From Strigamia acuminata (Eukaryota; Arthropoda; Chilopoda; Geophilomorpha; Linotaeniidae): a stretch of DNA of 60,000 nt. Both the position numbers and the translations under genes were made by a program. The notes under the pieces are model-generated. The model did no database searches. It saw only the letters and a list, made by a program, of their open reading frames with translations, and was not told where the DNA came from. Positions 1-60,000 of this stretch are shown here, piece after piece (the first letter of the stretch is position 1; each line of letters opens with the position of its first letter). The stretch covers positions 45,580,581 through 45,640,580 of the forward strand of contig OX442314.1 in the NCBI GenBank assembly GCA_949358305.1. Direction: 5' to 3'.

Positions 1-190
1 TGCGGAGTGTACACAAGTTAACGTACTTACGTAGAAAATATCCTGAGTCCCTGGTCACTCCTTGCAATTGTGGCGAAGGCTTGATCGGTAGAACGATGTA
101 TTTTTACGTGTCGTATGTTCTGTTTCTGTGTTGGTTCTCCCGTCCCTGTGTGGAGGCAAATTCCTCTGCACAAAGGGAATCCAGCAGGAA
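1..190. repeat. Dispersed repeat family A, partial copy 1
   Basis: This stretch matches 39780-39955 in direct orientation: shared blocks include tatcctgagtccctggt and gaggcaaattcctctgcaca. The third family member at 5185-5790 covers the other part of the unit. The family looks like an LTR or similar retroelement piece, because a TTTATT (AATAAA on the minus strand) sits near one end in the fuller copies. The class cannot be settled from these copies. Confidence 0.6.
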
Positions 191-448
191 TTTTTTATTA
201 AAAAATACCGAATACCGAATACCGTCTTTAGTTCGGTATTGGTATCGGTTTCTTCAGTTAGAGGTCACCGCGATAGTGACATTTATAACACACGTTGAAT
301 GGCATTTCGTCATCGAGTCTCTTCAAATGAATGTATTGGTTGGCTTCTTCGACCAAGTCCTCAAGAACCGTCCGATGGTCGAGGAATTTGTCTTTGGGGC
401 CGTCCATAAATTACGTAATGCAAATTTTTGGATTTTTAAACCCCCCTT

Positions 449-469
449 CCCCCCCCCCCCCCCCCCCCC
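449..469. repeat. Poly-C run (21 C)
   Basis: An uninterrupted run of 21 C follows a CCCCCCTT prefix. Its length may be unreliable in the assembly. Open frames that cross it have no coding support. Confidence 0.8.
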
Positions 470-700
470 GTAACAAGGTCTTAACAAATCCCCCACACCA
501 TCATCGGTCGGAGTTTAACCATATTTGGAGTTCTATTATGACCACCAACCATCTTGGATGTTACGTGTCTCCAGTCCTCTTTCGATGCTTCTCGCAATTT
601 CTCCCTGGTGGTAGAATTTGAAAACCAATTGTTTCGAGCCGCCATGACTGAATCGCGACAACTCTGTTGTCACTCCGGAGAGTAGCAGATTAACTGCAGA

Positions 701-1293
701 ATGGTATCTAAAAATGTGCTGTATTCCGCCTAATAATGCATCATTTTTATTATTTTATATTCTAGAGATGGGATTTTCTCAATCAGACGGTTATTATCTG
801 TTTACTGCTATTAAAAACGGGTTAGCATTTTCTGAACATTTGATGTACGGTAATGATTGCTTAATTTTTGCAACATAAAAGGTCTTGCACTGCAGTGTTA
901 CGAGTGCACCGACATTGAGAATCGCAGAAATTATGAGTACACCTGCACGGGTTATCCACGGCGAAATTGTCAGACAGACAGTGAAAGGTCGTTTTGTGGC
1001 AAAGTTACATTCGGTCATTATTGTTTTGATGTTAGAAAACAAATATTTGTCCACATGATGTGTAACTTTTAACGAAATCTACTGCAGATGAACGTGTAGT
1101 TCGATTTTGTGGGAGATTGAAAAGTACTGTAGGATATCAAGACGAATGCGTGTGCTTACAAAGAGGAGTGGAGCTCTGTCGTTGTTTTAGTAATTGGTGC
1201 AATGGAGGAGACGGCAGAAAACGTCCGATCGTGCTAACTTTATTTACTGCTTTGGTTATATTAAAAATTTTATTAAACATTCTAGCTAATTAA
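701..1293 (+). CDS. Ly6/quiver-like GPI-anchored protein, copy 1 (4 exons)
   Basis: Proposed exons are 701-715, 766-820, 882-1022 and 1088-1293, giving 138 residues. Exons 1-2 give MVSKN plus a hydrophobic signal core (TVIICLLLLKTG) placed directly before LQCYEC, the classic N-terminal start of a three-finger Ly6/quiver fold. Exon 3 carries CYEC, TC, NC and FCGK. Exon 4 carries RFCG, ECVC, CRC and WCNGGD, followed by GRKRP and a hydrophobic C-terminal tail, as expected for GPI attachment. Family knowledge: such proteins are extracellular, disulphide-rich and often modulate channels or receptors. Introns 1-3 are about 50, 61 and 65 nt. The intron 3 donor (T|GTTTT) is weak; it was chosen because it is the simplest conserved donor with the right phase in all three paralogues. 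The specific function is unknown. Confidence 0.72.
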
Positions 1294-1344
1294 TTTCTTT
1301 ATCTCTTTTATGATAAACATGTCGTGCTCGGTCTTCTCATTTCG

Positions 1345-1475
1345 AACCGGTTGCCACTCGACCAGGATTCCATTCAACCGATTTTTTTTTGACCAGGAAT
1401 ATTTTCGACCAGGATTTTTTTCGACCAGGATTTCTGTCGACCGGGATTCCTTTCGCCTGGAAAAATTTTCGACAT
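1345..1475. repeat. Minisatellite array, left arm (TCGACCAGGATT units)
   Basis: Degenerate 16-19 bp units with core tcgaccaggattt repeat about six times. The reverse-complement array lies at 3296-3525, so the two form an inverted pair about 1.8 kb apart. Inverted arrays of short tandem repeats are typical of foldback-type elements; assigning this pair to that class is inference. Confidence 0.6.
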
Positions 1476-1915
1476 GGTTGAAAAAAATCCTGCATTTTAA
1501 TATTGTGTTTTTAAAGGCTTTTATTTAACTTGACTTGAACGTTGTGTGTGTGTGTGTGTGTGGTTCAACGTCCGGTCACGTGACCTGAAAAGTAACTTTT
1601 CAATCCGCAGCGCCACCTGGCGGAACCCGTGTCCTTTAATGGAGGCTAAAATGTTCGTGGCGAAACGAAAAATGCTGTTTTCTAATTACTATGTCGAAAT
1701 GAGATTTGTAAATTTTGAAACCAGTCTCATTCGACTGGAAATCAAAATTTGCACCTGCCTGTATCTTTTTTTAAAACATATTATTAAGAAAACGTACTTT
1801 GTTGAAAGTTTTTTGGCACGATCACGGCAATCATCACCAAACAATCTGGGGTAGTAGCGCACTCTGGCGGCGATTTGAAGCACTAATAAAAAAGCCTTTT
1901 TCCAAAACGTAGTTT

Positions 1916-2425
1916 TAGACTTCTAAACCTGATGTTTAGAAAGTCTCATGAAACGGTTCTGTCTGTCTGTCCGTCCGTCCGTCCGTCGTCAACGATTCCG
2001 CAAAAACTATAGCAGCTAGAGCAAAACGGACAACGGCATTAAATTCAGCATGCTTATATTATTATTGTAAGGTATTTTCAGATTTCTTGGACCTCCGGTT
2101 GAATTAATAAACCGGTTTTAGTGCACTTTTAGCCGTCTAATAATACTACTTCCGTCCTGCACAGGAAGTTGTAACATTGTACTAGCGCCACCTGGCGGAT
2201 CCCGTGAGCCATACGTTGCGATACGTTTTCCGCGCGATTTATTTCCCGATTGTAGCAAACCCGGATGCAACAATTCCGCAGCATATCATTTCAAATTTTG
2301 GTGGGATTTTGTTTGTTGTTGCTTTATATTGGCAAAAAAAAAAATTTTTTTTTTTTTTAAATTACTTTATTTTCTTTTATTTCGGTGTTTTATTTAGGGA
2401 CAAAAGGACAGGGTTTAGAAGTCTA
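1916..2425. mobile_element. MITE-like element, copy 1
   Basis: The ends are tagacttctaaacc and its inverse gggtttagaagtcta. The interior has GTCC/GTCT microsatellite (about 1960-1986) and the block aaaactatagcagcta, repeated in the adjacent copy at 2480-3151. There is no coding capacity. The element lies between the inverted minisatellite arms. Confidence 0.55.
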
Positions 2426-2479
2426 ATATGTAATGCTTCCCTGCATTACAAATCCCAGCTTGTTTTATATTTACTTGTT

Positions 2480-3151
2480 TAGACTTCTAAACCTGATGTT
2501 TAGAAAGTCTCATGAAACGGTTCCACAAAAACTATAGCAGCTAAAGCCAAACGGACAACGGCAATAAATTCAGCGTACCTGTATTAGTATCCTAGGGTCT
2601 TTTCGCAATTTTCCGACCTCCGGTTGAATTAATAAACACAATTTTGTACACTTTTAGCTGTCTAATAATATTACTTCCGTCCGTTGTAACATTCTACTAG
2701 CGCCACCTGGCGGATTCCGTGAGCCATGAAATCTTCGTCGCGATACGTTTTTTGATGTTTACTATATGGAGATGAGGTTAAAAAATTCTGAAACCAAGCC
2801 CAATCGATTGGAAATCCAAATCTGCATGACCCTGTATATTTTTTATTTTGATTTGGTTGAAAAAAAAAGATTGTTACGTTTGATGAAATTCTGCAACCGC
2901 ATGGCAAATTCAGTGGGAAATTTGAAAAAGACCGATTTTTAAAACTGAACAATTTGAATGTTTAAATCAAGTTTCCTACGTGTAATTTGCCGCAAAACAA
3001 GGGCGTGGTATGTTTTTTAATTAAATGCAGTTAAAAATGAAAAAACAGCAAATTACGACGAATATTGGAATAACGCGCATTGCAGTGAAGCCCCCCATCT
3101 CCTAACAACAGATCGTAGCAGAAGAACACGCGGACAGGGTTTAGAAGTCTA
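2480..3151. mobile_element. MITE-like element, copy 2
   Basis: Same termini (tagacttctaaacc / gggtttagaagtcta) and same internal blocks as 1916-2425, with a different centre. Both copies are followed by the same atatgtaatgcttccctgcat tail, so the true unit may extend a little past the inverted ends. Non-coding. Confidence 0.55.
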
Positions 3152-3295
3152 ATATGTAATGCTTCCCTGCATTACAGATGTTTACTTGTTTTTTTTTTAT
3201 CATTTTTGTTTATTTTTGACTTTTTTTGTAGTTGATTTATCATGTTTTGGTGTTTTATCATCATTTTGTTTCATTTTTAATGTTTATTTTCTTGT

Positions 3296-3525
3296 TTTCG
3301 ACTAGGATTCGTTTCATCCAAGTCGAAAATAATCCTGGTCGAAAGAAATCCTGGTTGAGAGGAATTCTGATCGAAATTGTTCCTAATCGACAGAAATCCT
3401 GATCGAGAGAATTCCTGATCGAAAACATTAGCGGTCGAAAAATATCAGATTGAAAATAATCCGGTCGAAATTTGTCCAGTCGAAAATATTACTGGTCGAA
3501 AGGAATCCAGTGGAAAAAATTCCAC
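3296..3525. repeat. Minisatellite array, right arm (GGTCGAAA..AATCCT units)
   Basis: A tandem degenerate array of about 18-bp units, reverse-complementary to the array at 1345-1475. Together they bracket the two MITE copies. Confidence 0.6.
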
Positions 3526-3590
3526 CGTGCCGGGGCGGCTTCGGTAATGGCGTTTGAGGTCCCAACCAAACTTATTAACCATATTTGGAG

Positions 3591-4321
3591 TAGGGTTGCA
3601 CCGAATATTAAAAAAGCCGAATAACCGAATACCGAATATTCGGAACCGAATACAGTGGCCGAATATTCGGTATTCGGCCGAATAACCGAATAATAAAAAA
3701 TAATACACATTTGCGGTGATAAAAGTTATTTTAGTGTGGGAGAAGTTAGTTTATTGTGGAAAAGTGTTTTTTCATCGTAGAAAAAAGCCATTTTATGTCG
3801 TTGTTATGTTTAAAAAGTCAAATTTGCTATAAAAATTCCGTTAAAATTGCAAATTTTAATGTAAAAATGGCTTTTTAATTGTAAAAACTGCAATTTTTAT
3901 GTAAAAATGACATTTTAAATGTAAAAACGTCATTTTAAACGTAAAAACGTCATCTTAAACATAAAAACGTCACTTTTTCACCGTAAAAATGATTTTTTTC
4001 ACCGTAAAAATGACTTTTTCCCCATATAATGACTTTGTAAAGCCAAAATTAAAATTATTTTGTCAAAATTGCATTTTTTCATCAAAAAATGTAAACTTTT
4101 CTGATGAAATGCAATTTATATAGTAGAAACTACTTAAAATAATCAGTATTTATCCTAAAAAGGCGAAACTTTCCATTGAAATGTGCAAGTTATTCTAATT
4201 TTCTAATTATTATGTATTCGGCCGAATATTAGGTTGATATTCGGCCGAATACTTAATATTCGGTTTTTTGGCCGAATAGGCCGAATAACCGAATATAAAC
4301 CGAATATTCGGTGCAACCCTA
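3591..4321. mobile_element. hAT-like MITE with 8-bp TSD
   Basis: The termini are inverted (TAGGGTTGCACCGAATATT / AATATTCGGTGCAACCCTA) with many subterminal CCGAATA motifs. The 8-bp duplication atttggag lies at 3583-3590 and 4322-4329. The matching unoccupied site is present at about 519-600 upstream of Ly6 copy 1 (atatttggagttctattatg), which shows that this is an insertion. The interior has short repeats (gtaaaaatgactttt types) and no ORF. An 8-bp TSD fits the hAT superfamily. Confidence 0.85.
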
Positions 4322-4552
4322 ATTTGGAGTTTTATTATGACCACCAACCATCTTGGATGTTACGTGTCTCCAGTCCTCTTTATTTGGTTCTCTTTTTTTT
4401 CTAGCCATTTATTTAATGAAACTAAAAACAAATGAGATGCTTCTCGCAACTTCTCCCTGGTGGTAGAATTTGAAAACCAATTGTTTCGAGCCGCCATGAC
4501 TGAATCGCGACAACTCTGTTGTCACTCCGGAGAGTAGCAGATTAACTGCAGA

Positions 4553-5145
4553 ATGGTATTGAAAAATGTGCTGTATTCCGCCTAATAATACATCATTTTT
4601 ATTATTTTATATTCTAGAGATGGGATTTTCTCAATCAGACGGTTATTATCTGTTTACTGCTATTAAAAACGGGTTAGCATTTTCTGAACATTTGATGTAC
4701 GGTAATGATTGCTTAATTTTTGCAACATAAAAGGTCTTGGACTGCAGTGTTACGAGTGCACCGACATTGAGAATCGCAGAAATTATGAGTACACCTGCAC
4801 GGGTTATCCACGGCGAAATTGTCAGAGAGACAGTCCAAAATCGTTTTGTGGCAAAGTTGTATTCGGTCATTATTGTTTTTATGTGAGAAAACAAATATTT
4901 GTACACATGATGTGTAACTTTTAACGAAATCTACTGTAGATGAACATATAGTTCGATTTTGTGGGAAAGTGAAAAGCGCTTTTGGACATGAAGACGAATG
5001 CTTTTTCGTACAAAACGGAGTGGAGCTCTGTCGTTGTTTTACTAATTGGTGCAACGGAGGAGACGGCAGAAAACGTCCGGTCGTGCTAACTTTATTTGCT
5101 GCTTTGTTCATATTAAAACTGTTATTAAACATTCAAGCTAATTAA
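4553..5145 (+). CDS. Ly6/quiver-like GPI-anchored protein, copy 2 (4 exons)
   Basis: The exons, 4553-4567, 4618-4672, 4734-4874 and 4940-5145, align to copy 1 at a constant offset of 3852 with no indel. The signal core TVIICLLLLKTG, CYEC, FCGK, RFCG, CRC, WCNGGD and hydrophobic tail are all kept. One difference stands out: the CVC pair of copies 1 and 3 is CFF here, removing one cysteine. The other coding differences read as substitutions without stops, which suggests a maintained gene. The intron 3 donor is uncertain as in copy 1. Confidence 0.72.
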
Positions 5146-5184
5146 TTTCTTTATTTCTTGGATTATGCAAATGTATAAGATAAA

Positions 5185-5790
5185 ATGAACAATATATTTA
5201 TTCAACCCGAAGGGTACAAATAAAGTATCTGGTAATAATAAAGAACGAAGTGGTCTTCACTACAGCGTGGTCCAAGATGGCTCTCTTCTTACGGAATAAA
5301 TATCTGTTCATGTTCTTCATCTTGCTGAGTGGATTCCCTGCTGCATTTGGGCATTTAATTGTGGTAATTAAGTCTCGTCTCTTGCGGCATGGGACGTCTT
5401 CGGAGCGGCTTGGTAATGGCGTCTTGTCGTTCTTGTTGGTCCTTTTGGACTCATGCTTTTCGTGCGAGTGGAATGCTTTTGCGAGACTTATATCCGTGCT
5501 GTTGTCTAGGGTTTGGTGTTGTATCCGGCGATGCACACAGCGGCGGATGATTCTTCTTCCCGGCGATACGCACAGCGGCGGGAAAATCGTCTTGACACCA
5601 CAGTTTAGGCTTAAGAGGCTGTTTTCCTCGTAACTCGCTAAGTGTGGTTTGCCAAAGTGATGGTTAGTTTAATACGTAGCTAACACTATGAAGGTGTATA
5701 CAAAATAACGTTATTCTGTTGCGGAGGACTGCAACAGACGCGGGCGAGACTCAGGGGCAGCTGGTCACAATGCCGTAAGATTACTACTAA
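5185..5790. repeat. Dispersed repeat family A, copy 2
   Basis: Similar to 39331-39800. Shared blocks include atttattcaacccgaagg-like sequence, two cggcgatacacacagcggcgg motifs and ggctgttttcct. It starts just past Ly6 copy 2 and ends near 5790. The open frames inside (for example 5250-5633) are not conserved in the copy at 39 kb and are not called as genes. Confidence 0.6.
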
Positions 5791-5899
5791 TTGAATTGAA
5801 TTTAATTTAATTTAATTGATAGATTACATGTGATTATTTATAACAGAAACATAATATTTTAATTTTAAAAAAGTCAGGATTTTCTTCACTCCAATTTGA

Positions 5900-6358
5900 T
5901 TAATCTTCGCACTTGCAGGTTCCATCCATCCATCCATGTTTGGTCACCGTCGTTTTAGTATACGTGTATAAAGTTGTCTTTTTCGGACGAGAAGACCAGC
6001 ACGTAATATATTTGCAAATATTTTCCAACCCCACTTCTTTCGTTGCTGCAATAAATAAATTAAACATAATATAATGAAATACGATACAATTTAATACAAT
6101 ACCGCAAAATCTAGAGGCCGTTGGAGCAAGCACGTCCGTCATGCATTTGGGATAAAAAGTTTCCCATTTGGTGATGGTGACATTTTTATCTTTATAAGGA
6201 AAAGCGAAAGCGAATTCACAGAACTCATCCGTTTCTTTACAAATGGCTACTAATCTCCAGTTTAGATCCAACTCCTCTATAACTTTGTCCTGGCTCACTG
6301 CATTCGTGCAGCAAAAACAAGAAAAACCCAAAACCAAATAAACGACCAACAAATTCAT
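5900..6358 (-). CDS. Secreted 8-cysteine protein (2 exons)
   Basis: Exon 1 is 6103-6358 and exon 2 is 5900-6045, separated by a 57-nt GTATTG...TTGCAG intron. The intron length is a multiple of three and it has no stop, so the frame also stays open unspliced. The spliced product is 133 residues. It starts with a strong signal peptide (MNLLVVYLVLGFSCFCCTNA). After about residue 22 there are eight cysteines (IC, FC, KC, FC, IC, TC, TC, KC) and a C-terminal GTCKCED. I do not recognise the family. It lies antisense between Ly6-like copies 2 and 3 and is probably secreted; its function is unknown. Confidence 0.6.
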   Translation of the reverse strand: MNLLVVYLVLGFSCFCCTNAVSQDKVIEELDLNWRLVAICKETDEFCEFAFAFPYKDKNVTITKWETFYPKCMTDVLAPTASRFCGIVLNCIVFHYIMFNLFIAATKEVGLENICKYITCWSSRPKKTTLYTYTKTTVTKHGWMDGTCKCED

Positions 6359-6707
6359 TTTCAGACAGCTGGTTGAGATGAATTCGTGGATAAAAGTGTA
6401 TTAGACGTAGATAAGTGTGCAGCGTATCCTGTCTACAGTAATTAATTTCTATTGCTTTCCAAACAATAGCTGCACCCAATAAACGCTACATTATTCATCA
6501 CATTTTCAATGGTTTAAAATATTTGCAAACAATTACAACAAATCAATAAAATGAAAAGAATTCATCAACAATATAACCTTTTTTTGTAGACATTTATTTA
6601 TTTATTTCTCCCTGGTGGTAGAATTTGAAAACCAATTGTTTAGAGCCGCCATGACTGAATCGCGACAACCCTGTTGTCACTCGGGAGAGTAGCAGATTAA
6701 CTACAGA

Positions 6708-7312
6708 ATGGTATCTAAAAATGTGCTGTATTCCGCCTAATAATGCATCATTTTTATTATTTTATATTCTAGAGATGGGATTTCCTCAATCAGACGGTTA
6801 TTATCTGTTTACTGCTAATAGAAACGGGTTAGCATTTTCTGAACATTCAAAACATTTGATGTACGGTAATAATTACTTAATTTTTACAACATATAAGGTC
6901 TTGCACTGAAGTGTTACGATTGCACCGACATTAAGAATCGCAGAAGCTATGAGAACAGCTGCTCGGCTTATCCACGGCGATATTGTCAGAAAGACAGTGA
7001 AAGCTCGTTTTGCGGCAAAATGGCAATCGGTCATTATTGTTTTTATGTTAGAAAACAAATATGTGTACACTTGATGCGTAATTTTTAACGAAATCTACTG
7101 CAGATGACACTGTAGTTCGATTTTGTGGGAGCTTGAAAAATGCTTTTGGATATCAAGACGAATGCGTGTGCTTAGAAAACGGAGTGGAGCTCTGTCGTTG
7201 TTTTAGTAATTGGTGCAACGGAGGAGACGGCAGAAAACGTCCGGTCGTGCTAACGTTATTTACTGCTTTGGTTATATTAAAATTTTTATTAAACATTCAA
7301 TTAATTAATTAA
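6708..7312 (+). CDS. Ly6/quiver-like GPI-anchored protein, copy 3 (4 exons)
   Basis: The exons are 6708-6722, 6773-6827, 6898-7038 and 7104-7312. Intron 2 is 9 nt longer than in copies 1 and 2, but the exon frames are unchanged. The protein keeps the signal core (TVIICLLLIETG), CYDC, FCGK, RFCG, ECVC, CRC, WCNGGD and the hydrophobic tail, which ends INQ-less as QLIN. It is the most diverged of the three (CYDC for CYEC, KMAIGH for KVTFGH) yet has no stop or frameshift. The intron 3 donor is uncertain as in copy 1. Confidence 0.72.
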
Positions 7313-7584
7313 TTTCTTTATCTCTTTTATGGTAACATTAAATAATCACACAACAAAGTTTGCTGGTATTTATCAATATGGAGTATCGTCGTAAGCCGTG
7401 TTTTTGCGTTTGTAAACCCCGTTTAAAAAAATGGAGGCACATTAAGTGAAGAGAATAAAAGTACACGTATAAGTATGAAATAAAAACGTGATTACTAAAC
7501 GTCTGAGCGACGTTACTTGTAGATTACGTATATATTTGACCTATTTTAATGGTTAATGTCATTCACTCGTTGTTGTTTGTTGTG
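7313..7584 (+). promoter_or_regulatory. Putative RPB4 5' flank and promoter
   Basis: No coding signal is seen. A TATA-like TATATATTT lies at 7529-7537, about 48 nt upstream of the chosen RPB4 start, with a TCATTC initiator-like motif near 7559. The frame upstream of the chosen ATG (from 7549) is open, but translation from there would add a hydrophobic stretch foreign to RPB4. Promoter assignment is tentative. Confidence 0.3.
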
Positions 7585-7765
7585 ATGGCGTGTTTTAACA
7601 GTCAGGCACAAACTGAGCAGCCGGAAGACGACGCTTCGCAGCTTCAGTTTCCGAAGGAGTTTGAAAAGGCGGAACCGCTTCTGTTATCCGAAGTGCATAT
7701 CATGTTGGCGCACCGGAAAAAACAAAATGAAAGCGTTGAAGAGGGACAGGAATTGTCGGAAGTGT
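7585..7765 (+). CDS. RPB4: RNA polymerase II subunit RPB4, 5' part (gene interrupted)
   Basis: Encodes the N-terminal 60 residues of RPB4, the stalk subunit that pairs with RPB7 on Pol II in the nucleus. Recognisable family sequence includes [29 protein letters not shown] and QNES...QELSEV. The ATG at 7585 (MACFNSQ) is chosen because with it the total length across the insertion is 142 residues, the usual metazoan RPB4 length. The frame stops being RPB4 at 7765, where an LTR begins; the continuing genomic frame hits TGA almost at once. The 3' part resumes at 15795 in the same frame. The coding part shows no intron. Confidence 0.9.
7762..7765. repeat. Target-site duplication GTGT, left
   Basis: GTGT at 7762-7765 is repeated at 15791-15794 immediately outside the other LTR. 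Removing the element plus one GTGT restores the RPB4 reading frame exactly. Confidence 0.9.
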
Positions 7766-9897
7766 TGTGACGGAATAAACTTAGGCATGGATATATGATT
7801 AGTATAATATGAAGGAATAACTAAGGGGTAAAGTTAGGCTGTACTGCAATGGCAATTACAGTAAGGCGGGAAAGGAATCTCTTGAGTGACGTGAGTCACT
7901 TGAGAGGTAAAGGGGGTCGCTGGCAAGTGACCACAAATAATCTAGAGGCTAGACAGGTATAAAACAGTGAGATAACATAAATAAATGGAGAATAAATATC
8001 TGACTTCGTGAAATATGCGACATATAAATTGATAGATGAATGTAGTTAACTATGAATAATATTGAGCCAACACAAGTGTGTAAACTATAATAAAGCTAAT
8101 TTATTAGCGAGTCCAAATGATCATTAAACCATAATCCAAAATACATACATATATACAAATACACAAGCGCTATAAACAAGGCCTCCAATAATCATTGGGG
8201 TAATACAAAGACATATCAAAAGGTAAATACGCTGACAAAACTAGAGCATTGGGAGGCATGAGGAATTCATGGCCCAAGGCAAAAGGGGGACTTGAACAGG
8301 AGTGAAAGAGAAGCGCTCTTTTAATTACGCTGAAACTGTAGTTTAAGGGGATTAAAAGGGGACATTTAAAATGGCGGCTCAATCGAGGCTTTGATTGCAA
8401 TTCGGTTCGGTGTGGCTTTAATAACGATGTCGTCACAAATAATGCATTGACTTTGAAGAAAGCCAATGCTGCCTAAAACTTAATTGTTCAATTAAAGCAA
8501 GATCTAAAACAAGAGTGTAAACTCTTGATTAAGCGGTTTGGTGGGTGAAAGACCCAAGAGTTGGCTATGAGAATGGCAACATGTCATTGAATAGGCCTAA
8601 CCAAGAGTAGAGCAGTTCTGCTAAACCAGAGGTTCACATTGACTGGATACATCATTTAATGGCTAGGTTCTTGGCTAACAAGTGCAAGGGGTTTGTGAGC
8701 GAGTGCTCGAGAAAGAGAAAGACAACTACACATATTTAGGTGTAACTCAGATTGCTCTGAGTTCAAATGTCTATGCGTAACAACTTTCAGGAGAAGGCTG
8801 ACTAGCGCATTTAGGACTAAGCATAAATGCAAAGTAATGCTACGCCATTGAGAACCATAGCAAAGGTAAGGGAAGTTACTATTAAATTAATAGCAAGTTC
8901 TTATAGCAAGTAGAAGGATTGATTGACTAACAATGGACAACAAAAGGACTAAGCCGAACTAATAAATCTCCCTCAACTTAGCAACAATTGACCACTTCAA
9001 TGGGAATCCACTGAAGTAATTCTAATTACCAATTTGAGAGCAATAAATGAAATAAGGCTTACCAGTACTTTGATTCCGCGGTCCAGGGTCATTGAATCCA
9101 GTGTCAAAAGGGTTGTGGAATTTTGGCGGGAAAATCCACCAACAAAGCCAGGGCGGCAAAGTTGGAGTAGAGGCAACAAAACCTATCTTTTCTCCTTCAT
9201 CTTCACCTCCATTGCCATCCTACTTCCCCCAGCTGTCAACTGCAGGAAGTTTTACATCTCAACCCAGTAATCGAATACCAAATAGGCTCGGATGTTGCTC
9301 GTAGGGCAACCAACTAAAGCGAGATAGTGCGTCAAAACCTTGACGCACAACATAAGTCAAAGCCAAAGGCAAGAACAAAATGTGTAAAGTCAAAATATAT
9401 GGGCAAAATCTGTGTAGGAAGCTTTGAACAAAGCTTATATAGACAAACCAAACAATACCTCATTGGAATGGAACCAATGGGGTAAATAGACCAATGACAA
9501 ATGAGAGCTATCTCATTAGTATGAAGCGGGAAAGCTTCACAAAGCAAATACCTCATTAGAATGTAAACAAGGAGGAGTGCATAAGGGGTCAAGAGTTCTC
9601 TTGGCCTTTGTAAGGTCACTCTCTCTAATGTTTAGAAACAACACAAGGGGAAGTAAACAACATAGTCGCTCAGTCTTGGCTTCACTGTATAGTGACTCAT
9701 CCAAGATGGCGACTGGTGCAATAACACACTATAAACTGTAAGAAAATGCTTATGGCCGTGAGCCAGTGGCTCACTTATAGCGCCTAGGACTCATATAATA
9801 TAAAAGTAAATTAAAGAATTCAACTTAAAACCTTGAATTAAATATAAATAGTTTTATTTATCTTTAACCAAAACTACGGTATTTTGGTACCGTCACA
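7766..9897 (-). repeat. LTR (3' LTR of the minus-strand element)
   Basis: Matches 13659-15790 over its whole length as far as read by eye; all short open frames are identical in both. Starts TGTGACGG, ends CCGTCACA. Unusually long for an LTR. No gene lies inside it. Confidence 0.92.
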
Positions 9898-10527
9898 CGT
9901 GCTCCGGAAAAGAGTGCGTGCGTCCTACGCATGCATTAATGGAACTGAAACTTAAAATTACCAAGGAATACTAGTCAAATGTGAAGAGAGAAAATTATTC
10001 TGGAAGTGAAGACTCCCGTAAAAACTCTCCGGTGTGTTCCACACCGTTACAAAAGGGTAGTGAATAGTCACCTATTATAAAAAGAAGTACATGGATGCTA
10101 GTAACGTTATAAAAGTAGTAAGATAAAGGAAATATTTTAAAATACATAAGTTGGTCTAGCAATGGCCAAACATATAAAGAAGGTTGGAGTTTTCACTCAA
10201 AAAGCAAAGTTAAAACAAAATAAGTCGTAATAATGAATAGAATCGCCAATCAAATTAAATTTACTAATAATTAATTCAAATTCAAGTGAGTAATAGGAAT
10301 ACAAATAGAATTATTTTAAAAGAACACACGTTTAAACTTAAGAAAATTCTTTCGAATTAAAAAGGTTAAACACTATATTATTATTATAAGATCGAGTGAA
10401 ACAAGTAAATACACATTGATAAAACAAAAATTATAGTTACAGAAAGTATAAAAACATTTACAACCGGAGTAAAATGCGGGATAATAAAATAAGAAGTTAG
10501 AAAAATAATAAATTCGTCGCATTCTCA

Positions 10528-11190
10528 CTAATTACGCAATTTCTTCGTAATTTCTTTAACCTGCTCTACACCTCGGGATTGGGGAAATTCGGATTCAGAT
10601 GAGTCAGAATTCTCTGCCTCGTCAGAGTCTGAAGACACTCTAATCTTGTTTAGAATTTTCTTCGCTATGAGTCTATATTTATTAAGGTGAAGATGTCTTT
10701 CATTTCTATTTTCATCTGAGTTTTCAGATTTCTTTTCTTCCTTTTCATCTTTGGGGGTGTCGGCTGCTTTGGCCGTGGAGGGTTTGTTATCTTTATTATT
10801 TTTAGGGTCATTACCAGGGGCGATGGGGTTATTTCCCACTCTAACATCGTATTTCTCCTTGTCAGCCAAAACTTTCTTGTAAATACGTTCTAAATCACCT
10901 TTGTCGAGGCTATTTGTCTCTAAGCGATTTCTAATATCGGTAGTTGCGTAGCGATGCATCATTTTACGCGCAACAATTCCGTTGTACGTAGATTGCTGTC
11001 GCCAGCAGTTATAGTACCGAAGTACATAATGATAGACGGTTTCGCCCTCTTCCGCCACTTGTTCGAAACAACGTTCACCGCGTTGGTCCTCGTTCAACCC
11101 GAAACGGTTTTGAAACACGGTCTTAAATTCGTCCCACACCGTAAGGTGCGGAGCAAAATCGTCGAACCACGTCAAGGCCACTCCAGACAA
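10528..11190 (-). CDS. Gag-like protein, C-terminal part (retrotransposon)
   Basis: Carries a retrotransposon Gag core: LTWFDDFAPHLTVWDEFKTV, then FQNRFG and ERCFEQVAEEGETVYHYVLRYY, the W..F...F..RF and 'E.V..Y' pattern of Ty3/gypsy capsids. The frame is open well upstream of this methionine, through RRYNFKGLEVPRFTGEGTPA at about 11230-11340. It overlaps the upstream Gag frame in a different phase, so this methionine is probably not a real start. The C-terminus is acidic and serine-rich (SDSDEAENSDSSESE). No CCHC knuckle is visible. Confidence 0.65.
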   Translation of the reverse strand: MSGVALTWFDDFAPHLTVWDEFKTVFQNRFGLNEDQRGERCFEQVAEEGETVYHYVLRYYNCWRQQSTYNGIVARKMMHRYATTDIRNRLETNSLDKGDLERIYKKVLADKEKYDVRVGNNPIAPGNDPKNNKDNKPSTAKAADTPKDEKEEKKSENSDENRNERHLHLNKYRLIAKKILNKIRVSSDSDEAENSDSSESEFPQSRGVEQVKEITKKLRN

Positions 11191-11332
11191 ATATGCGGGA
11201 ACACATTGCGTAATCGCTTCGTCGAGGGGGCAACCTTTATTACGTGCTGCTCCGATTACAGCATCTATAAACGCGCTGCACTCTGCCGGAGTTCCTTCCC
11301 CAGTGAAGCGTGGTACCTCTAGACCCTTGAAA

Positions 11333-12082
11333 TTATAACGACGTGACTCGTTTTGCAGAGAACTGTTTTGGTCTTGGGGAGGGGGGTGAGCGATCTCGCT
11401 CTTGTCGTTGGCGGTTCTCCTGGCCAGCTTGAAATGCCGTAAAACTTGCGGCCATCTGCCTCACACTGTCGGCCAAAGTTAATAAGGTATCATTTGGAAT
11501 TGAGGAATTGTTAGAGGTATGCGATTGATGCGAGCGAGGGGAAGTATTTAACCGTCTACGCGGGGTCGATTGGTTATTCAAAATTGGATTATTTACAGGC
11601 GGAGGAGTTGTGGGTCTGGGTAGCGATCCGTTAGTTAAATTATTTCCATTATTTGGTTGGGTTAAGGTTGCTTGGGCTTGCGCTTGAACGTTGGCTAGTG
11701 CTTGGGTAGCGGCTGCTGCTCGAGCGTCGGCGGCGGCCTGCGCATCGAGAGCGGCTTGGACATTGATGGCGGCCTGAGCATCGGCGGCCACCTGAGCGTC
11801 TATTGCGGCTTGAGCATCGGCTCGAACCTGTGCTTCCTTATCATCCAAAGCTTGTAACGACTTGGTAATAAAATCGTTGATGCCAACATAATTCGCTGGG
11901 TCTAATCCCATTTTTGCGCCTAAATTCAAAAGCGCTGCCAAGTCAATAACTTCAGGATTGGTCAGATCCAACGTTATCGGCGGGGTTTGGCTACTTCCAC
12001 TCTGGGGTTCAATGTTACTAGTATTCAACGCGCTTGGCGATGTAACGACCTTGGGGTTGGGAAGAGGTGGTCTGGGTGCCAT
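11333..12082 (-). CDS. Gag-like protein, N-terminal Ala/Gln-rich part (retrotransposon)
   Basis: 249 residues with a proline-rich start, then a long alanine-rich segment with repeated DAQAA units that would form a helix or coiled coil, then a Pro/Ser/Asn-rich linker. It ends at a TAA just after a C-rich stretch (minus strand CACCCCCCTCCCC, about 11383-11395), where the capsid frame continues one base over. A one-base indel or a recoding site would explain the split. Confidence 0.55.
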   Translation of the reverse strand: MAPRPPLPNPKVVTSPSALNTSNIEPQSGSSQTPPITLDLTNPEVIDLAALLNLGAKMGLDPANYVGINDFITKSLQALDDKEAQVRADAQAAIDAQVAADAQAAINVQAALDAQAAADARAAAATQALANVQAQAQATLTQPNNGNNLTNGSLPRPTTPPPVNNPILNNQSTPRRRLNTSPRSHQSHTSNNSSIPNDTLLTLADSVRQMAASFTAFQAGQENRQRQERDRSPPSPRPKQFSAKRVTSL

Positions 12083-13022
12083 CGCAAATTACTTAAACTT
12101 GTAAATGCAAATAATCACAAATAAACCTGGTTTTTTCTACCTTGCTTTTCTTGAAAACTTCTGATATTATCAGAAAACTCAAGTGAATATTAGGTCAAAA
12201 ATTTACTTTTGACCCTAACGCAATGGAATTCCTAAATTCGGATGAATTCAAGAAAAAGACCTTTTACAGCAAATATCACCAACACTATTGATTAAATTTC
12301 CAGGAAGGTAAAATAAAAGGCAAATTGAATTGTCCTACCGTCAGTGGAGTGTTCGAATCTAATTGTAGTGATTGATCAAAATCTGCGATTCAGCTTGCAA
12401 TGAAGTGGTCGTCTGGCGCACGAAGGAACACAGAAGGAGTACTTCGAGAAGTGAAGGGAAGTGAGGAAAAACTAGGGTTTTATAACTTTTGGAAGGCACG
12501 AAGAGAATAGTTATTTGGCAGACATGAGATTATGTTAATGTCGATAATTGCCCAGTCTGGCGACAGAAAGTCGGCAAAGAACAGTTGGGACAATACACAG
12601 GATCTTGAAACAATAGGGGTTAAATATTGGTGCAGAGGTGCTACATTTTTGGTAGGTCTAAGTCCCAACAATAGATTTAGAAGTTGAAGGTTTCAAGATG
12701 TTAATCCAATTTAATTATTGAACATAAGAGAAGAAATTAACTTTAATGTCGATTTGTTAGGAAATATAATTTTATTTTTAATTCTAATACTTATTTTTAT
12801 GAAAAGCAAAGAATGTGAAAGTAAATGTCAGGAGAATCTTTTATCAAAGGAATCCTTGAAAGTAGTTATGGGGAAATGAGTATTTATTCATAGTGAAATG
12901 TTTAATTTGTAGAGTATTTTTAGTTTGTATAATTGGTTAAAGCTGGGGTCTTTGACTTGTAAACCCAGTAGGTGGTTGAGGGGTGAGCAGCAAAGAAGGA
13001 AGGGGAAAGGTCGTTAAGTGGT

Positions 13023-13391
13023 AGCCTTATACCTTGTTCGCACCAGAATGTTTGGGCTAGCCCAAAGTTTAAATCTAGTTCTTTTTCTTGGTGCGAACGC
13101 ATCTGGCCCAAAATTATCTAGTTTAAAAATGTTTAAACTAGATAATTCTAATCCAGTTGTGTGAACTAGATAATTGTCAAAGAACTAGATAACTGTCAAG
13201 GTCACTTCCCACAATTCCATGCGTAACCTGGTCAGTTGATTGTCTATTGGCTGCATGCTAGCCTAGATATGTGGCTTTTTGCTTTTTGGTGCGAATGCTC
13301 TAGCCTGAACTTTTTAAGCCAACATCAGGCCAGAACTAGATTTAAACTTTGGGCTAGCCCAAACTTTCTGGTGCGAACATGGTATAAGGCT
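13023..13391. mobile_element. 369-bp MITE with ~58-bp inverted ends in the LTR element leader
   Basis: The arms 13023-13082 and 13332-13391 are nearly perfect inverted copies (agccttatacc.tgttcgcacc ... ctagttct, two mismatches). The interior has repeated ctagataatt words. No ORF. The target duplication could not be decided. It lies inside the 5' leader of the retrotransposon, so it inserted into this family before or as it spread. Confidence 0.75.
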
Positions 13392-13640
13392 GGCTGACCA
13401 ACATCTGTTCCTTGGCACACTTCAACCTATTTTTTACACACACTGAAAAATACACTTTATACACAAATTAATACACAAAACCCATAAATTTAGATTTTAA
13501 AACACTATAATTAATGAAAACATTTAAGACTCTTTGATTTTCAAACAAAAATCAAATATCATATTTTCGCAATTTTTCAAAATTGCACCAGATTGATCTA
13601 TCAATTTGAATATGCAAATTAACTACTTAATTATGCACAT

Positions 13641-13656
13641 CCTGTCGCGGACGCCA
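13641..13656 (-). promoter_or_regulatory. Primer-binding site of the LTR element
   Basis: On the minus strand TGGCGTCCGCGACAGG begins two bases after the 5' LTR ends. This is the usual place and TGG start for a tRNA 3'-end complement; the body resembles the Arg-type sites of mdg1/412-like elements, but the tRNA was not checked. Confidence 0.7.
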
Positions 13657-13658
13657 CT

Positions 13659-15790
13659 TGAGACGGAATAAACTTAGGCATGGATATATGATTAGTATAA
13701 TATGAAGGAATAACTAAGGGGTAAAGTTAGGCTGTACTGCAATGGCAATTACAGTAAGGCGGGAAAGGAATCTCTTGAGTGACGTGAGTCACTTGAGAGG
13801 TAAAGGGGGTCGCTGGCAAGTGACCACAAATAATCTAGAGGCTAGACAGGTATAAAACAGTGAGATAACATAAATAAATGGAGAATAAATATCTGACTTC
13901 GTGAAATATGCGACATATAAATTGATAGATGAATGTAGTTAACTATGAATAATATTGAGCCAACACAAGTGTGTAAACTATAATAAAGCTAATTTATTAG
14001 CGAGTCCAAATGATCATTAAACCATAATCCAAAATACATACATATATACAAATACACAAGCGCTATAAACAAGGCCTCCAATAATCATTGGGGTAATACA
14101 AAGACATATCAAAAGGTAAATACGCTGACAAAACTAGAGCATTGGGAGGCATGAGGAATTCATGGCCCAAGGCAAAAGGGGGACTTGAACAGGAGTGAAA
14201 GAGAAGCGCTCTTTTAATTACGCTGAAACTGTAGTTTAAGGGGATTAAAAGGGGACATTTAAAATGGCGGCTCAATCGAGGCTTTGATTGCAATTCGGTT
14301 CGGTGTGGCTTTAATAACGATGTCGTCACAAATAATGCATTGACTTTGAAGAAAGCCAATGCTGCCTAAAACTTAATTGTTCAATTAAAGCAAGATCTAA
14401 AACAAGAGTGTAAACTCTTGATTAAGCGGTTTGGTGGGTGAAAGACCCAAGAGTTGGCTATGAGAATGGCAACATGTCATTGAATAGGCCTAACCAAGAG
14501 TAGAGCAGTTCTGCTAAACCAGAGGTTCACATTGACTGGATACATCATTTAATGGCTAGGTTCTTGGCTAACAAGTGCAAGGGGTTTGTGAGCGAGTGCT
14601 CGAGAAAGAGAAAGACAACTACACATATTTAGGTGTAACTCAGATTGCTCTGAGTTCAAATGTCTATGCGTAACAACTTTCAGGAGAAGGCTGACTAGCG
14701 CATTTAGGACTAAGCATAAATGCAAAGTAATGCTACGCCATTGAGAACCATAGCAAAGGTAAGGGAAGTTACTATTAAATTAATAGCAAGTTCTTATAGC
14801 AAGTAGAAGGATTGATTGACTAACAATGGACAACAAAAGGACTAAGCCGAACTAATAAATCTCCCTCAACTTAGCAACAATTGACCACTTCAATGGGAAT
14901 CCACTGAAGTAATTCTAATTACCAATTTGAGAGCAATAAATGAAATAAGGCTTACCAGTACTTTGATTCCGCGGTCCAGGGTCATTGAATCCAGTGTCAA
15001 AAGGGTTGTGGAATTTTGGCGGGAAAATCCACCAACAAAGCCAGGGCGGCAAAGTTGGAGTAGAGGCAACAAAACCTATCTTTTCTCCTTCATCTTCACC
15101 TCCATTGCCATCCTACTTCCCCCAGCTGTCAACTGCAGGAAGTTTTACATCTCAACCCAGTAATCGAATACCAAATAGGCTCGGATGTTGCTCGTAGGGC
15201 AACCAACTAAAGCGAGATAGTGCGTCAAAACCTTGACGCACAACATAAGTCAAAGCCAAAGGCAAGAACAAAATGTGTAAAGTCAAAATATATGGGCAAA
15301 ATCTGTGTAGGAAGCTTTGAACAAAGCTTATATAGACAAACCAAACAATACCTCATTGGAATGGAACCAATGGGGTAAATAGACCAATGACAAATGAGAG
15401 CTATCTCATTAGTATGAAGCGGGAAAGCTTCACAAAGCAAATACCTCATTAGAATGTAAACAAGGAGGAGTGCATAAGGGGTCAAGAGTTCTCTTGGCCT
15501 TTGTAAGGTCACTCTCTCTAATGTTTAGAAACAACACAAGGGGAAGTAAACAACATAGTCGCTCAGTCTTGGCTTCACTGTATAGTGACTCATCCAAGAT
15601 GGCGACTGGTGCAATAACACACTATAAACTGTAAGAAAATGCTTATGGCCGTGAGCCAGTGGCTCACTTATAGCGCCTAGGACTCATATAATATAAAAGT
15701 AAATTAAAGAATTCAACTTAAAACCTTGAATTAAATATAAATAGTTTTATTTATCTTTAACCAAAACTACGGTATTTTGGTACCGTCACA
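13659..15790 (-). repeat. LTR (5' LTR of the minus-strand element)
   Basis: Second copy of the 2,132-bp LTR, followed by GTGT (15791-15794) and the RPB4 3' coding part. Its inner end reads TGAGACGG rather than TGTGACGG. Confidence 0.92.
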
Positions 15791-16042
15791 GTGTTTGTGA
15801 AAACGGTCAACTTCGCGGAGCGATTCAGCCGATTCAAGAACCGGGAAACGGTGGCCGGTGTCCGCAGTTTGTTGATGCAAAAGAAACTGCACAAATTCGA
15901 GATGGCGCAACTCGCCAATCTCTGCCCATCCAGCTCCGAAGAAGCCAAAGCGTTGGTTCCTAGTTTGGAAGGGAGATTCGAAGACGACGAATTTGATCAA
16001 ATACTTGACGATTTACAAACTAAAAAAAGCTTTCAATATTGA
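15791..16042 (+). CDS. RPB4: RNA polymerase II subunit RPB4, 3' part (gene interrupted)
   Basis: Encodes the C-terminal 82 residues of RPB4. Highly conserved blocks are [55 protein letters not shown] and the terminal TKKSFQY. The first four bases are the GTGT duplication; the frame continues exactly from codon 60 (GTG TTT GTG AAA). An AATAAA lies about 20 nt past the stop. No internal stop or frameshift is present, so the only lesion is the insertion. Confidence 0.92.
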
Positions 16043-16741
16043 GCTAGAATATCGGTAACTAGTAAATAAATTTATTTCGCACTAAATTATCTTACAATAT
16101 GATACATTTAGCTTTTTAGTATCCATAAGAAGTTGCGCACATTTACAAAAAGAGATAACATTTTACAATACTGTGAACAACTATTTAAATATATATATTT
16201 TTAAATTCATGTGTTAAAATGGTCATTCAGTGGGTGGGCCAGCTAAGGCCACACCGGCCTTGCAAATGTAAAACCGGGAATATTTGACGTTTGGTAGAAA
16301 AATAAAAGAAAATAGTGTGGAAATAAATAATTTTGAGGGGTTGTTATCTATAAATGGAGGGTGTAATATGTACAAATAGTGTGTGAATAATTGGTGTAAA
16401 GTTAAATAAATTTGGGGGTTTTTCACTTATTTTGGTGTGTCAATAATATATCCCCATTTATTTGCAGTAATATCTGTCATTGCAAATTGTTAATGAAATA
16501 GTACATCCATCTGATATTAGTGTATAGATCTTAGTGCCATTACATTACACTTATTTTACATTTATTTACTTTGCTGCTCATATTGGAATAATTCGACTAA
16601 ACTTGCTTTTTACTGATTCAGGGGTCACGATAACATATAATTATACAAAGCCAAAAATGGTGAGTACATAAATGCTAAATATTAGTGTAGCATATGCAAA
16701 TTGACAATACAGCAACAGTAACTTTCCACGTGAGGATATTC
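16043..16741. other. RPB4 3' flank, non-coding
   Basis: AT-rich, no gene seen. Positions 16110-16230 resemble 22015-22140 in direct orientation (agtatccataagaagttg, gaacaactatttaaata and more), which is the 3' flank of the minus-strand DEG/ENaC gene. The pentamer TATTC at 16737-16741 is the copia target duplication. Confidence 0.6.
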
Positions 16742-16943
16742 TGTTAGATTCGGTGGAATAAAGTTCACAACTCACATACAAGATGAATAAACAAGTATAA
16801 TGTTCCAAACTAATATCAAATTACACAGGTTGAGTACACACGCATTACAGCTTCATCGTATCAGTATAACAATTCCCATCATTCCTAGCAACAACAAAAG
16901 ATAATCTCAAACAAGGTATAATTAAATAACAAACTCTCTAACA
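16742..16943 (-). repeat. copia-1 3' LTR
   Basis: 202-bp LTR, TGTTAG...TCTAACA, same sequence as 21647-21848 as read by eye. Confidence 0.93.
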
Positions 16944-17006
16944 AATCCCCCTCTTGATATTATAATTGTACACTCATTAAAAATAAAAACATCACTTATA
17001 AATTAT

Positions 17007-20000
17007 TCAAATATCATTGTTCATTAAAATGTCCATCACTTCTTTAATTTTCACTCCGGATAAATTCTTGGTTAGGAAATCTGCTAGTTGTTCTTCTCCG
17101 GGGACATGCACTGCTTCCAATCCTTCATTCTTGATTAAATCCTTGGCCAAATTTACCCTTCGATTCAAAAATTTCGTCCGCATCTTGTGCGTGCCTTCTG
17201 TCATCATTGTTATTACATTCAAGCTATCGCAATAAATTTTTCCTTTTCCTTGTAATTCGTTCTTGCTTATATCTTCAATTAAATTCCTGTACCACATTGA
17301 TTCTTTGACACCCTCCGTGAATGCTTCCAATTCACTTTCTGTGGTTGATTGTGCCACAAAACTCTGTTTCTTTGATTTCCAGTGAATCAAATCCTTTCCG
17401 TACAGAATTAAAACTCCCGAATACGATTTGCTGTCTGGGGTTTTGTCCCAACTTGCGTCTGTAAAAACTTCCAATTCTTTTCCTTCACTTCCGTACGTCA
17501 AACCGTATTCAGCTGTCCCTTTAAGGTAACGAATTACTCTTTTCAATCCATCCTCGTGGATTTGTCTTGGTTCCTGATTATATCTCGATAAGTTTCCCAA
17601 AGTAAAGCTTATATCTGGCCTGGTATGTGTCGCCAAATATAATAGTCTTCCTAATAGCTCTTGATACGCTTTCGCATCCACTTTTTCACTTTCTGCGCAT
17701 TCGTCGATATTCTGGTTCGGTTCACCTGGGGATTTTGCTGGATTACACTTGTCCATGTTGTACATCTTCAGCAAGTTTTGTAGGTAAGCTTGTTGGTGCA
17801 CTACAATTCTTCCTTCCAGCTGGTCTAATTGCATTCCCAGTACGGCCTTCGCATCTCCAATAGTGACTAAATTTACCGTTTTTCGCAACTTTTCCAAAAT
17901 TTTGTTTTCATATGTTATGTCGCTAGCAACTGTTAACATGTCGTCTACGTGTAGCCCTATTATCATATATTCCACTTCTACAAATATATAATATAAGCAT
18001 TCGTCATCTTTGGATTGTTGTAATCCGGTCGACTTCAGTATTTTGTCAATTAGCTCATTCCAAGTTCGTCCACTTTGTTTCAGTCCATATATGCTTCGTA
18101 TCAAAAAGCAAACTTCATCTTCTCTTCCTTTTTCCTTGAATCCATCGGGTTGTTCCATCCATATTTTTTCCTTCAATTTCGCGTTCAAATACGCTGTTTT
18201 TACATCGTGTAATCGCACACGTTTCCCACGCTTTGCTGCAAATGCAAATATAAATCTCACTGATTCAATTCTAATCACTGGCGAGTATGTTTCTTCTACA
18301 TCAACTCCATAAGTTTGAGCACATCCATTAGCAACCAATCTCGCTCTGTATCTTCCCTCTGTTCCATCTTCATTTGGTTTGACTTTGTAAATCCATTTGC
18401 ATTTTATCGTTTTTCTTGCTTTCTCTCTTTTTTCCAATTTCCATACACCCAATCTCTTCATTTCCATCATTTCTTCTCCCATTGCCTCGATCCATTTGTC
18501 TTTTTGATCACTGTTCATTGCCTCCTTGTATGTCTTTGGTATTTGAATTTCGTGTGTTGTCAATACAAATCCCTTTTCTTTTATTCTTTCAGATCTTCTT
18601 ACTCCTTGTTTTTTCAATGCTTCTTCTTTTTTATTCTTTTCAATTTCGTGTTTTCTCTGCATTTCTTCCTTGGTTGTTCCTTTTGGTCTTCCTCTTTTTC
18701 CTTTTTCGTGATTCTCATTGTTTGTTGTATTCTGCTCATCATCATTTGGCATCATGACGTTTCCTTCGTTTTCATGTTCTGCATTTTGAATCTCTGTGTT
18801 TTCTTCCTGAATTTCTTCCTCGTTTTCAGATGACACTATTCTATCCCCGTTGCTCCCTTCTTCTAGATCGGGTTCCTTTTGTTCATTAATGACCTCTTTT
18901 TCATCTGTTGACAAATCGATGGTTTCTTCGTCTTCCTCCTCCGAGCTGTCGTCCACTCTTGGTGTGTTTGTCTCAGCAATTTCTCCTTTGTTTTTCCATT
19001 TATGCATTCCCTTTGTGGTCTCATCAAATTTGACATCTGATGTTTCATGAACTTTGTTCTTTTTAAAATCATATATGCGGTAGGCTTTCCTGTTTGTCGC
19101 ATATCCAATAAAAATTCCCACACTGCATTTGTCTTCCAACTTTTTTCTGTGTCCTTTTCGTAACATGTACGCCGTGCATCCAAATTTTTTGAAATATGCC
19201 ACGCTTGGCTTGTAGTCTGACCACACTTCTTCCGGCGTCAATCCGTGTATTTTGGTTACACAATGATTTCGAATTTTCATCGCTGTAAGTGCCGCCTCGC
19301 CCCAAAAATATTTCGGCAATTCTGAGTCCTTTAGTAAACACCGGATCATTTCCATTATTGTCCTGTTTTGTCTTTCAACAATGCCATTGCTCTCGGGCGT
19401 GAACGCTGTCGTCAATTGGTGATGTATGCCTCTCTCATTTAACCAATGTTCAAAACCGTCCGACGTAAATTCTCCCCCGTTGTCAGATCTCAGAAATTTC
19501 ACTTTCTTTTCTTTCTGTCTCTCCCATTTTTCAATTTGCGTTTTTATGGCTTCTTCTGCTCCATTTTTCCTTTCTAACAGCGAAATGTTGATTTTTCTGG
19601 AAAAATCATCGACCATTATCATAATGTATTTTTTCCCAGTTGGGGTTTTAGGTTTGAGCGGCCCCATCAAGTCCACGTGAATCAATTCAAGCACCGTTTT
19701 TGACTGTCTATCTGTGATTGTCTTGTGCGTTTTTCTTGTCAGTTTGCTGGTGATGCAGACGTCACATATTTGCCCTTCTTCTCTGTCCTTGCACTCTATC
19801 CCCCTCACGATATTTTTCGTCTTCATCTCGCTAATTGCGCCGAAATTTACGTGTCCCATCCTTTCGTGCCATGTTTTAATTTTTTCATGGGCTATCAGTC
19901 CTCTCTCTCTTGGCATCAGTTGGGTTTTTATCACGTATCTGTCTCCAATCCTTTCTCCAAACATTGCGTATTTGTTGCATGTCATCTTCATTTCATTTTC

Positions 20001-21539
20001 GTGAGCAATTCGAACTTTTTCCTTGTCGTACACAACAATAAATCCTTTATCCGTCATTTTCGGCACTGACAACAGATTTTCTGTAATATTTGGTATATAC
20101 AGAACATTTGTTAATAAAGTCTCAATTTTTCCCTCGTCTTGACTGACTCTGATGTCTCCAATGGCTTCCGTGTTTGTTACTCCCGACGCTGTTTCTATTT
20201 CTCTGCAGTCATCTCGTGCATTCATCAACCAGTCTCGTTCTCGTGTAATGTGGCTAGTCGCGCCAGAGTCGGATGTCCATTCAATCTGTTGTTCATTCGT
20301 TTCGGTCTCTGTTGTTTTTTCTCTCACCATCAAGGTTCTTTCCATTTTCGTCCCATTTTCATTTTTTTCACAGTGGCACACCTTGATTTTTCGTCCGGTT
20401 GACACGAGTGATTTGCGCGGAATTAATTCTCCATCTCTGTCTCGTTTGAATTCCGTTTTCCATATTTTCTCTTCTATTTCATCGCAAATGTGCTCCGTTT
20501 TTATTTCTCTCGCGGTCATTAGGTTTTCTTTTGGTCCTTTTCCTTTCCCGCGATGTCCACTCGTTCCACGTCCTCTCCCACGACCTCTGCTGGCATTGTT
20601 TTCTGTTTTCTTTTCGTCTCTGCAATCTGCGCTGATATGACCCATTCGCCCACAATTGTAGCATTTTGGTCTGCTTCTACAGTCCTTTTTATAATGCCCT
20701 TTGCCTGAGCAATTATAACACACGATGTTTTTGAATTCTCTTGCTTTGTGAACATTTTCTGTGGGTTTTCTTTCATTGTTTTGTTTCTCTCCCTCACACA
20801 GTTTCAGTCCACTTCTCAAATCGGCCATTTTTATGTCTGTTTGAAAATTCAGCGCTTCTCTGGCATTCTGGAACTCTCTCCTCAGTCCGTTTTTTATATG
20901 AAAAATCAATTCGGTTTCTTCCATCTTTCCTCCAGCCTGCAAAAAACACTGCCTGAGTCCCTGTGCTCTGTTGCAATACTCGTCAATGTTCTCATTTTTC
21001 TCCATTTTGATGTGGGTCACCTCGTGATGCGCTTCCAGTTTTGTTCTCTCTGCGGTGCTTTGCATGTCTGTTTTTATTTGTTCCCACAAAGTTTTTGCAT
21101 TCCGTTCATGCATGTAAATCATTTGTTTTGACTCACACATGTTATCAATCATTATCATTTTTGCTTTGGCATTCATATCATCATATGCATTCCACTTCTT
21201 GTCAGCATCATCTCCTTTCACCTGACTTTGAGGTGGTTCATCCTCTAATATCACACTTTTCCATAATTTTTTGCCTCTTAATCTGTCCTCCAATCTGCAC
21301 GCCCACAAAGCATAGTTGCTGTCGGTGAGAGCGGGAATTCCTCCTCTATTGTCGTTTGGTGGCGCCATCTTGTGTTCGGAATCGCTACTATCACTGCTTT
21401 CACTTAACGTACTGTTTTGTGTGTTTCTGCTTTCACTGCTGTCCGTGTTTTCTTCTTCACTACTTTCGGTGCTTTCTTCTTCACTGCTTGGTAGTTTGAT
21501 ATTCTCCTCTCCTATTCCTTGTTGTTTCCAAAAATTCAT
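17007..21539 (-). CDS. copia Gag-Pol polyprotein (1510 aa, intact)
   Basis: One frame with all Ty1/copia domains in order. Gag has LTDSNYALWACRLEDRL near residue 72 and two CCHC knuckles at about 274-287 (CYNCSGKGHYKKDC) and 293-306 (CYNCGRMGHISADC). The protease active site DSGAT is at about 424. Integrase has an HH-CC zinc region (HERMGH ... CDVC) and catalytic DLMGP, SDNGGEF and ESNGIVERQNR. RT contains ETYSPV and LHVDDM (VDD core). RNase H has FTDASWD, TESELEA and YCDS, ending near HVPGEEQLADFLTK. Domain order integrase before RT defines copia. The true start may be a later Met (about residue 58, MAPPNDN). Length and lack of stops fit a functional element. Confidence 0.96.
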   Translation of the reverse strand: MNFWKQQGIGEENIKLPSSEEESTESSEEENTDSSESRNTQNSTLSESSDSSDSEHKMAPPNDNRGGIPALTDSNYALWACRLEDRLRGKKLWKSVILEDEPPQSQVKGDDADKKWNAYDDMNAKAKMIMIDNMCESKQMIYMHERNAKTLWEQIKTDMQSTAERTKLEAHHEVTHIKMEKNENIDEYCNRAQGLRQCFLQAGGKMEETELIFHIKNGLRREFQNAREALNFQTDIKMADLRSGLKLCEGEKQNNERKPTENVHKAREFKNIVCYNCSGKGHYKKDCRSRPKCYNCGRMGHISADCRDEKKTENNASRGRGRGRGTSGHRGKGKGPKENLMTAREIKTEHICDEIEEKIWKTEFKRDRDGELIPRKSLVSTGRKIKVCHCEKNENGTKMERTLMVREKTTETETNEQQIEWTSDSGATSHITRERDWLMNARDDCREIETASGVTNTEAIGDIRVSQDEGKIETLLTNVLYIPNITENLLSVPKMTDKGFIVVYDKEKVRIAHENEMKMTCNKYAMFGERIGDRYVIKTQLMPRERGLIAHEKIKTWHERMGHVNFGAISEMKTKNIVRGIECKDREEGQICDVCITSKLTRKTHKTITDRQSKTVLELIHVDLMGPLKPKTPTGKKYIMIMVDDFSRKINISLLERKNGAEEAIKTQIEKWERQKEKKVKFLRSDNGGEFTSDGFEHWLNERGIHHQLTTAFTPESNGIVERQNRTIMEMIRCLLKDSELPKYFWGEAALTAMKIRNHCVTKIHGLTPEEVWSDYKPSVAYFKKFGCTAYMLRKGHRKKLEDKCSVGIFIGYATNRKAYRIYDFKKNKVHETSDVKFDETTKGMHKWKNKGEIAETNTPRVDDSSEEEDEETIDLSTDEKEVINEQKEPDLEEGSNGDRIVSSENEEEIQEENTEIQNAEHENEGNVMMPNDDEQNTTNNENHEKGKRGRPKGTTKEEMQRKHEIEKNKKEEALKKQGVRRSERIKEKGFVLTTHEIQIPKTYKEAMNSDQKDKWIEAMGEEMMEMKRLGVWKLEKREKARKTIKCKWIYKVKPNEDGTEGRYRARLVANGCAQTYGVDVEETYSPVIRIESVRFIFAFAAKRGKRVRLHDVKTAYLNAKLKEKIWMEQPDGFKEKGREDEVCFLIRSIYGLKQSGRTWNELIDKILKSTGLQQSKDDECLYYIFVEVEYMIIGLHVDDMLTVASDITYENKILEKLRKTVNLVTIGDAKAVLGMQLDQLEGRIVVHQQAYLQNLLKMYNMDKCNPAKSPGEPNQNIDECAESEKVDAKAYQELLGRLLYLATHTRPDISFTLGNLSRYNQEPRQIHEDGLKRVIRYLKGTAEYGLTYGSEGKELEVFTDASWDKTPDSKSYSGVLILYGKDLIHWKSKKQSFVAQSTTESELEAFTEGVKESMWYRNLIEDISKNELQGKGKIYCDSLNVITMMTEGTHKMRTKFLNRRVNLAKDLIKNEGLEAVHVPGEEQLADFLTKNLSGVKIKEVMDILMNNDI

Positions 21540-21646
21540 TCACACGCTGCTCGTTGCACTGATTGGTTTCGGTTTTCGTATCGCTGCTCAAAATGTTTTT
21601 CTATTCACTTCTCAGTGCTAAGAACACTAACCGGCCTCTGCTACCA

Positions 21647-21848
21647 TGTTAGATTCGGTGGAATAAAGTTCACAACTCACATACAAGATGAATAAACAAG
21701 TATAATGTTCCAAACTAATATCAAATTACACAGGTTGAGTACACACGCATTACAGCTTCATCGTATCAGTATAACAATTCCCATCATTCCTAGCAACAAC
21801 AAAAGATAATCTCAAACAAGGTATAATTAAATAACAAACTCTCTAACA
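21647..21848 (-). repeat. copia-1 5' LTR
   Basis: 202-bp LTR. The PBS complement ends directly against it at 21646. Confidence 0.93.
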
Positions 21849-21853
21849 TATTC

Positions 21854-22186
21854 TTTACACCTTTCACAGCCATGTGAGAACAAGACAAAAAATGGAAAAA
21901 TAATTTTAATTATTGGCTTTCCTGAAAATTAATTACGAAGACCAACATTCATTTTTGAAAAATATGGAATTAAAAGGGTACAAAAACAAGGAATAATGGA
22001 CATAAGAATATTCATTTCGCTTATTAGTATCCATAAGAAGTTGTGCACAAGAAGAGATATAACATTTTACACTACAGTGAACAACTATTTAAATACATGG
22101 ATTACTTTTAGTACGAGTTTTAAAATAATCATTTAGTTAATACAATTGTTACAGACAGTAATTTCTTACTTGGGATTTAGCAAATT
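21854..22186. other. 3' flank of the DEG/ENaC gene
   Basis: Non-coding and AT-rich, probably including the 3'UTR (minus strand). 22015-22140 resembles 16110-16230. Nothing else recognised. Confidence 0.45.
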
Positions 22187-25100
22187 TCAGTTATATAGAG
22201 CATTGTAAAGTTTCTGAATAAAAGAAAAAATATCATAAGACATGATGTGCATTAGAGTGAGCATAGAAACTCCAAGAGTGAGTCCCAATGCATTTCCAAT
22301 GTCGGAGATTAAAGCTCCGAATGAATAATGGAATTCTTCTTTTATGGACTCAATCTTATTTGTATACATGTTGCACATTAATAAGAAAACAGAGGCCACT
22401 ATCTTATTTGGATAAGTGAGTGTCGTAAGTTTGTAAGTCAATATTTGACAAGGTTGTGGACATGCGCATTCTTTTTCGACATTGGTTGATAAATGAATTT
22501 TGTAATACAATCTGCGCACATCTTTGGCCATTGATGAAGAATTGCACATCATTGTGTTCTCCTTGATGGCAAATGGCATACTAACAAAAACGATACAAAA
22601 GTACAATCAATTATTAACACATATTTTTGACAGCAGATTAATGAGATTTATTGTTTTTCCAGCTATTTTTTGTACATGACCAAACACCACCTTGCAGAGG
22701 CCACACCCTTTTTTTAAAAAAAAAACAAGAAAAATGGCGACTCCAGAAATATTTTGATGGTAGAATCAGAATCTGTACATCATTATCTATGTTGTAACAA
22801 AATTTGGTGAAGTTATAATGATTTGTTTTCAAGTTATTGAAGATTTTGAAAAAATTGTACCAAAGTAACTCCGGTTTGCGGTCAGTGTTGTGCGCGTTAC
22901 AGTAATGGCATTACTGGTAACGACGTTACCATTATATGGTACGTGTGAAAACCGAGGGTTTTACGCATATTTTTTATTACTTTTATTTGTAGCAAGTTCA
23001 TTTTTTTAATCTTTTGATTTTGTATTTTCTGGTATTTGTTATCTACATTTATTTTCCCTTTAAACTCCACCTATTTACTTGTACTCAGCAATAATCCCTA
23101 CCTTCTCACCCTAAAACTTCAATCCTTAAACTTCCACTTGACCTTTCTTGGAATCGACTAATTGAGGTCAGATAATTCCGCTCTCCAATCAGAGAGCGCC
23201 ACATACCCTTTTACCCCCTTTTACCTCTAGTCTTGAATAAAATTACCAGTGTGTTTTTTCTACTACTCAAGAGAAGGTCTCCTTTATTTTATTTCCACAT
23301 CTACACTTTTCAACCAAAGACTTTAAGATAATCTACGAATGTGATTTCACAGTACGTAACTTAATTTGGCCATGTAACGTAACGGTAATTCGTTACTTTT
23401 TTTGTTGTAACCGGTAATTCGTTACTTTTTTTGTTGTAACGGACATTTATTAAACGTTTGGTTACGTTTTCGCTTTGTATCCAAACAGCAGTAGGGGATT
23501 GTTTGATCAATTTTTGATCAATTTTTAATGTTTTTTGACAATTTTCACCTATATTTCTAATCGGTTTTGAATGTTTTTTGATAGTTTTTAACCATTTTTA
23601 GTCAGTTCTAATATTTTTTAACAATTTTTAAAAATAATTTTTATTTGTATATGCAGCAGTGTGTGCTTAAACCTAATGTTCAATTATGCCAAAAATTTGG
23701 TTTTATGAACACTCCTGTGCCCAATTATTCAATTCACAAAAATAAACTAAAAAACTACGTAGTACATCTTAAACCAAAAAAGTAGAAGTTGGAAATTTGT
23801 TTAAATGTAACGATAATGTAACGATAACGGTAATTTAGCTACCTAAAATGCAGTGTTGTATCAAACGAGAACTAATAGTTCGTGTTCGCGAACTTAGTTC
23901 GTAGTTCGCGAACTATGAACGCGAACTAGTTCCCCGTTTTGAAAGAACGGGAAAAACGAACAAAGTTTGTTTTTTTGACGCGAACTACGTTCTAGTTCAG
24001 TTCTAGTTCGTTCACCGGACGTTTTATGTCACAGCCAATCATTGACGATTTCTTTAAGCATGAGGCTCGATTGGAGGAATTTATCCAACACACAAAATCG
24101 CGGTATTTTTTTAAATTTACGACTTTTTTCTCGATTTTCGAACACGTGGCGAAGATCGCTGAATTTTCGGTTTCGGTTTTTCGTCGTTTCCGGGCCAACG
24201 AACAGTCCGTTTGTTGTGTTCTTGGCACCAAATTGTGCGCCAAGACTTCATCTACAAGGTTTTGTGGATACTTACAATCGTTTTCGGGCCGAAATTTGGA
24301 CTTTTTCGTCCGTTTGCGATCGGCGCGATCTCGTAGAATCGGTAGACGTCGCCCTGACGTTTTCCTTCGAAAGCATGGATCTGCTGGTCGATTGTTGGAT
24401 TGAAACGGGGCTAACACCCCTGAATCTTCTCGATGAATTGTGGAAACGACTGGGGAAAAACACGGAGAATGGAGACCCCACAGTTTACAGTATAAAATGG
24501 TGTAAATAAAAATTTGAATTTGCAAAAAAATATTTGTAAAGTGAACTGAACTAGAACTGAACTAGAACTGAACTAGAACTTAGTTCACTTGGAGTTTTGG
24601 GGGTGAACGGGAACTAGAACTAGTTCCCTAAATTGAAGACGGTGATGAACGCGAACTAGAACTAGTTCGCGATTTAGTGAGCAAGATACAACACTGCTAA
24701 AATGTAATGGTAACGGTTGGTAACTAGTTACTTTTTTTGCCAAGTAACGGTAACAGTAACTATAGTTACAAAATTCCAGTAACGCACACAACACTGAAAT
24801 TCAAATGAAAAACGAAATATAATTTTGGCTAATAGCCCTTGTCAAACTATCGTTAATTTAATTCCCAGCCTCTTAACTGGTAAATTGGGTAAACTGACTG
24901 TTGGTATTTTGTAGCATTTTATAATACTTTTTTTTGTTTGGATATTCGACTCCAGGTGGTGCCACCTTTTGTATTGTCTTTTGTTATTGTCTTTTCTTTT
25001 TGTTTAATTAATCATTCCTGGAGTGTCTCTCGAAGATTAGAGTTATTGCTACATTGCATGTGAGTTATTGAATATAATTTGCTTCTACATTTTGGTTAAA

Positions 25101-28100
25101 AGACATTGGTGTACTGTGAGCTCTGGTTTTATTTGTGACACTGACGAAGTAAGTGTGTACAGTTTATTAATACATAAGTTAAATATCTGACCTGCAGACT
25201 TGGAGTTTTTTAATTCTGTTTGCCAAACAGTTTTGTTTGCAGTGATAATATTCACTCATATTTGGAGCACACGGGTTTTGAGGGGTGTTCAAGTGTTCCA
25301 TCTAATACATAAAAAAATAAGGTTTATAAAATAATACAGGCATGCATTTTATTTATCAAACACTAAACTGATGTCGTTTTGAAAGTTAGCTAAAACTTGT
25401 TTCAATATACCGAGCGCTATTCGCAAATTTAATTTTTTACCCGCACGCATTTTGAGGCCCGTTGCTAATAGAGGCCAGCGGAGAAATTGAATGTAAAGTT
25501 AGTGACTATCGTCTCTTCTATTTAATTTACCTTTAATACTTTAAACAAAATTATGGAAAATCGTGTAGAAGGAAGTTCTACTTTGAATGTATTCGGGAAA
25601 TTTGGATCTCTTGGAGGACTGAAATAAACCTGAAACAAAACACAGAAACAATTTATACTGAAAACTTGCCAATTAAACTTCTTACATTTGAAATGTTTGG
25701 TTTGCAAATATTGTCTACTTCTAATATCGCAATAAAAACTCTTGACAATGTTCTATAAATTCCAGGCACTTACAATTAGAAAAAAAAATTATGAAATGGA
25801 ATTGAAGCATTCATCATAAGGGTAATTACCAAATGAATGTTTCACGCAAACACCATCTGTGTAGTTTAATGTGGTCCTGGTATTGTTATATGTGTTAAAC
25901 ATGGGCACCTAAAAAATATGTACGAGCCAATCAGACAGTGGCAGAACTATTGAGCCTATAATAGTAGGCTCTAAAAAAAATTATTTTTGTTACTAAGGAC
26001 AGGATTTCAGTAATAACAACAAGCAATTGTAGCTAGGCACTAGGTCTTCTCTTTGTTGCCAAAAAGTATTGTTCCAAAATATTTATTTATTTATTTTTTT
26101 CTATTTTTGCCCATTTCAATTCTAACTTACTGCCTGTAGTTGGTTGCAATACACCGCAGGCTAGGAAAAGCTACAATAATCCTCACAAAAATCTCGCAAA
26201 ATCTACAAAAACCACCCAAAATTCTTCAAAAACCTAAAAAAACCAGCCAACACTACCAAAAATGGAGGTTTGTAGCAATTGTAATTATATAAAATTATAT
26301 ATAAAGTTATATAAAATTTTATGCAAAATTATATAAAAATCCCTTTTTTCTTTTTAAGTCTTAATATACAATAGTTCATTTTGGAAAAATTTAATGCACT
26401 GATGATGAAGTGAGGCGCGGAAGATGGCTTTTCTTAAAAATGGATCGCAATGATAAAAATGTTTGAGAACCTCTGTTTTAGAGTAAATGACTTACAAAGT
26501 TTGCCATTGTCTCACGGTCCATCAGTTCAGTCTGAAATTCCTTACTCCAAAGTGTCTCTACATCGATTTCATTGAAATGTATGAGATCGTAAGCATCCAC
26601 TTTACAATTAGTTGAAGTCATCTTGAGGTACCGGTCGAAATAGAGTTTCTTATTGTCAATGAGTTCTTCACTATGTGGCCCTGGACAAACAATGATGTTT
26701 GGATATGTGACAACTGCAGGATCTTCAATCTTGACTGCTTTCTGAATGGGTCCTGATAAATATCTGTTTATTCGATTTTGCAGAATGTAACAACAGAATA
26801 GAGTGCAACTGAAATAAATTGCATAAATCCATTTGGGTTTGCTCTGTATGTGTTCCGTTTTTATTTTCCGAGCAAACATTTTGAATCTTTTTTCGTGTTT
26901 CTTGAAGTGGTTTTTAAATTTGTTAACAACGTTGTTGCGGTAGCTTTTCTGCCATCTCTTATTTCTTTTTGAACAACCAATTAGACAATCAATAAGAGAA
27001 AGTATTGAAAAACCCAACCAAAGACCGAGATTTCCACCAAAGTCACAGAGTAGACTGATTAAGTCATAGAGCCATCGTTCTTGAAACACAGTTATGTGTT
27101 GATCAGCCAAGTTGAAAATGCACCGAACTTTGTTCAAACTTATGATATCTATGATCTCTATTTGTATGTCGTAAACTTCATTTTTACAACTTCGAGTACA
27201 GTTGCAGTAAGTAGTTGGTGTTAATCCTCCTATTCTGTTCCGATGTTCTTTGATCAAGTTGACTGTGGCTTCAGAATTGTTGCAGACATTGTCGCATTGC
27301 TTCAGAAATGAATATGGTATGCTAATAGTGGTAAACAAAAATGATTCTTTTTTTTAATTTAAAAGTTATCAGGGATTGAATGTTTTTCACTATACAGTAT
27401 GATTGTTTGCAATTAAAAAAGTTAATATTTTAGGACCAATGAATATAAGCTTGTTTGTCATTTTGATTCTTTAATTTGATGTGTTATTTTATCACATAGT
27501 CAATAATTGTAAGTAATGTATGACTTATGCCTTACCAACAGGGATCATTGTCGAATTTCCGTTGGATGCATTGTGTACCACAAGATCTAAACTCGTCATT
27601 CGGCAGACAGGGCTCTTTTTTCGTGCTTAAAAAGGAATACTAGAAAGAAATTGCATCAATGTGTACAAAACAAAGTTTTTTGGATGGTAGAATGTCTAGT
27701 CAGGCAAGATTATGCTCCATCTATAAGGGGGGGGAGGGGGCGCTACTGTCGCAAAAAAATATATCGCGAATCTAGAAATCATGCAATCAAATGCGACCAT
27801 TGTGCTTAGTGTCTACGGGAAACTTTTGGCCTAAAAGTTTTTTAGACAAATGGGTTTGTTTTAGAAGTGTGTGTGTAATATAAAACCGAAATTGTAAACA
27901 GAATAAATCTTAAATTGTTTTATTTCTACGGATTATTTATCCAAATGCTGATTAACATGAATACACGTTACGTGTGGGACTTTCGGAACATTACCTGAAC
28001 GTAATTTATGTTTACCCGGCGCCAATTTGAAAGCTTGCATTTATACATTTATTCGCGATTTACGGATTCGCGGTACATTAGATTCGCGATTTACAGATTC

Positions 28101-31086
28101 ACGGTACATTGGATTCGCGGATACACAATTTGCGATTCGCGATTTAATTACGTGTGCAATTAAATCGCGAATCGCGATTCACGGATTCGCGGTTCATCAG
28201 ATTCGCGTCATGCTATCTGACAGCAAAAAAATTCGCGATTTCTGGATTCGCGATTCGTTTTTTTGCGACTCTAAATGCGCCCCTCTATAAGTTGGGCCTA
28301 TTTTCCAATTGGCTGAGCCTCATTACTCCTAACTGTGGACTGTGTGCTACCACTAGAAAAAGTAGTTCAGTTTTATTTTTACTTTTTTTGATTATTTTAA
28401 TATTTGAAATGATATAATGTTTGTATTTGAAAAAAAAATGTTTTTTCAATTCATTGCTTGCTTTGTCAGGAAAGCAAACAATTTTCTAATTTTTTTATTG
28501 GTTGATTTGTCTGGAAAGCAGCCAAAATGTCAGCCAGTAATTTGAGCTATTTTTATGTATCACTACACAAGTGAAAAGGCTCAGCTAATGGAAATCGGCC
28601 CAACTTACAGTGAGCCAGAGTATAGTTTTGACAATAAACCAAGTGTCTGAATTAGATTCAGTATTAAAATACTAGGCACAACCAGAAAGAAATTTAGACT
28701 AAACAGCATTTTACCGGGCTGAAGTTAGCATCACATTCACATTCGCCCAAACTACAGATAGAAGAAATCCCAATTTTTTTTTACCACAGATTTTAATGGT
28801 TTTTACACCAAAAGAAAGAGGACTTTCTCCTTAACAAACCCGGGAAACCACAAGTGTCTACCCCTCTTACTTGTTAGTTTTTGAGCAGCAACCATCTGAA
28901 TATAACGCAAAAAAGACTGGTACTAAATTTCCGAATCTGGTGCCACAGATTTAAACTGGAATATCTCAACAACCTGGGGAGCCTGCTGGAATGCATGCTG
29001 GGATGCATGCTGGGATGCATGCTGGGGAGCCTGCCGGGGAGCCTGCCGGGGAGCCTGCCGGGGAGCCTGCCGGGGAGCCTACCGGGGAGCCTGCTGGGGA
29101 GCCTACTGGAGACCTGCTGGGGAGCCTGTGGGGAGCCTTCGAGTAGCCTTCGTGTAGCCTTCGTGTAGCAAGAACGGAAATCAAAAACTCTGAAATGCAA
29201 AAAAGCTGAAATGCAACAATGCTGAATTACAAAAACGCGGAAAACAAAAACCCTGAAATCAAAAATGCTAAAATCAAAAATGCTAAAAACTTGGAAAATT
29301 AAGAGGGCTGCAGCGTTGTCCTTTTGAGGGTTTGTAGAGGAGAAAGTCCTCTATCATTTGGTTTTTGAAAAAAAAGAATCTATTTTCACGTTGTTGAGAT
29401 ATTCCAGTTTGAATCTGTGGCACCAAATTCGGAAATTTAGTAAAAGTCTTTTTTGTGCTATATTCAAATGGTTGCTGCTCGAAAACTAAGAGAGGTAGAC
29501 ACTGGGGTTTGTTTCGGAGAAAGTCCTCTTTCTTTTGGTGTAAAAACCATTAAAATCTGTGGTAAAAAAAAAATTGGGATTTGTTCTATTTGTAGTTTGG
29601 GCGAATGTGAATGTGGTGCCAACTTTAGCCCGGTCAACATTTTAAACAACACATTTAAACTTCTTTCCTTGATTGAACTGCTACACTGGCGGCCGATTTT
29701 ATCTGTTTCCAGTTGCCGTGGGCAAGCGCTGAACATAAACAACACCAATGAGTGTGTTCCTAACATCACTAAAAAAAAAGGTTATCGTAGTAGACAAGGA
29801 TTTGTCACATTACTTTTGAGCAGTACTGAGCAGAGCAAGAGTAACGAGCAACCATATTTCTTAGCGTTAGCACAGACAGTGCAAATAAGTAGCAATGCGT
29901 ATGTTAGTTTACATGTCTGGGCTAAGTGCAAAACCAACCCTCTTATTGTTGTTAAATGTTGTTTGATATAAACTATTATTATTATTAATTCATATCTAAA
30001 AAATAACATAAAAATGGATTCGGATTTTAGGGTGAACAATTTTTCCACATTGTACACATTTTCTGGACTAAAGAAGAAGTTGTCGTAACCATACTAGTTT
30101 AAGTTAAAGAATTAGTTTACGTATTTAACATTTTTACTTCTGTGATGGTGAGGCCAATAGATATTTCAGCTGGGTGAAGTATATGTATTACGTATTGAAA
30201 ATCAAATGGTGTATCCGATGTGAGCTAAAATAGAATTTTGTAAAAAATGAGACTTAAATGTTGAATAATTGTTATTTGTACACCGTACGAAATGGGGTTC
30301 AGTAGTTTTAAGTATATCCAATTTCATTATCATCGTTGTAAGTTCAGAAGCCTCCAATGACCTGTTAACTAAATATTAAATGTAACTGTAACTGTAAATG
30401 TAAATGTTTAGAAAATTGAGGGTCTCTGTTAACCAAAAGATTGTAGGTATGCAGGTGCCTCAACTCTTAATGTTGAATCATTGTGGCAAAATAAAATACT
30501 GTCTATAATACTTAACTGTTTACTTGCGTACATGTGCCAAAAGGTGAAGTTCTGTGGTTTTGATGAAGCCCTAAAGGTTTGTTTGGCTGTAAGAATAATG
30601 AAAAAGTAAAATTTAGATGCACGAATAAAAGTATGCACCTACCTTAGCGCTTCCAAATGTGGACTTTTCAATTACATTGATACGGTAGTCCAGATTCCAA
30701 ACTTTTGACAGGTCAAAATCAAGTAATTTTATGAGTTCATCCAAATTGTCATTTAATTTATTTTGTTTCGTATAATTCATTATGTATGAATTATGTTGTT
30801 TGCAAATAGACAGAGGTGGAAGTAGAAAGTGTTCTATCTTCCTTTGATGGACATCAACAGCCTTTGGTTCTGTCAAGAAGTACGAGATGCGATCATGCAT
30901 TTGGTAGAAATAAATGAGAGAACAGATGACAATGAGAAATGCCCAAAGAATACGAAATGTGTGTGAACGCGTGCAGTCTAGAAGGATGTAAAACTCTGGT
31001 GCTACATTCTTATCTTTATTGATCGACTCGATGATTTCAGATGTTATTATCCGCTTATGTCTTCTGAATCTGCGTTGATTAAGCAT
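22187..31086 (-). CDS. Tandem double DEG/ENaC channel (two subunits in one polypeptide)
   Basis: Ten proposed exons: 30639-31086, 30524-30586, 30289-30368, 30138-30224, 27536-27639, 26496-27321, 25846-25908, 25531-25629, 25192-25301 and 22187-22580. All phases agree and give 757 residues. Unit 1: TM1 ([16 protein letters not shown]), [11 protein letters not shown], knuckle/palm exons, Cys-rich exon ([11 protein letters not shown]), CNCTRSC, and TM2 [15 protein letters not shown] with the G-x-S filter. In the same exon follows a basic linker (about 50 residues) and unit 2: TM1 ([18 protein letters not shown]), [10 protein letters not shown], then DGVC|VYFSPP (the family 'G.CY.F' motif), Cys-rich exon ([14 protein letters not shown]), CACPQPC and TM2 [13 protein letters not shown]. 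The family forms trimeric, amiloride-type cation channels from two-TM subunits; a four-TM concatemer is unusual. The start ATG follows an in-frame TAA; an upstream 5'UTR intron (GTGAGT...TATAG) is shared with the plus-strand paralogue. Confidence 0.8.
22883..24796. mobile_element. Outer hAT-like repeat with CAGTGTTG ends
   Basis: The ends cagtgttgtgcgcgttac and gtaacgcacacaacactg are inverted copies; subterminal GTAACGG words occur on both sides. A second element is nested at 23851-24696. No clear 8-bp target duplication flanks the outer ends. No transposase seen. Some of 22940-23330 may be yet another insertion. Confidence 0.6.
23851..24696. mobile_element. Nested hAT-like element with 8-bp TSD CTAAAATG
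   Basis: Ends CAGTGTTGTATC / GATACAACACTG; subterminal AGTTCGCGAAC-type and GAACTAGAAC repeats. The 8-bp duplication CTAAAATG is at 23843-23850 and 24697-24704. The core (about 24026-24509) is unusually gene-like: a plus frame starting [20 protein letters not shown] and, one frame over, a stretch ending [19 protein letters not shown] before a stop at 24509. It may be captured host coding sequence broken by frameshift. Confidence 0.75.
27720..28292. mobile_element. MITE-like repeat rich in GATTCGCG, in a DEG/ENaC intron
   Basis: Imperfect inverted ends: ctataagggg..gcgct.ctgtcgcaaaaaaa on the left and the complement of tttttttgcgactctaaatgcgcccctctataag on the right. 28040-28260 is packed with gattcgcg-type words in both orientations. 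No protein is called; open frames here are low-complexity. Confidence 0.5.
28690..29665. repeat. Inverted repeat (~280-bp arms) around a 12-bp minisatellite
   Basis: Arms at about 28690-28975 and 29383-29665 are inverted copies (gaatctggtgccacagattt and its inverse, agaggactttctcc and its inverse). The spacer has tandem ggggagcctgcc units (about 29020-29110) and a tail of short aaaatgctgaaa-type repeats. It lies in the unit 1 intron of the minus DEG/ENaC gene. Apparent Pro/Gly-rich frames through it are repeat artefacts. Confidence 0.65.
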
Positions 31087-31204
31087 TTATCTATACAGAA
31101 AAAAGTTTGTATTACAGTAATATGTTATTGTACCGTATGTTTTCTAGGAATAGTTTTTGATAATAAACAAATGTGTAATAACACTAAAAAAAAAGCAGAT
31201 TTAC

Positions 31205-31620
31205 TCACGATCTTGATGGCCACCAAACTGATTAAAATGCCGAAATAGATGTAATTCCCGAACCTGATCAGCGCCACTGGCCGCCATTACTGACCGCCAT
31301 TGCATTAATTCGGGTAATTTGAATTCTTTGACCCAAAGTACGGCTGAAATTGCCGTCAACTTGAACAAAACCGCCTCCCAACATGCGCACGTGTCCCAAA
31401 GCTTGTTGAACACCTAAAACCACGCCAATCATGAACGTTCGACCGACGGAGACCGTAGCACGGCCGTTGGCGCTGTCGAAGCCGCCGCTGCGGCCGTGGC
31501 TGCCGCCGCCACTTCGTCCTTGACCTCCATCACCCAACACACCGTCGTCAATGCAAATCAGGCCGCCAACAATACCGAAAACATTTTCCAAACACCCATT
31601 TCTCTCTTCCTTACATTTTT
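31205..31620 (-). other. GC-rich segment upstream of the DEG/ENaC gene, possible 5'UTR exon
   Basis: Much richer in G+C than its surroundings. On the minus strand it ends in CAAGATC|GTGAGTAAATC, the donor of the 5'UTR intron whose acceptor is just before the DEG/ENaC ATG. A minus frame from 31591 gives a Gly-rich 107-residue peptide; another frame gives MGVWKMFSVLLAA then TGA. Neither matches a family I know. The paralogue at 37.8 kb has the same donor but a different upstream exon. Confidence 0.35.
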
Positions 31621-31737
31621 TCAGCCTAAAAACGATATTTTTATATTTCTCAGCCTGCGGTGACCCTGAAGTGTTTTTTATGTTTTTTAATAAATAAAAA
31701 AGTCACCACTTAAGAAATTGTATATTTGTATTTTATT

Positions 31738-32106
31738 TTGGTTTGGCACACGCCAAACCAAGTTACATGATAGGGGAGGAGAACCCCCCTTGCATACTTC
31801 ACCCCACTTTGGCTGGGGTGAAGCCGTTAATTAACTGTTTTGGTGCAACAAATCCTTTGTTGCACCAAACCAAGCTAATTGCGCAGCTTTACTGCGCAGA
31901 TCCGAAGTGTGCCAGGCCTGCAGGTGCAGGATTGCCACACTTCTGCATCTAATTGAGCTCACGGCGCACAGTTAGTGCGCAGAATTGAAGTGTGCCCGGC
32001 ACACTCCACCCTCTTTTTAGCCAGGGTATTGTGCAAAATAAACGGTTTTTGGCGCAACAAATTCCTTTGTTGCACCAAAATTAGCTTTCCACGCACGAAA
32101 TGTGCG
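31738..32106. repeat. Cluster of about ten short perfect hairpins (block 1)
   Basis: Successive palindromes: 31738-31761 (10-bp stem), 31797-31823 (CTTCACCCC, 9 bp), 31826-31835 (GTTAATTAAC), 31839-31869 (TTTGGTGCAACAAA, 14-bp stem, 3-nt loop), 31881-31897 (GCGCAG), an 8-bp pair GAAGTGTG/CACACTTC around CCTGCAGG (about 31905-31943), 31964-31980 (GCGCAC), a GTGTGC/GCACAC pair near 31990, 32046-32080 (the 14-bp type again, one mismatch) and 32092-32106 (CGCAC). A related block lies at 34084-34147. Confidence 0.75.
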
Positions 32107-32114
32107 CAGGACCA

Positions 32115-32165
32115 GAGAATGCATAAAACCCGAAATTTTGGCGGTTTTAAGTCAGTCTCAAGAAA
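32115..32165 (+). promoter_or_regulatory. Possible core promoter after the hairpin cluster
   Basis: GCATAAAAC near 32119 followed about 30 nt later by TCAGTCT (arthropod TCAGT initiator type) near 32152. A possible donor ATCAG|GTATTG follows at about 32213. No downstream coding exon was identified, so this is tentative. Confidence 0.25.
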
Positions 32166-32383
32166 TCATCACAAACACAAGAACACAAACATCACTACGT
32201 CGAATAAGATCAGGTATTGATAATGTTAACGTTCTGTGAAAACAGATTCATCGCTACTCTCACGGAAAAGCAGTGAGATTAGCCCGCTTTTGCGCCCGTG
32301 GGTAACAAACACAGTTCGTACAGCTGCTCGTGAACCATCGTGAACGACTGTAAGCCACCGCTGAGTGGAGTTTACAGTCTACG

Positions 32384-33024
32384 GAACAATTTTACTTTAC
32401 CGGCCACCTCTCAGATCATCTCCAAAATTTGGATATAGGGGTGTTCAAGGGTGAAAAAACGAATGGCGTTGACGGTTTTTGGCGAAAACGGAAGCGGAAG
32501 CGGAAAACAGCAGATTAATGACCAGTGATTGCCATCAAATGTTTACTTTCTCATTTTTATAACCCTAATTTCATTGTTAGCTGTCAGTCATTCTCTCCCC
32601 AGCATTGTTACGCACGTGCGCTCTTATTGTCAGCCATCTTTATTTTTGTACCAGTTTTCCACGATTTGTTCAGTTTCATCATCCATGCACCTAACCTAAC
32701 CTCACCTCACCTAACCTAAGCTAACCTAACCTAACCTCACATAACCTAACCTAACCTCACCTAACCTCACCTAACCTAACTTATCCTAACCTAACCTAAC
32801 CTAACCTAACCCGCGACACAACAACAACAACAATGGGCCATATAATTCCAATGCTTAACCTAACCTCACCAGCATAAACCAACTACTAATAATCTCCAGA
32901 TTTCCGCTTCCGCTTTCGTTTGACCCAAAAACCGTCAACGCCATTCGTTTTTTCACCCTTGAATACCCCTATATCCAAATTTTGGAGATGATTTGAGAGG
33001 TGGCCGGTAAAGTAAAATTATACC
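32384..33024. mobile_element. 641-bp MITE with ~115-bp inverted ends and internal telomere-like repeats
   Basis: The arms (aattttactttaccggccacc ... cgaatggcgttgacggtttttgg, and inverse) match almost completely. The flanking 9-bp word cagtctacg at 32375-32383 and 33025-33033 is the probable target duplication. The interior includes CCTAA/CCTCA repeats at 32690-32811. No ORF. Confidence 0.8.
32690..32811. repeat. Degenerate (CCTAA)n tract, arthropod telomere type
   Basis: About 20 units of CCTAA with CCTCA and other variants; the complement is TTAGG, the common arthropod telomere repeat. It is inside a MITE and so is not itself a telomere. Confidence 0.7.
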
Positions 33025-33049
33025 CAGTCTACGCCATCGAACAAACACT

Positions 33050-33911
33050 AGCTGCATTCAAAAATTAAAATACTTGTGTTTTAACAATTGTAGTTTAAGT
33101 GTATTTTAAGTTTTAATTTTGAGTGTGAGAATTTTAACTCTATTTTATAAAATTGACAACATGTGAAAGCTTTAACATTCATGTTTGATCACTTGATATG
33201 TAATAAATTCACAAAACGTAGCATATAATACTCTCCAAGTGATTAGAAAGTAGTTTGCATTGTTGGAATGTTATTATTTTTAGTAAGATTAAAAATTTTT
33301 ATGCCTTGCTAGTAGAAGAGAGGAAGAAATTTTAAAAGAGTATGACCAACTGCCACCAGAGGTCATTGACAGCATCAATTCAAAGATGGAGTGATTGGAC
33401 AAGAAAGACGAAATAATTAATAGGGCATCTAAGTAATATTTATATCAATCTTAGTTAGAAAAATACCAAAATTTATGGTTTGAATAAGAATAATGAAAAA
33501 TTAAAAAAACAATTTAAAAACATGTTGACGTGTGAGATACCTATTTTCATGAAAATTCTTCAGAAATTGAAATTTAAAATTTTTGTATTTATGTTTTAAG
33601 AGTGTGTAGCACAAAAACTTAAAATATAACAGGAAGTGATGTGATAAGTTGTGAAGTGATGTCATATAACTACAGATAACATTTTAATTTGTGAGTGCTT
33701 GAATTTTAACTGAATTTTGCTTCAATTTTCATAAAACTTTGTATAGAAATGTAATGCATTACTAAACTTAAAATTGAAGTAAAATAGAGTTTTGCGAAAT
33801 TGTATTTTAGTTTGTATTTTAACCAATTTTAGTTTTATAGACAGGAAATGATGTCATTTTTGTTTTAAAATGGAACTAAAACACAAAATGTTTTAATTTT
33901 TGAATGCAGCT
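33050..33911. mobile_element. 862-bp MITE with AGCTGCATTC ends
   Basis: Inverted ends AGCTGCATTCAAAAATTAAAA / TTTTAATTTTTGAATGCAGCT flanked by ACT at 33047-33049 and 33912-33914 (possible 3-bp duplication). AT-rich, no ORF. It sits 16 bp beyond the 641-bp MITE, in the same host element. Confidence 0.7.
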
Positions 33912-34083
33912 ACTGTAATTGTAACCGCTCACGGCTGATTATTGTGGGCTCCGTGGATTTGTACAGGCACGCCGTCATCTTCACATCTTCGCCAATGTCT
34001 GCAAGCCACCGAAGATCACTCCGGAGCTTGCAGTCCTTGCCATCATACGAACGAGTGCAATAGTCCGCCTCGCCATTTTGTGT

Positions 34084-34147
34084 GCAACAAACACCTTTTG
34101 TTGCGCGCGAAAACTTAATTTGTTTCGCGTGAGCTTTGTTGCTCACG
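34084..34147. repeat. Three consecutive short hairpins (block 2)
   Basis: GCAACAAA/TTTGTTGC (34084-34104), CGCGAAA/TTTCGCG (about 34106-34129) and CGTGAGC/GCTCACG (34128-34147). GCAACAAA is the same stem word as in block 1. With the two MITEs removed, blocks 1 and 2 would lie about 0.5 kb apart. Confidence 0.65.
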
Positions 34148-34419
34148 TTTCATTTCTAAGTCTTCATTTATTTAGTTTTAACTTGCTCTCTAATATTCTA
34201 GTCATAATTTATTATATTTCCTATTAATTGCATTGTAAAATACCGAATAAAGTCAATTTTATCATTTTTACTCAAATAATTTCGTATTCATTTTTTTAAC
34301 ACCCCTAGACACATTTTTACAGGCCATTGGAGTTTAAGTCCCGCAGAGGCATCTTGATTGTCAGTTGGTTGATAAAAGGTAAGTATTTATCAACTAAATT
34401 CTCAGATCAAGCCCAAAAA

Positions 34420-36985
34420 CAACATTTTCATATTTTTCAGCCCAAAACGACATTTTCATATTTTTCAGCCCAAAAACGACATTTTCACATTTCTCAGCCT
34501 AAAAACAGCGTATTACAGACCACATTTGTGAAAATGGCATTTTCCGTCTATTGTCACCTCTTTTCGCCACTTTTCAGCCAAAAAACCGGTTTTTTTTTCT
34601 CTTCGACCATCTATTGGTGACACAGTCTAACAATTAACTTCTTCTGGTTTTCGTGTATCAGTTAGTAGATTTAAATTTTTTATATTTAAATTTAAATTTT
34701 TAAAAAGTGAAAAAGTTTTTGGTTGGCCTACTCTACTTACAGTTGCAAAGTTTTGCTTCATGGAATCGGTCGGACTCGTTCGTGTTGGTTCGTATTTACA
34801 ATGCAATGTAAAACAGATGTTTTGATAGAAGAGTTGTGGAAAATCAATGACAGACACACGCGACAATGTGGATTATCATAATTATCAGTTCAGTGTCAGA
34901 ACCCCAAACATTAAAATATTTTTCCAATAGAAATAATTATTGTAATTTGCAAACATTTGATTGACATAATTATTGACATTTTTGATGTCAATACGTTTCT
35001 GTCCAGGGTTTCTACAACTACGATGCACATTTTGAACAAAAAAAAATTATCTGACTCAAGTCCTTTCAAAAAAGACCAAATTGGTTGCCATTTTAAAAAT
35101 ATTGAATTTATTTCCAGCCAACAGTTTTGAAATATTTGATTAAGCACATGAGTTATCATTAACCGATGACTCCCAAATCGCAACTGTCTAATCATATCGT
35201 GAGACGTGGACCAATAACAGTATATTGTCAAACGCATTCACAGGGCACTGCAGATGCTCTTCCTGTTATTAGATGTTCACAAAGAACACTGCAAACCAGT
35301 AATTGGCTTCTTGAACAACCCACTCTAAGTACATATATTTAAATACAGACACACAGTTTTTCTGTCACTTATTCGAGTATTTTACGCTGTACATGAATAT
35401 TTCATAGAACAACAACATAATAACTCTTGAGGCAGAAAAATATGATAACTGTAATTATTCTCCAGGAAGGATAATAATTGGCATGAAGTGATGTTTCGAG
35501 CAAGTCCGAAGAGATGTGACTAACTGCCCCTGCGCACTGATCACTTTTCCCGCAGCACAATGCACTTGGCGCAGCTCTCGCCTCCTGCGAGCGCCTCATG
35601 CTGTTCTCCAGGTGGAGCTGCGGGCCTTTGATTTACCAATCGGTAAATCAAAAGACCATCATACCCTTAGACATCAATAAAGCCATAACCAAAACTAAAT
35701 TTGTGTCTTTTGTGTGGTATTTCGTATTGTGTGTGTTACGTCCAGCGCCTCGTGGCCTTCCGCTGACCATGTGGCGTCCGTCCGAACACTCACAGGGACT
35801 TCATCAATATGGTGGGTTGGGTTGCTGAGAGGTAACCAAACAACCAAGGCCAGTGCCAACTGGTGGCCAGTTGGTCACAAGTTTTGGCTTTACTTCTGAA
35901 CTTTTCAATCCATTGTGAGTGTTTGCTATGTATAGATTAACTGTACTAATGCCAATTATTATTCTGCCTGGAGAATAATTACAATTATCATATTCTTCTG
36001 CCTCAAGAGTTATTATGTTGTTGTTTTAAGAAATATTCATGTACAGCATAAAACACTCGAATAAGTGACAGAAAAACTGTATGTCTCTATATTTAAATAT
36101 ATGTACTTAGAGTGGGTTGTTCATGAAGCCAATTACTGGTTTGCAGTGTTCTTTCAGAACATCTAATAACAGGAAGAGCATCTGCAGTGCCCTGTGAATG
36201 CATTTGACAATGTACTGTTATTAGTCCACGTCTCACGATATGATTAGACAGTTGTGATTTGGGCGTCATCAGCCAATGATAACTTATGTTTTTAATCAAA
36301 TATTTCAAAACTGTTGGCTGGAAATAAATTCAATATTTTTAAAATGACAACCAATTTGGTCCTTTCTGAAAGGACTTGAGTGAGATATTTTTTTTGTTCA
36401 AAATGAGTGTCGTAGTTGTAGAAAACCTGGATAGAAACGTGTTGATGTTGACATCAAAAATGTCAATAAAAATGTCAACTATATGTTTGCAAATTACAAT
36501 AATCATTTCTATTGGAAAAATATTTTAATGGTTGGAGTTCTGACACTGAACTGATAATTATGATAATCCACATTGTAGCGTGTGACTTTCTAGTGTGTTC
36601 CTACTGTCATTGATTTTCCACAACTCTTCTATCAAAACATCTGTTTTACGTTGCATTGTGAATACAAACCAACACGAACGAGTCCGACCGATTCCAAGAA
36701 GCAAAACTTTTCAACTGTAAGTAGGGTGGGCCAACCGAAAAACTTTTTCACTTTTTAAAAATTTAAATTTAAATATAAAAAATTTAAATCTACTTTATGT
36801 ATATACGAAAACCAGAAGAAGTTAATTGTTAGACTGTGTCACCAATAGATGGTCGGAGAAAAAAAAGCGGTTTTTAGGCTGAAAAATGGACGGAAAATGC
36901 CATTTTCACAAATGTGGTCTGTAATACGCCGTTTTTAGGCTGAGAAATATGAAATTGTCGTTTTTGGGCTGAAAAAATGTCGTTT
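34420..36985. repeat. Large inverted repeat (arms ~1.05 kb) between the two DEG/ENaC genes
   Basis: The left arm (about 34420-35484) and right arm (about 35949-36985) are diverged inverted copies; examples are cacagtctaacaattaactt against its inverse at 36820-36840, and ataataattggcat against atgccaattattat at the loop edge. The 464-bp loop holds an LTR-like piece. Short open frames in the arms are not shared between arms and are not called as genes. Confidence 0.75.
35515..35794 (+). mobile_element. Solo LTR related to the gypsy LTR at 49 kb
   Basis: Begins TGTGACTAACTGCCC and ends CCGTCCGAACACTCACA. The 3' part closely matches 49530-49668 (ATACCC.TAGACAT, caataaagc, gtccagcg..cgtgg, gtggcgtccgtcc). 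At 280 bp it is shorter than the 624-bp LTR there, lacking the middle. No clear target duplication. Confidence 0.7.
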
Positions 36986-36999
36986 GTTACATTTCTTTT

Positions 37000-37852
37000 T
37001 ACAATACTTAACCTCGTCTAATCAAGGCAGCTTGCAAATTATAAATAGTTTTGTCATCTAACAATCAGGGATTTCTCACCGCCCAGCGCCCGAGTAGAAA
37101 GGTGGCTATTTAAGACTTCCCACAAACTTGGACGCATGCACAATTACGCTCTCCGCGTATACCATATGTGTTATTTAAATCTGACCTCAATTTAGGATTG
37201 TGTGACAGCAGAAAACTTAAAAATATATTAGAAATATATTGGAAAATATATTATGAGATTTCAAAATTTCAAAATTGAAAATGCTTGTAAAGTTATTGCT
37301 AAAAAAAAAGTCATGGAAATGGTGTCTTTTTTAGATTGTAAATATGTTGAGAAAAAACTACCGTACCACACCGTTTAATAGCCCGGGCGTTAAATTTTTT
37401 TTAGCCGCCTCTCCGGCGCCAGTTTGAAACCCATCGCTTAAGCGGGTCCGGCGCATAAGCAAAAAATCACCCATTTTTTGGAGAAAAATGGTGATTTTTC
37501 CCATTAAAATCTCCATTTTTTTGCAAAAAATCTGATTTTACTGGATCCAGCGCTTACTCAGGGCCGGTGCCAATTCGTGAAATCGCCGCTGACCGCCCGG
37601 CGCTTAAACGAGACCGGCAACTAACTGAACCCCGGCTATAACACGAGACGCTACGGTAATTTTCAATTGATTGTAAATCTAACTTCCAAAGTTGTCAAAT
37701 CCATCTACCTTTATATTTACAATTCTTAACAAGTGAGTAAATCTGATTTTTGTCAGTGTTATTACTCATTTGTTTATTCATTAACAAAAACTATTCCTAG
37801 AAAACATTCAATAACATATTACGGTAATACAAACTTTTTTCTGTATAGATAA
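37000..37852. other. Non-coding upstream of the plus-strand DEG/ENaC gene
   Basis: Contains the 5'UTR intron donor GTGAGTAAATCTG (about 37731) and acceptor ctgtatag (37848), both shared with the minus-strand paralogue. 37383-37625 has GC-rich GGCGC words of unknown origin. No other gene seen. Confidence 0.45.
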
Positions 37853-40800
37853 ATGCTTAATCAACGCAGATTCAGACGACATAAGCGTGTAATAACATCT
37901 CAAATCATCGAGTCGATAAATAAAGATAAGAATGTAGCACCAGAGTTTTACATCCTTCTAGACTGCACACGTTCATACACATTTCGTATTCTTTGGGCAT
38001 TTCTCATTGTCATCTGTTCTCTCATTTATTTCTACCAAATGCATGATCGCATCTCGTACTTCTTGACAGAACCAAAGGCTGTTGATGTCCATCAGAGGAA
38101 AATAGAACACTTTACAGATCCACCTGTGTCTATTTGCAAACGACATAATTCATACGCAATGAATTATACAAAACAAAATAAATTAAACGACGATTTGAAT
38201 GAACTCATAAAATTACCTGATTTTGACCTGTCAAAAGTTTGGAAATTAGACTATCGTATCAATGTAATTGAAAAGTTTACATTTGGAAGCGCTAACTACA
38301 AGGTAGGTGCACATTTTTATTTGTATATCTAAATTTTATTTTTCAATGTTCTTACAGCCAAACATACCTTTAGGGCTTCATCAAAACCACAGAACTACAC
38401 CTCATGGCACATGTACACAAGTAAACAGTTAAGTATTAGAGACAGCATTTTGCTTTGTTTAACTGTTAGAATTGAATATGAAATTGACAAAATATAATTT
38501 TTTGGTTTCATTTATTGTAAACTGCTACATTTATTATTTAGTTAACAGGTCATGGGAACATTCTGAACTTACAATGATGATGAAACTTCATTTAACTAAA
38601 ACTACTGAACCCTATACAGTACAGTATAAGCTTATGTATAAATAAAATTTATTCTACATTTGAGTCTCATTTTTTACAAAATCCTATTTTAGCTCTCATT
38701 GGATACACCATTTGATTTTCAATTCTTTATACTATTACTTACCACTTCTGAAATTACTATTGGCGTCACCATCACAAAAGTAAAAATAGTGAATAACTAA
38801 CTTAATTCCTCAACCTATTCTAACAACTTGTTCTAATGTCCACAAAAGTGTACAATGTGGAAAAATTGTTAATCTTAATATCATAAAACATTTTTATCTT
38901 ATTTTTTTTAATATAAATTACTAAATGTTCATATTAAACAACATTAAAAGGGTGAGTTTTTTTAATACTCAATCTAATTCGGACACTTGGCAAGTTTGTC
39001 CGAACTAGAGAGAGCGTCATACACTCGCCTCACTGAACATTCTTCCGATTGAAAAACGTTGTTTTGTACACATTAATCCAATATTTTTTCTAGTTTTCCT
39101 TTTTAAGCACGAAAAAAGAACCCTGCCTGCCGAATGATGAGTTTATATCGTGCGGTATACAATGCATTAAACGAAAGTTCGAGAATGATCCCTGTTGGTA
39201 AGCCATATGTTAGTTTGTCCAATGTTGAGCTCGAATCTGTCCTCTTCTTAAACTACTCCACGCGGTTATGAGACTCACTTACCTGAATTTACCGCTCGTT
39301 AAAGCGGTTACCCAAAGAATGATACAGATATGTGTAACATAAATAATATGTTTATTGAACCCGAAGGTACAAACAAAGTTCTCGAATATTATATTTAGGT
39401 ATGACGAAGTCGTCCTCACTGGTGGTGTGTTCCAAGATGGCGTCTCGTCTTGCGGCGTGGCGGCGTCCTGGGGCGGCTTATGTGAGGACGTCTCATCTTT
39501 GTTTGGTGGTCTGTTTTGGGCTCACGCTTGCGCTTATGTGGAATGCTCAGTTAAGAGTATGATATCCTGGCTTGTTGTCTAGGGTTTTGTTTGGTTATCA
39601 GGCGATACACACAACGGCGGATGTTTCTTCTTCCCGGCGATACACACAGCGGCGGAAAAATACTTCTTTGTACCAAACTTAGGCTCACGAGGCTGTTTTC
39701 CTTGTGAATCGCTAAACGTTGTATTTTTATCACTCTCTTGGCAATTTCTGCCAAAGTGATTTGATTAGTTGGTAACGCACAAAATAACAAAATCACGTAG
39801 AAATGTATCCTGAGTCCCTGGTTACCCCTTGCTAGTTTGGCTAAGGCTTCATCGATAGGACGATGTACTTTTTAGGTGTTGTATTTTCTGTTTTTGTGTT
39901 GGTTCTGCCCTTCAAGTGCTGAGGCAAATTCCTCTGCACAAAAGGGCTTCATCAAGTGATCGAAATCATCCAATGAGAGGTGAGTCGAATCCCCCAAACC
40001 CCCTCAGGGCAGACGCCTGCCCATTGACAAAATGTCAATGCACTGACAAGTGAGAGAGCCGGGTCAGATTGTTTAGTCGACGGTCGTTTAGTCGACAGTC
40101 GACTTAAATCGTTCATTTTGTCGACAAACGTTTTGTCGGCGGTATTTTTTTTGGCCTGCTAGTCGACCAACTGTTTGGTTACGCCTTGTCGACAGTACAC
40201 CTTGTCGACGCACGTTTTGTCGACGTTACCGTTTGTCGACGCACGTTTTGTCGACGAAATTGTCAATGTCAAGGGGAGGGCATGCATTCTTGCGTTGGGG
40301 GGTAACGGTTTTGACGTGCACGTGGCCAGAGATTCGATTCCCACCCACGCGCGTTCGGTGCTTGGTCCGGTTGCCCTTTTTGTGTGCGATTCACACGTCG
40401 ATCCAATTGGGAAAAGCTTGTGCTTTTGGCCGTGAGAAAATGCCTCGCTACGTGCACACCTGGGCTCGAGCGGCTATTGTAGAGAAGGCGAAGGACTCGG
40501 CAGTCCCGCCCGCTTTTCCAGCGGGGGTGGCCGCAGTTTAAAAGAAAAGTCCATCCTTCCTCCCCCTTCTTAAACCGTGTTCATAAAATGGAATAAGATC
40601 TTCGGATTCTTGTTGCGAGTCTTGTCTGATCTACAACTACACTCTTTGTTATTGTCACTGACCTTTTATTGTCTCATTACACTTTCCATTACACTTTTCA
40701 CTTAGTCGACGCCGATTAGTCGACGCCGATTAGTCGACGCCGTTTAGTCGACGCCGTATAGTGAAAAACATTCAATCCCTGATAACTTTTAAATTAAAAA

Positions 40801-41644
40801 AAAATTATTTTTGTTTACTACTGTTAGCATACCTTATTCATTTCTGAAACAATGCGACAATGCCTGCAACAACTCTGAAGCCACAGTCAACTTGATTGAA
40901 GAACACAAGAAAAGAGTAGTAGGAGTAGCACCAACTAATGACTGTAACTGTATTCGAAGTTGTCAAAATCAGGTTTACGATATGCAAATAGATATCAGAA
41001 ATTTGGACAAAATTCGATGCAATTTCTACTTGGCTGATCAACACATAACTGTGTTTCAAGAAAGATGGCTCTATGACTTAATCAGTCTACTCTGTGACTT
41101 CGGTGGGAATCTTGGTCTTTGGTTGGGTTTTTCACTACTTTCTCTTATTGATTGTCTAATTGGTTGTTCAAAAAGAAATAAGAGATGGCAGAAAAGCAAC
41201 TGCATCAGCGCTGTTAAAAAATTTGAAAACCACTTCAAGAAACACGAAACAAGATTCAAAATGTTTGCTCGAAAAATAGAAATGGAAAACATACAGAGCA
41301 AAGCAAAATGGATTTATGCAATTTATTTCAGTTGCACTCTATTCTGTTGTTACATTCTGCAAAATCGAATAAACAGATATTTATCAGGACCCATTCAGAA
41401 AGCAGTCACGATTGAAGATCCTGCAGTTGTCACATATCCAAACATCATTGTTTGTCCAGGGCCACATAGTGAAGAACTCAATGCCAATAAGAAACTCTAT
41501 TTTGACCAGCACCTCAAGATGAATTCAACTAATTGTGAAGTAGATGCTTACGATCTCATACATTTCAATGAAATTGATGTAGAGACACTCTGGAGTAAGG
41601 AATTTCAAACTGAACTGATTGACCATGAGACATTTGCAAACAAT
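37853..41644 (+). CDS. DEG/ENaC channel paralogue, plus strand (6 exons, 3' end unresolved)
   Basis: Exons 37853-38306, 38358-38420, 38542-38618, 38693-38779, 39094-39197 and 40828-41644 join in phase to 534 codons and correspond one-to-one to the first six exons of the minus-strand gene. Present are TM1 ([16 protein letters not shown]), the Cys-rich exon ([12 protein letters not shown]), CNCIRSC, TM2 [15 protein letters not shown], the basic linker, and unit 2 TM1 with [10 protein letters not shown]. The donor GTAAGT after 41644 is intact, but exons for the rest of unit 2 were not found; homology fades near 42.1 kb, before transposons. If the donor is not used the frame stops at 41668. This is either a 3'-truncated copy or one whose last exons lie beyond the window. 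Confidence 0.7.
39331..39960. repeat. Dispersed repeat family A, copy 3
   Basis: The fullest copy: its first two thirds match 5185-5790 and its last third matches 1-190. It lies in the last intron of the plus DEG/ENaC paralogue and is absent from the same intron of the minus gene. Confidence 0.65.
40067..40756. mobile_element. GTCGAC-rich MITE-like element
   Basis: Both ends carry repeated TTAGTCGAC/TTTGTCGAC words (about 40070-40260 and 40705-40755). The right edge at 40756/40757 is exact: the flanking tatagtgaaaaacattcaat is continuous in the minus paralogue intron (near 27400), which lacks the element. Near 40330 a GATTCGATTCCC resembles a pol III B box, but no matching A box or tRNA fold is convincing. 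Confidence 0.6.
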
Positions 41645-41679
41645 GTAAGTCACTTACTCGTACTTTAAGATATATTAAT

Positions 41680-41716
41680 GTACAATCCTGGTCGTAAAAT
41701 GTCACCAGGATTGTAC
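41680..41716. repeat. Perfect 13-bp palindrome
   Basis: GTACAATCCTGGT, 11-nt loop, ACCAGGATTGTAC. It lies 36 nt after the donor of the last recognised plus-strand DEG/ENaC exon. Role unknown. Confidence 0.7.
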
Positions 41717-42654
41717 GTGGAATGAGACTAGAAAAAGAAACCTGCAAAGCAAATACTTGTTTTACATTATTCCATACACTGTTCGTCTGTCCCGTCCAAC
41801 TGCATTCTTGGCAGAAATTGAAATTTATGGTCTACCGGTCAAAATAAAATTATGGTATCCTAACTATACAAAAATCACAAATCATGAATTTACAAAAACT
41901 AAAACTAAACAGTAAAATACTTCTTCATACAGATCATACTGGAGAAATCATGAACTTATGTATGTCCACACCTGATAGTAGGACGGATGGGGGAGGGAGT
42001 AGTTTGTACAAATTACCACACCAAGACCCGAAGATACGAAGAGGAGCAAGGGCCTAGCTACAATTTCTTGTTCATATTTCTAAAATGCCGCCCTCGTTAG
42101 AGAGTTTGCGGGATGCATTAAGTTTTTGCGAGCTGCACTTTTCCCTTATCACTACACTATTTCAGCCAACTACTGACAGTTAGTAATTTTGGGCCTAAAA
42201 ATTCAATTTGGAGGCATAAAATTCCATTATTATGCCTATAAAGTATGGTTTTGGGCCTCACTTATCATTCAATCTACGTACCTATGACTGTGATGTGTTT
42301 GATCGGGACAACAAAATAATCGCCATTTGCAATGGGCGGAACTAACAATATAGTGTTGTTGTGTTCCCCACTCAACAGATAACTAATTGAATTGATTGCT
42401 CTTATGGATTATTACGCTTTTGATTGTTTGAATATTAACTATGTAATGCGAGAATTTTGGTTACCTTGGAAACGATATAATAAACACAGAGTTGACTAAA
42501 ACGAAATCTGCGAGTATGGTTTAGTGAATTTGTTTGGGTCCACAAAATGAGTGAAAGTTAGCCTGGGACTCAACACTGGTATCCACGATGGGATCCTTGG
42601 ACATTTGCAGAGTATGTCAATGAATTTGCGTGAAAATTAAGTGAAATTGCAAAC
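41717..42654. other. Unassigned segment after the plus DEG/ENaC exons
   Basis: A plus frame near 41710-41950 (DCTWNETRKRNLQ... FYIIPYTVRLSRPTAFLAEI) loosely recalls the DEG/ENaC palm exons but could not be phased. Around 42050-42090, cctagctacaatt.cttgtt matches the minus gene's intron (near 26030), marking the end of visible homology. The rest shows nothing recognisable. Confidence 0.3.
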
Positions 42655-42771
42655 TTTTTCTGGCGTCGACAATGGCCCGTTCCATTTGGGCCTAGCTCGC
42701 AGGGGCGAGCCATTCCAGGGGTACGTTTCTCTAGTGATTAATCCCGTGTGAATTCGAGAGCAAATTTCACG

Positions 42772-43003
42772 ATGGCACAGATGGTGCTGGGGGTCGTTCC
42801 CCCGTTCGCTGGAACGGTTTTCCAGAACTGGACGTCGTGTGAGGAGACGTTCCAATATTTTGTCATTCTTAACGAGACCAAGGATGACAAGAAAGTACCG
42901 ACGCCGACCTACGAGAAAATAAAGCAGACTTTGAAGGAAGTGGCGATGGTGGCGAGCATTAACAAGGCGCGCAAGACGCACTGGTTCGAGAAGTTCCTGT
43001 GGT
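42772..43003 (+). pseudogene. Truncated Ty3/gypsy-like Gag fragment
   Basis: [20 protein letters not shown], then [20 protein letters not shown], fits the 'PPF.G....W..C.E.F.YF..N...D..K' start of gypsy Gag. A TGGCGTCGACAATGG at about 42661 could be its primer-binding site. The Gag-like part ends near a GTGAGT donor at 43004; no pol follows in frame. A remnant or a 5' exon; function not supported. Confidence 0.4.
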
Positions 43004-43639
43004 TCGTGAGTACGGAAAACTACCGTATATCTGTAAATAGCGCACCCGTGCGCTATTTGCAAAAAAATATTTTTGTCCGCGCGCTATTTGTTGATGTGTA
43101 AAACATCATTTGATCTGATATGGATCCTATTCTATTAATTTATTAATATGTTTCTAGTTATATATTCTCGTATTATTGTTTTACAATGTTTATATCGATT
43201 AGTTATATCGTTATTCCATATTTCCTTTAATCCGTGCTTGAATGCACGATGCTATGTTCTTTTAGTTGTGTTTGACATTAAGCACGTTGCAGTTGCTATC
43301 TGTTTGTGCTTATAGTGTATTATTCCGCCACTAGTTGGCGTTACTGTTGTATTCTGTTATCCAAGATGGCGACGGCCATGACTTTCAGCCAGCCTCTTGT
43401 TTTTCATGCAATTATGGACTCCTACGTGAGTATTTTCGTTGATATTAAATTTATTTTATGCTTTTAAGCATTCAGTGTTCTTTGTTACGGCATATAAGTG
43501 CTTTGCACGGCCGTTTTTGGTCTGAATTATCGGTCTGGTTAATTCCGATAATCGTAGCCGCCATTTGCGATTTGACCACTCGTTTTTCCTTAGTTTGCAC
43601 GATAATTCGTGCCAGTTTTTCGTCCTCTGCTACAGTTGG

Positions 43640-44115
43640 TAGCAGAGGATGGTTGGCTTTCCAACACAGCACGCGAATTTCCACTAATTTATCGCTAAAT
43701 TTCGCGAATTTCGCGATTTTCGGCGATAATTTGTATTTTTCAGGTCTCGACGATTTCCTACGACGATCCTACGACGTGACAACGTTTTTCCTGTTACCAG
43801 CTACGTTTTCAAACGTAGGCCAACGTTTTGACACGGGAAAATCATCGTTTTTCGCCGATAATCGGAAATTTGCGCGGGATTCGCGAAATTTCCGGGTTTT
43901 CTTTTGTTTATTTGTAGATTTCGACGATTTAAAGTTTACGACGACGGTTTTGAACGTGCAGCAACGTTTTCACACACCAAGTGTGATTATTTTCGTCGTT
44001 AGCCGGGAAATTTACGCGGGTTTCGCGAATTTTCCGAATTTATTTTGTCTTTTTCAGATTTTCAACAATTCGACAACGTCCAAGCGACGTTATCAACCAG
44101 AAACGGGTCCAGCCC
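43640..44115 (+). repeat. Degenerate tandem repeats in the copia-2 leader
   Basis: About three units of 145-175 bp, each with a (C/T)AG.(T/C)TC.ACGATTT-like start, an AACGTT core and a TCGCGAATTT-like end (starts near 43740, 43912, 44056). They keep a 421-codon frame (43458-44723) open, but its composition is unlike a protein, so it is not called a gene. Confidence 0.5.
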
Positions 44116-44622
44116 GCTGTATTGCACCCCGGTGTGCGTACAGTACCGACGATTTCGCAATTCGACGATTTTTGATCGATTTCCGCGTTTTCTACGCGTG
44201 GTTGCGTGTTGCGACGAGCACCGCAACAGATTCATCAATTTCGCCTTCCTATTGCTTTTCAGATTTCGTTATTATTATTGTTAGATTTAAGTATTTTTGG
44301 AGTGGGACCCTTAGTATCGATTTCACCCTTAGTCCAGTCGGGCTCGTGAAATTTGTATTCTGTGTTGAGGCTATCCCTGCGCCACCTAACGTTTCCGTGG
44401 CCCTAGGCGGTTTGCAAAGGGCGTTAGGGGGATACTCAGCACAGGTTATCAAGGCAATTGTAGCATTGCCTCCCCGTCGTGGTTTCCGCTTTGACAGTGC
44501 TTCGAGTGATTTGTGCGACGATACGTGTGTGCTTCTCCACAGTGCTCCGTTCTTCGAAATACGACCGCCCGTACCACTTCTAAAGCCACGATATTTTTCA
44601 CATTTGTGTTTGGACACCGATC

Positions 44623-47600
44623 ATGCAGAAGTCTTCCGAACTTTCGATGACGCGTGTACCCATACTTGCCGTAGGAAACTACGAGATGTGGGCGCGCAGT
44701 ATGAAGATGCTGTCAGCATTTAGGTCTCGTGATCAAACCTCGACATCTTCACAGGCTTACGCGACGGATCAAACTCGCTCTCGCTCTCGGAACCGACCGC
44801 TTTCCTCGATTAAATGTTTCAACTGCGACCAAATGGGCCACTACGCAAATAGGTGCCCCGAACCTCGAAGAAGTAGGAATTCCAATCCTTCTGCGTCACT
44901 TCAACGCCCTTCGAGAAGTAAAAGTCGTAAACGGGGAAAGAACAGTTCGAATAAATCCAATGATGGTCGTCCTAAGGGCAGTTCCCAAGTTAGGTGGGAC
45001 GCTAACTTCTTTGTGAATGCTCCGCCGCAAATTACCGAGATGCCCGCTGCTCATTTTATGCAGGGCCACGAATGGATCGTCGATTGTGGCGCGACAGATC
45101 ACATTTCCCACGTCGCGTCATGGTTTACGGACTTCGTGAAAGTTGTGCCATTTGATGTTGAACTTGGCCAAGGCACCTCGCAAGTGACTGGGAAAGGAAC
45201 CGTCCAAATCCAAACGAACATTGATGGATGCCTTTGTGTAGTGAATCTCCGAGATGTATTCTACGCGCCGAACTTCGAAGCTAATCTAATTTCGGTGTCG
45301 AAAATCGATAAAAATGAATTCCATATCCACGTCTACAAAGGTGAAGTAAACGTTTTCAAGTCCGACATCCAACATTCTGTTCTACGTGCCAAAGAGAAGG
45401 GTGGACTTTACTATGTGGATGGCTTATCTCCACCGGTGACTTCGGTGACAAATGTGATTTCGACTTCGCAATCTCCACCTCCAGTACAGACATTAGTGAC
45501 CGTTGAGGAAGATTTTGTAAAGGTTCCCAAACCTAGAAAGAAGCCGAAGGAACGTGCATTGACAGATTTTCGATTAGAATTTCCTCCCTTAACACAGGAA
45601 ACGCAATCTCTTCCTGTTCCGAAATCTCCTCCCGTTCCTACACCTGTCCCTAACTCACCTACACAAGCCAATCCTACCGCTCCTTCCCCTTCACAAACCT
45701 TTGCCGAAGTATTGCAAACAATCCCGTCCTTGAAAACACCTCCTCCTAAAGTCAATCAGAAGAAGGTCGCAGCTCCAACTGCTAAAAAGGACGCGACCGG
45801 CATATGGCATAGTCGACTTGGCCATCTACATACCAACGCGATGAAACTTCTAGCAGCCAACGACCAGGTTTATGGCATCGAACCGGCTGAAGTCGCGAAG
45901 GAATTGACCTGCAATCACTGCAGGGTGGCCAAATCGACCAGGGCATCACACAAACCCGACGAACACCCGATGACGTCAAAAGCGTTGGACCTTCTCCACA
46001 TGGATCTCTGGGGACCACATCCAGTCAACTCTTTTGGCGGTGCTCGTTACATTTTTACCATAATCGACGACGCAACGCGTTACACGTGGATGTTCCCGCT
46101 GGCTCAAAAATCTCAGACTTTCGAATGCTTTAAGGATTTCGTTTCTCGCATCGAACGCGTCGCAGACACGCGGGTTAAGGCCATTCGAACTGATCAAGGC
46201 GGGGAGTTTATGTCGAACGAGTTTACGGATTATCTTCGCAAAAGTGGGATCCAGGGCCAACGCACGAACCCCGCAAGCCCCCAAATGAACGGCACGGCTG
46301 AGCGAATTAACCGGACCATGGCCGACTTCATGCGGGCGACGTTGGATGAGACGAAACTTCCCGAAGAACTATGGGCAGAAATTGCCGTTTCATTTTCCTA
46401 CATCAAGAACCGCTGCCCACATTCCCGTATTAAGAATGAAGTGCCGTATATTTTATGGCGGCAACGTGCTCTTTCTGTTCGTCATCTGCGTCGGCTCGGA
46501 TCTAAATGTTGGGTCCATTACACTGCTCCGGGACGCAACAAGTTGGCGCCTCGCGCCTGGGAAGGATTTTTAGTCGGCTACGCGGTGGGAACTCGAGGAT
46601 ATCGTGTTTGGAACCCTGTCGACAACAAAGTTGTGGAGTCGATCCACGTGAAGATTGACGAACGACAATCCTATCGTCGCTCTCAACGCCCTTCCCAACC
46701 GACATTCGAAGAGTCTTTCCAACCCGAACCTCAAACGTCTTCCGCACCACCGTCCCAAGTCAAGTTTAATGACACAATCCAGTATGTGCCATGGTCGGCA
46801 GGTTCCGATTCGGATGACCCGGACTCGACAGATTATGACTCCGACGATTCGGCACCCCCACGCTCACCTCCGCCAGGCATTCAATCACCTCCACCTGGTC
46901 GCCAATCTCCGGTATTGGGTGCGCAGGCAATGCCACCAATCGATGTAATGGCCGATTTAATATTACCGACATTGCGTCCAGATATTTCGACAGGCACTAC
47001 ACCGACTGGCACTCCGACCAATACGCCACCAGGATCTCCACCAAGATTCGTGACCGCCAGAAGGGGCTCCGCACCGACTCGAATCGCAGAGGAGCCCATT
47101 CTTGTTGAAACAGGCGCCACATCTTACAAATGGCGTCCAGTGGGTGGTAATAACCCTTTCAGCAACTGGCATAGAGAAGAACATCTCCGCAAAGACCAAG
47201 TCCCAGGCCAGATCAAGATCGATGTTTATTATTTTCCGAAGCCCGGTGTTCGCTTACGCTCCAAACCTGATATCCAAAAGTATTGCGATAAAGAGGGAAT
47301 TCTTTACGACGATGATCTATTCTACTTCGGAAACATCGAGCATCAATTACCCGTCATGCCGGCACTCCGTCCTCGAGCCCATTTTTGCCGTCGGGAACCA
47401 GGATCGTACGCAGAGGCTGTCAAGTTTCCGGATGCCCCTAAGTGGCAGGAAGCTATCGACGAAGAGTTGGGAACCTTCAAGAAAAGGGAGGTTTACCAAG
47501 AAGTTCCGAAGCCTCCGAACACGACAATCCTCGGCTGCAAATGGTTGTTCAAATTAAAAACCGACACTTCCGGACAAATTACACGTTATCGCGCCCGATT

Positions 47601-48918
47601 AGTCGCGCAAGGCTTTCGGCAGACTCTCGGCGTGGACTACGACGAGGTCTTCAGCCCGGTTGTAAACTTTGTCCTCATCCGATTCTTCTTCTGTCTACTC
47701 GTCATTCTACAAGGGTGGAAAGACGCGCACTTGGACGTAAAGTGCGCGTATCTTTACGGAGAATTGGAGCATCGAGTTTACATGCGGATTCCAGCCGGCG
47801 CTCATTGTTCGAACCCCGATAACGTCTGGCTTCTCATTAAATCGCTGTACGGTCTCCACCAATCTGGCCGTCAGTGGTATGAGAAGTTAGATGAAACTCT
47901 GCGAGGACTCGGATTTCGAAAACTTCCAGCGTGTAACTGCGTTTATATATTCGGAACATCGGCCGTGATGCTGGTCTACGTGGACGATATCGTTCTATTC
48001 TACTCGACGGACAGCATCTTGGATCGGATTATTCGGCTGATATCATCGAAATTCGAAATCGTTAACCTCGGGCCCATCTCCAGATTGCTTGGTGTCGAAT
48101 TCATAAGAACCGCGGGGAGGGTGTTCATCATTCAGCGGTCTTATATCGACAAAATCATCAAGAAGTTCGAGGTTTCTGCCGACAGGATGATCAAAGTCCC
48201 CGTTACACCTGGAACAACGTTAAAGAAAGGATCCACCGAACATCTCTCCGACTTCCCATATCGGTCGTTAATCGGATCGCTTCTATTCCTCGCTTCTCAA
48301 ACTCGTCTGGACATTCTCTATTCCGTCATCGCGTTATCCCAGTATAACAATTGTTATAACAAGACACATATTCGCGCACTTCTTCAAGTTCTCCGCTATG
48401 TCGCGAATACGCCTGATCTTGCGATTGAATTGTCCGGATGCACGACAAGCCAATTATGGGCATTTACCGACGCTTCTTGGGCCTCCGACACTGAAACATC
48501 TCTTAGCTTCGGGGGATTCATCACGTACATCGGAAACGTCCCCATCGGTTGGTCGTGTAAGAAACAGTCTTCGGTTGCGTGCTCGACGATGGAAGCGGAG
48601 TTCATCGCCCTCGTCGAGTGCGTAAAGGAACTCTACTGGCTTGATCACGTCTTTTCGCAACTCCCGCATTTGAACCGCATTTCCCGTCCCATCGTCTATT
48701 CGGATGCGCTGGCGTCCATCCAGTTCACCTCCAACGACGTGGAAAACGCGAAGACCAAACACATTCGTGTGAAGTATCACTGGTTGCGGGAGTGGTATGT
48801 GGCAAAAGTATTCGAATTACGGAAAATCCCGGGTGATGATAACGTAGCGGACATTTTCACCAAATGGCTACCATCTGATCGACTTCGGAAGCTCACTTCG
48901 GGAATCTTCTGCCAGTAA
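44623..48918 (+). CDS. copia Gag-Pol polyprotein (1431 aa, copia-2)
   Basis: A single frame with copia domain order. Gag is short: RVPILAVGNYEMWARSMKML (the Gag N-terminal motif) is followed almost at once by a CCHC knuckle at about residue 65 (CFNCDQMGHYANRC), so the usual ~200-residue capsid middle is missing. Protease has DCGATDH at 154 where DSGA is usual. Integrase shows HSRLGHLH..CNHC, DLWGP, TDQGGEF and NGTAERINRT. RT has FSPVVNF and YVDDIV. RNase H has FTDASWA, STMEAEFIA and YSDA, ending near IPGDDNVADIFTKWL. Base composition is more GC-rich than the flanks. No 5' LTR was identified; the 3' part is split by the gypsy insertion. Confidence 0.93.
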   Translation: MQKSSELSMTRVPILAVGNYEMWARSMKMLSAFRSRDQTSTSSQAYATDQTRSRSRNRPLSSIKCFNCDQMGHYANRCPEPRRSRNSNPSASLQRPSRSKSRKRGKNSSNKSNDGRPKGSSQVRWDANFFVNAPPQITEMPAAHFMQGHEWIVDCGATDHISHVASWFTDFVKVVPFDVELGQGTSQVTGKGTVQIQTNIDGCLCVVNLRDVFYAPNFEANLISVSKIDKNEFHIHVYKGEVNVFKSDIQHSVLRAKEKGGLYYVDGLSPPVTSVTNVISTSQSPPPVQTLVTVEEDFVKVPKPRKKPKERALTDFRLEFPPLTQETQSLPVPKSPPVPTPVPNSPTQANPTAPSPSQTFAEVLQTIPSLKTPPPKVNQKKVAAPTAKKDATGIWHSRLGHLHTNAMKLLAANDQVYGIEPAEVAKELTCNHCRVAKSTRASHKPDEHPMTSKALDLLHMDLWGPHPVNSFGGARYIFTIIDDATRYTWMFPLAQKSQTFECFKDFVSRIERVADTRVKAIRTDQGGEFMSNEFTDYLRKSGIQGQRTNPASPQMNGTAERINRTMADFMRATLDETKLPEELWAEIAVSFSYIKNRCPHSRIKNEVPYILWRQRALSVRHLRRLGSKCWVHYTAPGRNKLAPRAWEGFLVGYAVGTRGYRVWNPVDNKVVESIHVKIDERQSYRRSQRPSQPTFEESFQPEPQTSSAPPSQVKFNDTIQYVPWSAGSDSDDPDSTDYDSDDSAPPRSPPPGIQSPPPGRQSPVLGAQAMPPIDVMADLILPTLRPDISTGTTPTGTPTNTPPGSPPRFVTARRGSAPTRIAEEPILVETGATSYKWRPVGGNNPFSNWHREEHLRKDQVPGQIKIDVYYFPKPGVRLRSKPDIQKYCDKEGILYDDDLFYFGNIEHQLPVMPALRPRAHFCRREPGSYAEAVKFPDAPKWQEAIDEELGTFKKREVYQEVPKPPNTTILGCKWLFKLKTDTSGQITRYRARLVAQGFRQTLGVDYDEVFSPVVNFVLIRFFFCLLVILQGWKDAHLDVKCAYLYGELEHRVYMRIPAGAHCSNPDNVWLLIKSLYGLHQSGRQWYEKLDETLRGLGFRKLPACNCVYIFGTSAVMLVYVDDIVLFYSTDSILDRIIRLISSKFEIVNLGPISRLLGVEFIRTAGRVFIIQRSYIDKIIKKFEVSADRMIKVPVTPGTTLKKGSTEHLSDFPYRSLIGSLLFLASQTRLDILYSVIALSQYNNCYNKTHIRALLQVLRYVANTPDLAIELSGCTTSQLWAFTDASWASDTETSLSFGGFITYIGNVPIGWSCKKQSSVACSTMEAEFIALVECVKELYWLDHVFSQLPHLNRISRPIVYSDALASIQFTSNDVENAKTKHIRVKYHWLREWYVAKVFELRKIPGDDNVADIFTKWLPSDRLRKLTSGIFCQ

Positions 48919-49044
48919 CCGACTATGACATCTTAATTTTCAAACGTTATTTTCGGACATTCCTTGTTTATTTTACCGGATTCGAGGTTTTATCGTGTAG
49001 TTAGATTGGGAATTATGAGCTTAGTTAAGTGATGTAAACAAAAG

Positions 49045-49668
49045 TGTGACCGGCTGCCCGATCAGTCCGTTCACTTACCTGCAACACACGGCGCTTCCAT
49101 GGCTCTCGCGCACCTCGTGTGTTTTCTCGCGCGCACCTGGCGCGGTCCCCCGCACCAGGTGGAGCTGATGGTCGTTGGTCCAGCCAATTGGGAACCGGAA
49201 GTGCCCTTCCGGAAGTGGTCGGCCCCGCAGAAGGCCCAGAGAGTTCTCTTGCAACCAGCGTGGCGAACGGTCGCTTCTACGATCGCTCTTCCACACTGGC
49301 AATCATGACGAATCCGATTGGCGTGGCGACTCTGTCGCCCGCCGGGACTTGATAGTCCGTGTTCCCCGCGCCTGTCCTACGTTCTCCGTGAACGTAGCGA
49401 CGACGCGGCCGAACAGTATTCAGACCACGCGTGTCATTCGGCCAATGGCCGCCGTGCCACGCGGTCTTGTTAGGGATGGCTGTTTCTCAGCCATCGCATT
49501 GGGAAATGCACTGTAGAGACACCACATCATACCCCTAGACATAATAAAGCTTACCTTAAACTAAACTTGTGTCTCTTGTGTATTTCGGAAGTGTATTTTA
49601 TCGTGTGTGTTGTGTCCAGCGTCCCGTGGCTCTCCCCCGACCACGTGGCGTCCGTCCAAACACTCACA
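49045..49668 (+). repeat. gypsy 5' LTR
   Basis: 624 bp, TGTGACCGG...AACACTCACA, with AATAAAGC polyadenylation-type signal near 49540. Same sequence as 59273-59896 as read by eye. Confidence 0.93.
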
Positions 49669-51827
49669 ATTGTGGGCCCGTCCAGGATTGTTGAACTCTC
49701 TCGCGAAATTTTTTTTCTATTCACTGATTGTGTTATACACAGTATTGTTTAGAGAAAGAGCTTTTCTTTTCAACAGAGGGGGAAATTTCTTGAACATGGT
49801 TGTGATAGGGAATCAGCAGGCGAAAACGGCCGCAAATCGCTGATTTTGGACCCTAACTTGACAAAATTTGTGGCTGTGCATGTCCAGCTTGCCTGGGTAA
49901 TGGCAAGCAGGGACTTACATTGGCCACACTGTCCAACGGTCTTCTATTCTTTTCTAGCTCAGCCTAAAAAACTGAGTGGTTGGGAGAGGAATAAAATTCC
50001 AAATCTTCTTATTATTTTCTATTTCTTGGTGCGTAGCCCAAGTAAAATAGTGGAACAGTCTGCAGCGGTTTGAACCCGATTCGAGGAGGAGGCGCGCTGG
50101 CGGCCACCAGCAAACCAAAATCCCACGGGGGAAAGACTGGCATAATCCAATTACCACGCTGCAATACCCAGTTCCATTATGGGCCGGGCGAGGAGTCGAT
50201 GTGAACTGAGCTTTGGGTGACACCAATTTTTTTGTACGGACTTTTAGTCGGCGTCAAACCAGGTTGCTATTACAGGGAAGTTGGCCTATGGAAACATTCA
50301 CTTGCAATGAATGGGGTTTATTAAAAATTTGATCTTAATAGCAGCGAGGTGCTAGCAAGCATTAGGATAACTGGCAGAAAAGTTGCTGTGGCGATTTATC
50401 AGCTATGAATCGTCCGTGGCTGCTCGAGGTGCTCGATACCAGGTTCACATGGATCATTATCCTACCCTGTCCCGTGTACTGGTCAGAAGCAGTTGCAAGT
50501 TGATATATACAACCCAAGAACTGTGGAGATTGGGACCCGGATAGCGGGGCGAGCTGCCGGAGGTACGGGGATACCGATGGTGAAGTGCTCAAATGGTGCA
50601 GAGAGTTCGTTAGGGCGTAGGAACGATATCTGTGCGTTCAGGTGGCTACCAGCTTTGAAAAAAGACTGGGAATCCAGCCTGTAACTTTATTTTCCTGAAT
50701 TATATTCACCTTTTTGATTTCCAGGAGTTGTTTCAGTTTGTGCGAGGACTGTGCTTGAACCACAGTTTTAGGCAATCTTGACACTCTTGGGAGTTTATTA
50801 TTTAAAACATCTTTCTGTTTTTTCTCTTTCTCTTCAATTTTTTACTTCCCTATCTATGATTTTCATGGTTCTTTGGGACACCACACCTGACAGTAGGATG
50901 CATGGTCACTTTAGGATTATTAGGTTTTCCTGACGGTATGATACATGTAATCCGCATGACCGGGCGGTATACAGCACCAAATGGAGGGTGATATGGCTTC
51001 GAGATGGCAGCTGAAGGGTGGGACCCAATAGCAACTAGGAACAGGAGGTGCATTGCCTTCCTCACTTTTTAAGTGCATCTAATTGTTCCACAAAAACAAC
51101 CACTTCATTGGGATGTGCAGATATCCCAGTGTGGGCACGTTTCTGTCGAGAAGGCAGCCTCGTGCAAACTGAGGTGAAGGTTTCCGTAAAAGGTACGAGC
51201 GGGCGCAGTTGCGCTGATCTCTTGGGGCAGAAGGAGAGATTAACAACATCCCCGTGCACATCTGCAACTTCTGCTAAAGAAATGGTAATTTTTTGAGTGT
51301 ATTTTTTCTTATATAAAAAACCACCCAGTATTTTATTTATTCCTTTTTTTTTTTTTTTTTTTCTATTTTTCTTGTCTTTCTTCCTTTGATTATCGTTGCT
51401 GTGCGACAAGAATCAATTTTTGTGACTGCGCACTTGTGCGATTAACTTTTATTGTTGCTTGCGACGATAAAAAACTCTGTTTGAAAAGATTCGAAGTTCT
51501 ATGGACACGATTTCGTGCTTTTATTGGCACAAAAGTCATGTTTTCATGGAATCAGACCATTTTGATCTGGTTCAGAACTTCTAGTTCCAAACAAAGGTCA
51601 CTATTGCTTTTCGAAATGTTGTTTTTTCTGCAGAAATGTGGAAATTTAGATATTTATTGGTCAAAATCTTTATTTTCTTCATAAAATTCCAAGATGGCGG
51701 CCCGAAAACAATAGAAAAACATGTGGAGATTACAGAATTTTCGAGTAAAACCGGAATTGAGATATTCTCAAAACTGTTGGGAATTCTGGGAAATTAATTC
51801 TGTGAATAAATTTCGATTTTCTACCAA
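49669..51827 (+). other. gypsy 5' leader, long and non-coding
   Basis: About 2.1 kb between PBS and gag without a convincing ORF. A poly-T run lies at about 51347-51362. Parts (for example 50040-50230 and 50530-50690) look like insertions of other repeats, not identified. The Gag start is uncertain, so the leader may extend to about 52107. Confidence 0.5.
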
Positions 51828-53639
51828 TTGGAGACAAGGGGGGGGAGTGACATCACTAATCCCTCTCTCCAGAATGGCTACTTTAGCCCGAACTACTGCT
51901 CTCTTATTGGGTTTGAGTTAATCTCTCTCATCCATTTTGTTTGCTGCGGTCCTGCTCTTGGGCACATTCAGTCAATGCCATACACAAGGACAGGTAAGAC
52001 CACGTGGAATTCACCAGCAAGTAGTCTTTCCACACAAGCAACCGAAGCAAACACGGCAAATTCAGACAATTCGCCTCTCGATTCTTCAGACGACGAAACA
52101 ATCAACATGTCTCACAACAAACAAAAGACGTTAGATCAGGCCATGCTTGAAACTACGTGCCACATTTTTGATTTGAAAGTTGAAGAAATGACGTCTTATG
52201 CGGTTTGGGAAACTACTCTTTTAGATGTAGCCAACCATATTGTAGAAACGCAAGATAAAGCTGATGTTGCAATGCAACAATTAGATAGAACTCGTGCAGA
52301 ATTAAACACAGCGCAAACAAAGATTGAGGAAATCAATGATCAACTCTTTCGCGCAAAGAATTCATTACGGGAAATGGATTCGGTTAAATTAACCAACAAC
52401 AGTTTAATGAACCTATTAGCTCAACAAAAAGCTGTTGTGGACGGAGTAGTAGCTGCGGGCCAAGCAAACGCGGCGGCCCGAGCTTTGCTACCAAATCCAC
52501 CGGCGGTTGTCACCACAGCAAATTCTGCTATAAATTCGACGACTGTCAGCGGTACTACACCATTGCTTACAACGGGTAATCCGTTACTTTTAGCATGGGG
52601 TGACAAATACACCCGCAAGACTGACCAACCCATGCCTCCGTCTAGACCTATGGACGAGGTAGAGTTGAGTAAGAGGGTGAAGTCGATTGGATTAGAAGCC
52701 TTTTCCGGCGACAAAACAAAATCGAAGGCTTTCATGATTGATTTAAAACGGTCTCTAAGATTTGCAGAACCATATATCAACCAGGTACTAGCCGAACACT
52801 TGTTCAAGTTTTTCAGAGGCGACGCAGCCACATGGTTCTCGTCTCATGAGAAAACTGACTGGGAAAGCTTCGAACACGAATTCATAATTCATTTTCGACC
52901 CAGCGACACGTTGCTACTGGCAGAAATTGCCAAAATGCAGCAGCTGTCCCACGAGTCTGCCACTCAGGTGGTATTACGACTAGAAAAGCTGTATTCTCAG
53001 CTAATGAATCCGGTTCACGAGAGTCAACAGCTCCAAAAGGTGCTGTCGATCTTACGACCGGCCGCGAAAACCATGGCAATAACTGCATTAGATGCAGATA
53101 ATTCCTGGGCGGCTCTGAAAAAAGCTTGTATTGCCACAGAAGCATCTACTTTGAACGTGGAAACTGTGGCAAATGCAGCAATAATCGAGGCACAAAAGAC
53201 AGAATCTGTCGCACAAACCTCGAAACTTATTTCAAACTCTCAGCAAATGGTAGCAATATCAAATGCTGCTGGTGTTGAAAAAACAAAGTTTGTCCCTTAT
53301 GGATTAAGAAATCCAAGCAATCGGACATTATTTCCAACACCAAAAAACGCTGCAAATTCAGCAACAAAAGGTGCTGAAAATACAGAAAAAGCACTAGTCC
53401 CGAGCAACAAACTTAAGGATTATGCAACTAGACCTCGCAATGGTGGTTGTTGGGGCTGTGGAGGTGGACACTTTGAGAAGGATTGCCCTCACAAAGTCGA
53501 AGCAGCCAAGGCAGCGATTGAATCCATGGCTTCCGCCCAACAGAGCCTCATGCAGGCCATGCTAGCTGCCAGTGAATTTGGCGCTTGGCCACCAATGACG
53601 GGAAACGAGGAGGAGCAGTCGCCAGAGACAACCGAGTAA
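51828..53639 (+). CDS. gypsy Gag
   Basis: Up to 603 residues. The more likely start is the Met at about residue 94 (MSHNKQKTLDQAML, near 52107), because the upstream part is not Gag-like. Features: a coiled-coil-like helix (DKADVAMQQLDRTRAELNTA) around 145-190, a capsid region with LEAFSGDKTKSKAFMIDL, FFRGDAATWFSSHE and FIIHFRPSD, and a CCHC knuckle CWGCGGGHFEKDC near residue 542. The stop at 53637-53639 lies 31 nt past a GGGAAAC slip site, so pol is reached by -1 frameshifting. Confidence 0.88.
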   Translation: METRGGSDITNPSLQNGYFSPNYCSLIGFELISLIHFVCCGPALGHIQSMPYTRTGKTTWNSPASSLSTQATEANTANSDNSPLDSSDDETINMSHNKQKTLDQAMLETTCHIFDLKVEEMTSYAVWETTLLDVANHIVETQDKADVAMQQLDRTRAELNTAQTKIEEINDQLFRAKNSLREMDSVKLTNNSLMNLLAQQKAVVDGVVAAGQANAAARALLPNPPAVVTTANSAINSTTVSGTTPLLTTGNPLLLAWGDKYTRKTDQPMPPSRPMDEVELSKRVKSIGLEAFSGDKTKSKAFMIDLKRSLRFAEPYINQVLAEHLFKFFRGDAATWFSSHEKTDWESFEHEFIIHFRPSDTLLLAEIAKMQQLSHESATQVVLRLEKLYSQLMNPVHESQQLQKVLSILRPAAKTMAITALDADNSWAALKKACIATEASTLNVETVANAAIIEAQKTESVAQTSKLISNSQQMVAISNAAGVEKTKFVPYGLRNPSNRTLFPTPKNAANSATKGAENTEKALVPSNKLKDYATRPRNGGCWGCGGGHFEKDCPHKVEAAKAAIESMASAQQSLMQAMLAASEFGAWPPMTGNEEEQSPETTE

Positions 53640-56600
53640 CTGACGACTGCGCTCTTACCATTATTTTGGTTCCAACAATAGAAGATATGGAAGACTCTTT
53701 ATTTGATGTTTCATCACCCAAAGAGCCAGACCCGCGTATTGTTTTCTCTACGAAACCGGAAATTGATCACGTAAACGTTGCACTGAAATCTGGAAGGAGT
53801 ATTACTCCACTACCTTACATCAAAGCAACGTTGAATGGACTAAAGGTCACTGCTCTGATGGACACTGGGGCAACCCATAGATACATCAGTGGTGGTATGC
53901 TTAAAAAGCTAGATCTTCTACGTTTTATGACTCCATTTTTAACAAACAGAGTTGTATACACTGGGGACAGACCTACACGTCCAATTGGGACCATCACAAT
54001 GCCACTTAAGTGGCAAGGTGGCGAACTCCCTGTAACATTTACTGTTCTTCCATCAGCTTCAGAATTCATCCTGTTAGGCTGCTCTTGGATAATGGAAAAT
54101 AGGATTGTTATCAATCTAACACAGAGGGAATATTTCCACCTTGATTTCCCGCATGAAACGTTTCCTTTCGACGACCCACCATCGCCGGAAGAAATGGGAA
54201 ATGCAATAATGGATAAATGGGATGCATTGGTTACAGAATCAAAAAATCCCTCTGTCTCCTCAGCCGAATTAAGTGAGAGACTTTTAGCTCGAAGCAATTT
54301 GTCAGCAAAACAGAGATTTCAAATCTCACAACTTGTGAATAAACACAGACATGTGTTTAGTGACAAAGCTGGTTGCCACCCCACGTTGGAACATCCAATT
54401 CCAACTGGAGATGCACCTCCATTTAAATGCAAAGATAGACCAATGAATCCCAAAAAAGCTGAGATTTATCGGGAATTGGTTGCCGAATTGCTTAGAGATG
54501 GTTGGGCTGAACCTTGCGAAGGAAGTTACAAGAACCCTCCAGTTATTGTGGCTAAAAAAGATGGCGGTTACCGCCTTTGTATTGATTTTCGTTGGCTGAA
54601 TAAAATCACAATTAAGGACGTCTACCAGATGCCTTCAATTTCCATGATTTTGGCCTGTTTAGGTGGAAAAAAGTTCTTTTCTACTTTGGATTTGACTAAA
54701 GGTTATTACCAAATAAAGTTGAAGCCAAGTGATAAAAGGAAGACTGCTTTCTCCACTTCTGATGGGACGTACCAGTTCACCCGTATGCCTTTCGGTCTGT
54801 GCAATGCACCCAGTGCGTTCCAAAGAATGATGGACCAAGTGCTTGGAAAAGCTCAACACAAGTGGGCTCTCGCATATCTTGATGATATCATCATTTTCAG
54901 CGACTCATTTGAAGAACATCTTCAACATCTTGATGACATTTTGTCAAAATTAGATGCAAACAAGCTAACAGCAAGTCCATCAAAGTCATTTCTCTGCCCA
55001 GAGGAATTAAATTTTCTTGGATTCACAATGTCAAATGGGAATTATAGCCCAAACAATGACAAAGTGGAAGCTATCATAGATTATCCAACTCCTTCCAGTG
55101 TAAAGCAGCTACAACGCTTTATTGGAATGGTGGGTTTCTATGCCGCTTTGATTCCAAAACTGAGTATCACCCAAAAACCATTTTTTGCCCTCTTAAAAAA
55201 GGACGTCAAATGGCAGTGGTCCGAAGAATGCAATACTGCGTTCGAGTATTTGAAGAATCAACTTGCTGTAGGAATTATGCTGCCTCTGCCTGATTTTGCA
55301 CGCAACTTTACCATCCACACGGATGCAAGTGGCGGCGGGCTCGGAGCTGTCCTGATGCAACTTGATGACCATGGTGCTTTAAGACCAGTGGCTTATGCCA
55401 GCAGAACTCTGCAAGGTGCTGAAAACAACTACAGCACCACTGATTTGGAATGTTTAGCTGTGGTTTGGGCTGTTGATAAGTTCAAACCATACATTGAATA
55501 TTCTGAATTCCAGGTTGAGACAGACCATCATGCTTTGAGATTTCTCATGACGATGGAAAATCCAGCCGGCAGACTGGCTAGGTGGGCAATGAAATTGCAA
55601 AACGAAAATTTCACCATCAAGTACAGAAAAGGCACCGACAATCAAGTCGCAGATGCCCTGTCTAGAGTCTCCCTTGATAACGGCAATCCATTAGAAGGCA
55701 AAGCGACATTAGAAGAGGTTATGGAGCCTGTTGCTCTGGCTTATCTCTCCAATGAAATTGACGACTCTATGAGTTTTGAAAACATTATTTCACAGCAACG
55801 TGCTGACAAACATCTTTCCAAATTAATCGAATGGTTAGAATTGGGTGATGACCAACCTCGTCCAGAACTCCCTAAGTTCTTGGAGGACAAACAGTACGAC
55901 TGCACTCTCACGAGAAAAGGAATGCTTATCATTTATGCACCCTTTAAAACTGATTTCTTTGTAGAAGAAGAAGAGGATTTGGGGACTGGATTTAAAATCT
56001 TTATCCCACCATCCCTGCAATTGACAGCACTTCAACTAATTCATGATCATCCAATGGCTGGACATGGAGGAATTGAGGTGACTTTAGAACGATTGAAGAG
56101 AGTTTATTTTTGGCCTGGTATGCAAAAAGATGTAAAACATCACGTAGCTAGCTGCGACCGCTGCCAGCGTTGTAAACCAATCCAAAGAAAGCCAAAAGGA
56201 CTAATGATCCCAACTTCCCCAAAGATTGGTCGGTTTGAAAAGATAGGAATTGATTTAATAGGTCCACTTCCTAGAACATCAAATAGAAACAGATTCATTT
56301 TAGTCATAGTAGATTATGCCACAGGCTGGATGGAAGCCACACCGCTAAGATCTTCAAAAATGGTTGTAATCGCACCAATTTTGAAACGATTCTTTAGCAA
56401 TCACGGGTGCCCTCGCTTCATGTTGAGCGACAATGGCCCTCAGTTCATTTCTGACGTTTATCAGACTCTGTGTGATGATGCGGGGGTTGTTCCACTAAAA
56501 ACGACGCCTTATCATCCTCAGACAAACCTCACTGAACGTGTTAACAGAAATATTAAGATCATGCTTAGGATTTTTACTTTTGAGCACGATCATTGGGACA

Positions 56601-57376
56601 GATGCATTGATCAAATTAATTTTGCATTGCACTCTGCACCAAATGTGTCTACCGGTTTTACACCAGCAATGCTGACGTATGGCAAGGAAATACGACCTTT
56701 TTGGGACAATCGAGATGTGTCTTACGACACCCCATTCGACCCAGAAAGACCTTTTGACGCTGCCAGAATGCTAGTCGCTAGACACCAAACTCTGATTGCT
56801 GCAGCTCTTAAAAATAAGAGTCTGGCCCAAGCAAAACAGAAAGGATATTACGACCGACACCGCAGTGACGAGACATTCGAGGTTGGAGATTTGGTTCTGC
56901 TAAAAACTCATCCCCTGTCCAATGCTGCTAATCGGTATGCTGCATCCCTCGAAGATCGCTTTGAAGGACCATATGTAATTACCAAAGTTTACAATCCAAA
57001 TGTATATGTTTTAGCTAAACCAATAACTTTACAAGTTAAAGGCTCTTACAATATTGTACAATTGAGAAGGTTCATTCCTTCGGAAGAAAAAGCTCAGTGG
57101 CCTATTCAAGACAAGGATGATGAAGAAGTTCCTGAGAACCAACCTGCAAATACTGGAGCAGCAACAATCTTGCCACAACCAGTACGACCAGTGGATACGG
57201 ATATCGCAATCAAATTGCCAACACCCGTAAAACCTTGGAGAAATCCAAAGAAGAACAGGAATTTGCCCCTGCCGAACATGGATTTGCAAAAACCCACGGC
57301 AGCATGGCCAAAACCGAATTTGAATTCAAAAAGACCTCAAAGGAATCACACAATACCAATACGATATCGTGATTGA
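53585..57376 (+). CDS. gypsy Pol (protease-RT-RNase H-integrase)
   Basis: Open frame of 1,263 codons, entered by frameshift near 53606. Protease active site LMDTGATHRYIS at about residue 93. RT has LCIDFRWLN, MPFGLCNAPSAFQ and YLDDIIIF at about 431. RNase H starts TDASGGGLGAVL at about 579, with TDLECLAVVWA and TDHHAL. Integrase zinc region is HPMAGH...CDRCQRC from about 820, catalytic DLIGP (about 888), SDNGPQF (about 948) and E in LTERVNR (about 983), a D-35-E spacing. Order RT before integrase defines Ty3/gypsy. The tail (1140-1263) is basic and proline-rich. No stop or frameshift. Confidence 0.96.
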   Translation: MATNDGKRGGAVARDNRVTDDCALTIILVPTIEDMEDSLFDVSSPKEPDPRIVFSTKPEIDHVNVALKSGRSITPLPYIKATLNGLKVTALMDTGATHRYISGGMLKKLDLLRFMTPFLTNRVVYTGDRPTRPIGTITMPLKWQGGELPVTFTVLPSASEFILLGCSWIMENRIVINLTQREYFHLDFPHETFPFDDPPSPEEMGNAIMDKWDALVTESKNPSVSSAELSERLLARSNLSAKQRFQISQLVNKHRHVFSDKAGCHPTLEHPIPTGDAPPFKCKDRPMNPKKAEIYRELVAELLRDGWAEPCEGSYKNPPVIVAKKDGGYRLCIDFRWLNKITIKDVYQMPSISMILACLGGKKFFSTLDLTKGYYQIKLKPSDKRKTAFSTSDGTYQFTRMPFGLCNAPSAFQRMMDQVLGKAQHKWALAYLDDIIIFSDSFEEHLQHLDDILSKLDANKLTASPSKSFLCPEELNFLGFTMSNGNYSPNNDKVEAIIDYPTPSSVKQLQRFIGMVGFYAALIPKLSITQKPFFALLKKDVKWQWSEECNTAFEYLKNQLAVGIMLPLPDFARNFTIHTDASGGGLGAVLMQLDDHGALRPVAYASRTLQGAENNYSTTDLECLAVVWAVDKFKPYIEYSEFQVETDHHALRFLMTMENPAGRLARWAMKLQNENFTIKYRKGTDNQVADALSRVSLDNGNPLEGKATLEEVMEPVALAYLSNEIDDSMSFENIISQQRADKHLSKLIEWLELGDDQPRPELPKFLEDKQYDCTLTRKGMLIIYAPFKTDFFVEEEEDLGTGFKIFIPPSLQLTALQLIHDHPMAGHGGIEVTLERLKRVYFWPGMQKDVKHHVASCDRCQRCKPIQRKPKGLMIPTSPKIGRFEKIGIDLIGPLPRTSNRNRFILVIVDYATGWMEATPLRSSKMVVIAPILKRFFSNHGCPRFMLSDNGPQFISDVYQTLCDDAGVVPLKTTPYHPQTNLTERVNRNIKIMLRIFTFEHDHWDRCIDQINFALHSAPNVSTGFTPAMLTYGKEIRPFWDNRDVSYDTPFDPERPFDAARMLVARHQTLIAAALKNKSLAQAKQKGYYDRHRSDETFEVGDLVLLKTHPLSNAANRYAASLEDRFEGPYVITKVYNPNVYVLAKPITLQVKGSYNIVQLRRFIPSEEKAQWPIQDKDDEEVPENQPANTGAATILPQPVRPVDTDIAIKLPTPVKPWRNPKKNRNLPLPNMDLQKPTAAWPKPNLNSKRPQRNHTIPIRYRD
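53600..53650 (+). promoter_or_regulatory. -1 ribosomal frameshift signal between gag and pol
   Basis: Slippery heptamer GGGAAAC at 53600-53606, in the correct Gag phase (G GGA AAC). After an 8-nt spacer comes a perfect 7-bp stem GCAGTCG (53615-53621) with CGACTGC (53644-53650) across a 22-nt loop that contains the gag stop. The pol frame is exactly -1 relative to gag and has no ATG at its start. GGGAAAC is a known retroviral slip site type. Confidence 0.85.
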
Positions 57377-57580
57377 CCACTAGGGGGAACACCTTCGAAT
57401 TCAAAAATCTGTTCGACCAATCACGAAACGATTACATAGCGTCTGCGGCCCTTGTGCGACGCACCCAAAACGTTTTTTTATAATACTTAACAAAGAAATC
57501 TGCACGAATTCATCATTCTCGCAGCGACAGGCAACTAGCAAGTTACTTTCCATTCTTTCTCGACTTCAAAACTATTCGAA

Positions 57581-58744
57581 ATGGATAAATATCCAAAAGG
57601 AACCCGCACGAAATGTCCAGTATGCTTAGGAAAGAGATTCACGCGACACGAAAATTGCGCTTTTACGCAATGTGGGAATTGCCTGGGGAAAGGCCACGTG
57701 GACGAAAACCATCAACTGGAACGCTTTTTCGAAATCAACATGACCGTCCCCGGTGTGCCGATCTCAGACAAAAAACAAGAGATTAGTTGGATGCACGTAC
57801 GTACACGCGCCGAACGAGACGCAGCTGAGAAGGCATTTTATGCCAAATCGGTCGCGTCAACTTCCACCAGACCGAACCCGAAGACTGTCCGATCGTCGAA
57901 AGAATTAACGACAAAGACGTCAACGAAAAAAATCGCTCAATCATCGGAGAAAACGACCAACATGAACCAAATGTCTCGTAAATCGACAAAGAGTTCGAAA
58001 CCGTTTGTGAAAAAGATGACTGAACCGAAGGAATCGAATGGCAATAATTTGCCAAAAGCTGCGCCCGCCAAAACGGCGACTGCAGCCAGATCTGAAATCT
58101 CCCCAGCTCTCGTAAAAATAAGAGAGACGCTTCGTGCCCAAAATCCAACCTGGTCGAAAGACAAAGTGGTGACGATAGCGAAGGAAAAGCTAAAGTGGCA
58201 GAAAGTTGCGGATTATAAATTGGAACGAAGACTTCGCGCCGCTCTTGCCGCAGTTGAACGACCCGCGTGCTCGAACTCATCGGAAAAATCGCCGACGGAA
58301 TTAGAATCGACCTGGAAATTGAAATTTCCTACAACTTCACTGCCACACACAATCACGTCGGGTGAAGTAATCGAAATGACAGAATCTGTCGAAACCCCGG
58401 CGGTCGTGATGCCACCACTTTTCGGCGAACGACCGACAAACTTGACTTTCCAAGTGAGTCCGATTAATGACTCCAAGGAGGTCGCCGTCGAGGATATGAC
58501 TAATACGCTCGACGCCATGGAAATCGAGCCATCCGAACCAGCTCAGCCGATGATCGGGGAACCGCGAACGTCTCCTCCGCCCCTTCCGCCGCAAACGAAA
58601 ACGGAAAAGAAAACCAGATCCGCCGCAAAGAAGGAAAAGAAAGTTCGACGAAACTTGGCGAAAGAACTGCCACACGTCGAAGAAGACAAACGCGAGGACG
58701 ACGAAGATTTACCGCCAACACCCGGAAAATCGCTGGAATCGTAA
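57581..58744 (+). CDS. Third ORF of the gypsy element (Cys/His motif protein, 387 aa)
   Basis: Begins MDKYPKGTRTKCPVCLGKRF, then ENCAFTQCGNCLGKGHVDENH: a C-x2-C...H..C...C-x2-C..GKGH arrangement likely to bind zinc. The middle is Ser/Thr/Lys-rich; a predicted helix (RRLRAALAAVE) lies near 210; the C-terminus is Pro-rich, then basic and acidic (KKEKKVRRNLAKELPHVEED). There is no signal peptide or membrane segment, so it is not an ordinary envelope gene, although it occupies that position, 204 nt after pol. Not recognised; a nucleic-acid-binding accessory role is only inference. Confidence 0.7.
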   Translation: MDKYPKGTRTKCPVCLGKRFTRHENCAFTQCGNCLGKGHVDENHQLERFFEINMTVPGVPISDKKQEISWMHVRTRAERDAAEKAFYAKSVASTSTRPNPKTVRSSKELTTKTSTKKIAQSSEKTTNMNQMSRKSTKSSKPFVKKMTEPKESNGNNLPKAAPAKTATAARSEISPALVKIRETLRAQNPTWSKDKVVTIAKEKLKWQKVADYKLERRLRAALAAVERPACSNSSEKSPTELESTWKLKFPTTSLPHTITSGEVIEMTESVETPAVVMPPLFGERPTNLTFQVSPINDSKEVAVEDMTNTLDAMEIEPSEPAQPMIGEPRTSPPPLPPQTKTEKKTRSAAKKEKKVRRNLAKELPHVEEDKREDDEDLPPTPGKSLES

Positions 58745-59272
58745 TAGTTCGAAGAAGAATTGGCCAGGTTTTGTTCGAAAAAACCTTTATAGTGCCAGAA
58801 ATCGATTGTTGTTTACATTTTTTAAGTGTTTTTTCAATCTTAAATAGCATTTAGTAGTAATAGTCCTAACTTTTATTAGAATCTAAGTATTTAAAAGTAT
58901 TTATACTTACCATTTAATATTAAAATTGCTTAAAATAATTACAAGAGTTGTTAAATTTAAAATTCAAAGTGTTTTATTCATATTACAAATTACAAGTGTT
59001 GTACAAATTTATTTTTCATAATATCAAATTGTAGTTTTTCTCCATCCTGGGGGTAAGTGTGCGTTGTTTTTATCGGTGTTATTTCCCATTGTTACCTACT
59101 GGTGATCCGCGCTCTAGCTGTATCAGCTCATCCGCATTAAGGTCATCTGTTTATCTGTAAAAAAAAGAAAAGTAATGATTAGTTTATAATTAAAAATTAA
59201 CTTTCAAACAACCACTTTCGTGATTGTGTTGAGGTACCCCTCTCAGTACTTACCTTTTTTAGGGGGGGGAGA
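58745..59272 (+). other. gypsy 3' untranslated region with polypurine tract
   Basis: Non-coding, AT-rich. Ends with TTTTTTAGGGGGGGGAGA directly before the LTR, the expected plus-strand priming tract (about 59255-59272). Confidence 0.8.
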
Positions 59273-59896
59273 TGTGACCGGCTGCCCGATCAGTCCGTTC
59301 ACTTACCTGCAACACACGGCGCTTCCATGGCTCTCGCGCACCTCGTGTGTTTTCTCGCGCGCACCTGGCGCGGTCCCCCGCACCAGGTGGAGCTGATGGT
59401 CGTTGGTCCAGCCAATTGGGAACCGGAAGTGCCCTTCCGGAAGTGGTCGGCCCCGCAGAAGGCCCAGAGAGTTCTCTTGCAACCAGCGTGGCGAACGGTC
59501 GCTTCTACGATCGCTCTTCCACACTGGCAATCATGACGAATCCGATTGGCGTGGCGACTCTGTCGCCCGCCGGGACTTGATAGTCCGTGTTCCCCGCGCC
59601 TGTCCTACGTTCTCCGTGAACGTAGCGACGACGCGGCCGAACAGTATTCAGACCACGCGTGTCATTCGGCCAATGGCCGCCGTGCCACGCGGTCTTGTTA
59701 GGGATGGCTGTTTCTCAGCCATCGCATTGGGAAATGCACTGTAGAGACACCACATCATACCCCTAGACATAATAAAGCTTACCTTAAACTAAACTTGTGT
59801 CTCTTGTGTATTTCGGAAGTGTATTTTATCGTGTGTGTTGTGTCCAGCGTCCCGTGGCTCTCCCCCGACCACGTGGCGTCCGTCCAAACACTCACA
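59273..59896 (+). repeat. gypsy 3' LTR
   Basis: Same 624-bp sequence as 49045-49668, followed by the AAAG target duplication. Confidence 0.93.
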
Positions 59897-60000
59897 AAAG
59901 TACCCGACACGATAATTCCGAAATTTATCATTTATTTTTTTTAATCAGACACCGTAAAGTCCCGTGTTCTGCTTTATTTATTCCCAGATCAATTGTAAAT
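59897..60000 (+). other. Resumed copia-2 3' region
   Basis: Sequence that adjoined 49044 before the gypsy insertion (one AAAG is duplicated). Probably copia-2 3' UTR or LTR; too short to define an LTR. Confidence 0.5.

Follow-up and report, generated by a model that had tools for sequence, protein, structure and literature searches.

The window, by which we mean the whole 60,000-nucleotide stretch of Strigamia acuminata DNA analysed here, contains a channel gene on the minus strand, reading from an ATG at 31086 to a stop codon at 22187, and an inverted copy on the plus strand at 37853-41644 (Table 1). Ten exons with agreeing phases had been predicted for the gene between 31086 and 22187, and these were recovered in full, with all nine introns bounded by GT...AG. 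They are named here E1 to E3 and E5 to E11; E4 is an extra candidate stretch, and E6 is the fusion exon, in which the two halves of the chain (A and B) are joined. The chain length of 757 residues given in the original prediction needs correction to 762, with the sole stop at the end and 2289 coding bases open in copy 1; the difference is caused by exon edges and leaves the claim unaffected. A TAA lies in frame immediately 5' of the ATG in both gene copies, which fixes the start in both. Just 5' of the ATG (31204-31087; 37740-37852 in copy 2) there are a donor-like GTGAGTAAATCTG and an acceptor-like CTGTATAG site common to both copies, which suggests an intron in the 5' untranslated region.

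Table 1. Exons of the two-unit channel gene and of its inverted copy.
Feature	Position	Strand	Content	Basis
E1	30643..31086	-	start codon, N-terminus, TM1 of half A, first part of ectodomain A	ORF; donor GTAGGT; copy 2 counterpart 87.8% identical, 156 aa
E2	30524..30586	-	ectodomain A	GT/AG sites, phase 0-0; conserved in copy 2
E3	30138..30224	-	ectodomain A	GT/AG sites, phase 0-0; open in copy 2
E4, candidate or relict exon	29974..30093	-	about 40 residues of ectodomain A	
E5	27536..27639	-	cysteine-containing exon of ectodomain A	GT/AG sites, phase 0-2
E6, fusion exon	26496..27321	-	end of ectodomain A, TM2 A, linker, TM1 B, start of ectodomain B	
E7	25830..25908	-	ectodomain B	GT/AG sites, phase 0-1
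E8	25686..25768	-	ectodomain B	GT/AG sites, phase 1-0
E9	25531..25629	-	ectodomain B, position matching the probable relict E4 of half A	GT/AG sites, phase 0-0
E10	25192..25301	-	cysteine-containing exon of ectodomain B	GT/AG sites, phase 0-2
E11	22187..22580	-	end of ectodomain B, TM2 B	acceptor AG, phase 2, stop TGA
Copy 2 E1	37853..38302	+		tblastn, alignment; donor GTAGGT
Copy 2 E2	38358..38420	+		tblastn, alignment
Copy 2 E3	38693..38779	+		tblastn, alignment
Copy 2 E5	39094..39197	+		tblastn, alignment
Copy 2 fusion exon E6	40828..41644	+		stop-free; splice sites as in copy 1; one 9-nt in-frame deletion

The chain was originally described as carrying the order TM1-ectodomain-TM2 twice, and this layout is borne out by a Pfam ASC match in each half together with hydropathy and motifs. 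The whole chain matches Pfam ASC (PF00858) at 1.1e-40, and the halves match separately at 1.8e-22 (A, 80.5 bits) and 5e-20 (B, 72.4 bits), the cut-off being 23.6. Hydropathy places helices at residues 43, 331, 395 and 726, with 19-residue means of 1.94, 1.94, 1.27 and 1.46; the weakest, TM1 of half B, is barely over two ectodomain segments that are not transmembrane (1.26 and 1.25), so that the helix call for TM1 B rests mainly on homology. Each half has, as claimed, its own CxCxxxC motif (CNCTRSC at residue 272 in A and CACPQPC at 670 in B) and its own GxS filter (GLWLGFS at residue 332 and GLTLGVS at 731), a G/S-x-S filter in TM2 being a feature of the DEG/ENaC/ASIC family; there are 18 cysteines in the A part and 16 in the B part. 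A His-Gly pair before TM1 is common in these channels and is not taken here as defining; the HG dipeptide was looked for in halves A and B and is present in neither. By profile, layout and filter, each predicted unit belongs to DEG/ENaC, and it is the predicted chain that departs from the usual single-unit form.

That the halves are joined within one exon holds as well: the stretch 27321-26496 reads from A through a linker into B. The frame of this fusion exon is open over all of its 275 codons, where the other two contain 21 and 16 stops, and Pfam ASC is found in it twice (6.2e-17). The linker of 48 residues contains 17 K/R and 2 D/E, strongly basic as expected for the inner side of the membrane, and agrees with the inside-inside linker that had been proposed, although its cytoplasmic place is itself deduced. 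DEG/ENaC channels are trimers of single-unit chains with both ends inside the cell, and an inside-to-inside linker is therefore allowed. Hidden splicing that would separate the halves was considered and rejected; a simple pattern detects nothing resembling an acceptor within E6, and GTRAG donors occur there only at 26545 and 26515, close to the 3' end of the exon. A fold prediction for the fusion exon, made from two sequences, was uninformative (pLDDT 31.4).

The two halves are related to each other, aligning with 22% identity over 356 residues (72 bits), a score reached by none of 500 shuffles of half A. This likeness exceeds that of either half to any solved structure, the bit scores coming from different programs and being only roughly comparable. 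Exon by exon, three of the six pairings are significant—E1 with the B part of E6, E5 with E10, and the A part of E6 with E11 (0/2000 shuffles each)—and three are not: E2/E7 (749/2000), E3/E8 (1971/2000) and E4/E9 (644/5000). These last pairs are individually too short or too diverged for detectable likeness. Three of the five exon boundaries are aligned and equal in phase (E1/E2 with E6/E7, E4/E5 with E9/E10, and E5/E6 with E10/E11), one is equal in phase and a few residues off (E3/E4 with E8/E9), and one is unequal in phase (E2/E3 with E7/E8); the pairs E4/E5 with E9/E10 and E3/E4 with E8/E9 hinge on the uncertain E4. The first part of E6 thus resembles E11 and its last part resembles E1, and the exons before each part-match (E5 and E10) end aligned and in the same phase. 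E6 has the appearance of a terminal exon fused to the initial exon of the gene that followed it.

The original prediction spoke of two complete subunits. Two TM1-ectodomain-TM2 units are there, but the completeness of half A is doubtful, since without E4 it is about 35 residues short; 45 residues separate two conserved cysteines in half A, against 80 in half B. E4 would fill this gap. In copy 1 it is open and has a good acceptor AG, with a weak donor (GTTTAT) that resembles none of the 14 donors in the two copies; in copy 2 it is broken by indels of 11, 1 and 5 nt and its acceptor is gone. Its likeness to E9 is no better than the shuffles given above, and including it lowers the Pfam ASC score of half A from 80.5 to 73.3 bits. 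E4 may still serve as a normal exon, but it is more probably a relict that has gone out of use, with a loss that preserves the frame. Half A may accordingly be a reduced domain.

The inverted copy, which had been overlooked earlier, holds E1, E2, E3, E5 and E6 with their splice sites. Its fusion exon is 91.8% identical to that of copy 1 in DNA and 84% in protein; a match of this exon to IRK, at 18.2 bits against a cut-off of 22.7, is taken as chance. Lenient tblastn found no E7 to E11 of copy 2 in 41601-60000 (best E = 0.97), and these exons may have been lost or may be situated past base 60000. Divergence between the copies is uneven (30642-29952; 38303-38948): the middle introns and E3 are about 78-81% identical, and both ends are 92-96% identical including noncoding sequence, which suggests gene conversion at the ends of the copies. 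Between the head-to-head copies, at 34670-36787, there are nested inverted repeats, 143 to 314 bases long and 86-93% complementary.

Other features were also annotated in the window. A Copia-type retrotransposon at 16742-21851, just beyond the stop codon of the channel gene, has 205-base terminal repeats that are 99.5% alike and an open polyprotein frame of 1510 residues on the minus strand. Downstream of the copy 2 fusion exon there is an open copia-type polyprotein frame (44584-48918), for which no terminal repeats were found in 41660-49044, and at 49045-59897 a Gypsy-type retrotransposon with identical 625-base terminal repeats, gag and pol; the third long frame of this element (57539-58744, 401 aa) has no Pfam match. 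Direct repeats of 2133 bases at 7765-9897 and 13658-15790, 99.95% identical, surround a gag-like frame on the minus strand (10528-11460), and would represent either the terminal repeats, of unusual length, of a very young element or the product of a recent duplication. No tRNA genes were found within the window, and a scan for GA-rich tandem patterns, irrelevant to the channel gene, found none.

Comparison of the two copies shows whether the exons have been kept as coding sequence; all of these figures cover E1, E2, E3, E5 and E6, E7 to E11 being without a second copy. The 1515 aligned exon bases contain two indels (6 and 9 bases), both multiples of three, and the 773 aligned noncoding bases contain 15, of which 12 shift the frame. 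Scaling the noncoding indel rate to the exons' own substitutions gives 12.7 expected frameshifts in the exons against none observed (P 3e-6), or 13.8 expected if the E4 stretch, counted as noncoding in this control, is omitted. For the fusion exon alone 6.5 are expected (P 0.0015), and this difference between exon and noncoding indels indicates that the exon has been kept as coding sequence. The dN/dS ratio is 0.51 for all exons (one-sided p 0.0005) and 0.58 for E6 (p 0.03), and purifying selection is evident in E1 (p 0.013), E5 (p 0.0014; omega 0.12) and the A part of E6 (p 0.033). TM2 A and its flanks differ between the copies by one amino-acid change in 54 residues, with four synonymous-only codons.

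Not every segment behaves in this way. E3 is fast evolving (14 nonsynonymous and 3 synonymous changes), and dN/dS is 1.2 to 1.6 for E2, E3 and the linker, on small counts. In the linker 12 of 14 changes are nonsynonymous (dN/dS about 1.2), which amounts to nearly free evolution, and constraint on the linker alone was not detected (frameshift P 0.26); nor is selection on the B part of E6 alone significant (p 0.35; frameshift P 0.17). Only one of 174 bases differs in the TM1 B stretch, and no synonymous difference is seen there; this likeness may be due to gene conversion. The noncoding sequence just upstream of E6 is 95.8% identical over 72 bases; because adjoining noncoding sequence is equally alike, we dropped the identity of E6 as evidence of selection and used frame and dN/dS. 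As read from these alignments, the evidence of selection applies to the whole fusion exon, and to half A most.

We consider it reasonably probable that the gene encodes a natural two-domain DEG/ENaC chain, a tandem dimer whose halves were joined before the inverted copying. Two DEG/ENaC genes in tandem would have become one when the final exon of the upstream gene merged with the initial exon of the downstream gene; this joint would have formed first, and the locus would then have been copied in inverted orientation. One transcript would run across the ten exons and be translated whole into a single polypeptide with two ASC domains, each predicted to be able to fill one place in a trimeric pore. 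The function is presumably that of a sodium-permeable channel.

Annotation often wrongly joins neighbouring genes into one model, and a misassembly or a fortuitous reading frame linking two neighbours was weighed. We found no support for such an artefact here and regard it as highly improbable: the open frame of the fusion exon far exceeds its neighbouring frames (0 stops against 21 and 16), and the inverted copy carries the same joint at 91.8% DNA identity over the exon. This shared joint makes a chimeric assembly very unlikely, and we reject it as an account of the locus; its presence in both copies also means that the fusion is older than the duplication. On a different reading, an internal promoter or start yields half B by itself, in addition to the chain or in place of it, or the chain is cut in the linker into two ordinary subunits, giving operon-like co-production of two proteins. 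The linker offers a candidate internal start, a Met codon (26879-26877) that precedes TM1 B by 16 codons and is present in both copies; the linker evolves fast, as would suit a spacer or tails, and its basic composition makes cleavage thinkable. PMC3583452 cites work that reportedly found operon-like transcription for related genes in Drosophila. A separate A protein would, however, require an unseen alternative 3' end, as E6 contains no stop; read-through past the E6 donor meets a stop after 6 codons, and the A protein would then still carry TM1 B and a portion of ectodomain B. By a simple pattern, E6 also has no acceptor-like site within it. We judge this reading to be quite unlikely.

It is also unlikely, in our estimate, that the fused gene is becoming a pseudogene or that half A serves as a non-conducting tether or regulator of half B, although several features would suit such a fate: E4 is disrupted in copy 2 and has a weak splice donor in copy 1; the raised dN/dS ratios noted above (1.2 to 1.6, small counts) fall in E2, E3 and the linker; and transposable elements are numerous both within the locus and around it. 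Against it, copy 1 is open over all of its 2289 coding bases with nine of nine introns canonical, E1, E5 and the A part of E6 are under purifying selection, and half A has hardly changed in TM2 and filter from one copy to the other.

If the tandem-dimer reading is right, the question of how its domains would be arranged follows. That the native channel is built of covalent A-B pseudo-dimers, with a threefold channel filled by twofold chains, seems to us a serious possibility with somewhat less than even prospects. Such pseudo-dimers could leave one domain per chain pair outside the pore, could be completed by a separate subunit, or could, as three chains, form an A trimer and a B trimer held side by side. 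More specifically, A and B of one chain could occupy the same trimer, and the remaining place would go to a domain from another chain or to an independent subunit; a channel so built would always hold at least one A and at least one B pore lining. We think this shared trimer the likeliest single stoichiometry, though less probable than not, the alternatives being a passive half A, cleavage of the linker, or two coupled trimers. Half A, with a piece of its ectodomain seemingly lost, may be the more passive partner.

A natural fusion of two two-TM units is known in the K2P potassium channels, where two chains complete a tetrameric-type pore. The present gene would resemble these in having two two-TM channel units naturally fused in one chain, and differs in that its family is trimeric, three not being a multiple of two. 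In such a family a natural chain of two units would pose a symmetry problem that K2P-type fusions escape.

Among solved structures, the nearest are trimeric DEG/ENaC channels: half B is closest to BRTNaC1, a centipede channel (58.7 bits, over residues 33-394 of 399), and half A with E4 included is closest to PDPNaC1 (50.4 bits), with BRTNaC1 second (43.6 bits). BRTNaC1 shares the TM1-ectodomain-TM2 layout and is the solved structure that half B matches best along its full extent, yet it has one unit of 431 residues per chain where there are two here, and the similarity is remote. PDPNaC1, from the same centipede (PDB 9jf7, PMC12714832), is the best solved match of half A and has a conserved TM2 region; it is a homotrimer of single units of 421 residues encoded by nine exons. 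It differs from the present chain in being a single unit, in having a different pore filter and in the weak overall similarity. The Drosophila pickpocket cluster ppk18-ppk16-ppk11 is likewise a set of neighbouring arthropod DEG/ENaC genes, described in PMC3583452 as separate one-unit genes, unlike the fused gene reported here.

No natural two-unit DEG/ENaC chain is described among the matches listed from titles and abstracts of the open literature, subscription papers lying largely outside it; two-ASC gene models may well be present in public annotation. Among viral contigs, three stretches fit a pattern and none encodes a relative, a weak comparison as the collection is not one of animals.

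The nearest counterparts in design are engineered ASIC concatemers, which likewise string DEG/ENaC units head to tail in one chain through a cytoplasmic linker. Chains of two, three and four ASIC1a units have been made, and those of two give typical currents in oocytes (PMC4529235); that paper favours tetramers, a view disputed by others. Three-unit chains that fix composition have been made for ASIC2a/3 (PMC10329638) and ASIC1a/2a (PMC4899722). The linkers reported are short and artificial, one Asn and seven Gln (two-unit ASIC1a, PMC4529235) or 19 residues, placed between full tails. The concatemers differ from the Strigamia chain in being laboratory-made from identical or mammalian subunits (PMC4529235, PMC10329638, PMC4899722). 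The composition of mixed DEG/ENaC trimers is presented as variable and debated in PMC4899722 and PMC10329638; if our reading is correct, evolution would here have fixed an A:B composition that is variable with free subunits. The gene would then show how a pair of channel genes becomes one through the merger of a last and a first exon, subunit order and composition could be tested with a native protein instead of artificial concatemers, and the chain would be a natural counterpart of molecules that we know only as laboratory constructs.
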